Assembly (NCBI RefSeq): GCF_019974155.1
Contig: NZ_AP025158.1
Span: 124,001 to 188,000, forward strand
Direction: 5' to 3'
From: Thermus thermophilus
GTDB lineage: Bacteria > Deinococcota > Deinococci > Deinococcales > Thermaceae
DNA length: 64,000 bases
In this document: positions 1 through 64,000 of the stretch, piece by piece
Layout: every line of letters starts with the position of its first letter
Numbering within the stretch: the stretch's first letter is position 1
The notes under the pieces: generated by a model
What the model was told of the DNA's origin: nothing
Databases searched by the model: none
Seen by the model: only the letters and a program-made list of their open reading frames with translations
Program-made: the position numbers and the translations under genes

Positions 1-1643
1 AGCCCCAGCACCTCCTCCTCCGGGGCGAAGCCCATGGGCACGAAGAGGAGGAAGACGCTCCCTGCGTCGCTCGCCTCCGCCTCGGCGAGGGCCCGGCGGA
101 AGGCCTCGAGGTCGGCCGTGGAGCCCAGGTCCACGTATTCCACCTCCATCCCCCCTTCCTTCAGGGCCTCGAGGGCCAGGTTGGAGGGGCCGGAGGCGTT
201 GGAGATGAGGCGCACCCGACCGTTCTCCGGCAACGGGCCCTGGGCCAAGAGGAGGGCGACGTCAAAGGCCTCCTCCAGGCTGTTCGCCCGCACCACCCCC
301 GCCTGGGCGAAGAGGGCCCGCACCAGGGGGTCGCGGGAGGGGTGGACCGCCAGGATGGGCTTCCGCTTGCCGATCCTGCGGGCGAGGCGGGAGAAGCGCC
401 GGGGGTTGCCGAAGTGCTCCAGGTAAAGGAGGATGACCCGGGTCCGCTCGTCCTCCTCCCAGAACTGGAGGAGGTCGTTGGAGGAGATGTCCGCCTTGGC
501 CCCAAGGGAGACGAAGCTCGCCACGCCGAGCCCCATCTCCTCGGCGAAGGCCAACACCGCCCGGCCCAGGGTGCCGGACTGGCTGGAGATGGCCAGGACC
601 CCCTCTTTGGGCAGGGGGGCGAGGCCCGCCGCCAGGCGCGCCCCGGGGTGGGTGTGAACGAGGCCTAGGGAGCCCGGGCCCAAAAGGCGCATCCCCAGGC
701 GCCTCGCCTTGTCCGCCAGGGCCTGGGCCTCCCTGGGGGTGAAGCCCGTGGTGAGGACGATGGCCCCCCGCACCCCCCGGCGCCCCGCGGCCTCGAGGGC
801 CTCCGGGACCCGCTCCTTGGGCACGGCCACCACCACGAGGTCCACGGGCCCGGGGACGCTCTCCAGGCTGGGGTAGGCGAGGAGGGGCCCCACGGTCCCC
901 CCCTCCCTCCCGATGGCCTCGTTCACCGGGAAGACCGGCCCCTGGAAGCGGCCGAAGATGAGGTTTTCCAGGACCCGGTAGCCGATGCTCTCCGGGTCGC
1001 GGCTCGCCCCCACCACCGCCACCCCCCGGGGGAAGAAGAAGGGGTGGAGGCTGGCGATGGTGGAGACCTTCTCCCGCCACTCAAAGCGCCGGGCCGTCTC
1101 CTCCTCCATGAGGATCTCAAACTCCACCTCCACCTCCCCGCCCTCCCGGTGGGCCCGGACGCGGAAGCCGCTTTCCTGGAAGACGCTGAGCATCTGCTTG
1201 TTCTCCGCCAGGACGAAGGCCTGGAAGCGGCGCACCCCGCGCTTGGCGGCGATGAGGGCGAGCCTTTCCAGAAGGAGGGTGCCGAGGCCCTTCCCCTGGA
1301 AGGCGTCGTCCACCAGGAAGGCCACCTCGGCAGTGTCCTCCCCCTTGAGCCGGACGTACTCCCCGGTGGCCACGATCCTGGGGGGCTCCCCCAGGAGGAC
1401 CACCAGGGTCACCTTCTCCTCCTCGGGCTTGGCCGAGAGGAGGAGCTCGGCCGCCTTCTCCGGGGAGATGGGGGAGAAGAAGCGCAGGCGCAAGGAGGTG
1501 GGGGAAAGGCGCCTCAGGAACTCCACGAAAAGGGGAAGGTCCTTTTTGGAGGCCCTGCGGAGGAGGGCGGTGCGCCCGTCCTTGAGGAGGACGGGGCCCT
1601 CCTCGAGGCCGTGCTGGGGGGTGGGGGGCGGGACGTAGCCCAT
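1..1643 (-). CDS. N-terminal GNAT acetyltransferase fused to acyl-CoA synthetase (NDP-forming)-like domains, 3' end outside the window
   Basis: The minus strand is open from an ATG at 1643 to the window edge, so the C-terminus is missing. Residues about 20-190 form a GNAT fold, with the acetyl-CoA loop seen as QGKGLG. From about 205 a CoA-binding Rossmann domain begins (FFPRGVAVVGAS). It is followed by succinyl-CoA-synthetase-like segments, including SSQSGTLGRAV and a second ISNASGPS region. This order (GNAT first, synthetase-like part second) matches the type II Pat protein lysine acetyltransferases, which typically acetylate and silence acyl-CoA synthetases; a plain ADP-forming acetyl-CoA synthetase is the alternative. 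It starts 4 bp after the stop of a small membrane protein on the same strand, so the two are probably co-transcribed. The missing end decides whether an ATP-grasp domain is present. Confidence 0.9.
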   Translation of the reverse strand, partial: MGYVPPPTPQHGLEEGPVLLKDGRTALLRRASKKDLPLFVEFLRRLSPTSLRLRFFSPISPEKAAELLLSAKPEEEKVTLVVLLGEPPRIVATGEYVRLKGEDTAEVAFLVDDAFQGKGLGTLLLERLALIAAKRGVRRFQAFVLAENKQMLSVFQESGFRVRAHREGGEVEVEFEILMEEETARRFEWREKVSTIASLHPFFFPRGVAVVGASRDPESIGYRVLENLIFGRFQGPVFPVNEAIGREGGTVGPLLAYPSLESVPGPVDLVVVAVPKERVPEALEAAGRRGVRGAIVLTTGFTPREAQALADKARRLGMRLLGPGSLGLVHTHPGARLAAGLAPLPKEGVLAISSQSGTLGRAVLAFAEEMGLGVASFVSLGAKADISSNDLLQFWEEDERTRVILLYLEHFGNPRRFSRLARRIGKRKPILAVHPSRDPLVRALFAQAGVVRANSLEEAFDVALLLAQGPLPENGRVRLISNASGPSNLALEALKEGGMEVEYVDLGSTADLEAFRRALAEAEASDAGSVFLLFVPMGFAPEEEVLG

Positions 1644-1647
1644 GCCC

Positions 1648-1989
1648 CTATTTTCCCCTAAAGGGCTCGTGCCCCCGCACCACCAGGAGCCGGACCCCGT
1701 GGGCCAAAAGGAGGGCCCGGTAGCGGAGGGCCCTTTCCAGGCCGGGGGGCTTGCCGTGGACGGACCTTCCCCTCTCCCCGGGGAAGAGGAAGTAGCCCTC
1801 GGGGAGGAGGACCAAAAGCCCCTCCCGGGCGCGGCGCGCCCCCCTAAGCGCCGCCTCTAGGAAGGCCTCCTCCGCCGCCTGGGTCAGGAGCACGTAGGTG
1901 CTCCCCCAGGGGGCCGGGGGCGGGAGGACGCCCAAGGCCAGGAGGAGAAGGGCCCAGGCCAAGAGAAAGCCGACCAGAGGGTGCCTCAT
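1648..1989 (-). CDS. Small membrane-anchored protein of unknown function
   Basis: A 113-residue protein. The ATG at 1989 is preceded by the Shine-Dalgarno-like AAAGGGG, and a longer in-frame extension upstream looks like non-coding sequence over the pgi promoter. Residues 5-24 are a single hydrophobic segment that could be a signal anchor. The rest is a soluble, arginine-rich alpha/beta stretch with a GRSVHGKPPGLERALRYR patch. I do not recognise a family. It lies directly upstream of the acetyltransferase-synthetase gene (4 bp gap) and divergent from pgi, so it may be the first gene of that operon. Confidence 0.65.
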   Translation of the reverse strand: MRHPLVGFLLAWALLLLALGVLPPPAPWGSTYVLLTQAAEEAFLEAALRGARRAREGLLVLLPEGYFLFPGERGRSVHGKPPGLERALRYRALLLAHGVRLLVVRGHEPFRGK

Positions 1990-2139
1990 ACCCCTTTCGG
2001 CCCACCAACCCCTTGCCAGGGCCCCCATCGCAGGCCGGGATGGGGTGGCCCCCCTTCCGCCTGGGCGCCCGGAGGGGCGTGGGCTAGGGCCCAGTTTCCT
2101 CCGGTAGAGGAAGCGCCGCAAGGGTGTAAACTGCACTCC

Positions 2140-3387
2140 ATGCTCCGGCTGGACACCCGCTTCCTCCCGGGCTTCCCCGAGGCCCTAAGCCGGCACGCCC
2201 CCCTCCTCCTGGAAGCCCGGGAAAGCCTCCTAAGAAAGCGCCGGGACCCGGGGAATATGCTGGGCTGGATGGACCTCCCCGAGGACACGGAGACCTTAAG
2301 GGAGGTCCGCCGCTACCGGGAGGCGAACCCCTGGGTGGAGGACTTCGTCCTCATCGGCATCGGGGGAAGCGCCCTGGGGCCTAAGGCCCTCGAGGCCGCC
2401 TTCAACGAGAGCGGGGTGCGCTTCCACTACCTGGACCACGTGGAGCCCGAGCCCACCCTCAGGCTCCTCCAGACCCTGGACCCCAGGAAGACCCTGGTGA
2501 ACGCCGTCTCCAAGTCGGGGTCCACGGCGGAGACCCTGGCGGGCCTCGCCGTCTTCCTGAAGTGGCTTAAGGCGCACCTGGGGGAGGCCTGGCGGCGGCA
2601 CCTCGTGGTGACCACCGACCCCAAGGAGGGCCCTTTGCGCGCCTTCGCCGAGCGGGAAGGCCTCAAGGCCTTCGCCATTCCCAAGGAGGTGGGCGGGCGC
2701 TTTTCCGTCTTCTCTCCCGTGGGGCTTCTCCCCCTGGCCTTCGCCGGCGCCGACCTGGACGCCCTCCTCATGGGGGCCCGCAAGGCCAACGAGACCGCCC
2801 TCGCCCCCCTGGAAGCAAGCCTCCCCCTAAAGACCGCCCTCCTCCTCCACCTCCACCGCCACCTCCCGGTCCACGTCTTCATGGTCTACTCGGAGAGGCT
2901 ACGCCACCTCCCCAGCTGGTTCGTTCAGCTCCACGACGAGTCCTTGGGCAAGGTGGACCGCCAAGGCCAAAGGGTGGGCACCACCGCCCTCCCCGCCCTT
3001 GGGCCCCAGGACCAGCACGCCCAGGTCCAGCTCTTCCGGGAAGGCCCTCTGGACAAGCTCCTCGCCCTGGTCATCCCCGAGGCCCCCCTGGAGGACCTGG
3101 AGATCCCGGAGGTGGAGGGCCTCGAGGCCGCCTCCTACCTCTTCGGCAAGACCCTCTTCCAGCTCCTGAAGGCGGAAGCCGAGGCCACCTACGAGGCCCT
3201 GGCCGAGGCGGGGCAGAGGGTCTACGCCCTCTTCCTCCCCGAGGTCTCCCCCTACGCCGTGGGCTGGCTCATGCAGCACCTCATGTGGCAGACCGCCCTC
3301 CTGGGGGAGCTCTGGGAGGTCAACGCCTTTGACCAGCCCGGGGTGGAGCTGGGCAAGGCCCTCACCCGCAAGCGGCTTGCGGGGTGA
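2140..3387 (+). CDS. pgi: Glucose-6-phosphate isomerase
   Basis: Interconverts glucose 6-phosphate and fructose 6-phosphate in the cytoplasm. The 415-residue protein has the sugar-phosphate isomerase signatures: IGIGGSALGPKAL near residue 68, the SKSGSTAET phosphate-binding loop, and the C-terminal active-site region around QLHDESLGK and FDQPGVELGK. The size fits the short thermophile form. I chose the ATG at 2140 because upstream frame extensions run into non-coding sequence and because a TAAACT hexamer (2127-2132) lies exactly 7 nt before it, the spacing of a leaderless promoter. It is divergent from the small membrane protein and followed by pckA. Confidence 0.96.
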   Translation: MLRLDTRFLPGFPEALSRHAPLLLEARESLLRKRRDPGNMLGWMDLPEDTETLREVRRYREANPWVEDFVLIGIGGSALGPKALEAAFNESGVRFHYLDHVEPEPTLRLLQTLDPRKTLVNAVSKSGSTAETLAGLAVFLKWLKAHLGEAWRRHLVVTTDPKEGPLRAFAEREGLKAFAIPKEVGGRFSVFSPVGLLPLAFAGADLDALLMGARKANETALAPLEASLPLKTALLLHLHRHLPVHVFMVYSERLRHLPSWFVQLHDESLGKVDRQGQRVGTTALPALGPQDQHAQVQLFREGPLDKLLALVIPEAPLEDLEIPEVEGLEAASYLFGKTLFQLLKAEAEATYEALAEAGQRVYALFLPEVSPYAVGWLMQHLMWQTALLGELWEVNAFDQPGVELGKALTRKRLAG

Positions 3388-3408
3388 CGGGCTTCCCCTC
3401 GCCCCGGA

Positions 3409-3422
3409 CAGGGTATACCCTG
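3409..3422. promoter_or_regulatory. 14-bp perfect palindrome upstream of pckA
   Basis: CAGGGTATACCCTG reads identically on both strands. It lies 3 bp upstream of the candidate -35 box of pckA, where an activator or repressor dimer could bind. About four perfect 14-bp palindromes are expected by chance in 64 kb, so position is the main argument. No regulator is known to me. Confidence 0.4.
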
Positions 3423-3425
3423 GCT

Positions 3426-3455
3426 TTGGAAGCGTGGAAAGCCGCTTGTGATATC
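3426..3455 (+). promoter_or_regulatory. Candidate pckA promoter
   Basis: TTGGAA (3426-3431), an 18-bp spacer and GATATC (3450-3455) form a modest sigma-A-type promoter. A GAAGGAGG Shine-Dalgarno at about 3462-3469 follows, so this transcript would have a leader, unlike most genes here. Confidence 0.45.
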
Positions 3456-3475
3456 CTGAACGAAGGAGGCGAGGC

Positions 3476-5065
3476 ATGCAACGTTTGGAAGCCCTCGGTA
3501 TCCACCCCAAGAAGCGGGTTTTCTGGAACACCGTCTCCCCCGTCCTCGTGGAACACACCCTCCTCCGGGGAGAAGGCTTTCTCGCCCACCACGGCCCCCT
3601 GGTGGTGGACACCACCCCCTACACGGGAAGAAGCCCCAAGGACAAGTTCGTGGTGCGGGAGCCGGAGGTGGAAGGGGAGATCTGGTGGGGGGAGGTGAAC
3701 CAACCCTTCGCCCCGGAGGCCTTTGAGGCCCTCTACCAGAGGGTGGTCCAGTACCTCTCCGAGCGGGACCTTTACGTCCAGGACCTTTACGCCGGGGCGG
3801 ACAAGCGCTACCGGCTCGCCGTGCGGGTGGTGACGGAAAGCCCCTGGCACGCCCTCTTCGCCCGCAACATGTTCATCCTCCCCCGCCGCTTCGGCAACGA
3901 CGACGAGGTGGAGGCCTTCGTCCCCGGCTTCACCGTGGTCCACGCCCCCTACTTCCAGGCGGACCCCGAGCGGGACGGAACGAGGAGCGAGGTCTTCGTG
4001 GGGATCAGTTTCCAGAGGAAGCTCGTCCTCATCGTGGGCACCAAGTACGCCGGGGAGATCAAGAAGAGCGTCTTCACCGTGATGAACTACCTCATGCCCA
4101 AGCGGGGGGTCTTCCCCATGCACGCCTCGGCCAACGTGGGGAAGGAAGGGGACGTGGCGGTCTTCTTCGGGCTTTCCGGCACCGGCAAGACCACCCTCTC
4201 CACCGATCCCGACCGCCCCCTCATCGGCGACGACGAGCACGGCTGGAGCGAGGACGGGGTCTTCAACTTTGAGGGCGGGTGCTACGCCAAGGTGATCCGC
4301 CTCTCCCCGGAGCACGAGCCCCTGATCTACAAGGCCTCCAACCAGTTTGAGGCCATCCTGGAGAACGTGGTGGTGAACCCGGAAAGCCGCCGGGTCCAGT
4401 GGGACGACGACTCCAAGACGGAAAACACCCGCTCCTCCTACCCCATCGCCCACCTGGAGAACGTGGTGGAGTCGGGCGTGGCGGGCCACCCCAGGGCCAT
4501 CTTCTTCCTCTCCGCCGACGCCTACGGGGTCCTTCCCCCCATTGCCCGCCTCTCTCCGGAGGAGGCCATGTACTACTTCCTCTCCGGCTACACCGCCCGG
4601 GTGGCAGGGACGGAGCGGGGCGTGACCGAGCCCAAGGCCACCTTTTCCGCCTGCTTCGGGGCCCCCTTCCTGCCCATGCACCCCGGGGTGTACGCGAGGA
4701 TGCTGGGGGAGAAGATCCGGAAGCACGCCCCCCGGGTCTACTTGGTGAACACGGGCTGGACCGGCGGGCCCTACGGGGTGGGGCACCGCTTCCCCTTGCC
4801 CGTGACCCGGGCCCTCCTAAAGGCCGCCCTCTCCGGGGCCTTGGAAAACGTCCCCTACCGCAGGGACCCCGTCTTCGGGTTTGAGGTGCCCCTGGAGGCC
4901 CCCGGTGTGCCCCAAGAGCTCTTAAACCCCCGGGAAACCTGGGCGGACAAGGAGGCCTACGACCAACAGGCGCGGAGGCTCGCCCGCCTCTTCCAGGAGA
5001 ACTTCCAGAAGTACGCCTCCGGGGTGGCCAAGGAGGTGGCCGAGGCCGGACCCCGCACCGGGTGA
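3476..5065 (+). CDS. pckA: Phosphoenolpyruvate carboxykinase (ATP)
   Basis: Converts oxaloacetate and ATP to phosphoenolpyruvate, CO2 and ADP, the entry to gluconeogenesis. The 529-residue protein has the ATP-type PEPCK landmarks: [13 protein letters not shown] near residue 46, the kinase-1a loop GLSGTGKTT at 232-240, and the kinase-2 metal site GDDEHGW around 251-257. Its length is normal for the family. The ATG at 3476 follows GAAGGAGGCGAGGC. The stop overlaps the start of the next gene (TGATG), so the deaminase is translationally coupled. A perfect palindrome upstream suggests specific transcription control. Confidence 0.97.
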
Positions 5066-6000
5066 TGCCTTCCCTCCAAGACCTCTACGCCGCCTTCCGG
5101 CGCATCGCCCCCTACACCCACCGCACCCCCCTCCTCACCTCCCGCCTCCTGGACGAGCTCCTTGGCAAGCGCCTTCTCCTCAAGGCCGAGCACCTGCAGA
5201 AGACGGGGAGCTTCAAGGCCCGGGGAGCCCTCTCCAAGGCCCTCGCCCTGGAAAACCCCAAGGGGCTTCTGGCGGTCTCCAGCGGCAACCACGCCCAAGG
5301 GGTGGCCTACGCCGCCAAGGTGCTCGGGGTGAAGGCCCTGGTGGTGATGCCCGAGGACGCAAGCCCCTACAAGAAGGCCTGCGCCCGGGCCTACGGGGCC
5401 GAGGTGGTGGACCGGGGGGTGACGGCGAAGAACCGGGAGGAGGTGGCCCGGGCCCTGCAGGAGGAGACGGGCTACGCCCTCATCCACCCCTTTGACGACC
5501 CCCTGGTCATCGCCGGGCAGGGGACGGCGGGGCTGGAGCTTCTGGCCCAGGGGGGGAAGCGGGGGGTCTTCCTCGAGGCCGTCCTCGCCCCCGTGGGGGG
5601 CGGGGGGCTCCTCGCCGGCATCGCCACGGCGATAAAGGCCCTCTCCCCCCAAACCCTCGTCCTCGGGGTGGAGCCCGAGGGGGCGGAGGACGCCAAGAGG
5701 AGCCTGGAAGCGGGGAAGATCGTGCGCCTAGAGGCGCCCCCCAGGACCCGGGCGGACGGGGTGCGGACACTAAGCCTGGGGGAGCGCACCTTCCCCATCC
5801 TCAAGGAGAAGGCGGACGGGATCCTCGTGGTGAGCGAAGAGGCGATCCTCGAGGCCGAGCGCCTCCTTTTCACCCGCACCAAGCAGGTGGTGGAGCCCAC
5901 GGGGGCCCTTCCCCTGGCCGCGGTGCTGGAGCACGGGGCGGGGCTTCCCAAGACCCTCGCCCTCCTCCTTTCCGGGGGCAACCGGGACTTCTCTCCCTAG
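5065..6000 (+). CDS. PLP-dependent threonine/serine dehydratase
   Basis: Deaminates L-threonine to 2-oxobutyrate (or L-serine to pyruvate). The 311-residue fold-type II PLP enzyme has the Schiff-base lysine K51 in KTGSFKARGA, the substrate loop SSGNHAQG, and the glycine-rich phosphate-binding loop GGGGLLAG. No C-terminal ACT regulatory domain is present, so it is the short TdcB-like form. Serine racemase is a possible alternative. The ATG at 5065 overlaps the pckA stop codon; a GTG three bases upstream is also possible. Coupling to pckA suggests feeding amino-acid carbon into central metabolism. Confidence 0.9.
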   Translation: MPSLQDLYAAFRRIAPYTHRTPLLTSRLLDELLGKRLLLKAEHLQKTGSFKARGALSKALALENPKGLLAVSSGNHAQGVAYAAKVLGVKALVVMPEDASPYKKACARAYGAEVVDRGVTAKNREEVARALQEETGYALIHPFDDPLVIAGQGTAGLELLAQGGKRGVFLEAVLAPVGGGGLLAGIATAIKALSPQTLVLGVEPEGAEDAKRSLEAGKIVRLEAPPRTRADGVRTLSLGERTFPILKEKADGILVVSEEAILEAERLLFTRTKQVVEPTGALPLAAVLEHGAGLPKTLALLLSGGNRDFSP

Positions 6001-6042
6001 GGGGGCGGGGTAAGCTGACCCCGTCAAAAAGGAGCGGGCGCT

Positions 6043-7218
6043 TTAGATCCCGTGCTGGTCCGCCCGTTGCTTCTCCACGGGAAGCCCCGTGGCCCCGTGG
6101 AAGGCCTCCACCTCCTCCAGAAAGCGGCGGAAGAGGTAGAGGGCGTCGTGGGGGCCCGGGGCGGCCTCGGGGTGGTACTGGACGGAGAAGACGGGGTAGC
6201 GGGCGTGGGCCATGCCCTCGAGGGTGCCGTCGTTCAGGTTCACGTGGGTGGGGCGGAAGTCCTTGAGGGAGTCAATGTCCACGGCGTAGCCGTGGTTCTG
6301 GCTGGTGATCTCCACCTTCCCCGTCTGCAGGTTCTTCACCGGGTGGTTCGCCCCCCGGTGGCCGAACTTCATCTTGAAGGTCCGCCCCCCCGCCGCCAGG
6401 GCCAAGAGCTGGTGCCCCAGGCAGATGCCGAAGGTGGGCAGAAGCCCCATGAGCTTCCAGATGGTCTCGTGGGCGTAGCGGGGCATGGTGGGGTCCCCGG
6501 GCCCGTTGGAGATGAGGAGGCCGTGGGGCTCCAGGGCCATGATCTGGTGGGCCGGGGTCTTCCCGGGGACCACGATGACCTCAAAGCCGAGGGCGGCCAG
6601 GTTCTCCACGATGGCGTGCTTGATGCCGAAGTCCATGACCACGATGCGCCGCCCCGACTTCAGGGTGGGCCAGGCGTAGGGCAGGGGCGTGGAGACCTCG
6701 GGGGTCATGTCCCGGCCATCTATGTCCGTCCAGGCCTGGGCCTCCCGGCGGAGGGCCTCGAGCTCCTCCGGGGTGAAGGCGTGGTCGGGGGCGCCGAAGA
6801 GGCTCGCGTGGGCGATGGTCCCCTTCAGCACCCCGCCTTCCCGGATCTTCCGCACCAGGGCCCTCGTGTCTATGCCCTCAATCCCCACCACCCCGTAGAA
6901 CTCCATGAACTCCCCGATGGTCTGCTGGGCCCGGGGGTTGGAGGCCACGCGGCTGAACTCCTTGGCCACGAAGCCCTTCACCCAGGGACGGTTGGACTGC
7001 ATGTCGTAGACGTTCACCCCGTAGTTGCCCTGGTGGGGGTAGGTCATGACCACGATCTGCCCGTGGTAGCTGGGGTCGGTCATGATCTCCTGGTAGCCGG
7101 TCTGGGCGGTGTTGAAGACCACCTCCCCCACCGTCTTCCCCCGGGCGCCGAAGGCGTAGCCGTGGTAGACGGTGCCGTCCTCCAGGACCAAAACGGCGCG
7201 CTCCTTCACTCCAGCCAT
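6043..7218 (-). CDS. carA: Carbamoyl-phosphate synthase small (glutaminase) subunit
   Basis: Releases ammonia from glutamine for carbamoyl phosphate synthesis, serving arginine and pyrimidine pathways together with a large subunit not in this window. The 391-residue protein has the N-terminal CPSase small-chain domain and a class I glutamine amidotransferase domain from about 190. C266 in FGICLGHQ and H349/E351 in YHPEA form the catalytic triad. It is the last gene of the argG-argH-acetyltransferase-carA run on the minus strand. A TAGAAT hexamer (7249-7254) overlapping the preceding stop codon could add a private promoter, with GGAGGAGG as ribosome-binding site. Confidence 0.97.
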
Positions 7219-7251
7219 TCCTCCTCCAAGCGGCCAACCATCCCACCCATT

Positions 7252-7794
7252 CTAGCCCCCGGAAGCCCCCGGGGAAAACTCCTTGATGACGGCGATCTCC
7301 CGGCAGTTCTCGTAGAAGGGGCAGGCGTTGCACTCGCTCCAGACCTTGGGGGGAAGGGCCTCCCGGCTCGTGACCCGGTAGCCGAGGGCGCGGAAGAAGT
7401 TCACCTGTAAGGTCCAGGCGAAAACCCGGGGAAGCCCCAGGTCCCGTGCCTCCCGCTCCGCCCCCAGGACGAGCCAGCGGCCCAGGCCCTGGCCCTGCCT
7501 TGTGGGGTGGACGGCGAGGCCCCGGATCTCGGCGAGGTCCCGCCAGAGGACGTGGAGGGCCACGGTGCCCACGATCTGGCCGTCCTCGTCCTGAAGGACC
7601 CAGAAGTCCCGGATGTTCTCGTAAAGGTGGCTGTGGCTCCGCACCAGCATCAGGCCCTTTTCCGCCCAGTAGCGGATGAGCCAGTAGATGGCGTCCACGT
7701 CCTCTAGCCGCGCCTTCCTAAGCTCCACCCCCGCTTCGGGGCGCACCTCGGGGAGGACTACCGGGGAAAGGGAAAGCCCCCTCACCTCAGTCAA
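7252..7794 (-). CDS. GNAT acetyltransferase of the short amino-acid N-acetyltransferase (ArgA-like) type
   Basis: Probably acetylates glutamate at the first step of arginine synthesis. The 180-residue protein has a GNAT domain with the acetyl-CoA loop [10 protein letters not shown] and a distinctive cysteine cluster near the C-terminus ([11 protein letters not shown]). The short N-acetylglutamate synthases found beside arg genes often have such an ending. It lies between argH and carA and overlaps argH, which supports the role. The start is uncertain: the TTG at 7794 overlaps the argH stop and is well spaced from GGAGGTGG, while a GTG at 7785 is the alternative. Substrate specificity is inferred from context. 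Confidence 0.82.
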
Positions 7795-9175
7795 GCCCCA
7801 CCTCCTTTCTGGCCTCCTCTAGCCTCTCCCGCACCGCCTCCGGGGCCGTGCCGCCATAGGAGCGGCGCCTATGGATGGCGGTCTCCAGGCGGAGGAGGGG
7901 AAGGGCGTCCTCGGCGAAGAGGGGGTGGTGGGCCTGGAGTTCTTCCAGGGTGAGGTCCTTGAGGGCCCGCCCCTCCTCCACAAGCCTCCGCACGAGCCTC
8001 CCCACCACGTGGTGGGCCTCCCGGAAGGGAAGCCCCTTTTCCGCCAGGTAGTCGGCGAGCTCCGTGGCGAGGGCATAGCCCTCCTCCGCCGCCCGCCACA
8101 TCCTCTCCCGGCGCCACTTGAGCCCGGGGAGGAGGGCGGCGAGGAGCCTGAGGCTATCCCGGTAGGTGGCGAGGGCGTCCAGGAGGGGCTCCTTGTCCTC
8201 CTGGAGGTCCTTGTTGTAGGCGAGGGGAAGGCCCTTCACCACCGCGGAAAGCCCCACCAAGGCCCCGAGCACCCTCCCCGCCTTGGCCCGGATGAGCTCC
8301 AGGATGTCCGGGTTCTTCTTCTGGGGCATGATGGAAGACCCGGTGGCGAAGGCGTCCGGCACCTCCACGAAGCCGAACTCCTCGGTGCTATAGAGGATGA
8401 GCTCCTCCGCCATGCGGGAGAGGTGGAGCATGCCGATGTTCAAGGCGGAGAGGACCTCTAGGGCGAAGTCCCGGGAGGCCACCGCGTCCAGGGAGTTCCG
8501 CATGGGGGCCTTAAAGCCAAGCTCCCGGGCGGTGAAGTGGCGGTCTATGGGGAAGCCCGTCCCCGCAAGGGCGGCCGCCCCCAGGGGGCTTTCGTTGAGG
8601 CGCTCTTTGGCGTCCTCCAGGCGCCCTGCGTCCCGCCCAAGCATCTCGTAGTAGGCGAGGAACCAGTGGGCAAGGAGCACGGGCTGGGCCCGCTGGAGGT
8701 GGGTGTAGCCGGGAAGGACGTAAAGGGGGTCCAGGTGCTTCTCCGCCTCCCGCACCAAAACCCGCCGGAGCTCTAAAAGGAGGGCCAGGAGCTCGTCTAT
8801 GGCCGCCCGTAGATAAAGCCTCAAGTCCGTGGCCACCTGGTCGTTGCGGCTCCGGGCGGTGTGGAGCTTGCCCCCGGGGGGCCCGATGAGCTCGGTGAGG
8901 CGGGCCTCGAGGTTCATGTGGACGTCCTCCAGCTCCTCCCGCCAGGGGAAGGTGCCCGCCCCGATCTCCTCCTCTATCCGGTCCAGCCCCTTGAGGATGG
9001 CCTCAAGCTCCTCCGCGCTCAGGAGGCCCACGGCGTGGAGCATGCGGGCGTGGACCCGGTTCTGCCAAAGGTCCTCCCGCCAGAGGGCCCGGTCAAAGGG
9101 GAGGGAGGCATTGAAGCGGGCCGCGAGGGCGTCCGGCCCCTCCCCGAAGCGCCCCCCCCAGGTCCTATGCGCCAT
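7787..9175 (-). CDS. argH: Argininosuccinate lyase
   Basis: Splits argininosuccinate into arginine and fumarate, the last step of arginine synthesis. The 462-residue protein has the fumarase/aspartase-superfamily signature [12 protein letters not shown] and the early [10 protein letters not shown] motif typical of ArgH. The ATG at 9175 lies inside the end of argG (11-bp overlap); the frame is open further upstream, but that stretch is the antisense of nothing useful and lacks ArgH similarity. The stop overlaps the next gene's TTG start. Homotetrameric active sites are expected for the family. Confidence 0.96.
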
Positions 9176-10367
9176 GGCCTTCCCTCTCCAAAAGGGCCCG
9201 CACCCGGAGGCGCAGGGCCTGGATCTTGATGAAGCCCTCGGCGTCCTTCTGGTCGTAGCCGCCCGCCTCGTCAAAGGAGACCAGGTCCTTGCGGTAGAGG
9301 CTCTTCGGGGCCTTCCTTCCCACCACGTAGACGTTCCCCTTGTAGAGCTTGAGCCGGGCCACGCCGGTGACGCTTCTCGCCACGTGGTCAAAGTAGGCCT
9401 GAAGGGCCTCCCGCTCCGGGGCGTACCAGAAGCCGTAGTAGACGAGCTCGGCGTACTTGGGGGAGAGCATGTCCCTTTGGTGGAGGACCTCCCGGTCCAG
9501 GGTGAGGCTTTCCACCGCCCGCCTGGCGTGGTAGAGGATCGTTCCCCCCGGGGTCTCGTAGACCCCCCGGGACTTCATGCCCACGAAGCGGTTCTCCACA
9601 ATGTCCACCCGGCCCACCCCGTGCCGCCCCCCGATCTCGTTGAGCCTCTGCAGGAGGGCCGCCGGGGAAAGCCTCTCCCCGTTCACCGCCACGGGGTCGC
9701 CCTGGAAAAACTCCACCTCCACGTACTCCGGGGCGTCGGGAGCCTCCTCGGGGTCTTGGGTCATGCGGAACATCCCCTTGGGGGGCTCGGCCCAGGGGTC
9801 CTCGAGGACCCCCCCCTCGTAGGAAATATGCAGGAGGTTGGCGTCCATGGAGTAGGGCTTCTCCTGGGTCACGGGAACGGGGATGCCGTGGGCCTCGGCG
9901 TAGGCGATCATCTCTTGGCGGCCCTGGAAGCTCCACTCCCGCCAGGGGGCGATGACCCGGATCTCGGGCTTCAGGGCGTAGGCGGTGAGCTCAAAGCGCA
10001 CCTGGTCGTTCCCCTTCCCCGTGGCCCCGTGGGCGATGGCCTCCGCCCCCTCCTCCTCGGCGATCCGCACCAGGTGCTTGGCGATCAAAGGCCTGGCGAT
10101 GGCGGTGCCGAGGAGGTAGTAGCCCTCGTAAACGGCCCCAGCCCGCATCATGGGGAAGACGAAGTCCCGGACGAACTCCTCCTTGAGGTCTAAGGCGATG
10201 GCCTTGGAGGCCCCGGTCCTCAGGGCCTTCTCCCGGGCCTCCTCCACCTCCTCCCCCTGGCCGATGTCCGCGGTGAAGGCGATGACCTCGGCCCGATAGG
10301 TTTCCTTGAGCCACTTGAGGATGATGCTCGTGTCCAGTCCGCCGGAGTAGGCCAAGACGATCTTCAT
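9165..10367 (-). CDS. argG: Argininosuccinate synthase
   Basis: Joins citrulline and aspartate with ATP to give argininosuccinate. The 400-residue protein begins with the N-type ATP pyrophosphatase P-loop [10 protein letters not shown] (residues 5-14). It retains conserved citrulline/aspartate-binding segments such as [14 protein letters not shown]. It is the first gene of the arginine operon, and its promoter carries an ARG-box-like operator over the -10 region. The operon is separated from lpd by a strong terminator. Confidence 0.97.
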
Positions 10368-10397
10368 GTCCCTCCCAGTCTACCCCTCGAGGGGGTA

Positions 10398-10411
10398 TGC
10401 ATAAGTATACA
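10398..10411 (-). promoter_or_regulatory. ARG-box-like operator over the argG -10 element
   Basis: On the minus strand TGTATACTTATGCA matches the ArgR consensus TGAATWWWWATTCA with one mismatch in each half-site and one C in the AT spacer. It contains the -10 hexamer TATACT (10404-10409). ArgR bound here with arginine would block RNA polymerase. The leader between it and argG also contains the palindrome CCCCTCGAGGGG (10383-10394). Confidence 0.6.
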
Positions 10412-10414
10412 AAA

Positions 10415-10441
10415 CCGGGGTGCTCTCCACACCCCGGCGTT
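10415..10441 (-). terminator. Rho-independent terminator after lpd
   Basis: On the minus strand CCGGGGTG, a 7-nt loop and CACCCCGG make an 8-bp perfect stem, followed directly by TTTT. It sits 14 bp after the lpd stop and ends the sucA-sucB-lpd transcript just before the argG promoter. Confidence 0.85.
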
Positions 10442-10451
10442 GCCCGGTTCG

Positions 10452-11819
10452 CTAGAGGTGGATCGGCCGCTCCCACGCCGCCAAGGCCGCCTCCTTGAGG
10501 ACCTCGGAGAGGGAGGGGTGGGCGTGGGGGGCGCGGCCCAGGTCCTCGGCGCTCGCCTTGAAGAAGATGGCCAAGGCCGCCTCGGCCAGGACGTCCCCCA
10601 CCCGGGCCCCGATCCCGTGGACCCCGAGGATGCGGTCTGTCTTGGCGTGGGCGAGGACCTTGATGAACCCCTCCGTCTCCCCCATGGCCCGGGCGCGGCC
10701 CGAAGCGGAGTAGGGGAACTTCCCCACCTTGTAGGGGATGCCCTGCGCCTTCAGCTCTTCCTCGGTGTAGCCTATGGCGGCGATCTCGGGGTGGGTGTAG
10801 ACCACGCTGGGGATGGCCTGGTAGTCCACGTGGCCGAAGCCCCGCGCCATGTGCTCCACGGCGGCGATCCCCTCCTCGCTCGCCTTGTGGGCGAGCATGG
10901 GACCCCGCACCACGTCCCCGACGGCGTAGATGTGGGGAACGCGGGTCCTCAGGTGCTCGTCCACGGGGATCCGCCCCCGCTCGTCCGTGGAAAGCCCGGC
11001 GTTCTCCAGGGCAAGCCCCTCGGTGTAGGGCCTCCGGCCCACGGCCACGAGGACCCGGTCCGCCTCCAGGACCTCGCCCCCCTCAAGCTCCACCCGGGCC
11101 CCCTCGGCCTCGGGCACCACGGCGGTGACCCGCACCCCGGTGCGGATCGTGAGGCCCTGCTTCTTGAAGACCCTCTCCGCCGCCCGGGAGACCTCGGCGT
11201 CCATGGTGGGGAGGATGCGGTCCATGTACTCCAGGACGATGACCTCCGCCCCCAGGCGGTGCCAGACCACCCCGAGCTCCAGGCCCACCACCCCGCCCCC
11301 CACCACGATGAGCCTCTTCGGCACCTCAGGGAAGGAAAGGGCCTCGGTGGAGGTCACCACCCGCTCGTAGTCCACCTGGGCCCACGGGGGGATGAGGGGG
11401 GCGCTTCCCGTGGCGATAAGGATGTAGCGGGCCTCCAGCTCCTCCCCCGTCTCCTCTACCAACACCTTGCGCTCGGAGAGGAAGCGGGCCGTGCCCTGGT
11501 GGCGGGCGATGCCGTTCTTCTTGAAGAGGAACTCCACCCCTTGGGTGTTGGCCTGGACCACCTTGTCCTTGTGGGCCATGAGGGCGGGAAGGTCGGGCTC
11601 CACCCCCTTCACCTTGGCCCCAAGGAGGCCCTTCTTCGCCTCGTAGATGCGTTCGGTGGTCTCCAGGAGGGCCTTGGAGGGGATGCACCCCACCCTGAGG
11701 CAGGTCCCCCCTAGGGCCTTCTCCTTCTCCACCACCCCCACCTTCATCCCGAGCTGGGCCGCCCGGATGGCGGCCACGTACCCCCCGGGCCCGGCGCCGA
11801 TCACCAGGAGGTCGTACAC
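10452..11819 (-). CDS. lpd: Dihydrolipoamide dehydrogenase (E3 of the 2-oxoglutarate dehydrogenase complex)
   Basis: Reoxidises the dihydrolipoyl arm of E2 and passes electrons through FAD to NAD+. The 455-residue protein has the FAD Rossmann motif VIGAGPGGYVAA at its start, the redox-active disulfide C40/C45 in GGTCLRVGC, the NAD-binding VVGGGVVGLE region, and the active-site HAHPSLSE near the C-terminus. The GTG start at 11819 is one base after the sucB stop, and upstream frame is sucB antisense-free coding of E2. Position third in the operon assigns it to the 2-oxoglutarate complex. Confidence 0.96.
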   Translation of the reverse strand: MYDLLVIGAGPGGYVAAIRAAQLGMKVGVVEKEKALGGTCLRVGCIPSKALLETTERIYEAKKGLLGAKVKGVEPDLPALMAHKDKVVQANTQGVEFLFKKNGIARHQGTARFLSERKVLVEETGEELEARYILIATGSAPLIPPWAQVDYERVVTSTEALSFPEVPKRLIVVGGGVVGLELGVVWHRLGAEVIVLEYMDRILPTMDAEVSRAAERVFKKQGLTIRTGVRVTAVVPEAEGARVELEGGEVLEADRVLVAVGRRPYTEGLALENAGLSTDERGRIPVDEHLRTRVPHIYAVGDVVRGPMLAHKASEEGIAAVEHMARGFGHVDYQAIPSVVYTHPEIAAIGYTEEELKAQGIPYKVGKFPYSASGRARAMGETEGFIKVLAHAKTDRILGVHGIGARVGDVLAEAALAIFFKASAEDLGRAPHAHPSLSEVLKEAALAAWERPIHL

Positions 11820-11820
11820 G

Positions 11821-13041
<1,221 letters not shown>

Positions 13042-13051
13042 GGCTACCTCC

Positions 13052-15742
13052 TTACCTGAACGCTTCCTCCAGAAGCTCCTCCTGCTCCAGCCTGTGGACC
13101 TTGGAGGAGCCCACGGCGGGGCTCGGGGACTCGGGCCGGGCCACCACGGAGAAGGGGTGGCCGTAGATCTCCCCGCAGAAGCGGGCGGAGAGGTACCACC
13201 AGGCCCCCTGGTTCACCGGCTCCTCCTGCACAAAGACCACGGGGACCTTCTTGGGGTAGAAGCCAAGGGCCTCCTGAAGCTCGGCCTCGGGGAAGGGGTA
13301 GAGGAGCTCCAGCCTCAGGATGGCCACGTCCTCCGCCTGAAGCTCCCTGCGCTTCTGCAGGAGGTCGTAGTAGACCTTGCCCGAGGTGAGGAGGACCTTC
13401 CGCGCCCCCTTGACCCTTTCGGGGATCACCTTCTGGAAGCGCCCTTCCGCGAGCTCCTCCAGGGTGGAGACCACCTCGGGGTGGCGGAGGAGGCTTTTTG
13501 GGGTCATGACCACCAGGGGCTTGCGGATGGGGCGCTTCACCTGGCGGCGGAGGAGGTGGAAGAACTGGGCGGGGGTGGTGGGGTAGGCCACCTGGAGGTT
13601 GTCCTTGGCCCCAAGCTGCAAGAAGCGCTCCAGCCTCGCCGAGGAGTGCTCGGGGCCTTGGCCCTCGAGCCCATGGGGCAGGAGGAGGACGAGGCCCGAG
13701 AGGCGGTTCCACTTGACCTCGGCGCTCGCCAGGAACTGGTCTATGTAGACCTGGGCCACGTTGACGAAGTCCCCGAACTGGGCCTCCCAGAGGACGAGGC
13801 CCTCGGGGTAGTCCAGGCTGTAGCCGTACTCAAACCCCAAGACCCCGGCCTCGGAGAGGGGCGAGTTCCAGATCTCCACCTCCGCCTGCCCCTCGGCCAG
13901 GTGCTGGAGGGGGATGTAGCGCTCCCCGGTGCGGTAGTCGTAGAGGGCGGCGTGGCGCTGGGTGAAGGTGCCCCGAAGGGCGTCCTGCCCCGTGAGGCGC
14001 ACCCTGTGCCCCTCCACGGCCAAGGTGGCGAAGGCCAGGGCCTCGGCGGTGGCCCAGTCCACGGGCCGCTTCTCCTCGGCCATCTCCAGGCGGGCCTCGA
14101 GGAAGCGCTTGAGCTTGGGGTGCACCTGGAAGCCCTCGGGAACCGCGCTAAGCCGCATCAGGAGGTTCTTCAGCCCCTCCTTGGGGAAGGCGGTGTCCGC
14201 CTCGGGCACCAGGCGGTCGGGCCCGCCCACGTAGCCTTGCCAGACCCCGCCCAAGGTGCTGTAGACCACGGGGGTGGCCTCGGCCTTCACCCGGGCGAAC
14301 TCGCTTTCCAGCCGCTCCAGATAGGCCTCCTGCCAGGCCTTAAGCTCCTCCTCGGAGACCAGGCCCTCGGCCTTAAGCCGCTCGGCATAGACCCGCCAGG
14401 GCTCGGGCTTCTTGGCGATGAGGGCGTACATGGGGGCTTGGGTGAAGGTGGGCTCGTCCGTCTCGTTGTGCCCCCGGCGGCGGTAACCCACGAGGTCAAT
14501 GACCACGTCCTTGCCGTAGCGGCTCCGGTACTCCAGGGCGAGGGCGAGGACGAAGAGGAGCTCGTCCAGCGCCTCGGCGTTCACGTGGAAGATGGGCGCC
14601 CCCACCATCTTGGCGACGTCCGTGGGGTAGCGGCCGGAGGCGTACTCCGAGGGGAGGGTGGTGAAGCCCAGCTGGTTGTTGGCCACCACGTGGAGGGTGC
14701 CCCCCACCCGGTAGCCGGGAAGCCCGGAGAGGTTCAGGGTCTCCTGGACGATGCCCTCGCCGATGAAGGCCGCGTCCCCGTGGACCAGGATGGCGAGGCC
14801 CCGCTTCCTCTCCCGGTCGCCGAAGCGGTCCTGCTTGGCCCGGACCCTTCCCAGGGTCACGGGGTTGACGAACTCCAGGTGGCTCGGGTTGAAGTTGAGG
14901 GAGACGTGCACCGGGCCAAAGGGGGTCTCCACGTCCGTGGAGTGGCCCAGGTGGTACTTCACGTCCCCCACGTACCCCTCGGGGAAGAGCTCCTCAAACT
15001 CGCGGAAGATGGCCTCAAAGGGCTTCTCCACCACGTGGGCCAGGACGTTGAGCCGGCCCCGGTGGGCCATGCCCAGCACCACCTCCCGCACCCCAAAGCG
15101 GGCCGCCTCCTGGACCGCCTCCTGGAGGAGGGGGATGAGGCTTTCCAGGCCCTCCACGCTGAAGGTCTTCGCCCCCAGGTACTTCCGCTGGAGGAAGGCC
15201 TCAAAGAGGCTCGCCTGGAGGAGGCTCCGCAAGACCCGCCTCCGCACCTCGGGGGCAGGCTTGGGCCACGGGGCCTCAATCCGGGAAAGGAGCCACGCCC
15301 TCTCCTCGGGCTCCACGTGGGCCACCTCAAACCCCACGGGGCCCAGGTAGGTGGCCTCCAGGCGCTCAAGGAGGGCCCCCAAGGTGGGCGCGCCGAAGAG
15401 AGGGGGGAGGGGCCTCCTTAGGTCCTCCGGGGAGAGGCCGTGGGCCTCGAGGGAAAGCGCCTTGGGCCTCGGCCGTTCCCGGCCCAGGGGGTCTATGCGG
15501 GCCGCGAGGTGCCCGAGCTCCCGGTAGGCCTGGCGCAAAGCCTCCACCTTGAGGAGGAAGCCCAGGTCCAAGGCCTCGCCCGGGAGGGGAGCGGCCTGGC
15601 GTTCTCGTCGGCCGTCCTCCAGGTCCTCCAGGGTGAGGGCGGAGAAGTAGCGCCGCCAGTCCTCGGGGAGGGAAAGGGGATCCTCCAAGTAGGCCCGGTA
15701 AAGGGACTCTAGGTAGCCTTGGCTTTCCAACGTGAGCTCCAT
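13052..15742 (-). CDS. sucA: 2-oxoglutarate dehydrogenase E1 component
   Basis: Decarboxylates 2-oxoglutarate with thiamine diphosphate and succinylates the E2 lipoyl group in the TCA cycle. The 896-residue protein has the N-terminal E1o helix ([15 protein letters not shown]) that binds partners. It also has the ThDP fold with [18 protein letters not shown] and [13 protein letters not shown], and the C-terminal transketolase-like pyrimidine domain. The length is normal for E1o. The gene leads the operon and is divergent from an enoyl-CoA hydratase gene, across an intergenic region with a 7-bp inverted repeat. Confidence 0.97.
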
Positions 15743-15773
15743 GGCGCCTCCGGGGGGTCACCCCCTACCTAAG

Positions 15774-15814
15774 CTACACCAAAAAGCGGTGTAGTGCGCC
15801 ACGCCCCGTACAAT
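15774..15814 (+). promoter_or_regulatory. Inverted repeat and leaderless promoter between sucA and the enoyl-CoA hydratase gene
   Basis: CTACACC (15774-15780), a 7-nt spacer and GGTGTAG (15788-15794) form a perfect 7+7 inverted repeat. It covers the place where a -35 box would lie for the -10 hexamer TACAAT (15809-15814). That hexamer is 6 nt before the ATG of the hydratase gene. The geometry suits a repressor site for the hydratase promoter and perhaps sucA. Confidence 0.5.
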
Positions 15815-15820
15815 GGGGGC

Positions 15821-16585
15821 ATGGTCCTGAAGGAACGCCAAGACGGGGTTTTGGTCCTCACCCTGAACCGGCCCGAGAAGCTCAACGCCATCACCGGGGA
15901 GCTCCTAGACGCCCTTTACGCCGCCCTCAAGGAGGGGGAGGAGGACCGGGAGGTGCGCGCCCTCCTCCTCACGGGGGCGGGTCGGGCCTTCTCCGCCGGG
16001 CAGGACCTCACGGAGTTCGGCGACCGGAAGCCCGACTACGAGGCCCACCTGCGCCGCTACAACCGGGTGGTGGAGGCCTTGAGCGGCCTGGAGAAGCCCC
16101 TCGTGGTGGCGGTGAACGGGGCGGCGGCCGGGGCGGGGATGAGCCTCGCCTTATGGGGGGACCTGCGCCTCGCCGCCGTGGGGGCGAGCTTCACCCCCGC
16201 CTTCGTCAGGATCGGCCTGGTGCCGGACTCGGGGCTGAGCTTCCTCCTCCCCCGCCTGGTGGGCCTGGCCAAGGCCCAGGAGCTCCTCCTCCTCTCCCCA
16301 AGGCTTTCCGCCGAGGAGGCCCTGGCCCTGGGCCTCGTGCACCGGGTGGTGCCCGCGGAAAGGCTCATGGAGGAGGCCCTTTCCTTGGCCAAAGAGCTCG
16401 CCCAGGGCCCCACCCGGGCCTACGCCCTCACCAAAAAGCTCCTCCTGGAGACCTACCGCCTCTCCCTCACCGAGGCCCTGGCCCTCGAGGCCGTCCTCCA
16501 GGGCCAGGCCGGCCAGACCCAGGACCACGAGGAGGGGGTCCGGGCCTTCAGGGAGAAGCGGCCGCCCCGCTTCCAGGGCCGATGA
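15821..16585 (+). CDS. Enoyl-CoA hydratase/isomerase family protein (PaaG-like)
   Basis: A 254-residue crotonase-fold enzyme, acting on a CoA-thioester in fatty-acid or phenylacetate breakdown. Visible are the CoA-binding strand RPEKLNAITGELL, the first oxyanion-hole loop GRAFSAGQDLTEF, the second at NGAAAGAGMSLAL, and DSGLSFLLPRLVG. The sequence resembles the 1,2-epoxyphenylacetyl-CoA isomerase PaaG group, but no other paa gene is nearby, so the substrate is open. The ATG at 15821 is 6 nt behind TACAAT, suggesting a leaderless mRNA. The stop overlaps ruvA (ATGA), so ruvA is translated from the same message. Confidence 0.9.
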   Translation: MVLKERQDGVLVLTLNRPEKLNAITGELLDALYAALKEGEEDREVRALLLTGAGRAFSAGQDLTEFGDRKPDYEAHLRRYNRVVEALSGLEKPLVVAVNGAAAGAGMSLALWGDLRLAAVGASFTPAFVRIGLVPDSGLSFLLPRLVGLAKAQELLLLSPRLSAEEALALGLVHRVVPAERLMEEALSLAKELAQGPTRAYALTKKLLLETYRLSLTEALALEAVLQGQAGQTQDHEEGVRAFREKRPPRFQGR

Positions 16586-17154
16586 TCCGCTACCTCCGGG
16601 GCCTGGTCCTCAAGAAGGAGGCGGGCGGCTTCGTCCTCCTCGCCGGGGGGGTGGGGTTCTTCCTCCAGGCCCCCACGCCCTTCCTCCAGGCCCTGGAGGA
16701 GGGGAAGGAGGTGGGGGTCCACACCCACCTCCTCCTCAAGGAGGAGGGGCCCTCCCTCTACGGCTTCCCCGACGAGGAGAACCTCGCCCTCTTTGAACTC
16801 CTCCTCTCGGTGAGCGGCGTGGGGCCCAAGGTGGCCCTCTCCCTCCTCTCGGCCCTGCCCCCTAGGCTCCTCGCCCGGGCCCTCCTGGAGGGGGACGCGA
16901 GGCTCCTCACCTCGGCGAGCGGGGTGGGGAAAAGGCTCGCCGAAAGGATCGCCCTGGAGCTCAAGGGGAAGGTGCCCCCCCACCTCCTCGGGGAGAAGGT
17001 GGAAAGCGAGGCCGCCCAAGAGGCGGTGATGGCCCTCGCCGCCTTAGGGTTCAAGGAGGCCCAGGCCCGGGCCGTGGTCCTGGACCTCCTGGCCCAAAAC
17101 CCCAAGGCCCGGGCCCAGGACCTCATCAAGGAGGCCCTAAAGCGCCTCCGCTAG
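16582..17154 (+). CDS. ruvA: Holliday junction branch-migration protein RuvA
   Basis: The 190-residue DNA-binding subunit that targets the RuvB motor to Holliday junctions. It begins MIRYLRGLVL like other RuvA proteins. It has the N-terminal OB domain, two helix-hairpin-helix motifs (SVSGVGPKVAL and SASGVGKRLAERI) and a small C-terminal RuvB-contacting domain rich in Ala/Glu. It is coupled to the upstream hydratase by a 4-bp ATGA overlap. The last 18 bp overlap the convergent HAD gene. ruvB and ruvC are not in the window. Confidence 0.96.
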   Translation: MIRYLRGLVLKKEAGGFVLLAGGVGFFLQAPTPFLQALEEGKEVGVHTHLLLKEEGPSLYGFPDEENLALFELLLSVSGVGPKVALSLLSALPPRLLARALLEGDARLLTSASGVGKRLAERIALELKGKVPPHLLGEKVESEAAQEAVMALAALGFKEAQARAVVLDLLAQNPKARAQDLIKEALKRLR

Positions 17155-17886
17155 GAAGACCTCCCCCAGGTCCCGCACCCGGAGGTCGGGGGGGGCCTCC
17201 GGGTCCTCCGGCCGCAGGCCCCGGTCCACCCATACGGCCCGCACCCCCGCCAGGCGGGCCCCCCGGATGTCCTTTTGGGGGTTATCCCCCACCATGGCCG
17301 CCTCCTCCGGGGCCACCCCGAAGGCGCAGAGGGCCATGCGGAAGAGCCCGGGGTCGGGCTTGCCGATCCCCACCTCCCCGGAGATGAGGACCAGGGAGAA
17401 ATGGGGGGCAAGCCCCGCGCCGAAAAGCTTTTCCCGCTGGAGGTCGGGCACCCCGTTGGTGAGGAGGGCGAGGGCAAGCCCGCGGCGCCGGGCCTCCATA
17501 AGGAAGGCCTCCGCCTCCGGGTACAGGGGGTAGCGGCGCCTCTCCCGGAAGAAGGCCTCGGCGAGCTCCCGCGCCCGTTCGGGGGGCCCCCCCGCCTCCT
17601 CCAAGGCCTCGCGGAAGACCCGCTCCCGGAAAGGCCCGGCCCAAGCGGCCAGGGCCTCGAGGCCCGGGGTGCTGTACCGGGCCCAGAGGGCCTCCAGGGC
17701 CGAGTGGCCGATGGCCTCGGCCCAAGGGTAGAAGGGGGCCTCCCGGAAGAGGGCCTCGGCCCGCGCCTTGACCCGGGCGAAGAAGCCCTCCACCCCCACC
17801 CTGCGCCCCAGGTCCTCCAGGACCGCGCGGCTTACCGGCAGGTCCTGAAGGAGGGTATCGTCCAGGTCCAGAAGGAGAAGCCTCAC
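17137..17886 (-). CDS. HAD-superfamily hydrolase
   Basis: A 249-residue haloacid-dehalogenase-fold phosphatase. The nucleophile/acid pair is D7 and D9 (DLDDT). Motif II is LLTNG, the motif III lysine lies in GIGKPDPGLF, and motif IV is MVGDNPQKDI; the cap is helical (subfamily I). Substrate is unknown; phosphoglycolate- or nucleotide-type monophosphates are usual. It is the last gene of a tightly overlapped uspA-LOG-VOC-HAD operon, which hints at nucleotide turnover. It converges on ruvA with an 18-bp overlap. Confidence 0.88.
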   Translation of the reverse strand: MRLLLLDLDDTLLQDLPVSRAVLEDLGRRVGVEGFFARVKARAEALFREAPFYPWAEAIGHSALEALWARYSTPGLEALAAWAGPFRERVFREALEEAGGPPERARELAEAFFRERRRYPLYPEAEAFLMEARRRGLALALLTNGVPDLQREKLFGAGLAPHFSLVLISGEVGIGKPDPGLFRMALCAFGVAPEEAAMVGDNPQKDIRGARLAGVRAVWVDRGLRPEDPEAPPDLRVRDLGEVFLAEAL

Positions 17887-18251
17887 GCCCCCTCCCGCAC
17901 CAGGACGGGGTTTCCCCCGGGGTCAAAGAGGAGGAGGTGGTCCCCCGCCTCCCGGAAGCCGAGGCCGTACTTGGCGAGGCGGAGCTTTTCGTGGGCCAGG
18001 TTGTCCACGAGGAAGACAAGCCGCCCCTCCTCCACCCGGAGCCGGGCGAAGCCCTGCCCCTCGGGCCTCGGGCGCTGGGGGCCCCGCGCCACGCCCCCTT
18101 CCCCCGGGCGCAGGAGGAGCAGGGGGCCCTCGAGGGGGGAAAGAAGGGCCTCCCGCTCGGGGAGGAGCTCCTCCAGGGCGAGCCCCAGGGCCTGGTAGAA
18201 GCTCACCCCCTGCCCCAGGTCCGGCACGTAGACCAAGAGGGTCTCGCTCAT
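17883..18251 (-). CDS. VOC (glyoxalase/bleomycin-resistance) superfamily protein
   Basis: A 122-residue protein with a duplicated beta-alpha-beta-beta-beta layout. It starts [23 protein letters not shown] and ends [20 protein letters not shown], both typical of VOC-fold proteins. The metal-ligand positions are not convincing, so it may be a binding or sequestering member rather than a lyase. The ATG at 18251 overlaps the LOG stop by 4 bp, and its own stop overlaps the HAD start by 4 bp. Function is unknown. Confidence 0.8.
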
Positions 18252-18763
18252 AGGCTCCTCAGAAACCGCCTCAGGTCCTCCTCGTCCGCCACCACGCGGA
18301 GAAGGCCCACGTCCTCGGGGGCGATCTCCCCGTGGGCCTTGAGGAGGGAAAGCCAGTAGGGGTCCACCGCCAGGGGGCGTCCCACGCCCTGCCTCAGGTA
18401 GAGGAGGTTCCAGGCGAGGACGAGCTCCGCCAGGGTCCCCACCCCCCCGGGCAGGGCCAGGTACCCCGCCCCCAGGTCCAGGAGGCGGCCGATGCGCTGG
18501 GGGAGCGTGGCGGCGGGGAGCTCCAGGTCCACGAAGGGGTTGGGGCCCCTCCGCTCGGGAAAGAGGGCCGGGGCCGTGACCCCCACCACGAGGCCGCCCC
18601 TGGCCTTCACCCCCCTGGCCAGGGCCTCCATCCCCCCCTGGTATCCCCCGCAGGCGAGGCCAAACCCCTCCTCGGCCAGGACCTCCCCGTAGCGCACCCA
18701 CCGGGCGTAAAGGGGGTCTTCCGGGGAGAGGCGGGAGGAGACGAAAACGGCGAGCAGGCGCAT
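18248..18763 (-). CDS. LOG-family (TIGR00730-like) nucleotide 5'-phosphoribohydrolase-type protein
   Basis: A 171-residue protein with the LOG family signature PGGVGTLAE at residues 105-113 and a Rossmann-like core with [13 protein letters not shown]. Such proteins were long mislabelled lysine decarboxylases. Characterised members hydrolyse the N-glycosidic bond of nucleoside 5'-monophosphates. From memory it matches a structurally solved but functionally undefined T. thermophilus protein. It directly abuts uspA (zero-base gap) and overlaps the VOC gene. Confidence 0.87.
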
Positions 18764-19198
18764 CTAGCGGCAGCGGACCACCAGCACCGGGACGGAGGTC
18801 CGGTGGAGGACCCCCTCGGTCACCGAGCCCAAAAGGAGCCTGTCCAGGCCCGTCCGCCCGTGGGTGCCCATGACGAGGAGGTCGTACTCCTTGGCCGCCT
18901 CCACGATGGTGGGGATGGGCACCCCTTCCTTCACCTCCCCCGTGGCCTCCACCCCCTTGGCGCGGGCGAGGTCCAGGGCCTTCCTGATGGCCTCCTCCCC
19001 CGCCTTCCTTAGGTCCTCCAAGAGCTCCATCCCGTAGGGCACGCTCTCCGGGGCGATCCAGATGGCCTGGGCCGGGTTTTCCAAGACGTAGAGGAAGTGG
19101 ACCTTGGCCCCCAGGGTCTTGGCCAGGTCCAGGCCGTGCTCCAGGGCCTGGAGGCTGCACGGGCTCCCGTCGGTGGGCATCAGGATCTTCTGGTACAT
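18764..19198 (-). CDS. Universal stress protein (ATP-binding UspA type)
   Basis: A 144-residue UspA-fold protein beginning MYQKILMPTDGS. The C-terminal nucleotide loop MGTHGRTGLDRLLLGSVTEGV fits the G-2x-G-9x-G(S/T) pattern of ATP-binding members. I chose the ATG at 19198 because TATGAT lies 6 nt upstream, suggesting a leaderless start; upstream residues of the open frame are unlike USPs. It leads the uspA-LOG-VOC-HAD operon and is divergent from the SpoU methyltransferase gene across 52 bp. Confidence 0.9.
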   Translation of the reverse strand: MYQKILMPTDGSPCSLQALEHGLDLAKTLGAKVHFLYVLENPAQAIWIAPESVPYGMELLEDLRKAGEEAIRKALDLARAKGVEATGEVKEGVPIPTIVEAAKEYDLLVMGTHGRTGLDRLLLGSVTEGVLHRTSVPVLVVRCR

Positions 19199-19250
19199 GG
19201 CTCCATCATACGGGCAGGGCGCGGGGGGCACCAGCGGGTAGACTAGGAGG

Positions 19251-19967
19251 ATGTGGATCTACGGGCGAAACCCGGTCCTCGAGGCCCTGCGGGCGGGCCA
19301 GGCCCGGCGCGTCCTCGTGGCGAGAGGGGTGGAGGGCTGGCTCCTGAAGGAGCTGGAAAGGCTCGGGGCCCCGTACACCCTGGTGCCCCGCATTGAGCTG
19401 GACACCCTCCTCCGCACCACCCACCACCAGGGGATCGCCGCCGAGGTGGAGGACCCCCCCTACGCCAGCCTGGAGGACGCCCTCCGCCTCGCCGCCTCCC
19501 GGAAGGAGCCCCCCCTCCTTGTGGCCTTGGACGGCGTCACCGACCCCAGGAACTACGGGGCCATGATCCGGAGCGCCCTCGCCCTCGGGGCCCACGGTGT
19601 GGTCTCCGAGGAGCGCCGGGCCGCCCCCCTCTCCCCTCTCGCCCTGAAGGCGAGCGCGGGGGCCGCCCTGAAGCTCCCCGTGGTCAAGGTGAAGAACCTC
19701 CCCAGGACGCTGAAGGCCCTCAAGGAGGAGGGGCTTTGGGTCTACGGCCTGGACGTCCGCGGGGAGAGGGCCCCCTGGGAGCTGGACTACGCCCGGCCCC
19801 TGGTCCTGGTGGTGGGCTCCGAGGGGGAGGGGATGCGCCGGCTCGTGCGGGAGACCTGCGACGAGCTCTTCCGCATCCCCATCCGGGAGGAGGCGGAGTC
19901 CCTGAACGCCTCCGTGGCCCTGGGGATCGCCCTCTACCAGGCGAGGCTCGCCCGGGGTGTAGGATAG
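19251..19967 (+). CDS. SpoU-class rRNA 2'-O-methyltransferase (RlmB/TrmH group)
   Basis: A 238-residue SPOUT methyltransferase that should methylate a ribose 2'-OH in 23S rRNA with SAM. It has the small N-terminal RNA-binding domain opening with IYGRNPVLEAL, and the trefoil-knot motifs 1 (DGVTDPRNYGAMIR), 2 (VVGSEGEGM) and 3 (SLNASVALGIALY). The YGRNPV start favours RlmB (G2251 methylation), but the exact target cannot be read. TAGACT (19239-19244) sits 6 nt before the ATG, and those six bases are AGGAGG, so leadered and leaderless starts are both plausible. Confidence 0.92.
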   Translation: MWIYGRNPVLEALRAGQARRVLVARGVEGWLLKELERLGAPYTLVPRIELDTLLRTTHHQGIAAEVEDPPYASLEDALRLAASRKEPPLLVALDGVTDPRNYGAMIRSALALGAHGVVSEERRAAPLSPLALKASAGAALKLPVVKVKNLPRTLKALKEEGLWVYGLDVRGERAPWELDYARPLVLVVGSEGEGMRRLVRETCDELFRIPIREEAESLNASVALGIALYQARLARGVG

Positions 19968-19971
19968 GGGC

Positions 19972-21042
19972 GTGGACTGGGTCAGGCTCCTCTCCCGCCT
20001 CGTCCAGGCGGAAAGCCTCCCCGGGGAGGAAGGGGAGGCGGCGGGGCTCCTCCTCGAGGCCCTGAAGGGGATGGGCCTCGAGGCCACCCTGGACGAGGCG
20101 GGCAACGTGGAAGCCCTCCTCGGGGAGAAGGGGCCCGAGGTGGTCCTCACCGGGCACATGGACGTGGTGCCCGTGGGCGACCCTGCCCGCTGGCCCTACC
20201 CCCAGGGGGCCGTGGCCGAAGGGGCCCTTTGGGGCCGGGGGGCGGTGGACATGAAGGGGAGCCTGGTGGCCATGCTCCTCGCCCTGGAAACCCTGGCGCG
20301 GGGGGCCCTAAAGGGGCGGGTCCGCTTCCTCGCCGTGGTCCAGGAGGAGGTGGGGGGCCTCGGGAGCCGCTTCGCCGCGGAAAGGCTTTCCCCCCTGGCC
20401 TTCGTCCTGGGGGAGCCCTCCTCGGGGCGGCTCATGCGGGGGCACCGCGGGCGGGCGGAGGTGTGGGCCGACTTTGAGGGCAGGGAGACCCACGCCGCCC
20501 TCGCCGGGCCGGAAAACCCCCTCTTTGACCTAGGGGCCTACCTCCTCGCCCTCCAGGACCTCCCCTTGCCCCCCGGGGTGAAGCTCACCCCCACCCGGGT
20601 GGACACCTACCCCGGGGCCCGGAACCAGACCCCCGGGGTGGTGCGGCTCTACCTGGACGTGCGCTACGAGCCCGAGGCCGACCTGGACGGGCTCCTCGCC
20701 GCCTTGCGCACCCTGGGCCCGGCCTCGGTCTACCTGCCCGAGGAGGAGAGGGCCTCCGGGGAGGTGCGGATGACCCTCCCCGCCCTCTGGCCCCCCTACC
20801 GCCTCCCGGAGGACCACCCCCTGCTCCGCCGGGCTCTCCAGGCCCTGGGACAGGAGGAGGCGGGGCTTTGGCCCTTCACCACCGATGCCCCCTACCTCGG
20901 GGCCAAGGCCCCCGTCCTGGGCCTGGGCCCGGGGGACCCCGCCTTGGCCCACACCCCCATGGAGCACGTCCCCTTGCGGGCCGTGGAGGAGGCGGCCCAG
21001 GCCTACGTGCGGCTGGTGGAGGCCCTATGGAACGCCGCTTGA
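19972..21042 (+). CDS. M20-family metallohydrolase (ArgE/DapE/LysK-like)
   Basis: A 356-residue zinc aminoacylase. Metal and catalytic residues are visible: H62 and D64 in TGHMDVVP, D93 in GRGAVDMKG, E125/E126 in VVQEEVGG, E148 in LGEPSSG, and the distal histidine in LAHTPMEHV. A lid/dimerisation domain lies in the middle. Likely substrates are N-acylated amino acids or LysW-type conjugates. It differs from the LysK sequence I remember from Thermus, so I leave the substrate open. The GTG start is 4 bp after the upstream stop and 6 nt behind TAGGAT. Confidence 0.85.
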   Translation: MDWVRLLSRLVQAESLPGEEGEAAGLLLEALKGMGLEATLDEAGNVEALLGEKGPEVVLTGHMDVVPVGDPARWPYPQGAVAEGALWGRGAVDMKGSLVAMLLALETLARGALKGRVRFLAVVQEEVGGLGSRFAAERLSPLAFVLGEPSSGRLMRGHRGRAEVWADFEGRETHAALAGPENPLFDLGAYLLALQDLPLPPGVKLTPTRVDTYPGARNQTPGVVRLYLDVRYEPEADLDGLLAALRTLGPASVYLPEEERASGEVRMTLPALWPPYRLPEDHPLLRRALQALGQEEAGLWPFTTDAPYLGAKAPVLGLGPGDPALAHTPMEHVPLRAVEEAAQAYVRLVEALWNAA

Positions 21043-21263
21043 TCGCAGGGAAACCCTACCGCAGGCTTCTCGTGGCCCCGAGGCCCGTGGCCGAGGGGAT
21101 GAAGGCCCGCCTCGAGGCCCGGGGCCTCCCGGTCTACCTGGAAACCCCCTTCCCCGGCCTGCCCGAGGCGGCCACGGGCACCTACATGGGGGACGTGGCC
21201 CTGTACGTGCCCGAGGAGGTCCTGGGCGAGGCCGAGGCCCTTTTGCGGGAGGACGTGCCGTGA
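21027..21263 (+). CDS. Small DUF2007-like protein
   Basis: A 78-residue protein overlapping the M20 gene by 16 bp and glucokinase by 4 bp, so clearly in the operon. The pattern (a leading strand YRRLLVAP, a helix with EGMKARLEARG, a strand PVYLET, and a terminal VPEEVLGEAEALL helix) resembles the ferredoxin-like DUF2007 family. That family is annotated as putative signal-transducing proteins. No function can be assigned. Confidence 0.75.
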   Translation: MERRLIAGKPYRRLLVAPRPVAEGMKARLEARGLPVYLETPFPGLPEAATGTYMGDVALYVPEEVLGEAEALLREDVP

Positions 21264-22168
21264 AGGTGGTGGGCCTGGACCTGGGCGGCACCAAGATCGC
21301 CGCCGGCGTCTTTGACGGAAAGAGGCTCCTCTCCAAGGTGGTCCTCCCCACGCCCAAGGAGGGCGGGGAGCGGGTGGCCGAGGCCCTGGCCGAGGCCGCG
21401 GAGCGGGCGGAGAAAGAGGCAGGGGTCCGGGGGGAGGCCATCGGCCTGGGGACGCCCGGCCCCCTGGACTTCCGCCGCGGGGTGATCCGCTTCGCCCCCA
21501 ACATCCCGGGGGTCCAGGACTTCCCCATCCGCCGGATCCTGGAGGAGGCCACGGGAAGGCCCGTCTTCCTGGAAAACGACGCCAACGCCGCCGCTTTGGC
21601 CGAGCACCACCTGGGGGCGGCCCAAGGGGAGGAAAGCTCCCTCTACCTCACCGTCTCCACGGGGATCGGGGGCGGGGTGGTCCTTGGGGGAAGGGTGCTC
21701 CGGGGGGAGCGAGGACAGGGCGGGGAGCTCGGCCACCTGACCCTCCTCCCCGGGGGGCCCGCCTGCGGCTGCGGACTGGAGGGCTGCCTCGAGGCCCTGG
21801 CCGCGGGCCGCGCCCTGGAGCGGGAGGCCACCTACGCCTTCCAGCGCCCCGTGGACACGCGGGAGCTCTTCCGCCTCTTCCGCGACAAGGACCCCAAAGC
21901 GGAGCGCCTCGTCCTCCAGGCCGCCCGGTACGTGGGCATCGGCCTCGCCAGCCTGGTGAAGGCCTTTGACCCCGGGGTGGTGGTGGTGGGCGGGGGGCTC
22001 GCCCTGAACGCCCCCGAAGGCTACTGGGAGGCCCTGGAGGGGGCCTACCGCCGCTACCTCCAGGGCTGGGAGACCCCCCCCTTGCGGAAGGCCCGCCTGG
22101 GAGCCGAGGCCGGGCTTCTGGGCGCAGCCCTCACCGCCTACCTGGAGGTGAAGGATGGAAGCGGGTAA
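21260..22168 (+). CDS. glk: Glucokinase, ROK family
   Basis: Phosphorylates glucose with ATP. The 302-residue protein has the ATP-binding GLDLGGTKIAAG at its start, the sugar-binding ENDANAAALAE and GELGHL motifs, and the ROK zinc cluster CGCGLEGCLEAL. The start is GTG at 21260, overlapping the upstream stop (GTGA). It is well separated from pgi on the chromosome. A ROK repressor is ruled out by the absence of an N-terminal helix-turn-helix. Confidence 0.93.
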   Translation: MKVVGLDLGGTKIAAGVFDGKRLLSKVVLPTPKEGGERVAEALAEAAERAEKEAGVRGEAIGLGTPGPLDFRRGVIRFAPNIPGVQDFPIRRILEEATGRPVFLENDANAAALAEHHLGAAQGEESSLYLTVSTGIGGGVVLGGRVLRGERGQGGELGHLTLLPGGPACGCGLEGCLEALAAGRALEREATYAFQRPVDTRELFRLFRDKDPKAERLVLQAARYVGIGLASLVKAFDPGVVVVGGGLALNAPEGYWEALEGAYRRYLQGWETPPLRKARLGAEAGLLGAALTAYLEVKDGSG

Positions 22169-22367
22169 GGTCCTGGTCTACGCCGGAGCCTTCCTTCTTC
22201 TCCTCGGACTCCTCCTCCTCTACTTCCCCAAGCTCTTCGCCTGGTTCGGCCACCTGCCCGGGGACATCCGCATTGAGCGGGAGGGCCTAAGGGTGTACAT
22301 CCCCATCACCTCCGCCCTCCTCCTCTCCCTCCTCCTCTCCCTCCTCCTCAACCTTTTCCGCCGCTAG
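22155..22367 (+). CDS. Small membrane protein, DUF2905-like
   Basis: A 70-residue protein with two hydrophobic segments (about 6-24 and 50-67) flanking the conserved-looking core FGHLPGDIRIEREG. This is the layout of the DUF2905 family. It overlaps the end of glk by 14 bp, so it is the last gene of this operon. Function is unknown. Confidence 0.82.
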   Translation: MEAGKVLVYAGAFLLLLGLLLLYFPKLFAWFGHLPGDIRIEREGLRVYIPITSALLLSLLLSLLLNLFRR

Positions 22368-22493
22368 CCGGTGGAAGGCGAGGGTGAAGGCCGCGACCAC
22401 GGGGCCCCGAAGCCCGAGGGTAAGGGGCCCCCGCCTCATCGGGAGGGCGTAGCGGAACAGGGGGGCCAGGCCCCCTCTACCGGACGTTCCGCC

Positions 22494-22531
22494 TTGAACC
22501 CCGGCGGACCGCCTTATACCCTTAGGGGTAT
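22494..22531 (+). promoter_or_regulatory. Promoter region with inverted repeat before the glutaredoxin-like gene
   Basis: TATACC (22515-22520) is the likely -10 box, with TTGAAC (22494-22499) upstream at a short 15-bp spacing. ATACCC-TTAG-GGGTAT (22516-22531) is a perfect 6+6 inverted repeat that covers the -10 box and reaches into the ATG at 22530. The preceding 22371-22493 holds no gene I can support. Confidence 0.4.
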
Positions 22532-22787
22532 GGTGCGGCTCTACGGCATCCCCGGCTGCGGTCCCTGCGAGATCGTGAAGATGTTCCTGGCCCAGAAGGG
22601 CATCCCCTTCCAGTTCGTGAACGCCCGGCAGGACCCGGAAGCCGCCCGAAAGATCGCCGAGCTCGTGGGAAGCCCCACCGCCGGGGTGGTCCTGGAGTGG
22701 AACGGAAAGGTGGAGGCCATCCGGGGGGTATCCCCGGCGCGCCTCAACGCCTGGCTCGCCCGCTACCTGGAGGACCAGGCCTCCTGA
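22530..22787 (+). CDS. Glutaredoxin/thioredoxin-like protein
   Basis: An 85-residue thioredoxin-fold protein. It opens with the strand MVRLYGIPG and the redox motif CGPC (residues 11-14), followed by the NARQDPEAAR helix and the cis-proline region SPTAGVV. The mixed motif (thioredoxin-like CGPC in a glutaredoxin-sized protein) resembles NrdH/mesophilic redoxin types. It probably reduces disulfides in the cytoplasm. I chose the ATG at 22530 because upstream residues are low-complexity. It converges with the DinB gene, overlapping its end by 25 bp. Confidence 0.85.
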   Translation: MVRLYGIPGCGPCEIVKMFLAQKGIPFQFVNARQDPEAARKIAELVGSPTAGVVLEWNGKVEAIRGVSPARLNAWLARYLEDQAS

Positions 22788-23275
22788 AGGGCCCTCAGGT
22801 GGTGGGCCTCGTGGTAGGCGGCGGCCCTGAGCCAGCCCAAGGGGTTCAGCTCCCCGAAGAAGGGGTGGGGAAAGGTGGCGGGGTTTTGGGGGTCGGACTT
22901 TCCCGCCTCTTCCAGGAGGAAAGCCCGGGTCCTGTCCAGAAGGGCCAGGACCTCCTCCAGGGAAAGGCCCCCTTTGGGCCGCACCCCCTCGGGGGCCTGG
23001 GGCTTGCCGTCCTTGAACTCCCCGGGCTTCACGGAAACGGGGGGCAGGTTCTCCCCGGCCGCAAGGCGCCTTAAGCGCCTCAGGACCCGGGCGGTGGAGT
23101 CCTCCACCAAGGCCACGTGCTCCGCCACCATGAGGGGGGTCCAGGCCCCTTCCCGCAAGGGGGCGGAAAGCCAAGCGGGGTCCGCCCCCCGAAGCAGGGC
23201 GAGGAGGGCCTTGCGGCTTTCCTCAAGCCGCCACAGGGCCTCTTCCCAAGGGCCATAGTCCTCTAGCCGGACCAT
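22763..23275 (-). CDS. DinB-family four-helix protein
   Basis: A 170-residue predicted four-helix bundle with DinB/YfiT-type metal positions: one histidine in AEHVALVED and the pair in AAYHEAHHLRAL. Members include metal-dependent thiol transferases (bacillithiol or mycothiol) and damage-inducible proteins; the substrate cannot be told. The ATG at 23275 lies 5 nt behind TACACT (23281-23286), suggesting a leaderless mRNA. It is divergent from the vapBC promoter across 53 bp. Confidence 0.85.
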   Translation of the reverse strand: MVRLEDYGPWEEALWRLEESRKALLALLRGADPAWLSAPLREGAWTPLMVAEHVALVEDSTARVLRRLRRLAAGENLPPVSVKPGEFKDGKPQAPEGVRPKGGLSLEEVLALLDRTRAFLLEEAGKSDPQNPATFPHPFFGELNPLGWLRAAAYHEAHHLRALQEAWSSR

Positions 23276-23293
23276 GCCTCAGTGTAAACCAGC

Positions 23294-23322
23294 CTAACAG
23301 GCCCTTTTTTTCTGGCTATAAT
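23294..23322 (+). promoter_or_regulatory. vapBC promoter
   Basis: CTAACA (23294-23299), a 17-bp spacer and a consensus TATAAT (23317-23322), with the antitoxin ATG 6 nt later. This would give a leaderless vapB mRNA. No clear operator palindrome for VapB is visible. Confidence 0.65.
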
Positions 23323-23328
23323 GGACAC

Positions 23329-23595
23329 ATGCGGACCGTCTCGGTGAGCGAGGCCAAAAACCGCCTCTCCGAGCTCCTCCGTCAGGTGCAGGCGGGGGAG
23401 GAGGTCCTCATCCTGGACCGGGGGGTGCCCGTGGCCCGCCTCAGCCCGGCCCTGGGCCCTTCAGGGCTTCTTCGGCTTGAGCGCCAAGGCCTCCTCCGGC
23501 GGGGAAAGGGAAGGCCCAACCTGGAAGACCTTCCCCTTCCTACCCCCAAGGAGAGCGTCCTCCGCGCCCTCCTGGAGGAGCGTGAAGAGGGATGA
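23329..23595 (+). CDS. vapB: Antitoxin of a type II module, Phd/YefM-like
   Basis: An 88-residue protein. Residues 1-45 match the Phd/YefM fold (VSEAKNRLSELLRQVQAGEEVLILDRGVPVARL), which binds DNA as a dimer. The rest is an extended charged tail (LEDLPLPTPKESVLRALLEE) suited to wrapping and neutralising a PIN toxin. Its stop overlaps the toxin start (ATGA). Autorepression of the upstream TATAAT promoter is expected for the family. Confidence 0.88.
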   Translation: MRTVSVSEAKNRLSELLRQVQAGEEVLILDRGVPVARLSPALGPSGLLRLERQGLLRRGKGRPNLEDLPLPTPKESVLRALLEEREEG

Positions 23596-24029
23596 GGTTC
23601 TGGGACACCTCGGCCCTCGTTCCCCTTTTGGTGCGGGAAGCCGCCACGCCCTGGGCCGAAAGCCTCCTCGCCGAGGACGGGGAGATGGTGGCGGCCTGGA
23701 TCACGGAGGCGGAGGCCGCTTCGGCCCTGGCCCGGAGGCGGCGGGAAGGAGGCCTGAAGGACCAAGACCACGCGTTGGCCTTGAAGCGCCTTCGTAGGCT
23801 CAAGGCCGCCTGGCACGAGGTTCTTCCCACGGAAAGGGTGCGCCGGGAGGCCCTCCGCCTCCTCCAGGCCCATCCCTTGAGAACCCTGGACGCTCTTCAG
23901 CTGGCCTCCCTCTTGGTGGCGGCCGAGGGGGACCCAGAAGCCTTGCCCCTGGTGACCCTGGACGAACGGCTTGCCCTGGCGGCCTCCTTGGAAGGCGTTT
24001 TCGTGTTGGGCCCCTCGCCTTCGGTATAA
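23592..24029 (+). CDS. vapC: PIN-domain ribonuclease toxin
   Basis: A 145-residue PIN-domain protein, presumably an RNase that cleaves tRNA or rRNA when freed from its antitoxin. Candidate metal-binding acids are D5 (FWDTSAL), E39/E41 (TEAEAASAL), D100 (RTLDALQLA) and D124 (VTLDERL), so the active site looks intact. It is coupled to the antitoxin by a 4-bp overlap. Its TAA stop lies inside the TATAAT of the fabI promoter, so the module is wedged tightly against an essential gene. Confidence 0.88.
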   Translation: MRFWDTSALVPLLVREAATPWAESLLAEDGEMVAAWITEAEAASALARRRREGGLKDQDHALALKRLRRLKAAWHEVLPTERVRREALRLLQAHPLRTLDALQLASLLVAAEGDPEALPLVTLDERLALAASLEGVFVLGPSPSV

Positions 24030-24030
24030 T
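24025..24030 (+). promoter_or_regulatory. fabI -10 element overlapping the vapC stop codon
   Basis: TATAAT ends 6 nt (CCCCCC) before the fabI ATG, the typical spacing of leaderless starts here. Four of its bases belong to the last vapC codons (GTA TAA), so vapBC cannot be shortened without touching the fabI promoter. Confidence 0.7.
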
Positions 24031-24036
24031 CCCCCC

Positions 24037-24822
24037 ATGCTCACCGTGGACCTTTCGGGCAAAAAGGCCCTGGTCATGGGGGTCACCAACCAGCGGAGCC
24101 TAGGCTTCGCCATCGCCGAGAAGCTCAAGCAGGCGGGGGCGGAGGTGGCCCTAAGCTACCAGGCGGAAAGGCTCCGCCCGGAGGCGGAAAAGCTCGCCGA
24201 GGCCTTAGGGGGCGCCCTCCTCTTCCGGGCGGACGTGACCCAAGACGCGGAGCTGGACGCCCTCTTCGCCGGGGTGAGGGAGGCCTTTGGGGGGCTAGAC
24301 TACCTGGTCCACGCCATCGCCTTCGCCCCCCGGGAGGCCATGGAGGGGAGGTACCTGGACACGCGGCGCCAGGACTGGCTTTTGGCCCTCGAGGTCTCCG
24401 CCTACTCCCTGGTGGCCGCCGCCCAAAGGGCGGAGCCCCTCCTCCGGGAAGGCGGCGGGATCGTCACCCTCACCTACTACGCCAGCGAGAAGGTGGTGCC
24501 CAGGTACAACGTCATGGCCGTCGCCAAGGCGGCCCTCGAGGCCAGCGTCCGCTACCTGGCCTATGAACTCGGGCCCAAGGGCGTGCGGGTGAACGCCATC
24601 TCCGCGGGGCCCGTGCGCACCGTGGCCGCGAGGAGCATCCCCGGCTTCACCAAGATGTACGACCGGGTGGCCCAGACCGCCCCCCTCAGGCGGAACATCA
24701 CCCAGGAGGAGGTGGGCAACCTCGGCCTCTTCCTCCTCTCCCCCCTGGCGAGCGGCATCACCGGGGAGGTGGTCTACGTGGACGCGGGCTACCACATCAT
24801 GGGGATGGAGCTGGAAGGGTAG
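24037..24822 (+). CDS. fabI: Enoyl-[acyl-carrier-protein] reductase (NADH)
   Basis: Reduces trans-2-enoyl-ACP in the last step of each fatty-acid elongation cycle. The 261-residue short-chain dehydrogenase has the FabI-type dinucleotide site MGVTNQRSLGFAIA rather than the usual TGxxxGIG. It also has the catalytic Y-x6-K arrangement in TYYASEKVVPRYNVMAVAKA, and SIPGFTKMY in the substrate loop. The ATG at 24037 is fixed by the TATAAT promoter and by FabI similarity beginning at MLTVDLSGKKALVMG. Triclosan-type inhibitors act on this enzyme in other bacteria. Confidence 0.97.
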   Translation: MLTVDLSGKKALVMGVTNQRSLGFAIAEKLKQAGAEVALSYQAERLRPEAEKLAEALGGALLFRADVTQDAELDALFAGVREAFGGLDYLVHAIAFAPREAMEGRYLDTRRQDWLLALEVSAYSLVAAAQRAEPLLREGGGIVTLTYYASEKVVPRYNVMAVAKAALEASVRYLAYELGPKGVRVNAISAGPVRTVAARSIPGFTKMYDRVAQTAPLRRNITQEEVGNLGLFLLSPLASGITGEVVYVDAGYHIMGMELEG

Positions 24823-24858
24823 CCCGCCCCCCCTTTTACCCACCGGGCCTCGGCTAGC

Positions 24859-27236
<2,378 letters not shown>

Positions 27237-27259
27237 CCCCGGCAAGAGGCTCCTTGGGG

Positions 27260-27288
27260 TTTACCGGACCTGGAGGACCGAATACAAT
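27260..27288 (+). promoter_or_regulatory. uraA promoter
   Basis: TTTACC (27260-27265), a 17-bp spacer and TACAAT (27283-27288), with the permease ATG 9 nt after the -10 box. The leader would be at most a few bases, leaving no room for an attenuator or riboswitch. Confidence 0.6.
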
Positions 27289-27297
27289 CTCCCCAGT

Positions 27298-28533
27298 ATG
27301 ACGCCAAGGCACCTTATCCTGGGCCTCCAGCACACGGTGGCCATGTTCGGGGCCACGGTCCTGGTCCCCCTCCTCACCGGCCTCAACCCGGCCGTGGCCC
27401 TTTTCACCGCCGGGGCGGGCACCCTGGTCTTCCACCTGGTCACGGGGCGGATGGTCCCCGTCTTCCTGGGCTCCAGCTTCGCCTTCATCGCCCCCATCCT
27501 GGCGGCCAAGGAGGCGGGCTTCTCCCTAGCCGCCATCGGGGGCGGGATCGCGGCCGCGGGGCTCGTCTACGCCCTCTTCGCCCTCCTCGTCCTCCTCATC
27601 GGCTCCGAAAGGGTGCGCCGGGTCTTCCCCCCGGTGGTCACGGGCCCCGTGATCGTGGTCATCGGCCTCACCCTGGCCCCCGTGGCGGTGCAGATGGCGG
27701 CCAAGGACTGGCTCCTCGCCGTCTTCACCTTCTTGGGGGCCGTGGCGAGCGCCGTCTTCTTCCGGGGGCTTTTCCAGATGATCCCGGTGCTCGTGGGGGT
27801 GGGGGCGGGCTACCTCCTCGCCCTCCTCCTCGGCCGGGTGGACCTCTCCCCCGTGCGGGAGGCTCCCTGGTTCGGCCTACCCGCCTTCACCCCGGCCACC
27901 TTAGAGTGGGGGGCGGTATTCCTCATCGCCCCCGTGGCCTTCGTCACGGTGATGGAGCACATCGGGGACATCCTCACCAACGGCCGGGTGGTGGGGAAGG
28001 ACTTCTTCGCCAAGCCCGGCCTCCACCGCACCCTCCTCGGGGACGGGCTCGCCACGAGCCTCGCCGGGCTCTTGGGCGGCCCCGCCAACACCACCTACTC
28101 GGAGAACACCGGGGTCCTGGCGGTGACCAAGGTCTATGACCCCCTGGTCCTGCGCATCGCCGCGGTCTTCGCCATACTGCTCTCCTTCTCCCCCAAGCTC
28201 GCCGCCCTCCTCCAGACCCTGCCCCAGGGGGTCTTGGGCGGCATCTCCATGCTCCTTTTCGGCATGATCGCCTCCATCGGCATCCGCACCCTGGCGGAGG
28301 CGGAGATTGACTTCACCCATAGCCGCAACCTCATCGTGGTCTCGGCCATCCTGGTCCTGGGCCTGGGCGGGGCCGTGGCCCAGCTGGGCACGGTCCAGGT
28401 GGCCGGGGCGGCGGTGCCCCTCAAGGTGAGCGGCATGGCCCTGGCCGCCCTGGTGGGCGTGGTGCTGAACCTGGTCCTGCCCCAAAAGCTGGAGCCAGCG
28501 GAGCTCACCGCGGGGGAGGAGCGGCTTCCCTGA
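27298..28533 (+). CDS. uraA: Uracil/xanthine permease (NCS2 family)
   Basis: A 411-residue inner-membrane nucleobase:proton symporter with about 14 membrane segments. NCS2 landmarks are [14 protein letters not shown] near the start, [19 protein letters not shown], the substrate-site loop [22 protein letters not shown], and [19 protein letters not shown]. The QH and NTTYSEN motifs are those of uracil transporters rather than xanthine/urate ones. It is monocistronic, with its own promoter and a strong hairpin behind it. Confidence 0.93.
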
Positions 28534-28537
28534 GCCA

Positions 28538-28565
28538 CCCCGTGCGGGCCCAAGCCCGCACGGGG
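28538..28565. terminator. Strong hairpin between uraA and the AI-2E-type permease gene
   Basis: A 12-bp perfect stem (CCCCGTGCGGGC / GCCCGCACGGGG) with a CCAA loop lies 4 bp after the uraA stop. There is no T-run on either side. It probably works as a bidirectional terminator or transcript-stabilising hairpin between convergent genes. Confidence 0.6.
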
Positions 28566-28606
28566 GCCCCGGCCAAAGGGCCTCGCTTCTGGCCCGGCCG
28601 AGCGGA

Positions 28607-29704
28607 TCAGCCCTCGCGGTAGAAGCGGCTTCCCTTGTAGTAGTCCTCGAGGACCACCTTGAGAAAGGCGGCCGCGGGGACGGCGAGGAGGGCCCCCCAG
28701 AGGCCGAAGAGGGTGCCTCCCGTAAGGATGGCGGCGATGGCGGTGACGGGGTGGAGGCGGGTGGCCCGTCCCACGATGAGGGGCCCGAGGACGTGGGCCT
28801 CCAGCTGGTTGACCACCACCATGACCAAAAGGGCCAAGGCCGCCTTCCCTACCCCCCCGGTGGCGGCGAGGAGGAGGGCCGGCACCCCCGAGACCACCAC
28901 CCCCACGAAGGGGATGAGGTTGAAGACCCCGGCCAAAAACCCCAGGCTCGCCGCCAGGGGCACCCCCACGAGCCAAAACCCCAGCCCCACGAGAAACCCC
29001 ACGCAAAGGGCCACCAAAAGCTGCCCCCGCACGTAGCCGCCCACGCTGGCGTTGAGCTTGGCGGCGAGGTCTTGGGCCAGGGGCTGGTAGGGCTCGGGGA
29101 AGACGGCGAGGGCCGCCCGGCCCAGGCGGGGAAGGTCGTAAAGGAAGTAGACGGAGAGGATCAAGGCGGTGAAGAGCTGGAAAACCCCGCCGAGGAGGGA
29201 GGTGAAAAACCCGAGGAGGCTTCCCCCCTGGGCCAGAAGCCCCTGGAGCCAGCGGACGAGGGCCTCCAAAAAGCCCTGGAGGAGGCCCCGGAGGTTGCGG
29301 GTGAGCTCCTCCAGGACGGGCCTCAAGCTTTCGGGGACGGGCACGGCCTGGGTCCGGTCGGGCAGGGCCACGAGCCAGGCCAAGAGGGGGTCCAGAAGCC
29401 GGGGCAGGTCCCGGGCCAGGCGGGAAAGCTCCACCACCGTCTGGGCGGCGAGGAAGGAGGCCAGGGCGAGGAAGAGGCCGAGGAGCAGGTAGACGAGGAG
29501 CACCCCGACCGCCCGCGGCAGACGGCGCCTTTCCAGGGCTTGGACCAAGGGGTGGACGAGGTAGGCGAAGGCGAAGGCGGCGAGGAGCACGGAAAGGGCG
29601 GGCCAGGCCCGCGCCACCAAAAGGAAGAGGCCGTAGAAGAAGAGGAGGTAGGCGGCGACCCGCACGTACGGGTTCTCCCAGACCTTGAGGAAGGCCTCGC
29701 GCAT
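28607..29704 (-). CDS. AI-2E (PerM/YdiK) family transporter
   Basis: A 365-residue membrane protein with about eight hydrophobic segments, in the AI-2E family layout. The first helices are followed by a large soluble loop (about 90-165, ARDLPRLLDPLLAWL to LVRWLQGLLAQGG), then the conserved ALILSVYFLYDLPRLGR, LVALCVGFLVGLGFW and GVFNLIPFVGVVVSGVPALLL. Members export AI-2 or act as Na+/H+ or lipid-related transporters; the label does not prove autoinducer transport. It is divergent from the ctaAB-caaBA operon. Confidence 0.88.
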   Translation of the reverse strand: MREAFLKVWENPYVRVAAYLLFFYGLFLLVARAWPALSVLLAAFAFAYLVHPLVQALERRRLPRAVGVLLVYLLLGLFLALASFLAAQTVVELSRLARDLPRLLDPLLAWLVALPDRTQAVPVPESLRPVLEELTRNLRGLLQGFLEALVRWLQGLLAQGGSLLGFFTSLLGGVFQLFTALILSVYFLYDLPRLGRAALAVFPEPYQPLAQDLAAKLNASVGGYVRGQLLVALCVGFLVGLGFWLVGVPLAASLGFLAGVFNLIPFVGVVVSGVPALLLAATGGVGKAALALLVMVVVNQLEAHVLGPLIVGRATRLHPVTAIAAILTGGTLFGLWGALLAVPAAAFLKVVLEDYYKGSRFYREG

Positions 29705-29751
29705 GGCCCATTCTTACACCAGCCCCGGGGGGCTTGTGCCATAGGGGTGGC

Positions 29752-29805
29752 GGGTATTACCCTGGGTGGGGTATAGCGGGGGTAAGGGACAAATGTACCC
29801 ACCCA
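29752..29805. promoter_or_regulatory. Cluster of GGGTA/TACCC half-sites upstream of the caa3 operon
   Basis: Five GGGTA or TACCC pentamers lie in 49 bp (29752, 29758, 29769, 29780 and 29796). The first two form GGGTA-T-TACCC. TGGGTGGGGTA (29763-29773) can also pair with TACCCACCCA (29796-29805), with one bulged G. This sits between the divergent AI-2E-type gene and ctaAB and looks like an operator region. No regulator is known to me. Confidence 0.45.
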
Positions 29806-29854
29806 CGCAGAGGGTCCCTGTGGCAGAATGGGAGCCGCTGACGGGAGCGTAGGG

Positions 29855-31681
29855 ATGAAGACCCCTGCTTGGTCCAGACTCGCCGGCTACGCCTGGGGCG
29901 TCCTCCTCTGGAACGTCCTCGTGGCCCTCTTCGGGGCCTACGTGCGGGCCACGGGCTCGGGGGCGGGGTGCGGCTCCCACTGGCCCACCTGCAACGGGGA
30001 GGTGATCCCCCGCGCGCCTCAGGTGGAGACCCTCATTGAGTTCACCCACCGGGCCACCTCGGGCCTGGCCTTCCTCTCCGTCCTCGCGCTTTTCCTCTGG
30101 GCGCTCCGGGCCTTCCCCAAGGGGCACCCGGCCCGCTTCGGCGCCGGGCTTGCCCTCCTCTTCATGGTTACGGAGAGCCTGGTGGGGGCCTCCTTGGTCC
30201 TCTTCGGCTGGACGGCGGACAACGTAAGCCCTGAGAGGGCCGTGGTCCAGATGGTCCACCTGGTTAACACCTACTTCCTCCTCGCCGCCCTGGCCCTCAC
30301 CGCCTGGTGGGCCTCCAGGGGAGCCCCCTTGCGCCTTCGGGGACAGGGGGCCGTGGGGCTCGCCCTCTTCCTCGGGCTTCTCGCCCTCCTCTTCCTGGGG
30401 ATGAGCGGGGCGGTCACCGCCTTGGGGGACCTCCTTTTCCCGGTGCGGAACACCCTCGAGGCCCTGGAGCGCTCCCTGACCCCGGGCGAGCACTTCCTCG
30501 TGCGCCTCAGGGTCCTCCACCCCCTGATCGCCGTAAGCGTGGGGCTTTACGTGGTCTTCGCCGGCTTCTTGGTGGCCCACCTGCGCCCCTCCCCCCTTGG
30601 CCGGCGGCTGGCCCAGGCCCTGGCCTACCTCTACGGGGTCCAGCTTTTGGCGGGGCTCGTGAACGTGGCCCTGAAGGCCCCGGTCTGGATGCAAATCCTC
30701 CACCTCCTCCTGGCCTACGCCATCTGGCTCCTCTTCGTCCTCCTCGCCGCCTCCGCCTTGGAGCGGGGGGCCAGGCGGGTGGAGCTTGGGGAGGGCGGGG
30801 CGGAGGTCCACCGGGGCACGGGCGGGGCCACCTGGCGGGACTACCTCGCCCTCACCAAGCCCCGGGTGATCAGCCTCCTCCTCTTCACCGCCCTCTTCGG
30901 TGCCCTCATCGCCGCCAAGGGCTGGCCCGGCCTCGGGGTCTTTCTCGCCGTGGCCCTAGGGGGGTACATGATGGCCGGGGCGGCCAACGCCATCAACATG
31001 GTGGTGGACCGGGACATTGACGCCCGCATGAAGCGGACCGCCAAGCGCCCCACCGTGACCCAGCGGGTCTCCAGCCGGGACGCCCTCCTCTTCGCCTTCG
31101 CCCTCGCCGTCTTGGGGTTCGCCGTCCTCTGGTGGGGGGCGAACCTCCTCGCCGCCACCCTCGCCCTCATGGGCCTCATCTGGTACGTGCTGGTCTACAC
31201 CCTCTACCTCAAGCGGCGCACCTGGCACAACATCGTCATCGGCGGGGCCGCTGGGGCCTTCCCGCCCCTCGTGGGCTGGGCCGCGGTCACCGGGGAGCTC
31301 AGCCTCTTCGCCTGGTACCTCTTCGCCCTCATCTTCTTCTGGACGCCGGTGCACTTCTGGGCCCTGGCCCTCATGATCCAGGACGACTACCGGGCGGTGG
31401 GCGTGCCCATGCTCCCCGTGGTCCTGGGGGAGCGGGCCACGGTGATCCAGATCGCCCTCTACGCCCTCCTCACCGCCCTGATCTCCCTGATGCCCCTCTT
31501 CCTCGGGGAGCTCGGCCTCCTCTACCTCGCAGCAAGCCTCCTCCTCAACGCCCTTCTCCTTCTGAAAAGCCTGGCCCTCTACCGCCGGCCCGAGCGGAGG
31601 ACCGCGGTTTCCCTGTATAAATACTCCATGCTCTACCTGGCCCTGCTCTTTGCGGCCATGGCGGTAGACCGGGCAGTGTAA
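29855..31681 (+). CDS. ctaAB: Fused heme A synthase-heme O synthase (CtaA-CtaB)
   Basis: Makes heme A for the adjacent caa3 oxidase. The 608-residue membrane protein has an N-terminal CtaA half (about 1-315) with histidine-bearing helices [27 protein letters not shown] and ILHLLLAY plus the cysteines of [13 protein letters not shown] short charged linker follows (about 315-330). The CtaB/Cox10 prenyltransferase half carries the Asp-rich motif [18 protein letters not shown]. In most bacteria these are two genes. The ATG at 29855 follows TAGGG; an ATG at 29828 is possible. Fusion fits sequential use of heme O by heme A synthase. Confidence 0.93.
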
Positions 31682-31695
31682 AGGGAGGTAACGGG

Positions 31696-32709
31696 ATGCG
31701 GAGAAGCTTCGCGGCGCTAGGTCTTTGGGGTCTGTCCCTGGCCCAGGAGGCCCACCGGGTGGCCATCACCCACCCCGGGGGCTCCTTCAACCAGGAGGTG
31801 GCCTTCCTCTTCCCCTGGGTCTACTTCTTCTCCTTCCTGATCTTCCTGGTGGTGGCCGGGTCCTTGGCGTACGTCACCTGGAAGTTCCGGGCAAGGCCTG
31901 AGGACCAGGAGGAACCTCCTCAGATCCACGGGAACGACCGCTTGGAGGTCATCTGGACCTTGATCCCCTTGGCCATCGTCTTCATCCTCTTCGGGCTCAC
32001 GGCCAAGGCCCTCATCCAGGTGAACCGGCCCATCCCCGGGGCCATGAAGGTGGAGGTCGTTGGTTACCAGTTCTGGTGGGACTTCCACTACCCCGAGCTC
32101 GGCCTGCGCAACTCCAACGAGCTCGTCCTCCCCGCCGGGGTGCCCGTGGAGCTGGAGATCACCTCCAAGGACGTGATCCACTCCTTCTGGGTGCCGGGCC
32201 TCGCCGGGAAGCGGGACGCCATTCCGGGACAAACGACCCGGATCTCCTTTGAACCCAAGGAGCCCGGCCTCTACTACGGCTTCTGCGCTGAGCTTTGCGG
32301 GGCGAGCCACGCCCGCATGCTCTTCCGCGTCGTGGTCCTCCCCAAGGAGGAGTTTGACCGCTTCGTGGAGGCGGCCAAGGCCTCCCCGGCCCCCGTGGCC
32401 GACGAACGGGGCCAGCAGGTCTTCCAGCAGAACTGCGCCGCCTGCCACGGCGTGGCCCGGAGCATGCCCCCCGCGGTCATCGGGCCCGAGCTTGGGCTTT
32501 GGGGGAACCGCACGAGCCTGGGGGCGGGCATCGTGGAGAACACCCCGGAAAACCTCAAGGCCTGGATCCGGGACCCCGCGGGGATGAAGCCTGGGGTGAA
32601 GATGCCCGGCTTCCCCCAGCTCTCCGAGGAGGACCTGGACGCTTTGGTGCGCTACCTGGAGGGGCTCAAGGTGGAAGGGTTTGACTTCGGGGCCCTGCCC
32701 AAGTTCTAA
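31696..32709 (+). CDS. caaB: caa3 cytochrome oxidase subunit II fused to cytochrome c
   Basis: Receives electrons and passes them to subunit I. The 337-residue protein starts with a short signal-like segment, then two membrane helices (about 36-62 and 86-108). A cupredoxin domain holds the CuA ligands H162, C197, C201, H205 and M208. A C-terminal cytochrome c domain (about 236-330) has the heme site CAACH at 247-251. The fusion lets a soluble cytochrome donate directly. It follows ctaAB by 14 bp with GGGAGG as ribosome-binding site. Confidence 0.97.
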   Translation: MRRSFAALGLWGLSLAQEAHRVAITHPGGSFNQEVAFLFPWVYFFSFLIFLVVAGSLAYVTWKFRARPEDQEEPPQIHGNDRLEVIWTLIPLAIVFILFGLTAKALIQVNRPIPGAMKVEVVGYQFWWDFHYPELGLRNSNELVLPAGVPVELEITSKDVIHSFWVPGLAGKRDAIPGQTTRISFEPKEPGLYYGFCAELCGASHARMLFRVVVLPKEEFDRFVEAAKASPAPVADERGQQVFQQNCAACHGVARSMPPAVIGPELGLWGNRTSLGAGIVENTPENLKAWIRDPAGMKPGVKMPGFPQLSEEDLDALVRYLEGLKVEGFDFGALPKF

Positions 32710-35097
<2,388 letters not shown>

Positions 35098-35110
35098 CCA
35101 AGAAGGCCCC

Positions 35111-35138
35111 AAAGCCCCCCGCCTAGGCGGGGGGCTTT
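35111..35138. terminator. Terminator after the caa3 operon
   Basis: A 13-bp perfect stem AAAGCCCCCCGCC / GGCGGGGGGCTTT around a TA centre, 13 bp after the caaA stop. The stem ends in TTT on the plus strand and in TTT on the minus strand too, so it could work in both directions. Confidence 0.8.
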
Positions 35139-35156
35139 GCTATGAAAAGGGGAGGG

Positions 35157-35861
35157 ATGCGGCTTTTGGTGGTGGACTTTGACTACTTCTTCCCCGTGCC
35201 CCAAGACCCCAAGGACCCCTTGGCCCCCCTCTTCGCCTGGGCCCACTTTGAGACCCCCTACTACCTCCTCGAGGCCTGGGAGGAGCGGGCCCTGGCCTTC
35301 CTCCTCCGGGGGCTTCCCCTGCCCGAGGCCCGGGGTTGGGAAGGATTTTGGGGGCGTTTCGGCTTCGCGCGGGAAGCGGTGCTCTACTACGCCGAAAGCA
35401 ACGCCCTCGCCTTCCACCCCAAGGTGCGCCGGGGCGTGGAGGAGGTGGTCCTCTTTGACGCCCACCACGACGCGGGCTACCGCCCCTTGGGGGAGGAGCC
35501 CGCCTGCGACGACTGGATGGTCTTCTACCACCGCCTGGGGGCGAGGCTTCGGGTCTACTACCCCCCCTGGCGGGACCCTTCCTTGGAGCCCGAGCCAAGG
35601 GTGCCCGTGGCCCGGGAAGTGGACCCCGGGGGGAGGGTGGAAGGGGTGTTCCACCGCGTCTTCCTCTGCCGGAGCGGGGCCTGGGTGCCTCCCTGGGCCG
35701 ACCCCGGCTTCTTCGCCTTCCTGGAGGAAGCTCCCCTGCCCAAGGTGGCCCTCGAGGCCCTCCTTCCCAGGCCCTTTTCCCTGGAGACCCTGAAGCGGCG
35801 GGTGGCCCTCGAGGGGTTCGGCTTGCGCTTCATGGAGCGCCTGAGAGGCAGGGCCGGCTAA
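35157..35861 (+). CDS. UPF0489/arginase-fold-like protein of unknown function
   Basis: A 234-residue protein. It opens with LLVVDFDYFFPVP and has VVLFDAHHDAGY near residue 100, followed by CDDWMVFYHRLG. The DAHHD motif is the metal-binding signature of ureohydrolase (arginase-fold) enzymes. Together with the early DxDxF motif it is reminiscent of the UPF0489 family and the peptide arginases that turn arginine into ornithine in peptides. No partner precursor peptide or maturase is visible, so the substrate is unknown. The ATG at 35157 has AAAGGGGAGGG before it; an ATG at 35142 lies in the terminator tail. It is flanked by the caa3 terminator and a tRNA cluster. Confidence 0.75.
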   Translation: MRLLVVDFDYFFPVPQDPKDPLAPLFAWAHFETPYYLLEAWEERALAFLLRGLPLPEARGWEGFWGRFGFAREAVLYYAESNALAFHPKVRRGVEEVVLFDAHHDAGYRPLGEEPACDDWMVFYHRLGARLRVYYPPWRDPSLEPEPRVPVAREVDPGGRVEGVFHRVFLCRSGAWVPPWADPGFFAFLEEAPLPKVALEALLPRPFSLETLKRRVALEGFGLRFMERLRGRAG

Positions 35862-35865
35862 GCGG

Positions 35866-35894
35866 TGGACAACCCTCTCCCCTTGGCCTATAAT
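35866..35894 (+). promoter_or_regulatory. tRNA operon promoter
   Basis: TGGACA (35866-35871), a 17-bp spacer and TATAAT (35889-35894) are one base off consensus in total. The -35 box starts 5 bp after the stop of the arginase-like gene. Transcription would begin near 35901, just before the tRNA-Lys gene. This is the best promoter in the window. Confidence 0.88.
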
Positions 35895-35907
35895 CACAAA
35901 GGCTATT

Positions 35908-35983
35908 GGGCCGTTAGCTCAGCTGGCAGAGCAACCGACTTTTAATCGGTAGGTCGCAGGTTCGAATCCTGCACGGCCCACCA
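35908..35983 (+). tRNA. tRNA-Lys (UUU)
   Basis: A 76-nt cloverleaf: acceptor GGGCCGT pairs with ACGGCCC, D-arm TAGCTCAGCTGGCAGAGC, anticodon stem CCGAC... with loop CTTTTAA (anticodon TTT), T-arm GCAGGTTCGAATCCTGC, and an encoded CCA end. First gene of a three-tRNA transcript. Confidence 0.97.
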
Positions 35984-35989
35984 AGCCGA

Positions 35990-36064
35990 GGCCCCATCGT
36001 CTAGCGGTTAGGACGCGGCCCTCTCAAGGCCGAGGCGGGGGTTCGACTCCCCCTGGGGTCACCA
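35990..36064 (+). tRNA. tRNA-Glu (CUC)
   Basis: A 75-nt cloverleaf: acceptor GGCCCCA with TGGGGTC, anticodon loop CTCTCAA (anticodon CTC), T-arm GGGGGTTCGACTCCCCC, discriminator A and an encoded CCA. It lies 6 nt after tRNA-Lys. CTC reads GAG only, the dominant Glu codon in this GC-rich genome. Confidence 0.97.
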
Positions 36065-36065
36065 C

Positions 36066-36142
36066 GGGCGGCTAGCTCAGCTGGCCAGAGCACTCGCCTT
36101 ACAAGCGAGAGGTCAGAGGTTCAAATCCTCTGCCGCCCACCA
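36066..36142 (+). tRNA. tRNA-Val (UAC)
   Basis: A 77-nt cloverleaf: acceptor GGGCGGC with GCCGCCC, anticodon stem CTCGC/GCGAG with loop CTTACAA (anticodon TAC), T-arm CAGAGGTTCAAATCCTCTG and an encoded CCA. It starts one base after tRNA-Glu. An integrase gene points at its 3' end, so this is the likely attachment site of the adjacent island. Confidence 0.97.
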
Positions 36143-36160
36143 TGATGGAAACCCAAAACT

Positions 36161-36184
36161 CCCCGCCTCGGAAGTGAGGCGGGG
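36161..36184. terminator. Hairpin between the tRNA cluster and the integrase gene
   Basis: A 9-bp stem CCCCGCCTC / GAGGCGGGG with loop GGAAGT. On the minus strand it is followed by AGTTTTGGGTTT, so it can terminate the integrase transcript. On the plus strand it may end the tRNA transcript without a T-run. Confidence 0.7.
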
Positions 36185-36191
36185 AAACCCA

Positions 36192-36215
36192 TTTATGGCA
36201 GTTTTTATGGCAGTT
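36192..36215. repeat. Two tandem copies of a 12-bp repeat beside the integrase gene
   Basis: TTTATGGCAGTT occurs twice head to tail (36192-36203 and 36204-36215), ending 4 bp before the integrase stop codon. AT-rich short direct repeats next to a tRNA-targeting integrase are typical of integrase arm-binding sites; that role is inferred. Confidence 0.85.
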
Positions 36216-36219
36216 GGCC

Positions 36220-37392
36220 TCAAGCCTGGGGCCGGGGCTGCGAACCCTTGAGCAGGGCCTCCAGGTCCAGGACGTAGCCTCGCCGCTCCTCCTCCAGGAG
36301 ATGGCGGTAGATCCCTAGGGTGACGTTGGGGCTGGCATGGCCGAGCCGCTCGCTCACCACTTCCAGGGGAATGCCGCGGGAGAGGGCCAAGGTAGCCCAG
36401 GTGTGCCTCAAGTCGTGCACCCTCACCTTCCCTAGCCCTGCCCTTTGGGCCAGGCGGCGGAGGTAGTGGTTGAAGGCATCGGGGTCAAAGGGCCGGTCCC
36501 CGCCAAAGAGAAAGGTCTCCTCAAGTTCCCTGGGGGTCAGCCGTTCCAGGAGCTCCTCCCGCAGGGTCCGAAGGCGTTCCCCAAGACCAGGGGGCAAGGG
36601 GACGATCCGTTTGGCCGCCCGGGTCTTGGGGGAGGTGAAGCTTCCCTTGCCGTTCACCTTGACCCAAGCCCGCCAGACCCGAAGCTCTCCCCGCTCCAGG
36701 TCCACGTCCTTCCACTGCAAGGCCAGGGCTTCCCCCCTGCGGAGTCCGGTCTCCAGGACCAGACGGAGCAAGAGGGCCATCTCCCGGCTCCGGGACCGGT
36801 CGGCTTCCCCGAGCAGCTGCTCGATCTCCCAGGGTTCCAAAGCCCGAGCGGCCTTTTCCCCCTCCGGCAGACGGAGCTTGAGCCCTTCCGCGGGATTGCG
36901 GACAAGGAGTTCCAGGGCCACGGCCTCCCGAAAGAGGGCCTTGAGCCGGGTGTAGACCTTCCGCACCGTTCGGGGGGCGTAGCCTTCCCTCACCCGGTTC
37001 AGGACCTCCTGCAGGTGAAGGGGCTTCACTTCCTGGAGCCTCAGGGAGCCGAACGGATCCGGCTGGTTGGGGTCTTTCAGGGAAGGAATCGCATAGGCCA
37101 ACTCCAGGCGGGCGAGCCGGAGGGAGTTTGGCCTCAGGCCCTCGGCCTCCAGCTGCTTGAGGTAGTGCAAGGCAAACTCCCGGACCGTGGCCCGGCTGGG
37201 AACGGCCAGGAGGCCTTTATGCCGCTGGCTCACCAACTCGGCCCGCAACGCCTCGGCCTCCCGCCTGGTGTCCGCGTACTTGACCACACGGGCCGTCTTT
37301 CCCGTGGCCTCCTCGACCCAACGGACCTCCACCACCCACTTGTTCAGCCGCCGGTTGAAGTAAACGCTCCCTCCTCCTCTGCCTCGGGCCAT
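36220..37392 (-). CDS. Tyrosine recombinase/integrase
   Basis: A 390-residue site-specific recombinase. The N-terminus (about 1-60) resembles an AP2-like arm-DNA-binding domain (GSVYFNRRLNKWVVEVRW). A SAM-like core-binding domain follows (about 65-170), then the catalytic domain with R218 (TGLRRGEAL), K256, H326-x-x-R329 (HDLRHTWA), H352 (LGHAS) and nucleophile Y362 (GIYRHLL). All catalytic residues are present. It reads toward tRNA-Val, ending 78 bp from it, the usual arrangement for tRNA-integrated elements. Its codons use more A and T in third position than flanking genes. Confidence 0.95.
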   Translation of the reverse strand: MARGRGGGSVYFNRRLNKWVVEVRWVEEATGKTARVVKYADTRREAEALRAELVSQRHKGLLAVPSRATVREFALHYLKQLEAEGLRPNSLRLARLELAYAIPSLKDPNQPDPFGSLRLQEVKPLHLQEVLNRVREGYAPRTVRKVYTRLKALFREAVALELLVRNPAEGLKLRLPEGEKAARALEPWEIEQLLGEADRSRSREMALLLRLVLETGLRRGEALALQWKDVDLERGELRVWRAWVKVNGKGSFTSPKTRAAKRIVPLPPGLGERLRTLREELLERLTPRELEETFLFGGDRPFDPDAFNHYLRRLAQRAGLGKVRVHDLRHTWATLALSRGIPLEVVSERLGHASPNVTLGIYRHLLEEERRGYVLDLEALLKGSQPRPQA

Positions 37393-37470
37393 GTCGGGAC
37401 CCCCTAGGGGGATTCTGCTTCATCCCCGGCCTTCTGGTCTAGCCCGATCAAGATGGCAGGGCCGTCCCCT

Positions 37471-39063
37471 TCACTCCGCCAACAGGACCTTGACCTCGTC
37501 CCCTACGAGCTCCAGCCACCGCTCGGGTTGCTCGGTGTGCACCGGCAAAAGGTACCTGGGTTTGAGACGGCGCACCATCTCCAGGAGAAACCCTTCGGGG
37601 GCATGACCGGAGGTGTGGAAGGGGTTGCCCACTTCCCCTGCGTTTGAGGGGAGTTTGGCAAGGTCTTCTGGGTAAAGCCGAAAATCCAAGGCCGCGAGCC
37701 ATTGGAGGAGCACCTTGAGGTCAAGGATCTGCTCTTGGTCCGCCCAGTAGGAGTTGCTGAAGACGTAGATTCCCGTCCGGGAGGGCCTGCCCAAGTCCCT
37801 TTCCATGAGGCGGAAGTCCAGGAGGCGGTTGACCTCGTAGAACCCGAAGGCTAGCACGTACGCCTCAGGGCCCTTTGCGATCTCCTCTAGGGTGATGGCA
37901 TCAACCCTTCCATCGTCCCAAACCGCCTCCTCCCACCCTGGCCTGCGGCCCTTGCCCTCCCGAAGCACCTTGACCCGCGAAAGAACATCGCTCCAGGTGG
38001 TCTCGGCTTCGGAGAGGGCCATGAGGAGGTAGGCGTCCTTGGGGGTGACCACCAGCTTGCGTCCCAGGCTTTCCCCTACCTCCAGGGTAGAGAGAAGGCG
38101 TTCCAGGTTGCGAGGGGCAAAATCCACCGCGACGGGGGCATCGGGGTGTCCCTTGAGCAGTCGGTGGAGGGCCTCTTTCACATCCATCTCGGTGTAGGTC
38201 TTGGAGTCCCGCCCTAGCCGAGTCCCTTCCGTGATGAGCAGGAAAACCTCCTTGTCCTCCAGGTTCTGTAGGAAGTCCTCCGTCTTTTGTCCCCAGTGCC
38301 CGTGGCGGCGCAGGTCCCCGGTGTACACCACCAGACCCTCGGGCGTGTCTAGAGCAAAGGCACAGGCTCCGGGGATGGAGTGGTCCACGGGGAAAGCCTT
38401 CACCCGGAAAGGGCCTAAATCGAGGGGATCAGGAGCTCCTTCCCAAAGGAAGCCTTCCAAGGCCTTGGTCTTGGCGGGTGAGGCTTGGGGGAAGTGGGAC
38501 AGCTGTCCGTGGAGAAGACGGAAGGGACGGCGGAGGTAGCTCTTGCCCTTGGCGGCAAGGACACCCTCATTGGGATCCAGGATGCGGGGGTTCAAGTAGG
38601 CGGCTTCCCCGTCAAGGCCCACCTGCGAAGCGTCCTGCATGGCTTTAGCTATGGCGGCTGTGGCCGCGGTGGCCACTACGGGAAGGTCCCTACGCAAATA
38701 GGCCACCGCGCCAGAATGGTCCAAGTGGGCATGGGTGAGGAGGAGGGCTAGGACCTTTTCCCCGTCCAGTTGCGCCTTCAGGAGACTCCTCTCTCGGGGG
38801 GAGGGGAAAAGGGTGTCGTCGTTTCCGTCCCGGTAAAGACCAGGGATAGGGGGTAGAAGGCCTAAGAAGAGAAGGTCCCGCAAGCCCAAGCCTGAGCGAG
38901 GGGTGAGGAATTCGGTGAAGTGGTTTCCCCAACGGGCGAAGGCCTTGCCAAAATCCAGAAGCAAAGATCCAGCCTCTGTGTCCAGAAGGATTTGGTTGCC
39001 GCCAATTTCGCGGTAGCCCCCGAATATGTGGACCTTTAGGGCACCCAGGTCGAGGGATTTCAT
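37471..39063 (-). CDS. RNase J-like metallo-beta-lactamase/beta-CASP nuclease
   Basis: A 530-residue protein with the MBL zinc motif THAHLDHSG (HAHLDH at 111-116), the further ligands H228 (VDHSIPGA) and D250 (YTGD). The beta-CASP and RNA-specificity motifs HTSGHA (483-488) and PVHTEQP (H509) are as in RNase J and CPSF-73-like nucleases. It lacks the long C-terminal domain of classical RNase J. It should be a zinc-dependent exo/endonuclease acting on RNA or DNA. It is the only non-mobility gene of the island and has lower GC than its surroundings. The ATG at 39063 follows GGGAAGGTGG; a GTG at 39072 is possible. Confidence 0.85.
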   Translation of the reverse strand: MKSLDLGALKVHIFGGYREIGGNQILLDTEAGSLLLDFGKAFARWGNHFTEFLTPRSGLGLRDLLFLGLLPPIPGLYRDGNDDTLFPSPRERSLLKAQLDGEKVLALLLTHAHLDHSGAVAYLRRDLPVVATAATAAIAKAMQDASQVGLDGEAAYLNPRILDPNEGVLAAKGKSYLRRPFRLLHGQLSHFPQASPAKTKALEGFLWEGAPDPLDLGPFRVKAFPVDHSIPGACAFALDTPEGLVVYTGDLRRHGHWGQKTEDFLQNLEDKEVFLLITEGTRLGRDSKTYTEMDVKEALHRLLKGHPDAPVAVDFAPRNLERLLSTLEVGESLGRKLVVTPKDAYLLMALSEAETTWSDVLSRVKVLREGKGRRPGWEEAVWDDGRVDAITLEEIAKGPEAYVLAFGFYEVNRLLDFRLMERDLGRPSRTGIYVFSNSYWADQEQILDLKVLLQWLAALDFRLYPEDLAKLPSNAGEVGNPFHTSGHAPEGFLLEMVRRLKPRYLLPVHTEQPERWLELVGDEVKVLLAE

Positions 39064-39120
39064 AGGCCCCACCTTCCCTGAAAGGAGTGTACCGGGACTT
39101 CCTGTGAAAGCGGCAGGTTA

Positions 39121-40176
39121 AGTGCCAATCCTTTATCATCTCAACATGGCAGCCCCCCTTCGGATCCAGCTGACCCCTGAGGAGGACCGGCTCCTCCTGG
39201 AGCTCTCCCTGGACCCAAGGACCCACAAGAAGACCCGCCTGTGGGCCATGATGGTCCGCCTGGCGGCCCAGGGCTGGACCGCCCCAAAGATCGCCCAGCA
39301 CTTCCACAAGGACCGCACCACCGTCTACCTCGTCCTCAGGCGCTTCCTGAGGGAGGGCCTCCAAGGCCTCGTCTACCGCAAACCCCCGGGAGCCCCCAGG
39401 AAGTTCACCCCGGAGATGGCCGCCTTCGTGGAGGAGAAACTGGCGGAAGATCGGGTCTGGACCGCCCCGCAACTTGCGGAGGCCATAGCCGAGCGCTTCG
39501 GGGTCCGCCTGGCCCCCAAGGTGGTGGCCCGGCACCTCAGGGCCATGGGGTATGTGTGGAGACGGACGCGGTACGTGCCCAGGGGTAGACCGGAGGCGGA
39601 AGAGGTGGAAGCCTTTGTGAAGGAGGAAGAGGAGGCAAAAAGGGGGCTCAGGAGGGGGTGATGGAGGTGGGGTACTTGGACGAGAGCGGGTTTGCCCTGA
39701 CCCTGCCTCCCACGTACGCCTGGTGCCGGAGGGGGGAGGCGAAGGGGGTGCCGCGGGCGTGGGGCAAGGAGGGGCGGGTGAACGTGGTGGGGCACCTGGT
39801 GCGGGGCCGGGAGGGGGAGCGGCTTTTCTTTGCCCTTTTGGAGGGGCCGGTGCGGTGGGAGGTGGTGCGGGGGTATCTGGACCGGGTGGCCGAGGGGTTG
39901 ACCAAGCCCCTGAAGGTTTTCCTGGACAACGCGCCTTTCCACCGGTCCCGTGGGGTGGAGGGGAGGAGGGGGGTGTGGCGAGGGCGGGGGCTGGAGGTGG
40001 CCTACCTGCCGCGGTACAGCCCCCATTTGAACCCCATGGAGAACATCTGGCGGCGGGTGAAGGGGTTTTTGATGCCGAGGCGGCACTACGGGAGCCTTGA
40101 AGAGCTGAAGGACGCGGTAGTGCAGGCCCTAAAGGCCCTGGGGGGTGTGGAGTTGAAAATCTTGGAGGAGGGCACT
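39121..40176 (+). mobile_element. IS630-family insertion sequence
   Basis: A 1056-bp element flanked by TA on both sides (39119-39120 and 40177-40178), the target duplication of the IS630/Tc1 superfamily. Ends are AGTGCC... and ...GGCACT. The inverted repeats are imperfect: the outer 6 bp match exactly, and TCAAC matches again at positions 21-25 in each end. It carries a two-frame transposase and separates the RNase J-like gene from a TnpB remnant. Confidence 0.88.
39122..39661 (+). CDS. IS630 transposase, N-terminal frame (helix-turn-helix part)
   Basis: 179 residues from a GTG at 39122 (an internal ATG at 39146 is likelier as real start). It contains two helix-turn-helix segments, GWTAPKIAQHFHKDRTTVYLVLRRF and a second around VWTAPQLAEAIAERFGVRLAPKVVARHLRAMG, which bind the IS ends. 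The frame ends in TGA overlapping the start of the catalytic frame (GTGATG). A -1 shift near the run CAAAAAGGGGG (39636-39646) would fuse the two, but the slippery site is not canonical. The product is probably used together with the second frame. Confidence 0.85.
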   Translation: MPILYHLNMAAPLRIQLTPEEDRLLLELSLDPRTHKKTRLWAMMVRLAAQGWTAPKIAQHFHKDRTTVYLVLRRFLREGLQGLVYRKPPGAPRKFTPEMAAFVEEKLAEDRVWTAPQLAEAIAERFGVRLAPKVVARHLRAMGYVWRRTRYVPRGRPEAEEVEAFVKEEEEAKRGLRRG

Positions 40177-40179
40177 TAG
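39658..40179 (+). CDS. IS630 transposase, C-terminal frame (DDE catalytic part)
   Basis: 173 residues with the DDE triad intact: D8 in YLDESGF, D90 in VFLDNAPFH, and E128 in SPHLNPMENIWRRVKG. Start is GTG at 39658 or ATG at 39661, overlapping the stop of the first frame, so translational coupling through GGAGGGGG is the simplest way to express it. The TAG stop is formed by the last T of the element's neighbour TA plus flanking DNA, meaning the gene runs to the very end of the IS. Confidence 0.88.
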   Translation: MMEVGYLDESGFALTLPPTYAWCRRGEAKGVPRAWGKEGRVNVVGHLVRGREGERLFFALLEGPVRWEVVRGYLDRVAEGLTKPLKVFLDNAPFHRSRGVEGRRGVWRGRGLEVAYLPRYSPHLNPMENIWRRVKGFLMPRRHYGSLEELKDAVVQALKALGGVELKILEEGT

Positions 40180-40706
40180 CTCCCGTCCCCAAGGTTGATC
40201 CGGAGCCGCAAGGCCCCGTCTTCCACGAGAAGCCTCAGGTTGAGGTTGCCGCCTTTAGTCTTGTCTCCCCGGGAGTAGAGGAGGCCTTGCCTCCTCTCCC
40301 TCCACTCCCGCTTGAGCTCCCTCAGGGGCTTGCCCGATAGGTGTCTGCGCTTGAGCTGTTGGAAGAGCTTTCTCCCCCCGAAGACCACCTTCCGGGGGTC
40401 TTCTCCTCTCTCCCTGGCAGAGTCCAGGACGGCTTGGGCCTTCAGGATCGCGTCGTCGGCGTAGCGGGTGTTGAGGCGGAAGGAGGTGCAGAGGAAACCG
40501 TCTGCCCGTTTAAGCTCCTCTCTGGTCTGACCTTCCAGAAGGCGGTTGTAGGCGTAGCGCACCCCAGCGGAGAAGCGGCGCATGAGGTCCAGGGTGGCCT
40601 TGTGGTCCTCTTCAGAAGGGAAGAGGAGAAGCGCTTGGACTCCGGTGAAGGCCTTCGCCCTCTCCTTTGAGGTGCGCTCCCGCGCGGCTTTAGGCTTGGC
40701 CTTCAC
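40176..40706 (-). pseudogene. 5' remnant of an IS200/IS605-type TnpB gene
   Basis: A 176-residue open frame from a GTG at 40706, matching the N-terminal part of TnpB (RFSAGVRYAYNRLLEG, LNTRYADDAILKAQAVLDSA, KVVFGGRKLFQQL). It stops at the IS630 border just where the beta-strand NLNLRLLVEDGALRLRINLGDG begins the RuvC-containing half. No RuvC or zinc-finger residues remain, so nuclease function is lost. The rest is not found on the other side of the IS630 copy, so the adjacent sequence was deleted or rearranged. Confidence 0.85.
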
Positions 40707-40820
40707 CTGGGGCCTCCTGGGAGGGAGTATACCCGTCTGTGGGCTTTACATTGGGGGAGTTCGCTAGGGTGAGGTGCCGCAAAGCGGGAGCGTTTGAGCG
40801 TCAGGGTGAAGTAGGGTGCG
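40707..40820. other. Non-coding island border
   Basis: This 114-bp stretch holds the TnpB promoter candidate TATACT on the minus strand (40729-40734, GGGTATACTCCC context). A small hairpin CCGC-AAA-GCGG (40777-40787) could be part of an IS605-type left end. No gene is visible. Confidence 0.4.
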
Positions 40821-41381
40821 TTATGTTTCAGCCATCTGCATCTCTTCCGGGCGGATGGAGGTGATGAAGGGCAGGTTGCGGTCAAACTGGGCCCGGTCCA
40901 GGCCGTAGCCGTAGACGTAGGCGTCCTCAATCTCAAAGCCCAGGTAGTGGATGGGCACCTCCACCTGGCGGCGGCTGGGCTTGGAGAGGAGGGCGGCCAC
41001 GCGGACGGAGGCGGGCTTCCGGGCCTCGAGGTAGTCCAGGAGGTAGGCGAGGGTGAGCCCCGTGTCCACGATGTCCTCCACCACGATCACGTCCCGGCCG
41101 TGGATGGGAAGGCGGAGGTCCTTCAGGAGCTCCACCTCCCCGCTTGTTTTAAAGGCGTTCCCGTAGGAGCTGATGGCGATGAAGTCCAGGGTGAGGGGGA
41201 GGGGGATGGCCCGCACCAGGTCGGCCATGAAGATGAAGGCCCCGTTCAGGACGCAGACGAGGTGGGGGGTCTTGCCCTGGTAGTCCCGGGCGATCTCCCC
41301 CCCGAGCTCCTCCACCCGCTTCCTTATGGCCTCGGCGCTGATCTGCACGGGTCCGTTGCCCGGCGTGAACATGCCCTTCAT
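40821..41381 (-). CDS. hpt: Hypoxanthine-guanine phosphoribosyltransferase
   Basis: Salvages hypoxanthine and guanine with PRPP. The 186-residue protein has the PRPP-binding loop VIVVEDIVDTGLTL (about 98-111) and the flexible-loop region SSYGNAFKTSGEVELLKD. The ATG at 41381 overlaps the rluB stop (ATGA); a second ATG at 41372 sits 7 nt behind TAGAAT and may be used from an internal leaderless promoter. The last residues after RPEE (MQMAET) look unlike the end I remember for the T. thermophilus protein. The 3' end may have been replaced at the island border. Confidence 0.93.
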   Translation of the reverse strand: MKGMFTPGNGPVQISAEAIRKRVEELGGEIARDYQGKTPHLVCVLNGAFIFMADLVRAIPLPLTLDFIAISSYGNAFKTSGEVELLKDLRLPIHGRDVIVVEDIVDTGLTLAYLLDYLEARKPASVRVAALLSKPSRRQVEVPIHYLGFEIEDAYVYGYGLDRAQFDRNLPFITSIRPEEMQMAET

Positions 41382-42085
41382 TCTAGCCCCACGAGCCGGA
41401 GGAGGGCCTTGACCTCCTCCTCGGAAAGCCTCCGCCACTTCCCGGGGGGAAGGTCCCCCAGGCGGACGGGCCCCACCTGGAGCCTCAGGAGGCGCCGCAC
41501 GGGGTAGCCCACCCTCTGGAGCATCCGCCGCACCTCCCGCTTACGCCCTTCCGCGAGGACGAGGACCGCCCCCCCGGGGGCCGGGCGGCAGGCGAGGGCC
41601 CGGGCGGGGCCGTCCTCGAGGTCCACGCCCAAGAGGAGCCTCCTGCACACCTCCTTGGGCAGCGTTCCCCCCTCGGTCCACACCCGGTAGACCTTCCGCA
41701 CCCCGAAGCGGGGGTGGGTGAGGCGGTGGGTGAGGTCGCCGTCGTTGGTGAAGAGGAGGAGGCCCTCGGAGTCCCGGTCCAGGCGGCCTATGGGGTGGAG
41801 GCCGGGGATCTTGGGGAGGAGGTCAAAGACGGTGCGCCGGGCGTGGGGGTCGCGGCGGGTGGTGGTGTACCCCTTGGGCTTGTTTAGGGCGAGGACCACC
41901 CGCTCTTGGGGGGGTTCCACCCGCTTCCCGTCCACCTCCACGAGGTCCTCGGGCCCCACCTTCTGGCCGAGGACCGCCACCTCCCCGTTCACCCGCACCC
42001 GCCCCTGGCGGATGAGGTCCTCCGCCTTGCGGCGGCTCGCCACCCCGGCCCGGGCGAGGAAGGCCTGGAGGCGAAAGGGCTTCAT
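41378..42085 (-). CDS. rluB: Pseudouridine synthase, RsuA/RluB family
   Basis: Isomerises a specific uridine of rRNA. The 235-residue protein has an N-terminal S4 RNA-binding domain (FLARAGVASRRKAEDLIRQGRVRVNG, about 6-50). The catalytic domain has D103 in GRLDRDSEGLLLFTNDG and the C-terminal signature EGRKREVRRML. RluB (23S U2605) is preferred over RsuA or RluE from overall layout, but the target site cannot be proven. It overlaps both neighbours by 4 bp in an echA-like-rluB-hpt operon. Confidence 0.9.
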   Translation of the reverse strand: MKPFRLQAFLARAGVASRRKAEDLIRQGRVRVNGEVAVLGQKVGPEDLVEVDGKRVEPPQERVVLALNKPKGYTTTRRDPHARRTVFDLLPKIPGLHPIGRLDRDSEGLLLFTNDGDLTHRLTHPRFGVRKVYRVWTEGGTLPKEVCRRLLLGVDLEDGPARALACRPAPGGAVLVLAEGRKREVRRMLQRVGYPVRRLLRLQVGPVRLGDLPPGKWRRLSEEEVKALLRLVGLE

Positions 42086-42876
42086 GGGAAGCGGGGAGGG
42101 CGCTTCTCCTTGAGGGCCTTTAGGCCCTCCTCCAGCTCCTTCCCGGAGAACCCCAGGAACTCCAGGGCCAAGGAGAGCTCAAAGTGGGGGAGGAAGCTCC
42201 GGTACCAGTGGTTTAGGGCGTGCTTGGTGTGGTGGAGGGCCTCCTTGGGGCCTTGGGCGAGCCTCTCCGCCACCTCGAGGGCCTTCTCGTAGACCCTTTC
42301 GTCCTCCACCGCCAAGGCCACGAGGCCCAGGCGCTCCGCCTCCTCCCCCGTGAGGGGCTCGTTCAGGAGGAGGTGGTACTTGGCCTTGGCCATGCCCACC
42401 ATGAGGGGCCAGAGGAGGACGGCGTGGTCCCCCGCGGCCACCCCCAGGCGCAGGTGGCCGTCAAGAAGCCTGGCGCCCTTGCCCACCACCGCGATGTCGG
42501 CGGCGAGGGCCAAAGCGAGCCCCGCCCCCACCGCCACCCCCTCCACCGCCGCCACCACGGGCCTCGGGAAGTTGAGGGGCCCGAGCACGAGGTCCCTGGC
42601 CTCCCAGAAGACCCGGAGGAGGGCCTCGCGGGAGGCCCGCATCTCCTCAATGAGGCCGAAGGAGCCCCCGGCGGAGAAGACCCCGCCCTCGCCCCGAAGG
42701 AGCACGGCCCTTACGCCCTCCACCGCCTCGAGGTCCCGCCACACCCGGGCCAGGGCCCGGTGGAGGGCAGGGGGCATGGCGTTGAGCTTCTCCCCGCGGA
42801 AGGTGATCTCCAGGACGCCGGGCCTCGGCCAGGCGAAGGCGAGCCCCGGGTAGCGGGCTTCCAAAGAGGCCAGCAT
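42082..42876 (-). CDS. Enoyl-CoA hydratase/isomerase family protein
   Basis: A 264-residue crotonase-fold protein. The CoA-binding strand is FRGEKLNAMPPALH; the oxyanion loops are GGVFSAGGSFGLIEE and VEGVAVGAGLALALAADIAVVG, followed by LRLGVAAGDHAVLLWP. The usual catalytic Glu positions are partly altered (the GVAAGDH region), so the reaction may not be simple hydration. It shares the C-terminal KEKRPPRF ending with the hydratase at 15.8 kb. The ATG at 42876 lies 6 nt behind TAGAAT, indicating a leaderless start. First gene of the operon with rluB and hpt. Confidence 0.88.
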   Translation of the reverse strand: MLASLEARYPGLAFAWPRPGVLEITFRGEKLNAMPPALHRALARVWRDLEAVEGVRAVLLRGEGGVFSAGGSFGLIEEMRASREALLRVFWEARDLVLGPLNFPRPVVAAVEGVAVGAGLALALAADIAVVGKGARLLDGHLRLGVAAGDHAVLLWPLMVGMAKAKYHLLLNEPLTGEEAERLGLVALAVEDERVYEKALEVAERLAQGPKEALHHTKHALNHWYRSFLPHFELSLALEFLGFSGKELEEGLKALKEKRPPRFP

Positions 42877-42882
42877 ACCGCC

Positions 42883-42907
42883 ATTCTATGCCCTCCGGTG
42901 ATACAAT
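42883..42907. promoter_or_regulatory. Divergent promoters of the enoyl-CoA hydratase operon and truB
   Basis: On the minus strand TAGAAT (42883-42888) is 6 nt before the hydratase ATG. On the plus strand TG-A-TACAAT (TACAAT 42902-42907) is an extended -10 element 9 nt before the truB ATG. The whole intergenic region is 40 bp, so -35 contacts of each promoter fall in the other gene or its leader. Confidence 0.6.
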
Positions 42908-42916
42908 CCCCTAGGC

Positions 42917-43855
42917 ATGGCCCTCTACGCGGTGGACAAGCCCCTCCACCTCACCTCCCACGACGTGGTGGAGGAGGCGAGGCGGCGCCTCTCCACGCGA
43001 AGGGTAGGGCACACCGGCACCTTGGACCCCTTGGCCACGGGGCTCCTCCTCCTGGTCACCCACGAGTCCACCAAGCTCGTCCCCTTCCTCTCCGGGGAGG
43101 ACAAGGAGTACATCGCCTGGGTCTCCTTCGGGGCCACCACGCCCACCCTGGACGCGGAGGGGCCCATCAGCGAGGAGGCCCCGGTGCGCTTTGACCGGAA
43201 GGACCTCGAGGCCGCCCTGCCCCGCTTCCTGCAGGTGCGGGAGCAGGTCCCGCCCCTCTACTCCGCCATCAAGGTGGGGGGGAAGCGGGCCTACGAGGCC
43301 GCCCGGGAGGGGAAGCCCTTGGCGCTTGGCCCGCGCCCGGTGCGGTATTTGGAGGTGGAGCTCCTCGCCTTTGACCCCGAGCCCATCCCCCACCCCATCG
43401 CCCCCTCGGCCCGGGGGTGGCGGCTCGCGGAAAGGCGGGGGCGGCCCGTGCGGCTCCCACGCCCCCTCGGGGCCTACCCCACGGCCGTGGTCCGGCTGGT
43501 GGTGGGGCCCGGGACCTACGTCCGGGCCTTCGCCCGGGACCTGGGGGAGATGCTCGGGACCAAGGCCTTCCTCTCGGGGCTCGTCCGCACCCGGGTGGGC
43601 CGGGTGGGGCTGGAGCGGGCCGTGGCCCTCTCCGACCTCTCCCCGGAGAAGGCCATCCCGGAGCTTGACGTTTTGCCCTTTCCCGTGGTGGAGCTTTCCC
43701 ACACCGAGGCCCGGCGGGTGCTGGAGGGGATGCCCCTCCCCATCCCGGCCATGGGGTACGTGACCCTGGTGGACTCCAAGCGGCGCCTCTTGGCCATCGC
43801 CGAGGGGGACGGCTTCAAGCTTAAAATACGGCGCGTGTTTGCGAAGGAGGCATAG
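42917..43855 (+). CDS. truB: tRNA pseudouridine-55 synthase
   Basis: Makes the conserved pseudouridine 55 of the T-loop. The 312-residue protein has the catalytic D37 in [14 protein letters not shown], the [10 protein letters not shown] and [21 protein letters not shown] motifs, and [15 protein letters not shown]. The C-terminus (about 235-312) extends into a PUA-like small domain with [26 protein letters not shown]. It is followed 2 bp later by ald. Confidence 0.96.
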
Positions 43856-43857
43856 CC

Positions 43858-44967
43858 ATGGTGATCGGCGTGCCGAAGGAGATCAAGACCTTGGAGAACC
43901 GGGTGGCCCTCACGCCCGGTGGGGTGGAGAGCCTGGTCAGGCGCGGCCACACCGTGCTGGTGGAGCGGGGGGCTGGGGAGGGCTCGGGGCTTTCCGACGC
44001 GGAGTACGCCCGGGCCGGGGCCGAGCTTGTGGGCCGGGAGGAGGCCTGGGGTGCGGAGATGGTGGTGAAGGTGAAGGAGCCCCTACCCGAGGAGTACCCC
44101 TTCCTGCGGGAGGGCCTCATCCTCTTCACCTACCTGCACCTGGCCGCGGACCGCGGCCTCACCGAGGCCATGCTCCGTAGCGGGGTCACGGGCATCGCCT
44201 ACGAGACCGTCCAACTTCCCGACGGCACCCTCCCCCTCCTCGTCCCCATGAGCGAGGTGGCGGGGCGGATGGCCCCCCAGGTGGGGGCCCAGTTCCTGGA
44301 GAAGCCGAAGGGGGGCCGGGGGGTCCTCCTCGGGGGGGTGCCGGGGGTGGCCCCGGCCAGCGTGGTGATCCTCGGGGGTGGGACCGTGGGCACCAACGCG
44401 GCCAAGATCGCCCTGGGCATGGGGGCCCAGGTGACCATCCTGGACGTGAACCACAAGCGCCTCCAGTACCTGGACGACGTCTTCGGCGGGCGGGTGGTCA
44501 CCCTCACCGCCACCGAGGCCAACATCAAGAAGAGCGTCCAGCACGCGGACCTCCTCATCGGGGCCGTCCTCGTCCCCGGGGCCAAGGCCCCCAAGCTCGT
44601 CACCCGGGACATGCTCTCCTTGATGAAGGAGGGGGCGGTGATCGTGGACGTGGCCGTGGACCAGGGGGGGTGCGTGGAGACCATCCGGCCCACCACCCAC
44701 GCCGAGCCCACCTACGTGGTGGACGGGGTGGTCCACTACGGGGTGGCCAACATGCCCGGGGCGGTGCCCAGGACCAGCACCTTCGCCCTCACCAACCAGA
44801 CCCTGCCCTACGTGCTGAAGCTCGCGGAGAAGGGCCTCGAGGCCCTCCTGGAGGACCCCGCCCTTCTCAAGGGGCTCAACACCCACAAAGGCCGCCTCAC
44901 CCACCCCGGGGTGGCCGAGGCCTTCGGCCTGACCTACACGCCTCCCGAGGAGGCCTTGAGGGGGTGA
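43858..44967 (+). CDS. ald: Alanine dehydrogenase
   Basis: Interconverts L-alanine and pyruvate plus ammonia with NAD(H). The 369-residue protein has the AlaDH/PNT N-terminal domain ([20 protein letters not shown]), the substrate residues K73 (KVKEPL) and H94 (YLHLAAD), and the NAD Rossmann motif [17 protein letters not shown]. The ending [13 protein letters not shown]-like segment is family typical. The fold is shared with pntA1 in this window. The stop overlaps the next gene (GTGA). Confidence 0.97.
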
Positions 44968-45311
44968 GGGTGCCGGGACGGGTGGTCCTCACGGAGGCGG
45001 CCTTGGCGAGCCTCCTCGCCCTGGTGGCCCACGAGGTCCCAGGGGTGGTGGGCATGGCCCCCGCGGGCCTCAGGGACCAGGTGGGGCGGATCCTCAGGCG
45101 GCAGGAGGCGGGGGAGGGAGTGGTGGTCCGTCCCGACCCCCAAAGCCCGGGCCGCTACCAGGTGGACCTCTACGTGGTCCTGGCCTACGGCACCCGGGTG
45201 CCGGCCTTGGCGGAGGCCTTGGGGGAGCGGCTCGCCTACGCGGCCCGCCACCTTGGGGGGGTGGAGCTCTCCCAGGTCCGGGTCCACGTGGTGGGGGTGC
45301 GGTGTGGCTAG
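44964..45311 (+). CDS. Asp23/Gls24 (YloU-like) family protein
   Basis: A 115-residue protein with the Asp23 pattern: a helix [23 protein letters not shown], a strand with VVVRPDPQ, and the terminal [46 protein letters not shown]. Family members (YloU) sit directly before the fatty-acid kinase gene in many Gram-positives, as here. Start is GTG at 44964 (overlapping ald) or GTG at 44970. It overlaps fakA by 8 bp. Function is unclear; envelope stress or membrane tethering is known for relatives. Confidence 0.85.
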
Positions 45312-46872
45312 GGCCTGGGGTCCCGAGGCGGTGGCGGAGGCCTTCCGCTACGCCACCCGCTGGTTTCAGGTCTACGTGGAGGAGCTCAACGCGCTCAACG
45401 TCTACCCCGTCCCCGACGGGGACACGGGCACCAACATGCTCCACACCCTGGAGGCGGCCCGGCGGGAGCTGGACCTCGCCGACACCTCCCGGATGGACCA
45501 GGTGGCCCGGGCCCTGGCCTACGGGAGCCTCCTCGGCGCCCGGGGCAACAGCGGGGTGATCCTCTCCCAGATCCTCCGGGGCTTCGCCGAGGCCTTGAAG
45601 GGAAAAAGGGCTTTGGACGGGTCCCTCCTCCGCCGGGCCTTGCGGATGGGGGCGGAAAGCGGCTACAGGGCGGTGATGCGCCCCGTGGAGGGCACCATCC
45701 TCACCGTGGCCCGGGCCGCCGGGGAGGGGGCCCGGGGGGAGGCCCTGGAGGAGGTCTTGGATACCGCCCTCGAGGCCGCCCGGGAGGCCTTGGAGAGGAC
45801 GCCCGAACTCCTCCCCGCCCTGCGCCGGGCCGGGGTGGTGGACGCGGGTGGGGCGGGGTACGTGCGGCTTTTGGAGGGGATCCGGGGGTACGCCCTGGGC
45901 CTGCCCTTGCCCGAGCCGCCCAAGGTGGAGCGCTACGCCCAGACGGCCTTCGCCACGGAGGAGTTCGGCTACTGCACGGAGTTCCTCATGGAGGGGGTGG
46001 AGGTGCCCATAGAGAAGATCCGCGAGGCCGTGGCCCCCTTCGGGGACTCCCTCCTCGTGGTGGGGGCCGAGGGCTACGTCAAGGGGCACATCCACACGGA
46101 CGACCCCGACGGCCTCCTCGCTACGGTGGCCCGCTTCGGCCGGGTGGTCCGCACCAAGGTGGAGGACATGACCCAGCAGCACACGGAGATCCTCTCCACC
46201 TTCGGGCTTCTGGCCGAGGAGGTGCCCCCCACGGGCCTGGTGGCCGTGGCCTTGGGCCACGGGGTGGCCCGGGCCTTCCGGAGCCTCGGGGCGCGGGTGG
46301 TGGCCGGGGGGCAGACGCAAAACCCCAGCGTGGAGGACCTCCTGGCCGCCATTAAGAGCGTGCCCAACCCCAAGGTGATCCTCCTCCCCAACAACCCCAA
46401 CGTCTTCCTGGCGGCCATGGAGGCGGCGAAGCTCGCGCGGGAGGCGGGGAAGGAGGTCCACGTGCTCCAGACCCGCACCCTGGGCCAGGGCCTGGCGGCG
46501 GCGGTGCGCTACACCCCCGAGGCCCTTCCCGAGGAGCTCCTTCCCGAGATGGAGGAGGCCATGAAGGGGGCGGTGACCCTCGAGGTCACCTGGGCGAGCC
46601 GCGACGCCGAGGTGGAGGGGCTAAAGGTCTTGAAGGACAAGCCCATCGGCCTTCTGGACGGGAGGCTCGTCCTGGTGGGGGAGACCCCCGAGGAAGTGAT
46701 GGAGGGCCTCGTCCGCCTGGCCCGGGAGGGCAAGGAGGTCCTCACCCTCTTCCTCGGGCCCAACACCCCCAAGGAGAAGGCCCAAGGGGTGGCGCAGAAG
46801 TTTCCCGAGCTCGCGGTGGAGATCCTTTCCGGAGGGCCCGACCTCTACGCCTATCTGGGCGTGCTGGAGTAG
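45304..46872 (+). CDS. fakA: Fatty acid kinase catalytic subunit (FakA/YloV), DhaL-domain protein
   Basis: A 522-residue protein that should phosphorylate FakB-bound fatty acids for phospholipid synthesis. The N-terminal DhaL kinase domain (about 10-200) has the metal-binding VYPVPDGDTGTNML, the nucleotide motif GARGNSGVILSQILRG and the DAGGAGYV loop. A central domain contains EGYVKGHIHTDDPDG. The C-terminal part is DegV-like (LGHGVARAFRSLGARVVAGGQTQNPS). No FakB gene is in the window. Start is GTG at 45304, overlapping the Asp23-like gene. Confidence 0.9.
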   Translation: MARAWGPEAVAEAFRYATRWFQVYVEELNALNVYPVPDGDTGTNMLHTLEAARRELDLADTSRMDQVARALAYGSLLGARGNSGVILSQILRGFAEALKGKRALDGSLLRRALRMGAESGYRAVMRPVEGTILTVARAAGEGARGEALEEVLDTALEAAREALERTPELLPALRRAGVVDAGGAGYVRLLEGIRGYALGLPLPEPPKVERYAQTAFATEEFGYCTEFLMEGVEVPIEKIREAVAPFGDSLLVVGAEGYVKGHIHTDDPDGLLATVARFGRVVRTKVEDMTQQHTEILSTFGLLAEEVPPTGLVAVALGHGVARAFRSLGARVVAGGQTQNPSVEDLLAAIKSVPNPKVILLPNNPNVFLAAMEAAKLAREAGKEVHVLQTRTLGQGLAAAVRYTPEALPEELLPEMEEAMKGAVTLEVTWASRDAEVEGLKVLKDKPIGLLDGRLVLVGETPEEVMEGLVRLAREGKEVLTLFLGPNTPKEKAQGVAQKFPELAVEILSGGPDLYAYLGVLE

Positions 46873-46904
46873 CTAAGGCCTCCGGCGGGAGCCTGCGCCC
46901 GGGG

Positions 46905-47549
46905 GTGGCCGTCTTCCGCCTTCTTGCCGCCCAGGACGGGGCCGTGGAGGTGGCGGCCGTTTCGGCCAGGCTAGAGCTCAGCGCCCGGCTCCGCCTGGTC
47001 CTTCTGGACGAAAGGGGCGTGGTCCAGGCGGTGAGCGTGGCCCGGAACTGGTTCGGGGCCTACCCCGAGGTGGCCCCCTTGGGCTTGAGGCCCCAAGGGA
47101 TCACCACCGACCCCGGGGTGCGCCTCAACTTCCGGGGGCAGGCGGGCCAGGCCTACTACCTGCGGGTGGAGAACTACGCCCTGGCGGAGGACCGGGTGAA
47201 CCTCTCCGCCACGGGCTTTGTGCCCAACCCCTCGGGCAAGGGCGAGGCGTTCACCTCGGGAAGCGTCCAGGGGGCCATTGAGTTCGTCGGGGAGTTTGAC
47301 CGGTACGACGTGGCCTCGGCCACGGGCCACCTGCGCCTTGTCTACGCAGGCCCCCTGGACCTGGTGGCCCTCCTCTACAACGGTCCCAACGACCCTTACC
47401 CGAGGACCCTGGATCCGGTGCGAAACTGCGTCCCCGTCTCCCCGGCCACCCTCCTGGTGGTGCGGGACCGGGGCCTCGCCCGGGCGGGGTTTGACGAGGA
47501 GGCAAGCGGCCGTTACACCCTGGAGCTCTCCTCCACGCCCTGCCCTTAG
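46905..47549 (+). CDS. Hypothetical beta-rich protein, possibly secreted and N-terminally incomplete
   Basis: A 214-residue frame from a GTG at 46905, 32 bp after fakA. It is rich in beta-strand-type alternation, with two repeats of a pattern like LNFRGQAGQAYYLRVENYALAEDRVNLSATG and LRLVYAGPLDLVALLYNGPND. These resemble the pre-peptidase/bacterial Ig-like domains of exported proteins. Two cysteines near the end (NCVPVS and TPCP) could form a disulfide. Yet there is no signal peptide: the first residues VFRLLAAQDGAVEVAA read like the middle of a domain, and the frame stays open upstream into fakA. Either the true start is elsewhere or the gene has lost its 5' end. Confidence 0.6.
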   Translation: MAVFRLLAAQDGAVEVAAVSARLELSARLRLVLLDERGVVQAVSVARNWFGAYPEVAPLGLRPQGITTDPGVRLNFRGQAGQAYYLRVENYALAEDRVNLSATGFVPNPSGKGEAFTSGSVQGAIEFVGEFDRYDVASATGHLRLVYAGPLDLVALLYNGPNDPYPRTLDPVRNCVPVSPATLLVVRDRGLARAGFDEEASGRYTLELSSTPCP

Positions 47550-47582
47550 GAGGATCATGAGGGCTAAATGAAGGGGGTTTAG

Positions 47583-47596
47583 CTTCTTATAAGAAG
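47583..47596. repeat. 14-bp perfect palindrome
   Basis: CTTCTTATAAGAAG lies 33 bp after the preceding gene in an AT-rich patch and just before a terminator. It could be a protein-binding site or a small hairpin. Nothing else supports a function. Confidence 0.35.
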
Positions 47597-47600
47597 ACCT

Positions 47601-47633
47601 GCCGCGGTAGGTTCCCGTGCGCCGCGGCTTTTT
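47601..47633 (+). terminator. Rho-independent terminator after the fakA operon
   Basis: GCCGCGG (47601-47607) pairs with CCGCGGC (47622-47628) around a 14-nt loop and is followed by TTTTT (47629-47633). It separates the operon ending at 47549 from the 3D-domain gene. Confidence 0.8.
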
Positions 47634-47660
47634 GAGTTTGCAGAAAACTTACAGATAAAA
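47632..47660 (+). promoter_or_regulatory. Promoter of the 3D-domain gene
   Basis: TTGAGT (47632-47637), a 17-bp spacer and ATAAAA (47655-47660), in the most AT-rich patch of the region. It overlaps the tail of the upstream terminator and would give a leader of about 70 nt. Confidence 0.55.
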
Positions 47661-47713
47661 ACCCGGGGCTTTCATGAGGAAAGCCACCTTCCCCTCTAAG
47701 GGGGCTCAAGGGT
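47660..47713 (+). promoter_or_regulatory. Foldable leader upstream of the 3D-domain gene (three-way-junction-like)
   Basis: AACCC (47659-47663) can pair with GGGTT (47709-47713). Enclosed are two hairpins: GGCTTTC-ATGAG-GAAAGCC (47667-47685) and CCCCT-CTA-AGGGG starting at 47691. A ribosome-binding AGGAGG (47728-47733) follows. The same region also encodes a possible 26-codon leader peptide starting ATG at 47674. It does not match riboswitch classes I can recall. Confidence 0.4.
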
Positions 47714-47735
47714 TCGTCCCCATACTCAGGAGGCG

Positions 47736-48167
47736 ATGCGTGGCCTTCTCCTAGCCCTCTCCCTCCTCGCCGTTCCGTGGCCGCAGGCCTTGGCCCAGAG
47801 CGCGGGGAAGCCCAAGGTCCTGATCCTCGAGGCCACCGCCTACACCTCCGGCGTCCGGGAGACGGACCCCACCCCCCACGTCACCGCCACCGGGGCCCGG
47901 GCCCGCCTGGGAATCCTGGCGGTGAGCCGGGACCTTCTGGAGATCCTTCCCTTCGGCACCAAGGTCCGGCTCAAGGACCTGGGCACGATCTACGGCCGGG
48001 GGAAGGGGCAGTTTGACGTCCTCTTCAAGGACCTCGTCTTCGTGGTGGCGGACGTGATGAACCCCCGCTGGCGCAAGAAGGTGGACGTCTGGCTCCCCGA
48101 CCGGGCCACGGCCCTCCGCTTCGGCCGCCGCAAGGTCCAGCTGGAGGTGGTGGCCTACCCCGAGTAA
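47736..48167 (+). CDS. Secreted 3D-domain (RlpA/MltA-like double-psi barrel) protein
   Basis: A 143-residue protein. Residues 1-20 are a signal peptide (LLLALSLLAVPWPQALAQ, cleavage after AQ). The mature part has the 3D-domain features ATAYTSG near 33-39, then GARARLGILAVSRDLLEILPFGTKVRL, and ends with VADVMNPRWRKKVDVWLPDRATALRFGRRKV. That is the double-psi beta-barrel of peptidoglycan lytic enzymes, where three Asp residues name the family. It probably acts on or binds the cell wall. AGGAGG is only 2 nt from the ATG, unusually close. Confidence 0.88.
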   Translation: MRGLLLALSLLAVPWPQALAQSAGKPKVLILEATAYTSGVRETDPTPHVTATGARARLGILAVSRDLLEILPFGTKVRLKDLGTIYGRGKGQFDVLFKDLVFVVADVMNPRWRKKVDVWLPDRATALRFGRRKVQLEVVAYPE

Positions 48168-48188
48168 GGGCGCGCGTATCCTGAAGGC

Positions 48189-49304
48189 GTGCGCTTCGCC
48201 CTCTTCCTCGCCTGGGCCCACATCTGGCGCCGTCCCCTCCAAAGCGCCCTCGCCGTCTTGGGCGTGGGCGTGGGGGTGGGGGTCCTCCTGGTGGCCCTTT
48301 CCCTGGCCAACGGCTTCATGGACGGCCTCGTCCGGGCCACGCTCAAGGCCTACCCCCAGCTCGTCCTCTTTAGCCTGGAGCCCACCCTTCCTCCCCTCCC
48401 TTCTCACCCGGAGGTGGAGGCGGCGGCCCCCTTCGCCGCCACCAAGGCCCTCCTCACCCGGCCCGCCGAGGCGGGCCGGGGGCCCGGGGTGGACTTCGCC
48501 ACCCTGGTGGGGCTCGGCGCGGGCGGGGAGGCCCTTTACCCCGAGCTCGGCCTCAGGCTGGAGCCCGGGGGGATCTACCTGGGCGCGGCCCTGATGCAGA
48601 GCCTGGACGCCCGGCCCGGGGACCGGCTTTACGCCCTTTCCGCCACGCAGGAGCGGGTGGAGCTCAAGGTGCTCGGGAGCTTCCGCACCGGGAACTACCT
48701 CATTGACAGCGGCTTCGCCTTCACCGACCTGGAGAGCGTGAGGCGCCTTTCCGGCCTCGAGGCCCAAGGGTACCAGGTGCGCCTAAAGGACCCCTGGCGG
48801 GCCCGGGAGGTGGGGTGGGCCCTGGCGGGAAGCCGCTTCTTCCCCCAGCCCTGGCAGGACACCCAGCGCACCCTCTTGGAGCAGCTTTCCCTGCAGCGGC
48901 AGGTCCTCGGCCTTCTGATCTTCCTCATCGTGGCCGTGGCCGCCCTTGGGGTGGCCAACCTCCTCTTCCTCAAGGTGGTGGAGAAGACCCCGGAGATCGC
49001 CCTCCTCCGGGCCATGGGGGCCTCGAGGGGAACCGTGGGCCTGGTCTTCGCCCTGGAGGGGGCGATCCTGGGGGTGGGGGGCGTGGCCTTGGGCAACCTC
49101 CTCGGCTACCTCCTCGGCCTCTACCTGGCCCGCCGCCCCCTGGACCTCCCCGGGGAGCTCTACTTCCTCACCCACCTCCCCGTGGAGATGCGCTTCGCCG
49201 ACTTCCTCTGGGTAAGCGGGGCGAGCCTTCTTGCCGTCCTCCTCTCCGCCCTTCTTCCCCTTCTCCGGGCCCTAAGGGTGCGGCCCGGGGTCGTCCTCCG
49301 CTAA
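48189..49304 (+). CDS. ABC-3/LolC-FtsX-type membrane permease
   Basis: A 371-residue protein with the MacB/LolC layout: one helix at about 17-43 (LQSALAVLGVGVGVGVLLVALSLA), a large extracytoplasmic domain (about 45-225), then three helices (about 235-262, 285-310, 335-360) with the FtsX core ALLRAMGASRGTVGLVFALEGAILGV. Such permeases need an ATPase of the LolD/MacB type, but none is in the window. TATCCT (48177-48182) is 6 nt before the GTG start, so it may have its own leaderless transcript. Its job beside a wall-active protein is unproven. Confidence 0.87.
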   Translation: MRFALFLAWAHIWRRPLQSALAVLGVGVGVGVLLVALSLANGFMDGLVRATLKAYPQLVLFSLEPTLPPLPSHPEVEAAAPFAATKALLTRPAEAGRGPGVDFATLVGLGAGGEALYPELGLRLEPGGIYLGAALMQSLDARPGDRLYALSATQERVELKVLGSFRTGNYLIDSGFAFTDLESVRRLSGLEAQGYQVRLKDPWRAREVGWALAGSRFFPQPWQDTQRTLLEQLSLQRQVLGLLIFLIVAVAALGVANLLFLKVVEKTPEIALLRAMGASRGTVGLVFALEGAILGVGGVALGNLLGYLLGLYLARRPLDLPGELYFLTHLPVEMRFADFLWVSGASLLAVLLSALLPLLRALRVRPGVVLR

Positions 49305-49307
49305 AGG

Positions 49308-49333
49308 AAAACCCGGGCCCCACATGGCCCGGG
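49308..49333 (-). terminator. Terminator after rplL
   Basis: On the minus strand CCCGGGCC, loop ATGTGG and GGCCCGGG (49312-49333) are followed by TTTTCC. It lies about 20 bp after the rplL stop and faces the end of the permease gene, which it may also terminate. Confidence 0.75.
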
Positions 49334-49353
49334 GGCACCCCGTAGGACGGCGG

Positions 49354-49731
49354 TTACTTGAGCTCCACCACCGCGCCCACGGCCTCGAGCTTCTTCTTGA
49401 TCTCCTCCGCCTCCTGCTTGGAGACGCCCTCCTTGACGGGGCCGCCCTTCTCGGCCAGGTCCTTGGCCTCCTTGAGGCCAAGCCCGGTGATGGCGCGGAG
49501 CTCCTTGATGACCTCCAGCTTCTTGGCCCCCGCCTCCTTGAGGATGACGTCAAACTCCGTCTTCTCCTCGGCAGGAGCGGCGGCCGCCCCGGCCGCGGGG
49601 GCCGCGGCCACGGCCACGGGGGCCGCGGCGGTCACGCCCCAAGCCTCCTTGAGGGCGTCAATCAGCTGCTTGAGTTCCAGAACCGTAGCCTGGGAGAGCT
49701 CTTCCTTGATCCGTTCAATGTCCAGAGCCAT
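49354..49731 (-). CDS. rplL: 50S ribosomal protein L7/L12
   Basis: The stalk protein that recruits translation GTPases. The 125-residue protein has the N-terminal dimerisation helices ([29 protein letters not shown]), an Ala-rich hinge (about 35-55), and the globular C-terminal domain with [38 protein letters not shown]. It lies 13 bp after rplJ. The L11-L1 genes and rpoBC, often adjacent in other bacteria, are not here. Confidence 0.97.
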
Positions 49732-49744
49732 CGCTTACCTCCTC

Positions 49745-50266
49745 TTAAGCCGCCTTCTTCTCCGCGTACGCTTCCAGGATGCCTACCAGCTCGCGGGCCA
49801 CGCCGCCAAGCACCCCCACGAGCTCCGCCATGGGCGCCTGGAGCACCCCCACGAGCTCCGCCCGGAGCTCGTCCATGGTGGGCAGCTCCGCCAGGGCCTC
49901 CACGTCCTTGGCCGTGAGGATCTGGCCCTGCAGGAGGCCGCTTTTCACCTGGGGGATGCCCTTGGGGTTGCTCTTGGCGAACTGGACCAGGGTCTTGGCC
50001 GCGGCCACCGGGTCCTCGTAGAAGACCACGGCGCTCGGGCCCTGGAGCCCGTCCAGCTCCGGCAGCCCCAGCTCCTTGAGGGCCAGGCGGATCAGGGTGT
50101 TCTTGGCGACGAAGAGCCTGGCCCTGTTCTGCTTCAGGGCCTGGCGGAGGGCATGGGTTTCCTTGGCGGGGAGCCCCTGGTAGTTCACGAGGAAGAAGGA
50201 GCCCTGGGCCCGCTCAAGGTTCTCCTTGAGGGTGGCCAGCAGCTCAACGTTGCGCTTGTTCGGCAC
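49745..50266 (-). CDS. rplJ: 50S ribosomal protein L10
   Basis: Anchors the L7/L12 dimers to 23S rRNA. The 173-residue protein has the RNA-binding part with [37 protein letters not shown]. The long C-terminal helix (about 130-173) contains repeated [16 protein letters not shown] units that bind L12 dimers, consistent with the three dimers of thermophiles. Start is GTG at 50266 behind GGGAGGAAGGC. A long leader upstream fits autogenous control. Confidence 0.96.
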
Positions 50267-50416
50267 GCCTTCCTCCCTTTCGGGGCAGGGGAACCCCGGC
50301 CGGTTTGTCCTGGGATTTCCGAGGAAACGCTCCCCCTCAAGCGCCTCGGCGGGCTTTTTAAGGCCCGAAGGCCCCCCGCTGTCTTTGGCCTGGGCGCTGG
50401 CGCGCCCGGGGTGCCA
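50267..50416 (-). promoter_or_regulatory. rplJL leader, probable L10 autoregulatory region
   Basis: About 150 nt of untranslated leader separates the promoter from rplJ, far longer than any other leader here. It can form several GC-rich hairpins, including GGCC-TTC-GGGCC followed by TTAAAAAG. In other bacteria the L10-L12 complex binds this leader to repress translation. The binding motif itself is not proven by eye. Confidence 0.45.
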
Positions 50417-50422
50417 CCCCGG

Positions 50423-50452
50423 AGTGTAAGCGAGGGGCCTTGTGGTCGTCAA
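50423..50452 (-). promoter_or_regulatory. rplJL promoter
   Basis: TTGACG (50447-50452), an 18-bp spacer and TACACT (50423-50428) on the minus strand. The -35 box begins 3 bp after the pntB stop codon. Confidence 0.75.
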
Positions 50453-50455
50453 GGC

Positions 50456-51808
50456 CTAAAGCCTTTTCAGGGCCTGGATGAGCTCGGTGAGGACCTTCTG
50501 CGCGTCCCCGTAGAGCATCCGGGTGTTGTCGGCGTAGAAGAGCTCGTTCTCCACCCCGGCGAAGCCCTTCCCCTGCCCCCGCTTGACCACGATGACATTC
50601 TTGGCCTTGTCCACGTCCAGGATGGGCATGCCGTAAAGGGGGCTTCCCGGGCGGCGGGCGGCGGGGTTCACCACGTCGTTGGCCCCGATGACCACGGCCA
50701 CGTCCACCGTGGGGAACTCGGGGTTGATCTCCTCCAGGTCCTTGAGCTTGTCGTAGTCCACCCCGGCCTCGGCCAGGAGGACGTTCATGTGCCCGGGCAT
50801 CCGCCCGGCCACCGGGTGGATGGCGAACTTCACCTCCACCCCGCGGGCCTCCAGGAGGTCCGCGAGCTCCTTCAGCTTGTGTTGCGCCTGGGAGAGGGCC
50901 ATGCCGTAACCGGGGACGAAGACCACCTTGTTCGCGTAGGCGAGCATCACGGCGGCGTCCTCCACGTCAATGGGCTTGAGGCTTCCCTTGACCTCGCCCG
51001 CCTCCTGCTCCACGCCGAAACCCCCCACCAGGACGCTCCACACGGAGCGGTTCATGGCCCGCGCCATGAGCACGGTGAGGAGGGTGCCCGCCGCCCCCAC
51101 CAGGGTGCCCGCCACCATGAGGGCCGGGTTCCCCACGGCGAAGCCCTCAAAACCCACGGCCATCCCCGTGAAGGCGTTGTAGAAGGAGATGGCCACGGGC
51201 ATGTCCCCGCCGCCGATGGGGAGGGTCATGAGGACGCCGAAGAGAAGGGCGAGGAGGAAGAAGAGGACGATGCTCGCCGTGGCGTCGTTCCAAAGGAGGG
51301 AAAGCCCGAGCACGAGGGTGAGGGCCAAGACCAGGGCGTTCACCACCTTCTGCCCCGGGAAGAGGATGGGGCGGCTCTTCATGATCCCCTGGAGCTTGGC
51401 GAAGGCGATGAGGCTTCCCGTGAAGGCCACGCTCCCGATGAGGCCGCCCAGGATGGCCAAGGCCATGAGCCCCGTGTTCTCAAAGGCCCCCTTGAGGAGT
51501 TCCACGGAGGCGATGGTGGCGGCGGCCCCACCCCCCATGCCGTTGTAGATGGCCACCATCTGGGGCATGTCCGTCATGGCCACCTTGACCGCCGCCCACC
51601 AGGCCACCGCCGAGCCCAGGAGGAGGGCGAGGAGCATAAGGCCGAAGTTCTCCATCCCCGGCCAGAAGAAGGTGGCGAGCACGGCGAGGACCATGCCCCA
51701 GCCCGCCCAGACGATGCCGCTTTTGGCCGTGGTGGGGTGGGCCATGCGCTTCAGGCCCACGATGAAGAGGATGGCCACCACGAAGTAGGCCGCCTGGATG
51801 AGGTCCAT
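50456..51808 (-). CDS. pntB: Proton-translocating NAD(P) transhydrogenase, beta subunit
   Basis: Couples proton entry to hydride transfer from NADH to NADP+. The 450-residue protein has about nine membrane helices (1-265), including the conserved KVAMTDMPQMVAIYNGMGGGAAA and LPIGGGDMPVAISFYNAFTGMA loops. The NADP-binding domain III (about 275-450) has FVPGYGMALSQAQHKL, HPVAGRMPGHMNVLLAEAGV and GANDVVNPAA. ATG at 51808 shares a base with the pntA2 stop. Likely supplies NADPH. Confidence 0.97.
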   Translation of the reverse strand: MDLIQAAYFVVAILFIVGLKRMAHPTTAKSGIVWAGWGMVLAVLATFFWPGMENFGLMLLALLLGSAVAWWAAVKVAMTDMPQMVAIYNGMGGGAAATIASVELLKGAFENTGLMALAILGGLIGSVAFTGSLIAFAKLQGIMKSRPILFPGQKVVNALVLALTLVLGLSLLWNDATASIVLFFLLALLFGVLMTLPIGGGDMPVAISFYNAFTGMAVGFEGFAVGNPALMVAGTLVGAAGTLLTVLMARAMNRSVWSVLVGGFGVEQEAGEVKGSLKPIDVEDAAVMLAYANKVVFVPGYGMALSQAQHKLKELADLLEARGVEVKFAIHPVAGRMPGHMNVLLAEAGVDYDKLKDLEEINPEFPTVDVAVVIGANDVVNPAARRPGSPLYGMPILDVDKAKNVIVVKRGQGKGFAGVENELFYADNTRMLYGDAQKVLTELIQALKRL

Positions 51809-52110
51809 CACTGACCACCCCCCTTGCCGGGTTTCTTCTCAAACATCTCCAGCATGCGCACCGTGACCGCGTACCCCCCGGCGGCGTTGGCCGCCCCCAG
51901 GATGACCCCCAGGAAGCCGATGAGCTTTTCCAAGCTGGTCTCCGCGTGGCCCAGGACCACCATGGCCCCCACCACCACCACCCCGTGGATGAAGTTGGAC
52001 CCCGACATCAAGGGGGTGTGGAGGATCACCGGCACCCGGGTGATGAGCTCGTAGCCCAAAAAGGCCGTGAGCACGAAGATGTAAAGCGCCGACCAGAAAC
52101 CGAACTCCAT
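51808..52110 (-). CDS. pntA2: Proton-translocating NAD(P) transhydrogenase, alpha2 (membrane) subunit
   Basis: A 100-residue membrane subunit with three to four helices: FWSALYIFVLTAFLGYELITRV, FIHGVVVVGAMVVLG and LIGFLGVILGAANAAGGYAVTVRML. In many bacteria this part is fused to the NAD-binding domain; here it is separate, as in other three-subunit enzymes. Its ATG and TGA each share one base with the neighbouring genes, enforcing stoichiometric translation. Confidence 0.95.
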   Translation of the reverse strand: MEFGFWSALYIFVLTAFLGYELITRVPVILHTPLMSGSNFIHGVVVVGAMVVLGHAETSLEKLIGFLGVILGAANAAGGYAVTVRMLEMFEKKPGKGGGQ

Positions 52111-53237
52111 CACGCACCTCCCAGAAGGGCCCTGGTGGGCCCGTGGAGCACCTCGCCCTCCCTCATGAGGAGGGCCCCTTGGAGGATCTCGTCCTCCCAC
52201 TTGGGGGCGAACTCGCCCTTTTCTATGAGCAGGCCGGAGAGGTTCAGGAGGTTTTTGGCGTACATCTCCGAAGCGTGCACGGAGAGCTCGCTCGGCAGGT
52301 TCAAGGGGCCATAGACCCGCACCCCCCGCACCTCCACCACCTCCCCCGGCTTGGTGAGGACGCAGTTGCCCCCACTCTCGGCGGCCAGGTCCACCACCAC
52401 GGTCCCGGGCTTCAGGCGCTCCACCATGTCCTCGGTGAGGAGGATGGGGGCCCGTCGGCCCGGCACCTGGGCCGTGGTGATGAGGACGTCCATCCCCGCC
52501 ACGTGGTCCCGGAGGGCCTCGTGCTGGATGCGCTTCTCCTCCTCGGTGAGCTCCCGGGCGTAGCCCCCCTCGCCTTCGGCGCTGATGGGGAGCTCAATGG
52601 GCTTCGCCCCCAGGGAGAGGGCCTGCTCCAGGGCGGCCTTGCGCACGTCGTAGGCGAAGACCTGGGCCCCAAGGCGTTTGGCGGTGGCGATGGCCATGAG
52701 CCCCGCCACCCCTACCCCCATGACCATCACCTTGGCGGGGCGGATGGTGCCCGCCGCCGTGGTGAGCATGGGGAAGAAGCGGGGGGAAAGCCTCGCCGCG
52801 TGGACCGCCGCCAGGTACCCCGCCACCGTGGCCTGGCTGGAGAGGGCGTCCATGCTCTGGGCCCGGGTGATGCGGGGGATGAGCTCCATGGCGATCACCG
52901 TGGCCTTTTTGGCGGCCAAGGCCTTCACCAGGTCCAGGTTCTTGTGGGGCTGGACGAAGCCCACCACGATGGCCCCGGGCTCCAGGGCCCCGATGAGGTC
53001 CTCCGCGGGGGGCTGGACGGTGAAGAGGAGGTGGGCGCCCTTTAGGAGCTCCCCTCGCTCCACCACCTCGGCTCCGGCCTCCCGGTAGGCCTCGTCGGGG
53101 TGGTAGGCGCCTTCCCCCGCGCCCCGCTCCACCCGCACCCGGGCCCCTTGCTTCACCAGGCGGGCCACCACCTCGGGCACCAGGGCCACCCTCCTTTCCC
53201 CTGGGGCCCTTTCCTTGGGAACCGCGACGGTCACCAT
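52110..53237 (-). CDS. pntA1: Proton-translocating NAD(P) transhydrogenase, alpha1 (NAD-binding) subunit
   Basis: The soluble NAD(H)-binding subunit, 375 residues, related to alanine dehydrogenase. It has the N-terminal VAVPKERAPGERRVALVPEVV, the NAD Rossmann motif VMVMGVGVAGLMAIATAKRLGA, and GGYARELTEEE, the mobile loop. First gene of the pnt operon; an extended -10 promoter lies just upstream. Confidence 0.96.
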   Translation of the reverse strand: MVTVAVPKERAPGERRVALVPEVVARLVKQGARVRVERGAGEGAYHPDEAYREAGAEVVERGELLKGAHLLFTVQPPAEDLIGALEPGAIVVGFVQPHKNLDLVKALAAKKATVIAMELIPRITRAQSMDALSSQATVAGYLAAVHAARLSPRFFPMLTTAAGTIRPAKVMVMGVGVAGLMAIATAKRLGAQVFAYDVRKAALEQALSLGAKPIELPISAEGEGGYARELTEEEKRIQHEALRDHVAGMDVLITTAQVPGRRAPILLTEDMVERLKPGTVVVDLAAESGGNCVLTKPGEVVEVRGVRVYGPLNLPSELSVHASEMYAKNLLNLSGLLIEKGEFAPKWEDEILQGALLMREGEVLHGPTRALLGGA

Positions 53238-53256
53238 AGGCGCCTCCTTCGGGGGA

Positions 53257-53265
53257 AGTATACCA
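53257..53265 (-). promoter_or_regulatory. pnt operon extended -10 promoter
   Basis: On the minus strand TGG-TATACT (TATACT 53257-53262) forms a TGn-type extended -10 element without a clear -35 box. The pntA1 ATG follows about 20 nt later behind AAGGAGG. Confidence 0.6.
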
Positions 53266-53357
53266 GCGCGGGGTGGGGCGTCCGTCCCTGGGTTTTCCCT
53301 TGGGCTACACTACTTTGACGCTTCCCGGAAGGCTTCCCTTGTGTAAAAATGCGCACC

Positions 53358-54245
53358 ATGCGCCCCCCGGGGTGGAAGATCGCCGCCGTCCTTCTCGTGG
53401 GCATCCTGGCCATAAGCTTCGGGAGCATCCTGGTGCGCCTGGCCCTTCGGGCCTCCGGGGACCAAAGCCTCGCCTTCAGCCTGGTGATGAGCGCGGGGCG
53501 GATGGGGCTTGCGGCCCTCCTCCTGGCCCCGGGCTGGAGGAGGGGCTTGGGAAGCCGGGCCGGGCTTCCCTGGGCGGTGGGGGCCGGGGTCTTCCTCGCC
53601 CTCCACTTCGCCTTCTGGATCACCTCCCTTTCCTACACCTCCGTGGCCGCGAGCACCGCCTTGGTCACCACGAACCCCGTGTGGGTCACCCTTTTTGGCT
53701 GGCTTCTTTTCAAGGAAAAGCCCTCGGGAACCACGCTCCTCGGGGTGGCCGTGGCCCTTTTGGGGGGCCTTCTCATCGGGCTTGGGGACGCGGAAGAGGG
53801 AGGGGGAACCAACCCCCTTCTGGGGGACCTCCTGGCGGTCTTCGGGGCGGTGGCGGCCTCCTTCTACTTCCTCCTAGGACGAGAGGCCCAGCGCAGGGGG
53901 CTTTCCACCCTGGAGTACGTGCGGGTGGCCTACACCACGGCGGCCCTCCTCCTGCTTCCCCTGCCCTACCTCTTCGGCGGGGGGTACGGGGGGTATCCCC
54001 TCGAGGTCTACGCCTACCTCCTCCTCATGGCCCTCCTTCCCCAGCTCGTGGGCCACACCAGCTTCAACTGGGCCACCCGCCACATTCCTCCGGTCCTCGT
54101 CACCCTGGCCATCCTCTTTGAGCCCGTGGGGGCGAGCCTCCTCGCCTACCTCCTCTTCGGGGAGCTCCCCGGAAGCCAGGTCCTCCTTGGGGCCCTGATC
54201 CTCCTTCTGGGCGTGGGCCTGGCCGTGGTGGGGGGTAGGCGGTGA
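53358..54245 (+). CDS. EamA/DMT-family transporter
   Basis: A ten-helix drug/metabolite transporter built of two EamA repeats (about 10-140 and 155-290): AISFGSILVRLAL, LHFAFWITSLSYTSVAASTALVTTNPVWVTLFGWLLFKEKPS, and HTSFNWATRHIPPVLVTLAILFEPVGASLLAYLLFGELP. The substrate is unknown. I prefer the ATG at 53358 because TAAAAAT lies just upstream of it and the earlier ATG at 53349 falls inside that motif. It overlaps the next transporter gene by 4 bp. Confidence 0.88.
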   Translation: MRPPGWKIAAVLLVGILAISFGSILVRLALRASGDQSLAFSLVMSAGRMGLAALLLAPGWRRGLGSRAGLPWAVGAGVFLALHFAFWITSLSYTSVAASTALVTTNPVWVTLFGWLLFKEKPSGTTLLGVAVALLGGLLIGLGDAEEGGGTNPLLGDLLAVFGAVAASFYFLLGREAQRRGLSTLEYVRVAYTTAALLLLPLPYLFGGGYGGYPLEVYAYLLLMALLPQLVGHTSFNWATRHIPPVLVTLAILFEPVGASLLAYLLFGELPGSQVLLGALILLLGVGLAVVGGRR

Positions 54246-55054
54246 TCCCCGTGGCCCTGGCCGCCCTGCTTTGGGGGCTTGGGGGGGCCCTGGCCGGGCG
54301 GTTCATGCGGGAGATCCCCCCGGAGGTCCTCATCCCCTTGCGCTTCCTCCTGAGCTTCCTCCTCCTCCTGCCCCTCGTCCTCGCCCGTCCGCCCCACCCC
54401 GCCGAGAGGCGGCGGCTCCTCGGGGTGGGCCTCGCTCTCTCCGGAGCCCAGGCCTTTTACTACCTGGCCATCCACGCCACCACGGTGGCCACGGGGATCT
54501 TCCTCCAGTACCTCGCCCCCTCCCTCCTCACCCTCTACGCCCTCCTCAAGGGGGAGAGGCTCCCCGGGAGGGCCCTTTTGGGGGTGGGGCTCGCCCTCCT
54601 GGGGGCCTACCTCCTGGTGGTGGGGCCCGAGGGGCTTCGGGGAGGGGCTTTGGGCGTGGCCTACGGGCTCCTTTCCGCCGTTTCCTTTGCGGCCTACGCC
54701 GCCCTCGCCCACGGCCTCCGCACGCCTGCCTTCGTGGCCCTTGGGGTGGCCACGGGGGTGGGGGCCTTCCTCTCCCTTCCCGTCCTCGGGCTTTACGGGG
54801 AGAAGGTGCTGGCCCTCGGCCCGGTCCAGTGGGGGGCGGTGGCCTACCTGGTCACCCTGGGCACGGTGGTCCCCTTCGGCCTCTTCCTCCTCGGGGTGCG
54901 GACCCTCCCCGCCCGCACCGCCACCCTGGTGGCCATGCTGGAACCCCTGAGCGGGGCCCTCTTCGCCTGGCCCTTGGCGGGAGAGCCCTTGAGGCCCGGG
55001 GCGCTTCTTGGAGGCGGTATGATCCTTTTGGGCCTGTGGCTCCACCGGAGGTGA
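54242..55054 (+). CDS. EamA/DMT-family transporter, second copy
   Basis: A 270-residue ten-helix protein of the same superfamily as its neighbour but clearly diverged: VALAALLWGLGGALAGRFMREIPPEVLIPLRFLLSFL, HATTVATGIFLQYLAPSLLTLYALLKGERLP, and RTLPARTATLVAMLEPLSGALFAWPLAGEPL. GTG start at 54242 overlaps the upstream stop. Two adjacent EamA genes may form a hetero-oligomer or act separately; the substrate is unknown. Confidence 0.87.
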   Translation: MIPVALAALLWGLGGALAGRFMREIPPEVLIPLRFLLSFLLLLPLVLARPPHPAERRRLLGVGLALSGAQAFYYLAIHATTVATGIFLQYLAPSLLTLYALLKGERLPGRALLGVGLALLGAYLLVVGPEGLRGGALGVAYGLLSAVSFAAYAALAHGLRTPAFVALGVATGVGAFLSLPVLGLYGEKVLALGPVQWGAVAYLVTLGTVVPFGLFLLGVRTLPARTATLVAMLEPLSGALFAWPLAGEPLRPGALLGGGMILLGLWLHRR

Positions 55055-55055
55055 T

Positions 55056-56186
55056 ATGGCGGCGCGGGTGTTCTTCCTCTTCACCCTGGGTTATTTCCTC
55101 TCCTACTTCTACCGCTCGGCGAACGCGGTCCTCGCCAAGGACCTCTCCCAGGAGCTGGGCCTGGGGCCGGCGGAGCTTGGCTTCATGACGAGCCTCTTCT
55201 ACCTGGCCTTCGCCGCGGCCCAGCTCCCTCTGGGGGGGCTTTTGGACCGGGTGGGTCCCCGGGCCGTCACCCCGGCCCTCCTCCTCGTGGCCGCCCTGGG
55301 GAGCGTGGTCTTCGGCCTGGCGCCAAACTTCGCCGTCTTGGCCCTGGGGCGCGCCCTCATCGGGGTGGGGATGGCCGCGGCCCTCATGGGCGCCATGAGG
55401 GCCTTCAGCCTCTGGTTCCCTAGGAACTACGCCACGGTCTCCACCCTCCTCGTGGGCCTCGGGGCCACGGGGGGGCTCCTGGCGGCCACGCCCCTCGCCC
55501 TCCTCAAGGAGGCCCTGGGCTGGCGGGGGGTCTTCCTCCTGGGGGCTTTCGTGGTGGCCCTGGTGGCCCTGGCCCTCTGGGTGGGGGTGCGGAACACCCC
55601 GCCCGGGGTGGCCTGGCCCAAAGGGGAAGACCAGGGGGGGCTCGGGCAGGTCTTCCGCAACGGGAGGCTTCTCCGGGTGGCCTTTTTGGCCTTCGCCTTC
55701 GCCGGGAGTTTCCTCGCCCTCCAGACCCTCTGGGCCGGGGCCTACGCCTACCATCTGGGCCTCGAGGCCCTGGCGGTGGGCAACCTCCTCTTCCTCTACT
55801 CGGGGGGAGCGGTTTTGGGCTTTCTCGTTTCCGGCTACCTGGCGGACCGCTTGGGCACGGCCCGGGTCCTCCTCGCTTCGGCCCTCCTCTTCGCCCTGGG
55901 CCTCCTTCTCCTCCTCCTCAAGGCCCTCGTTCCCGCCTACCTCCTCCTCGGCTTCTTCGGGGCCTTCAACATCCTCACCCTCACCCAGGCCCGGGAGCTG
56001 GTCCCTTCCCACCTGGTGGGCCGGGGCACCACCTTGGTGAACCTCTTCGGCATCGGGGGCACCTTCCTCCTGCAGTGGGGCCTCGGGGTGGTGGTGGGGG
56101 CCTTGGGGTACCCCTGGGCCTTCGGCGGGCTCCTTGGCCTCCTCCTCCTGGCCCTCGGCCTTTACCTGCCCCTCCTCCGCCGGTGA
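55056..56186 (+). CDS. Major facilitator superfamily transporter
   Basis: A 376-residue protein with about 12 membrane segments. It has the MFS loop motif GGLLDRVGPR between helices 2 and 3, and its second-half counterpart SGYLADRLGTARV. The N-terminal FTLGYFLSYFYRSANAVLAKDLSQEL resembles anion/organophosphate or nitrate-type porters. The start lies one base after the previous stop. It completes a three-gene transporter set; the substrate is unknown. Confidence 0.87.
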   Translation: MAARVFFLFTLGYFLSYFYRSANAVLAKDLSQELGLGPAELGFMTSLFYLAFAAAQLPLGGLLDRVGPRAVTPALLLVAALGSVVFGLAPNFAVLALGRALIGVGMAAALMGAMRAFSLWFPRNYATVSTLLVGLGATGGLLAATPLALLKEALGWRGVFLLGAFVVALVALALWVGVRNTPPGVAWPKGEDQGGLGQVFRNGRLLRVAFLAFAFAGSFLALQTLWAGAYAYHLGLEALAVGNLLFLYSGGAVLGFLVSGYLADRLGTARVLLASALLFALGLLLLLLKALVPAYLLLGFFGAFNILTLTQARELVPSHLVGRGTTLVNLFGIGGTFLLQWGLGVVVGALGYPWAFGGLLGLLLLALGLYLPLLRR

Positions 56187-56198
56187 TAAACTCCCTCC

Positions 56199-57683
56199 AT
56201 GCTGGCCCAGGTGCGAAGCTACGCCCTCTTCGGTCTGGAGGCGGTTCCCGTCACCGTGGAGGTGGACGTTAGCCCCGGGCTTCCCAGCTACGCCCTGGTG
56301 GGCCTGCCCGACAAGGCGGTGGAGGAAAGCCGGGAGAGGGTGCGGGCCGCCCTCAAGAACGCGGGCTTCCCCTACCCCCAGGCCCGGGTGGTGGTGAACC
56401 TGGCCCCGGCGGAGCTTCGGAAGGAGGGGAGCCAGTTTGACCTTCCCATCGCCCTGGGCCTCCTCGCGGCCCAGGGGGTGGTGCCCATAGAGGCCCTCTC
56501 CCCCTTCGCCCTTGCGGGGGAGCTCGGCCTGGACGGGAGCTTGAGGCCCGTTCCCGGGGCGGTGAACCTGGCCCTGGGGGCCTTGGCCGAGGGGAAGAAG
56601 CTCCTCCTGCCCCTGGAGAGCGCCAAGGAGGCGGCCTTGGTGGAGGGGGTGGAGGTCTACGGGGCGAGAAGCCTCCAGGAAGCCGTGGCCTTCCTCAGGG
56701 GCGAGGAGGCCTTGGCCGAGGCCCGGCCCGAGGAGGCCCCGGAGGCGGTGGAGGCGCTGGACCTCAGGGACGTCAAGGGCCAGGCCAAGGCCAAGCGGGC
56801 CCTGGAGATCGCCGCCGCGGGCTTCCACCACCTCCTCATGGTGGGAAGCCCGGGCTCGGGGAAGACCATGCTGGCCAGGCGGCTTCCTTTCCTCCTCCCG
56901 CCCCTTTCCCGGGAGGAGGCCTTGGAGGTGACCCGGATCCACTCCGCCGCGGGGAAGCCGGTGCGGGGGCTTGTGAAGGCCCCGCCCTTCCGCGCCCCGC
57001 ACCACACGGTGAGCTACGCCGGGCTCATCGGGGGCGGGGCCATCCCCAAGCCCGGGGAGGTCTCCTTGGCCCACCGGGGGGTGCTCTTCCTGGACGAGTT
57101 CCCCGAGTTCTCCCGGGAGGCCCTCGAGGCCCTCCGCCAGCCCCTGGAGGACGGGGTGGTGACCGTGGCCCGGGCCCGGGCAAGCCTCACCTTTCCCGCC
57201 CGCTTCCTCCTGGTGGCGGCCATGAACCCCTGCCCCTGCGGCTGGCACGGGGACCCGGAAAGGCCTTGCACCTGCACCCCCGCCGCCCAGCGGCGCTACG
57301 CGGCCCGGATCTCCGGGCCCCTCCTGGACCGGTTTGACCTGGTGGTGGAGGTGCCGCGCCTCACCCCCGAGGAGCTCGCCCGCGCCCCGGAAGGGGAGGG
57401 CACGGAGGCGGTGCGGGAAAGGGTCTTGAGGGCCCGGGAGAGGATGCTCGCCCGCCAGGGGAGGCCCAACGGGCTTCTCTCGGGGCGGGCCCTGAGGGAG
57501 CACGCCCGCCTCACCCCACCGGCCCAGGCCCTCCTCCAGGAGGCGGCCAAGCGGATGCTCCTTTCGGCCCGGAGCTACGACCGCGTCCTCCGGGTGGCCC
57601 GCACCGTCGCCGACCTTTTGGGCGAGGAGAGGGTGGGGGAGGCCCACGTGGCCGAGGCCCTGGCCTACCGCAGGGCCCTCTAG
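56199..57683 (+). CDS. comM: ComM-like AAA+ protein (Mg-chelatase-related), natural transformation
   Basis: A 494-residue protein. It has an N-terminal Lon-like ChlI domain (about 20-140: [26 protein letters not shown]), an AAA+ ATPase core with Walker [15 protein letters not shown] and Walker [12 protein letters not shown], a cysteine-rich insertion [17 protein letters not shown], and a helical lid. ComM is a helicase that helps branch migration of incoming DNA during natural transformation, a hallmark ability of Thermus. TAAACT is 6 nt before the ATG. The stop shares CTAG with the convergent oxidoreductase gene. Confidence 0.94.
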
Positions 57684-59692
57684 GCGAGGCGCAAGGGCTC
57701 CACCTCCACCGGGGTGGCGTGGAAGGTGCTTCCCCCGCCCAGGTCGGTGAGCCTTTCCGAGGTGAGGTGGTTCACCCCCTTGCCGTCCGGGGCCCACTTC
57801 TCCCACCAGGTGCCCTCGAGGACCACCGTCCCCGGGATGGGGGCCTCGGTGACGTGGGCCTTCCTCGTGACCCTTCCCCAAGGGGAACGGATGTGGACGA
57901 GCATCCCGTCCTGAATCCCTCGCGCCTCGGCGTCCTCGGGGTGGATGAGGAGCCTCGGCTCCCCGCCTTCCGCCTCCACCAGGGCCTTCACGTCCCCGTA
58001 GGTGGTGTTTAAGAAGCGGTGGGCCGGGGGGGTGAGGAGGATCAGGGGGTATTCGGGAAGGGGCTCGGTGGGGATCACCTCGGGCGGGGGGCTGAAGCGC
58101 ACGGGGCCTTCGGCGAAGGGAAGGAAGGGCCTGGGGAGGTTGAGCTTCACGAAGCCTTCCCCCTTGAGCCTTTCCAGGGTGATCCCCTCTAGGTAAGGGT
58201 GGTCCGAGGCGAGGAGGCTTTCCGCCACCTCCTCGGCCGTCCAGTAGAGGGTGGGCTCCTTCAGGCCAAGCCGCTTCGCCAGCTCCCGGAAGACCCAGGT
58301 GTTGGGCCGGGCCTCCCCTTCGGGCGGGCTTAAGGGCGCGTTCCAGGAGAGGTAGTAGTGCCCGTAGCTCGTGTAGAGGTCGGGGTGCTCGTAGAAGAGG
58401 GTGGCGGGGAGGAGGTAGTCGGCGAAGCGGGCCGTCTCCGTCATCACCTGCTCCAGGACCACGGTGAAGAGGTCCTCCCGTTCCAGCCCCGCCTTCACCT
58501 TCCCCGTATTGGGGGCCACCACCAGGGGGTTCGTGTTGAAGACGAAGAGGACCCTTATGGGGGGCTTGAGCTCGGTGAGGGCGGTGCCGAGCTGGTTCAT
58601 GTTGATGGCCCGCGCCTTGGGGTTGGGCCGGAAGTAGCCCTCGTGGGGGTGGTCCCCCTCCAGGAGGTGCCGCCCCCCGAGGAAGCGCCGGTTCAGGGGG
58701 AAGGCCCCGCTCGTGGAGAGCATGGCCCCGCACCCCGGGTAGCGCCAGGCCCCGAGGAGGGCGGGGAGGAGGATCACGGCCCTTAGGGCGTTTCCCCCTC
58801 CCGGGTGGCGGGTCATGCCGTAGCCCACCCGCAGGAAGACCCGCTTCGCCTCCCCCATCTCCCGGGCGAGGCGGAGGATGGCCTCTTCGGGCACACCGGT
58901 GAGGGCGCTCGCCCGCTTTGGGGTCCACTTTTCCGCCTCCTTCTGGAACTCCTCCAGGCCCACCGCCGCCCTCCCCAGGTACTCCCAGTCCACCAGGCCC
59001 TCCCGGAAGAGGACGTGGGCCAGGGCGTAGGCGAGGGCGGCGTCCGTGCCGGGGCGGAGCCGGATGTGCTCGTGGGCGAAGCGGGAGGTGAGGTTTTCGT
59101 AGGGGTCTATGTGGACCACCTTGGCCCCCCGCCTTTTCGCCTCCTTGAGGAAGGGGGTGAGGTGGCTGTTGGTGGAGAGGCTGTTGATGCCCCAAAGGAG
59201 GATATAGCGGGCGTTTCCGGGGATGTCCTCGGGGTCGGGGCCGAGGCGGGGGCCGTAGGTCATCTCCCAGGCGGCGCTTCCCGCCGTGGCGCAGATGGTC
59301 TCCAAGAGCTCCGAGGCCCCGATGGCCCGGAAGAAGGCCAGGGGGTGCTGGTTCTCCACAAGGCCCACGGTCCCGGCGTAGTGGTAGGGGAGGACGGCCT
59401 CGCCCCCTTCCCGGTCCAGGACCTCCTTGAGCCTTTCGGCGATGGCGTCCAGGGCCTCCTCCCAGGAGACCCGCACGAACCTCCCCTCGCCCTTCCTCCC
59501 CACCCGGCGCAAGGGGTAAAGAAGCCTTTCCCTTACCCTCTCCGGGTAGCGGTAGGTCTTGGCGCAGGCAAAGCCTTGGGTGATGGGGTGGCGGGGGTCC
59601 CCCTCCACCCGGAGGAGGCGTCCTCCCTCCAGGGTGAGGAGGAGGCTGCAGGCGTCGGGGCAGTCCAGGGGGCAGGTGGCGCGGGCCCTCAT
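57680..59692 (-). CDS. Molybdopterin oxidoreductase (DMSO-reductase family)
   Basis: A 670-residue Mo/W-bis-MGD enzyme. The N-terminal [4Fe-4S] site is visible as CPLDCPDAC with a further cysteine in GFACAKTY. Cofactor-binding segments include [48 protein letters not shown] and the C-terminal [22 protein letters not shown]. No Tat signal is seen, so it is probably cytoplasmic; formate dehydrogenase-like or other dehydrogenase roles are possible. It follows the esterase gene directly, with TACTCT 7 nt before the ATG. Confidence 0.9.
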
Positions 59693-59697
59693 GCCCT

Positions 59698-61242
59698 TTA
59701 GAGTAGCCCAAGGGCCTCGAGGGCGCGGCACCGTTCCTCGTAAAGGTCCGGAAGGAGCCCCAGGGGGACGTCCAGCCGCAGGAGGTGGCCCTCCCGGTAG
59801 AGGGGCCAGCGGGGCCACCCCTTGGGCTCCCCGTCCTTAGCGAAAGAAGTCCAGTAGCGGCGCATCTTCCGCCCCAGGTACTCCGCCTTCGCCTTGGCCT
59901 CCTCGCCCAGGAAGAGGGGGAGGAAGGGCATGGCCTCCAGGTTCCCGAAGAGGGGGGCGAGCTCCAGGCCGTGGAAGGCCCCAAGGCCCTCCCATCCCGG
60001 CACCCGGAAGGTGAAGAGGTAGGCGTAGGCGGGGGCGTGGGGGGCTTGGAGCCTTGCTACCTGGAGGGAAGGGCAGAGGAGGGTGAGGTCGGTCTGCACC
60101 TCCCCCCAGGCCCTTTTGGGGTCGGGGGCCTTCTTCCGGTAGTGGGCGAGGAGGGCTTGGGCCTTCTCCCGGGAAAGCCCCGAGGCGAGGAGCCGCCTCT
60201 CCGCCTCCTCCCAGTTCCCGGGCCCGAGGAGGGCTTGGAGGGCGGGGAAGGCCACCTCCTCGGCGTTCGCCCCGGCGATCAAGGGGATACCCGCCGCCCT
60301 CCCCTCCCTTAGGGCCTCCCTGGGGTCCTGGGGGAGGAGGGGGGAGAGGTGGGGCTTGAAGGGGCCCGCCCGGAAGAGGGAGGGGTTTGCGAGGAAGCGG
60401 CCCGTGGCCTCGAGGCCGGGCTCCTTGGGCAAGAGCCTCTCCAGGGGGAGGGCGCGGAGGCAGGCGAGGTCCTTGGGGTCGCACCCCCTCGCCTTGGCCC
60501 AGGCCTCCCCCTGGGCGTAGTCCTCCTCCAAAGCCCGGACGTACCCGCACCCTCCCGACTGGACGATGGCCTTCTGGAAGAGGCCCCGGGCCTCCGGGGT
60601 GGCGAGGAGGGTGCAGACCAGCATCCCCCCGGCGGACTCCCCGAAGAGGGTGACGTTCTTGGGGTCGCCCCCGAAGTAGCGGATATAGTCCCTCACGAAG
60701 CGGAGGGCCTCGAAGACGTCCAAAAGCCCGTAGTTCCCCACCGCCTTGGGGTCTTCCTCCGCCAGGGCGGGAAGGGCGAGGAAGCCCAAGGGCCCCAGGC
60801 GGTAGTTGGGGGCCACCACGACGACCCCCTCTTCCGCTAGCCGGTGCCCCCGGTAGATGGGCTCGGCGGCCGCTCCCGAGGTGAAGCCCCCGCCGTGGAG
60901 GTAGACCATCACGGGGAAGCCCTCCGGGGGCGGGACCTGGGCGGGGAGGTAGATGCTCAGGACCAGGCAGCCCTCCCTTTCCGGGGGGAGGGTCCCCCCG
61001 AGGCGGGCCGTGATCCCCGGGGCCTGGGGGCAGGCCACCGCTTCCTGGCCCACGCCGTGGGGCCAGGCCTTTAGGGGCCTTGGGGCCCGGAACCGCTCCG
61101 CCTCGGCGTAGGGGAGGCCGTAGAAGGCGATGGCCCCGCCCTCGAGGCGGCCTTGGGCCCGGCCCAAGGGGGTCTCCACCCAGAAGGCCTGGGCGAGAGC
61201 CCCTCCCAGGAGGGCGAGGAAGGGCAGGATGCGCCGGAGCAT
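59698..61242 (-). CDS. Secreted type-B carboxylesterase
   Basis: A 514-residue alpha/beta hydrolase. It has a signal peptide (about 1-19, ILPFLALLGGALAQA), the type-B N-terminal block VETPLGRAQG and GLPYAEAERF, the oxyanion-hole YLHGGGFTSG, the nucleophile in FGESAGGM, and the histidine region in GAFHGLELAPLFG. The Cys pairs fit disulfides of an exported protein. Substrates of the family range from carboxylic esters to amides. The ATG at 61242 is 6 nt behind TACGCT. Confidence 0.9.
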   Translation of the reverse strand: MLRRILPFLALLGGALAQAFWVETPLGRAQGRLEGGAIAFYGLPYAEAERFRAPRPLKAWPHGVGQEAVACPQAPGITARLGGTLPPEREGCLVLSIYLPAQVPPPEGFPVMVYLHGGGFTSGAAAEPIYRGHRLAEEGVVVVAPNYRLGPLGFLALPALAEEDPKAVGNYGLLDVFEALRFVRDYIRYFGGDPKNVTLFGESAGGMLVCTLLATPEARGLFQKAIVQSGGCGYVRALEEDYAQGEAWAKARGCDPKDLACLRALPLERLLPKEPGLEATGRFLANPSLFRAGPFKPHLSPLLPQDPREALREGRAAGIPLIAGANAEEVAFPALQALLGPGNWEEAERRLLASGLSREKAQALLAHYRKKAPDPKRAWGEVQTDLTLLCPSLQVARLQAPHAPAYAYLFTFRVPGWEGLGAFHGLELAPLFGNLEAMPFLPLFLGEEAKAKAEYLGRKMRRYWTSFAKDGEPKGWPRWPLYREGHLLRLDVPLGLLPDLYEERCRALEALGLL

Positions 61243-61248
61243 GCCCTC

Positions 61249-61258
61249 AGCGTAAGAT
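61249..61258. promoter_or_regulatory. Overlapping divergent -10 elements of the esterase and rnhB genes
   Basis: TACGCT on the minus strand (61249-61254) and TAAGAT on the plus strand (61253-61258) share two bases. Each is exactly 6 nt before its start codon, and the two ATGs are only 22 bp apart. Any -35 contacts must fall inside the opposite coding region. Confidence 0.65.
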
Positions 61259-61264
61259 GGCCCC

Positions 61265-61876
61265 ATGGCCGAAGGGCCCTTGGAAGCCCCCTTTTGGCGA
61301 AAAGGCCTCCTCGTGGCTGGCCTGGACGAGGCGGGGAGGGGGGCCTGGGCGGGGCCCATCGTGGTGGGGGCGGTGGTCCTGCCCCCGGGGGAGTACCCCT
61401 TCAGGGACTCCAAGCTCCTCTCCCCCAAAGCGAGGGAGCGCCTGGCGGAGAGGGTCAAGGAGGTGGCCCTGGCCTTTGCCCTGGGGGTGGCGGAGGCGGC
61501 GGAGGTGGACCGGCTTGGGGTCTTGAAGGCCACCCTCCTCGCGGCGGAGAGGGCCCTCCTCTCCCTCCCCCTCGCCCCGGAGGCCCTCGTCACCGACTAC
61601 CTCCCCCTTCCCACCCCCCTTCCCCTCCTCTCCCCGCCCAAGGCGGACGAGAAAAGCCCTACGGTGGCCGCGGCGAGCATCCTGGCCAAGGTCCACCGGG
61701 ACCGGATCATGGACGAGCTGGACCGCCTCTACCCGGGCTACGGCTTCGCCCGGCACAAGGGCTACGGCACCCCGGAGCACCAGGAGGCCCTCCTCGCCTT
61801 AGGGCCTAGCCCCGTCCACCGGAAGCGCTTCGCCCCCGTGGCCCAGGCTCCCTTAAGGTTCCCTGAAGCCCCTTAG
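61265..61876 (+). CDS. rnhB: Ribonuclease HII
   Basis: Removes ribonucleotides and RNA primers from DNA duplexes. The 203-residue protein has the DEDD-type active site with D21/E22 in GLDEAGRGAWAGP, DSKLLSPKARERL, and KVHRDRIMDELDRLYPGYGFARHKGYGTPEHQEAL, the RNase HII signature. Leaderless start predicted from TAAGAT 6 nt upstream. Confidence 0.96.
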   Translation: MAEGPLEAPFWRKGLLVAGLDEAGRGAWAGPIVVGAVVLPPGEYPFRDSKLLSPKARERLAERVKEVALAFALGVAEAAEVDRLGVLKATLLAAERALLSLPLAPEALVTDYLPLPTPLPLLSPPKADEKSPTVAAASILAKVHRDRIMDELDRLYPGYGFARHKGYGTPEHQEALLALGPSPVHRKRFAPVAQAPLRFPEAP

Positions 61877-61892
61877 GCCTTTTTGGGCCTAA
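61873..61892 (+). terminator. Hairpin after rnhB
   Basis: TTAGGCC, loop TTTTTG, GGCCTAA: a 7-bp perfect stem that begins within the last rnhB codons. It lacks a T-run behind it and overlaps TAAACT (61890-61895), the candidate -10 box of the next gene. It may be a weak terminator or an operator. Confidence 0.4.
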
Positions 61893-61915
61893 ACTTGGGG
61901 GAAGAGGTGAGCGGC

Positions 61916-62395
61916 ATGGGGGTTCTCCTTCTGGCCCTTGCGGCCTTCCTTTCCGCCTGCACCCTGACCCTTTACCCGGAGGGCCTTTCCGTGACCTACC
62001 GGGTGGACTTCGGCGGGGCGATCCTGCGCTTTGAGCCCGACCGGGGGCGGGGGGCCACCTACTTCGTGGGGGAGGAGGTGCGCTTCTTCCTCACCCTGGA
62101 CCGCCCAGGCTGGGTGAGCTTGGTGGTGCAAGACCCAGACGGCTATACCTACGAGCTGGACCGCTTCCCCCTTTCCCGGGGCACCCACGTCCTGCCCCCC
62201 GGGCCCTACCGCTACACCCTCATCCCGCCCCGGGGCCTTCACCGGGTGCGGGCGGTGTACACCCAAAGCCCCCCCTCAAGCCGGGTCCGCCTCGAGGGCC
62301 GCTACGCCGACTGGGACGCGAGGCTCCGCCTCTACGTGGAGGCCTCGGGGGCGAGGGCCTACGACGTGGCCGAGACGTACTTTTACGTCCGCTAG
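61916..62395 (+). CDS. Predicted lipoprotein, DUF4384-like
   Basis: A 159-residue protein with a lipoprotein signal: hydrophobic residues VLLLALAAFLSAC with lipobox LSAC. The mature part is beta-rich (VGEEVRFFLTLDRPGWVSLVVQDPDGYTYEL, HVLPPGPYRYTLIPPRGLHRVRAVYTQ), the DUF4384 pattern of surface proteins. An in-frame GTG at 61907 is also possible; GGGGGAAGAGG precedes it. Function is unknown. Confidence 0.82.
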   Translation: MGVLLLALAAFLSACTLTLYPEGLSVTYRVDFGGAILRFEPDRGRGATYFVGEEVRFFLTLDRPGWVSLVVQDPDGYTYELDRFPLSRGTHVLPPGPYRYTLIPPRGLHRVRAVYTQSPPSSRVRLEGRYADWDARLRLYVEASGARAYDVAETYFYVR

Positions 62396-62399
62396 GGGC

Positions 62400-62428
62400 T
62401 TGCCCGAACGCGGAGTTTAGGGTATCAT
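62400..62428 (+). promoter_or_regulatory. Promoter of the TRAP binding-protein gene
   Basis: TTGCCC (62400-62405), a 17-bp spacer and TATCAT (62423-62428). A leader of about 25 nt follows with GGGGAGGTGA as ribosome-binding site 6 nt before the ATG. Confidence 0.6.
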
Positions 62429-62461
62429 CCCGGCGGACACCCTTAGGGGAGGTGAACAAAG

Positions 62462-63541
62462 ATGAATCGGCGTGACTTCTTAAAGCGGGCAGGCATCGGC
62501 GTGGCGGCGAGCGCGGCCTTCGGTCCCGTCTTCGCCCAGGGGAGCCCCACCGTCCGCTGGCGCATGGCCAGCAGCTTCCCCAAGAGCCTGGACACCATCT
62601 ACGGGGCGGCGGAGGTCCTGGCGGAAAGGGTCCGGGCGCTCACTGGGGGAAGGTTCCAGATCCGGGTCTACCAGGCGGGGGAGATCGTCCCCGGCCTTCA
62701 GGTGATGGACGCGGTGCAGCAGGGCACGGTGGAGGCGGGGCACACGGCGAGCTACTACTACGTGGGCAAGGCCCAGGTCCTGGCCTTTGACGCCGCCGTG
62801 CCCTTTGGGCTTACCGCCCGCCAGCAGAACGCCTGGATGTACCACGGGGGCGGGATTGAGCTTTTCCGCTCCATCTTCGCCGACTTCAACATCATCCAGT
62901 TCCCCGGGGGCAACACCGGGGTCCAGATGGGGGGCTGGTTCCGCAAGGAGATCAGGGGGCTTTCCGACCTCAAGGGCCTCAAGATGCGCATCCCCGGGCC
63001 CGGCGGCCAGGTGATGAGCCGCCTGGGCGTGGTGCCCCAGGTGCTGGCGGGCGGGGACATCTACCCGGCCCTGGAGCGGGGCACCATTGACGCCACCGAG
63101 TGGGTGGGTCCCTACGACGACGAGAAGCTGGGGTTCTACAAGGTGGCCAAGTACTACTACTACCCGGGCTTCTGGGAGCCCGGACTCCAGCTCTCCTTCT
63201 ACGTGAACCTTCAGGAGTGGCGGAAGCTCCCCAAGGAGTACCAGCAGGCTTTTGAGGTGGCCGCCGCTGAGGCCAACCTGTGGATGCTGGCCAAGTACGA
63301 CCGGGTGAACCCGCCCGCCCTCCAGCGCCTCCTCCGGGCCGGGGTGGTCCTCAGGAAGTGGCCCAACGAGATCATGCAGGCGGCCCAGAAGGCGGCCTTT
63401 GAGTGGTTTGAGGAAGAGGCGGCCAAGGACGCCACCTACCGCAAGGTCTACACCGCCTGGAAGGCCTTCCGGGAGGAGCAGTACCGCTGGTTTGCTGTGG
63501 CCGAGCTGGGCTACGGCCAGTTCGCCTTCCCCAAAGTCTAA
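62462..63541 (+). CDS. TRAP transporter substrate-binding protein (DctP family)
   Basis: A 359-residue periplasmic binding protein with a twin-arginine signal (NRRDFLKRAGIGVAASAAFG, residues 2-21), so it is exported folded. The mature protein has the TRAP pattern of domain-linking helix and LKGLKMRIPGPGGQVMSRLGVVP, the arginine that grips a carboxylate. GGDIYPALERGTIDATEWVGPYDDEK forms the second wall of the site. It resembles, from memory, the calcium-lactate-binding TRAP protein of T. thermophilus; other 2-hydroxy or keto acids are possible. Its permease genes are convergent on the other strand. Confidence 0.93.
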   Translation: MNRRDFLKRAGIGVAASAAFGPVFAQGSPTVRWRMASSFPKSLDTIYGAAEVLAERVRALTGGRFQIRVYQAGEIVPGLQVMDAVQQGTVEAGHTASYYYVGKAQVLAFDAAVPFGLTARQQNAWMYHGGGIELFRSIFADFNIIQFPGGNTGVQMGGWFRKEIRGLSDLKGLKMRIPGPGGQVMSRLGVVPQVLAGGDIYPALERGTIDATEWVGPYDDEKLGFYKVAKYYYYPGFWEPGLQLSFYVNLQEWRKLPKEYQQAFEVAAAEANLWMLAKYDRVNPPALQRLLRAGVVLRKWPNEIMQAAQKAAFEWFEEEAAKDATYRKVYTAWKAFREEQYRWFAVAELGYGQFAFPKV

Positions 63542-63556
63542 GCCGGGCGAAGGCCG

Positions 63557-63587
63557 AGGCCCCCAGGGCTTGCCCTGGGGGCCTTTT
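63557..63587. terminator. Terminator between the TRAP binding-protein and permease genes
   Basis: A 12-bp perfect stem GGCCCCCAGGGC / GCCCTGGGGGCC (63558-63583) with a TT loop, followed on the plus strand by TTTT. One more A-T pair can be added. Confidence 0.88.
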
Positions 63588-63607
63588 GAAGTGCTTCGCC
63601 GCGGCGC

Positions 63608-64000
63608 TTAGAAGCGGAAGTTCCGCACGAACTCCATGATCGGCTCCCGGAGGAGGTAGGTGAGGACGAGGACGAGGAGCTGGAGGCCGATGAAGGGAAG
63701 GCCGCCCAGGTAGATGTCCAGCGTCTTCACCTCCTTGGGGGCCACGTTGCGCAGGTAGAAGAGGGCGAAGCCGAAGGGCGGGGTGAGGAAGGAGGTCTGG
63801 AGGTTCACGCCCACGAGGAGGCCGAACCAGACCTTGTCAATGTTCAAGGCGTCCGCGCCAATGGCGAGGAGGGGAAGGACGATGAAGGCGATCTCAAAGA
63901 AGTCAATGAAGAACCCTAGGAGGAAAACGAGGACCATGACGAAGACGATAAACCCCACTTCGCCCCCGGGAAGTCCCGTGAGGAAGCCCTCCACCCAGAG
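63608..64000 (-). CDS. TRAP transporter large permease (DctM family), 5' end outside the window
   Basis: The last 131 codons are visible, and the frame stays open to the edge. Three to four membrane segments are seen: VGFIVFVMVLVFLLGFFIDFFEIAFIVLPLL, FGLLVGVNLQTSFLTPPFGFALFYLRNVAP and FIGLQLLVLVLTYLLR. The NLQTSFLTPPFGFALFYLRN segment and the ending EPIMEFVRNF are typical of DctM. It works with the binding protein on the other strand; the small permease is presumably just outside. Confidence 0.93.
   Translation of the reverse strand, partial: LWVEGFLTGLPGGEVGFIVFVMVLVFLLGFFIDFFEIAFIVLPLLAIGADALNIDKVWFGLLVGVNLQTSFLTPPFGFALFYLRNVAPKEVKTLDIYLGGLPFIGLQLLVLVLTYLLREPIMEFVRNFRF

Follow-up and report, generated by a model that had tools for sequence, protein, structure and literature searches.

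The window analysed here is a 64,000-nucleotide stretch of DNA (contig 1, 124001-188000) from a 2.17 Mb, two-contig Thermus thermophilus genome, and the gene under study is a minus-strand coding sequence (37471-39063) for a 530-residue MBL/beta-CASP nuclease of the EF2904-like lineage, referred to below as P0001. The frame comprises 530 codons with no internal stop, begins at an ATG at 39063 that is preceded by the Shine-Dalgarno-like sequence AAGGTGGGG, and terminates at 37471. Besides the stop-free frame, the gene call was supported by Pfam MBL and RMMBL domains that both scored above their cut-offs, by an AlphaFold2 model and by dN/dS values. The GC content of the gene was 61.3%, whereas the 26 other window ORFs taken as genes averaged 69.6% (sd 2.2).

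Codirectional with the nuclease gene and 78 bp downstream of it is a tyrosine integrase gene (36220-37392, minus strand; PF00589, 8e-29) of the tRNA-Val-targeting, Int2/ICETh2-like group, which lies between the nuclease gene and a tRNA-Val. Three tRNA genes, overlooked in the original prediction, directly adjoin the integrase, and the last of them is the tRNA-Val(tac) identified by ARAGORN at 36066-36142 on the plus strand. We take this gene to be the attachment site, with its final 48 bp (~36095-36142) as the att core on the basis of a 48-bp repeat in an element of genome G023 and of a related element that occupies this tRNA in genome G020. Relatives of the integrase with 68-72% identity were found within ~200 bp of a tRNA-Val in several Thermus genomes, and it is through these relatives, rather than through HB27 Int2 itself, that the window integrase is recognised as an Int2-type enzyme beside a Val-tRNA.

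On the other side of the nuclease gene, an IS630-family insertion sequence (39116-40180, plus strand) ends 52 bp upstream of the ATG; its ends were set by copies with 98-99% identity elsewhere in the genome and its transposase is split between two frames (39122-39661 and 39658-40179). This is followed by a remnant of an OrfB/TnpB-type transposase (40176-40706, minus strand) that retains the N-terminal domain only and scored 47.7 bits against the TIGR01765 cut-off of 47.25, and of which a 54-bp segment (40177-40230) is identical to sequences at 33889 and 1598936 of contig 1. The far side is occupied by a host gene for hypoxanthine phosphoribosyltransferase (HGPRT; 40821-41438, minus strand), and as HGPRT is not found beside tRNA-Val in the relatives checked, the right end of the element has been lost or rearranged; we infer that it was removed by transposition or rearrangement. 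A search of the window for a second att copy found none, and the element there is without a flanking 47-51 bp direct repeat.

The published element ICETh2 occupies a Val-tRNA and has a 47-nt repeat (PMC7693054), and in four of the five Int2-type elements that we read, 47-51 bp of the tRNA 3' end recur, exactly or almost so, 7-9.5 kb away. The window element resembles the ICETh2-like elements (Int2, Val-tRNA, 47-nt att) in integrase group, in its tRNA-Val site and in the att size of its relatives, but differs in its use of tRNA-Val(tac), where the five other Int2-type elements read use tRNA-Val(cac), in carrying a beta-CASP nuclease, in having no primase-polymerase between integrase and insertion sequence, and in the loss of its right end. 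The same tRNA-Val is occupied in G020 by an integrase of the same type together with a PIN-like gene, a gene for a DUF433 protein, a HELGH gene (described below) and a helicase-domain gene, and in G023 (L122:258-1478) by an integrase remnant and HepT/MNT toxin-antitoxin genes that two 48-bp tRNA-Val repeats enclose. The genome of the window contains a second element (L138:201-9572; contig 1 ~1087600-1096972), with a 68% relative of the integrase at tRNA-Val(cac) and an exact 47-bp repeat ~9.3 kb away.

Mobility of the P0001 gene, which the original prediction had proposed from context, is well supported by its patchy distribution, its plasmid-borne relatives and the tRNA-Val integration site, although the window copy of the element is probably stranded. 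The IS630 insertion may have interrupted the P0001 promoter region; no sigma-70-like promoter was found near the gene, and an Rfam scan of window positions 30000-48000 returned tRNAs only. Because the element is incomplete and a recent insertion sequence lies so close upstream of the P0001 start, expression in this strain is uncertain.

The catalytic apparatus of P0001 was assessed in an alignment of 30 sequences with 22-38% identity to it, in which MBL motifs 1-4 and beta-CASP motifs A-C were all invariant, placing the protein among the beta-CASP nucleases of the MBL superfamily. Encoded on the minus strand, these are D37 (motif 1; 38953-38955), HAHLDH at residues 111-116 with H111, H113, D115 and H116 invariant (motif 2; 38716-38733), D227-H228-S229 (motif 3; 38377-38385), D250 of YTGDLRRHG together with the equally invariant R252 and H254 (motif 4, D250 at 38314-38316), E279 of EGTR (motif A; 38227-38229), HTSGHA at residues 483-488 with H483, S485, G486 and H487 invariant (motif B; 37600-37617) and H509 (motif C; 37537-37539). 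The protein ends ~20 residues past motif C, where the host RNase J runs on for ~140 residues. The AlphaFold2 model was of high confidence (pLDDT 89.3, pTM 0.91) apart from residues 82-98, a low-confidence and, judging from the model, probably disordered loop just ahead of the catalytic HAHLDH. Pairwise dN/dS values of the window copy against its relatives were ~0.17-0.29, some pairs being close to saturation at synonymous sites, and these substitution patterns indicate that the window copy is under purifying selection. The full motif set, the reduced GC content, the absence of a C-terminal domain and the flanking integrase and insertion sequence had all been read correctly in the original prediction.

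Phylogenetic analysis altered the identity of the protein. The original prediction had regarded it as a stripped copy of RNase J, and had named as its own refutation a tree in which P0001 was the orthologue of the only RNase J in the host. In our maximum-likelihood tree of 55 proteins, which included an EF2904-like protein and cousins and superseded a first quick tree, P0001 fell in a third lineage (a 37-row clade, support 100/99) apart from both the RNase J clade (100/98) and the CPSF/TTHA0252 clade (100/100). P0001 is thus not the orthologue of the host's sole RNase J, which is encoded elsewhere in the genome, as is a TTHA0252-like protein, and both match P0001 weakly (27% identity over 133 residues for RNase J). 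The EF2904-like protein was recovered within the 37-row clade on a long branch, and the motif-4 block YTGDxRxHG, common to EF2904 and the lineage of P0001, serves as a lineage signature; the corresponding block is HTGDFKLD in the host RNase J and YSGDLGN in TTHA0252. With a single clade and this signature in agreement, the protein is a third-lineage, EF2904-like beta-CASP enzyme.

Profile and structure searches led to the same placement. A profile of the lineage matched EF2904 at 1e-56 and RNase J at 1e-29, with Apollo also among the matches, and the P0001 model gave EF2904 (2az4) as its top structural match (Z 32.1, 407/425 residues), followed by archaeal and bacterial RNase J at Z 24-28. The P0001 score against the NCBIfam RNase J model TIGR00649 was 95.9 bits for a cut-off of 400. 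EF2904 of Enterococcus faecalis, whose structure (PDB 2AZ4) was released in 2005 with function listed as unknown and is the sole solved structure of the lineage, is therefore the closest relative by structure and profile, and it also has no C-terminal domain; it is nevertheless ~100 residues shorter than P0001 and 25% identical to it, and in the one record seen it adjoins sugar-type ABC transporter genes and is not element cargo. An EF2904-like gene on OL539428.1 (L100), a record named as an E. coli plasmid, is accompanied by ABC transporter and LiaFSR genes with the look of a Gram-positive chromosome, and that record is probably misassembled or contaminated.

The characterised families of the superfamily each share features with P0001 and differ in others. 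RNase J, both bacterial and archaeal (aRNase J), has the same fold, two-zinc site, HxSGHA motif B and motif C, but forms a separate clade with another motif-4 block, and the bacterial enzymes carry a C-terminal domain that P0001 is without. The TTHA0252/CPSF-type enzymes share the superfamily, the catalytic metal motifs and the want of an RNase J C-terminal domain, but their fully supported clade excludes P0001, their motif-4 block and insertions are different, and the host owns a copy. Cas14 of type VII CRISPR-Cas is another beta-CASP nuclease that occurs in mobile or defence contexts, with Z ~25 to the P0001 model; however, P0001 is not a Cas14, scoring 29 bits against the NCBIfam NF045584 cut-off of 800, and no known defence gene adjoins its gene.

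The gene is patchily distributed among Thermus genomes, while its lineage is widespread. A P0001-type gene was present in 5 of 27 Thermus genomes and in 6 of 111 genomes of the phylum. The nearest copies were mostly on Thermus and Rhodothermus megaplasmids, full-length relatives with 61-70% identity being carried by megaplasmids of T. brockianus and of T. thermophilus JL-18, TTHNAR1 and HC11 and by Rhodothermus marinus pRMAR01. Plasmids of Thermococcus barophilus and Methanothermobacter tenebrarum carried distant relatives (28-35%), and further ones were found in Chloroflexota, Bipolaricaulota, Archaeoglobus, Lokiarchaeia, Thaumarchaeota, Thermoplasmata and others; among 246 genomes sampled across the class of one Chloroflexota member, 56 matched, some by partial matches. 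Of six carrier genomes that were tested, three contained a second, RNase J-sized match as well. The copy in Moorella thermoacetica (L055; genome G114, contig 24, 15447-16938) is broken, with split frames and an internal TGA, and the gene therefore decays in some hosts. Among viral sequences, IMG/VR held no close relative and one distant cousin (L095), no phage record covered most of P0001, and a BFVD structure search with P0001 gave weak matches only.

Gene neighbourhoods gave a divided answer to the suggestion, made in the original prediction, that the protein could be an anti-phage or anti-plasmid nuclease, for which clustering of its homologues with defence genes was the check named. Clustering was observed around plasmid- and element-borne copies, which lie among toxin-antitoxin, AbiE, CRISPR, Avs2 and restriction genes, but such surroundings are typical of these replicons anyway. 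In the wider lineage it was not observed: the 72 neighbours scanned belonged mostly to metabolic families with few PADLOC hits, some of them generic in appearance (two LmuB hits beside SbcC/SMC-type Pfam hits, one methyltransferase and one CARF protein). No PADLOC model matched P0001 itself at E 0.01, so that it was assigned to no known anti-phage system, and recurring neighbours were confined mainly to subclades, with no operon conserved across the lineage. Evidence on an anti-phage or anti-plasmid role of P0001 is thus mixed, and we regard such a role as possible. On pTBMP1 of Thermococcus barophilus (L013:13288-27280), the beta-CASP relative stands in a long codirectional row with genes for NYN, an HSDR_N-type nuclease, a DUF7662 protein, a glutamine amidotransferase, a gamma-glutamylcyclotransferase, an ADP-ribosylglycohydrolase and a DUF2357/PDDEXK_7 protein, which looks like an unknown multi-gene system.

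Taken together, we favour the interpretation, with a probability of roughly 0.6, that the P0001 gene is cargo of a decayed ICETh2-like element at tRNA-Val and encodes a competent two-zinc beta-CASP RNase of the EF2904-like lineage that chiefly benefits the element. An ICETh2-like integrative element would have entered tRNA-Val with the P0001 gene as cargo and later decayed. The encoded protein would be a catalytically competent, two-zinc, RNase J-like ribonuclease; the case for an active nuclease rests on its invariant catalytic residues, its confidently predicted fold and the purifying selection on its gene. It would likely prefer a 5'-monophosphate and work 5' to 3', since the RNase J-type HxSGHA motif is kept; both the RNA substrate and the 5'-phosphate preference are inferred from motif B and the nearest structures, with the help of published RNase J work (PMC4652760). 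The benefit would most likely fall to the element and not to core RNA decay: P0001 would break down transcripts from rival phages, plasmids or elements, or serve as an effector triggered by stress. Our literature search, as far as it reached, returned no measured activity for any member of the EF2904-like lineage.

Alternatively, P0001 may be a spare RNA-decay or processing enzyme, that is, an accessory RNase for RNA turnover at high temperature that is mobile by chance and plays no part in conflict. The Chloroflexota and archaeal relatives have mostly housekeeping neighbours, and many members may accordingly be routine RNA enzymes of the chromosome; both purifying selection and the RNase J-type motif B fit such a function, for which TTHA0252, an accessory Thermus beta-CASP enzyme that affects many mRNAs, provides a precedent (PMC4229858). 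This outcome is harder to reconcile with the patchiness of the gene in Thermus and in the Chloroflexota class sample, with its carriage on megaplasmids and a tRNA element, and with the two beta-CASP RNases that the host already has, RNase J and TTHA0252 being the two beta-CASP proteins described for T. thermophilus HB8 (PMC4229858). We regard it as a tentative alternative to the element-benefiting RNase favoured above.

A different kind of effector was suggested by a gene of ~337 codons, recognised by its HELGH...EESLAN motifs, that lies directly downstream of the nuclease gene in T. thermophilus HC11 and in genomes G006 and G021, downstream but interrupted in G002, and one gene away with an insertion sequence between in JL-18 and NAR1. 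It was present in four of five nuclease-bearing Thermus genomes and in 4 of 22 others (Fisher p 0.017, uncorrected for kinship). HELGH and EESLAN are invariant among the partner proteins down to 42% identity. The motif suggests a zinc metalloprotease, and the position of its gene next to or near that of the nuclease in T. thermophilus and its near relatives hints at a nuclease-protease pair; the HELGH protein itself gave no family match, no PDB relative by profile and no confirmed protease fold. Pairs of MBL nucleases and proteases are a known defence theme, exemplified by HamM, Avs1a and CanC (PMC12799240), and some Thermus loci resemble them in joining a nuclease of the MBL superfamily to a protease-like gene. 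This can be interpreted as a beta-CASP nuclease held inactive and released by its HELGH/EESLAN partner, in the manner of the gated MBL nucleases of Hachiman, AVAST and canu, and the loop at residues 82-98 ahead of HAHLDH would suit such gating. However, the partner gene is absent from the genome of the window, did not appear next to the Rhodothermus copy and is also found where the nuclease gene is lacking, and the insertions of the family are common to members with no known partner. The published gated nucleases are moreover DNA-uptake-type MBL enzymes paired with trypsin or caspase, and their description mentions no beta-CASP domain (PMC12799240). We consider release by a protease an unlikely explanation of P0001.

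A sister group of beta-CASP genes has a partner of another kind. On alphaproteobacterial plasmids, one Rhodobacteraceae contig and one contig of a viral collection (L096:8661-10933, L097:9644-11885, L098:8712-10906, L099:9668-12491, L070:8751-10909 and L095:6473-8754), the nuclease gene stands beside, or one short step from, a gene of a family with conserved D.E, R.D and F.E.K residues (PD-(D/E)XK-like). The assignment of this family comes from the conserved residues only, as AlphaFold2 with two sequences reached pLDDT 34; no Pfam or PADLOC model fitted those members tested, no PDB relative was found by profile, and a scan of viral contigs for the partner returned nothing. The two genes are a possible undescribed two-gene module. 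It is doubtful that Thermus elements carry a new immune pair in which an EF2904-like beta-CASP RNase would be controlled by the HELGH metalloprotease, a pair that would target RNA and bear no relation to the gated DNase-trypsin ones, with the distant cousins on alphaproteobacterial plasmids using the PD-(D/E)XK-like partner instead.

Two further explanations concern the nature of the enzyme itself. P0001 could be a DNA-acting, SNM1/Artemis-like enzyme that serves element maintenance or DNA repair and does not cleave RNA, given that the beta-CASP superfamily includes DNA nucleases such as Apollo, recovered in the profile search, and that the gene resides on plasmids and elements; its motif B/C pattern and nearest characterised structures nevertheless belong to the RNA-acting branch (RNase J), and a DNA substrate is improbable. 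That P0001 is the host RNase J orthologue, or a recent copy shorn of its C-terminal domain, is contradicted by the separate, fully supported clade of the host enzyme, by the short and weak alignment to it, by the TIGR00649 score and by the YTGDxRxHG signature; the shared MBL/beta-CASP fold, the HxSGHA motif B and the weak NCBIfam RNase J hit speak in its favour, but it is a very remote prospect.

In summary, what had been taken for an RNase J copy marks a third prokaryotic beta-CASP lineage, present in bacteria and archaea, with a conserved active site and a patchy, often mobile distribution, whose Thermus member is probably a ribonuclease and may have a role in conflict. The thermostable members on T. 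thermophilus plasmids make both the substrate of these enzymes and their effects on phages, plasmids and other elements directly testable. Should a conflict role prove true, free-standing beta-CASP enzymes that degrade RNA would join the known tools of mobile elements.
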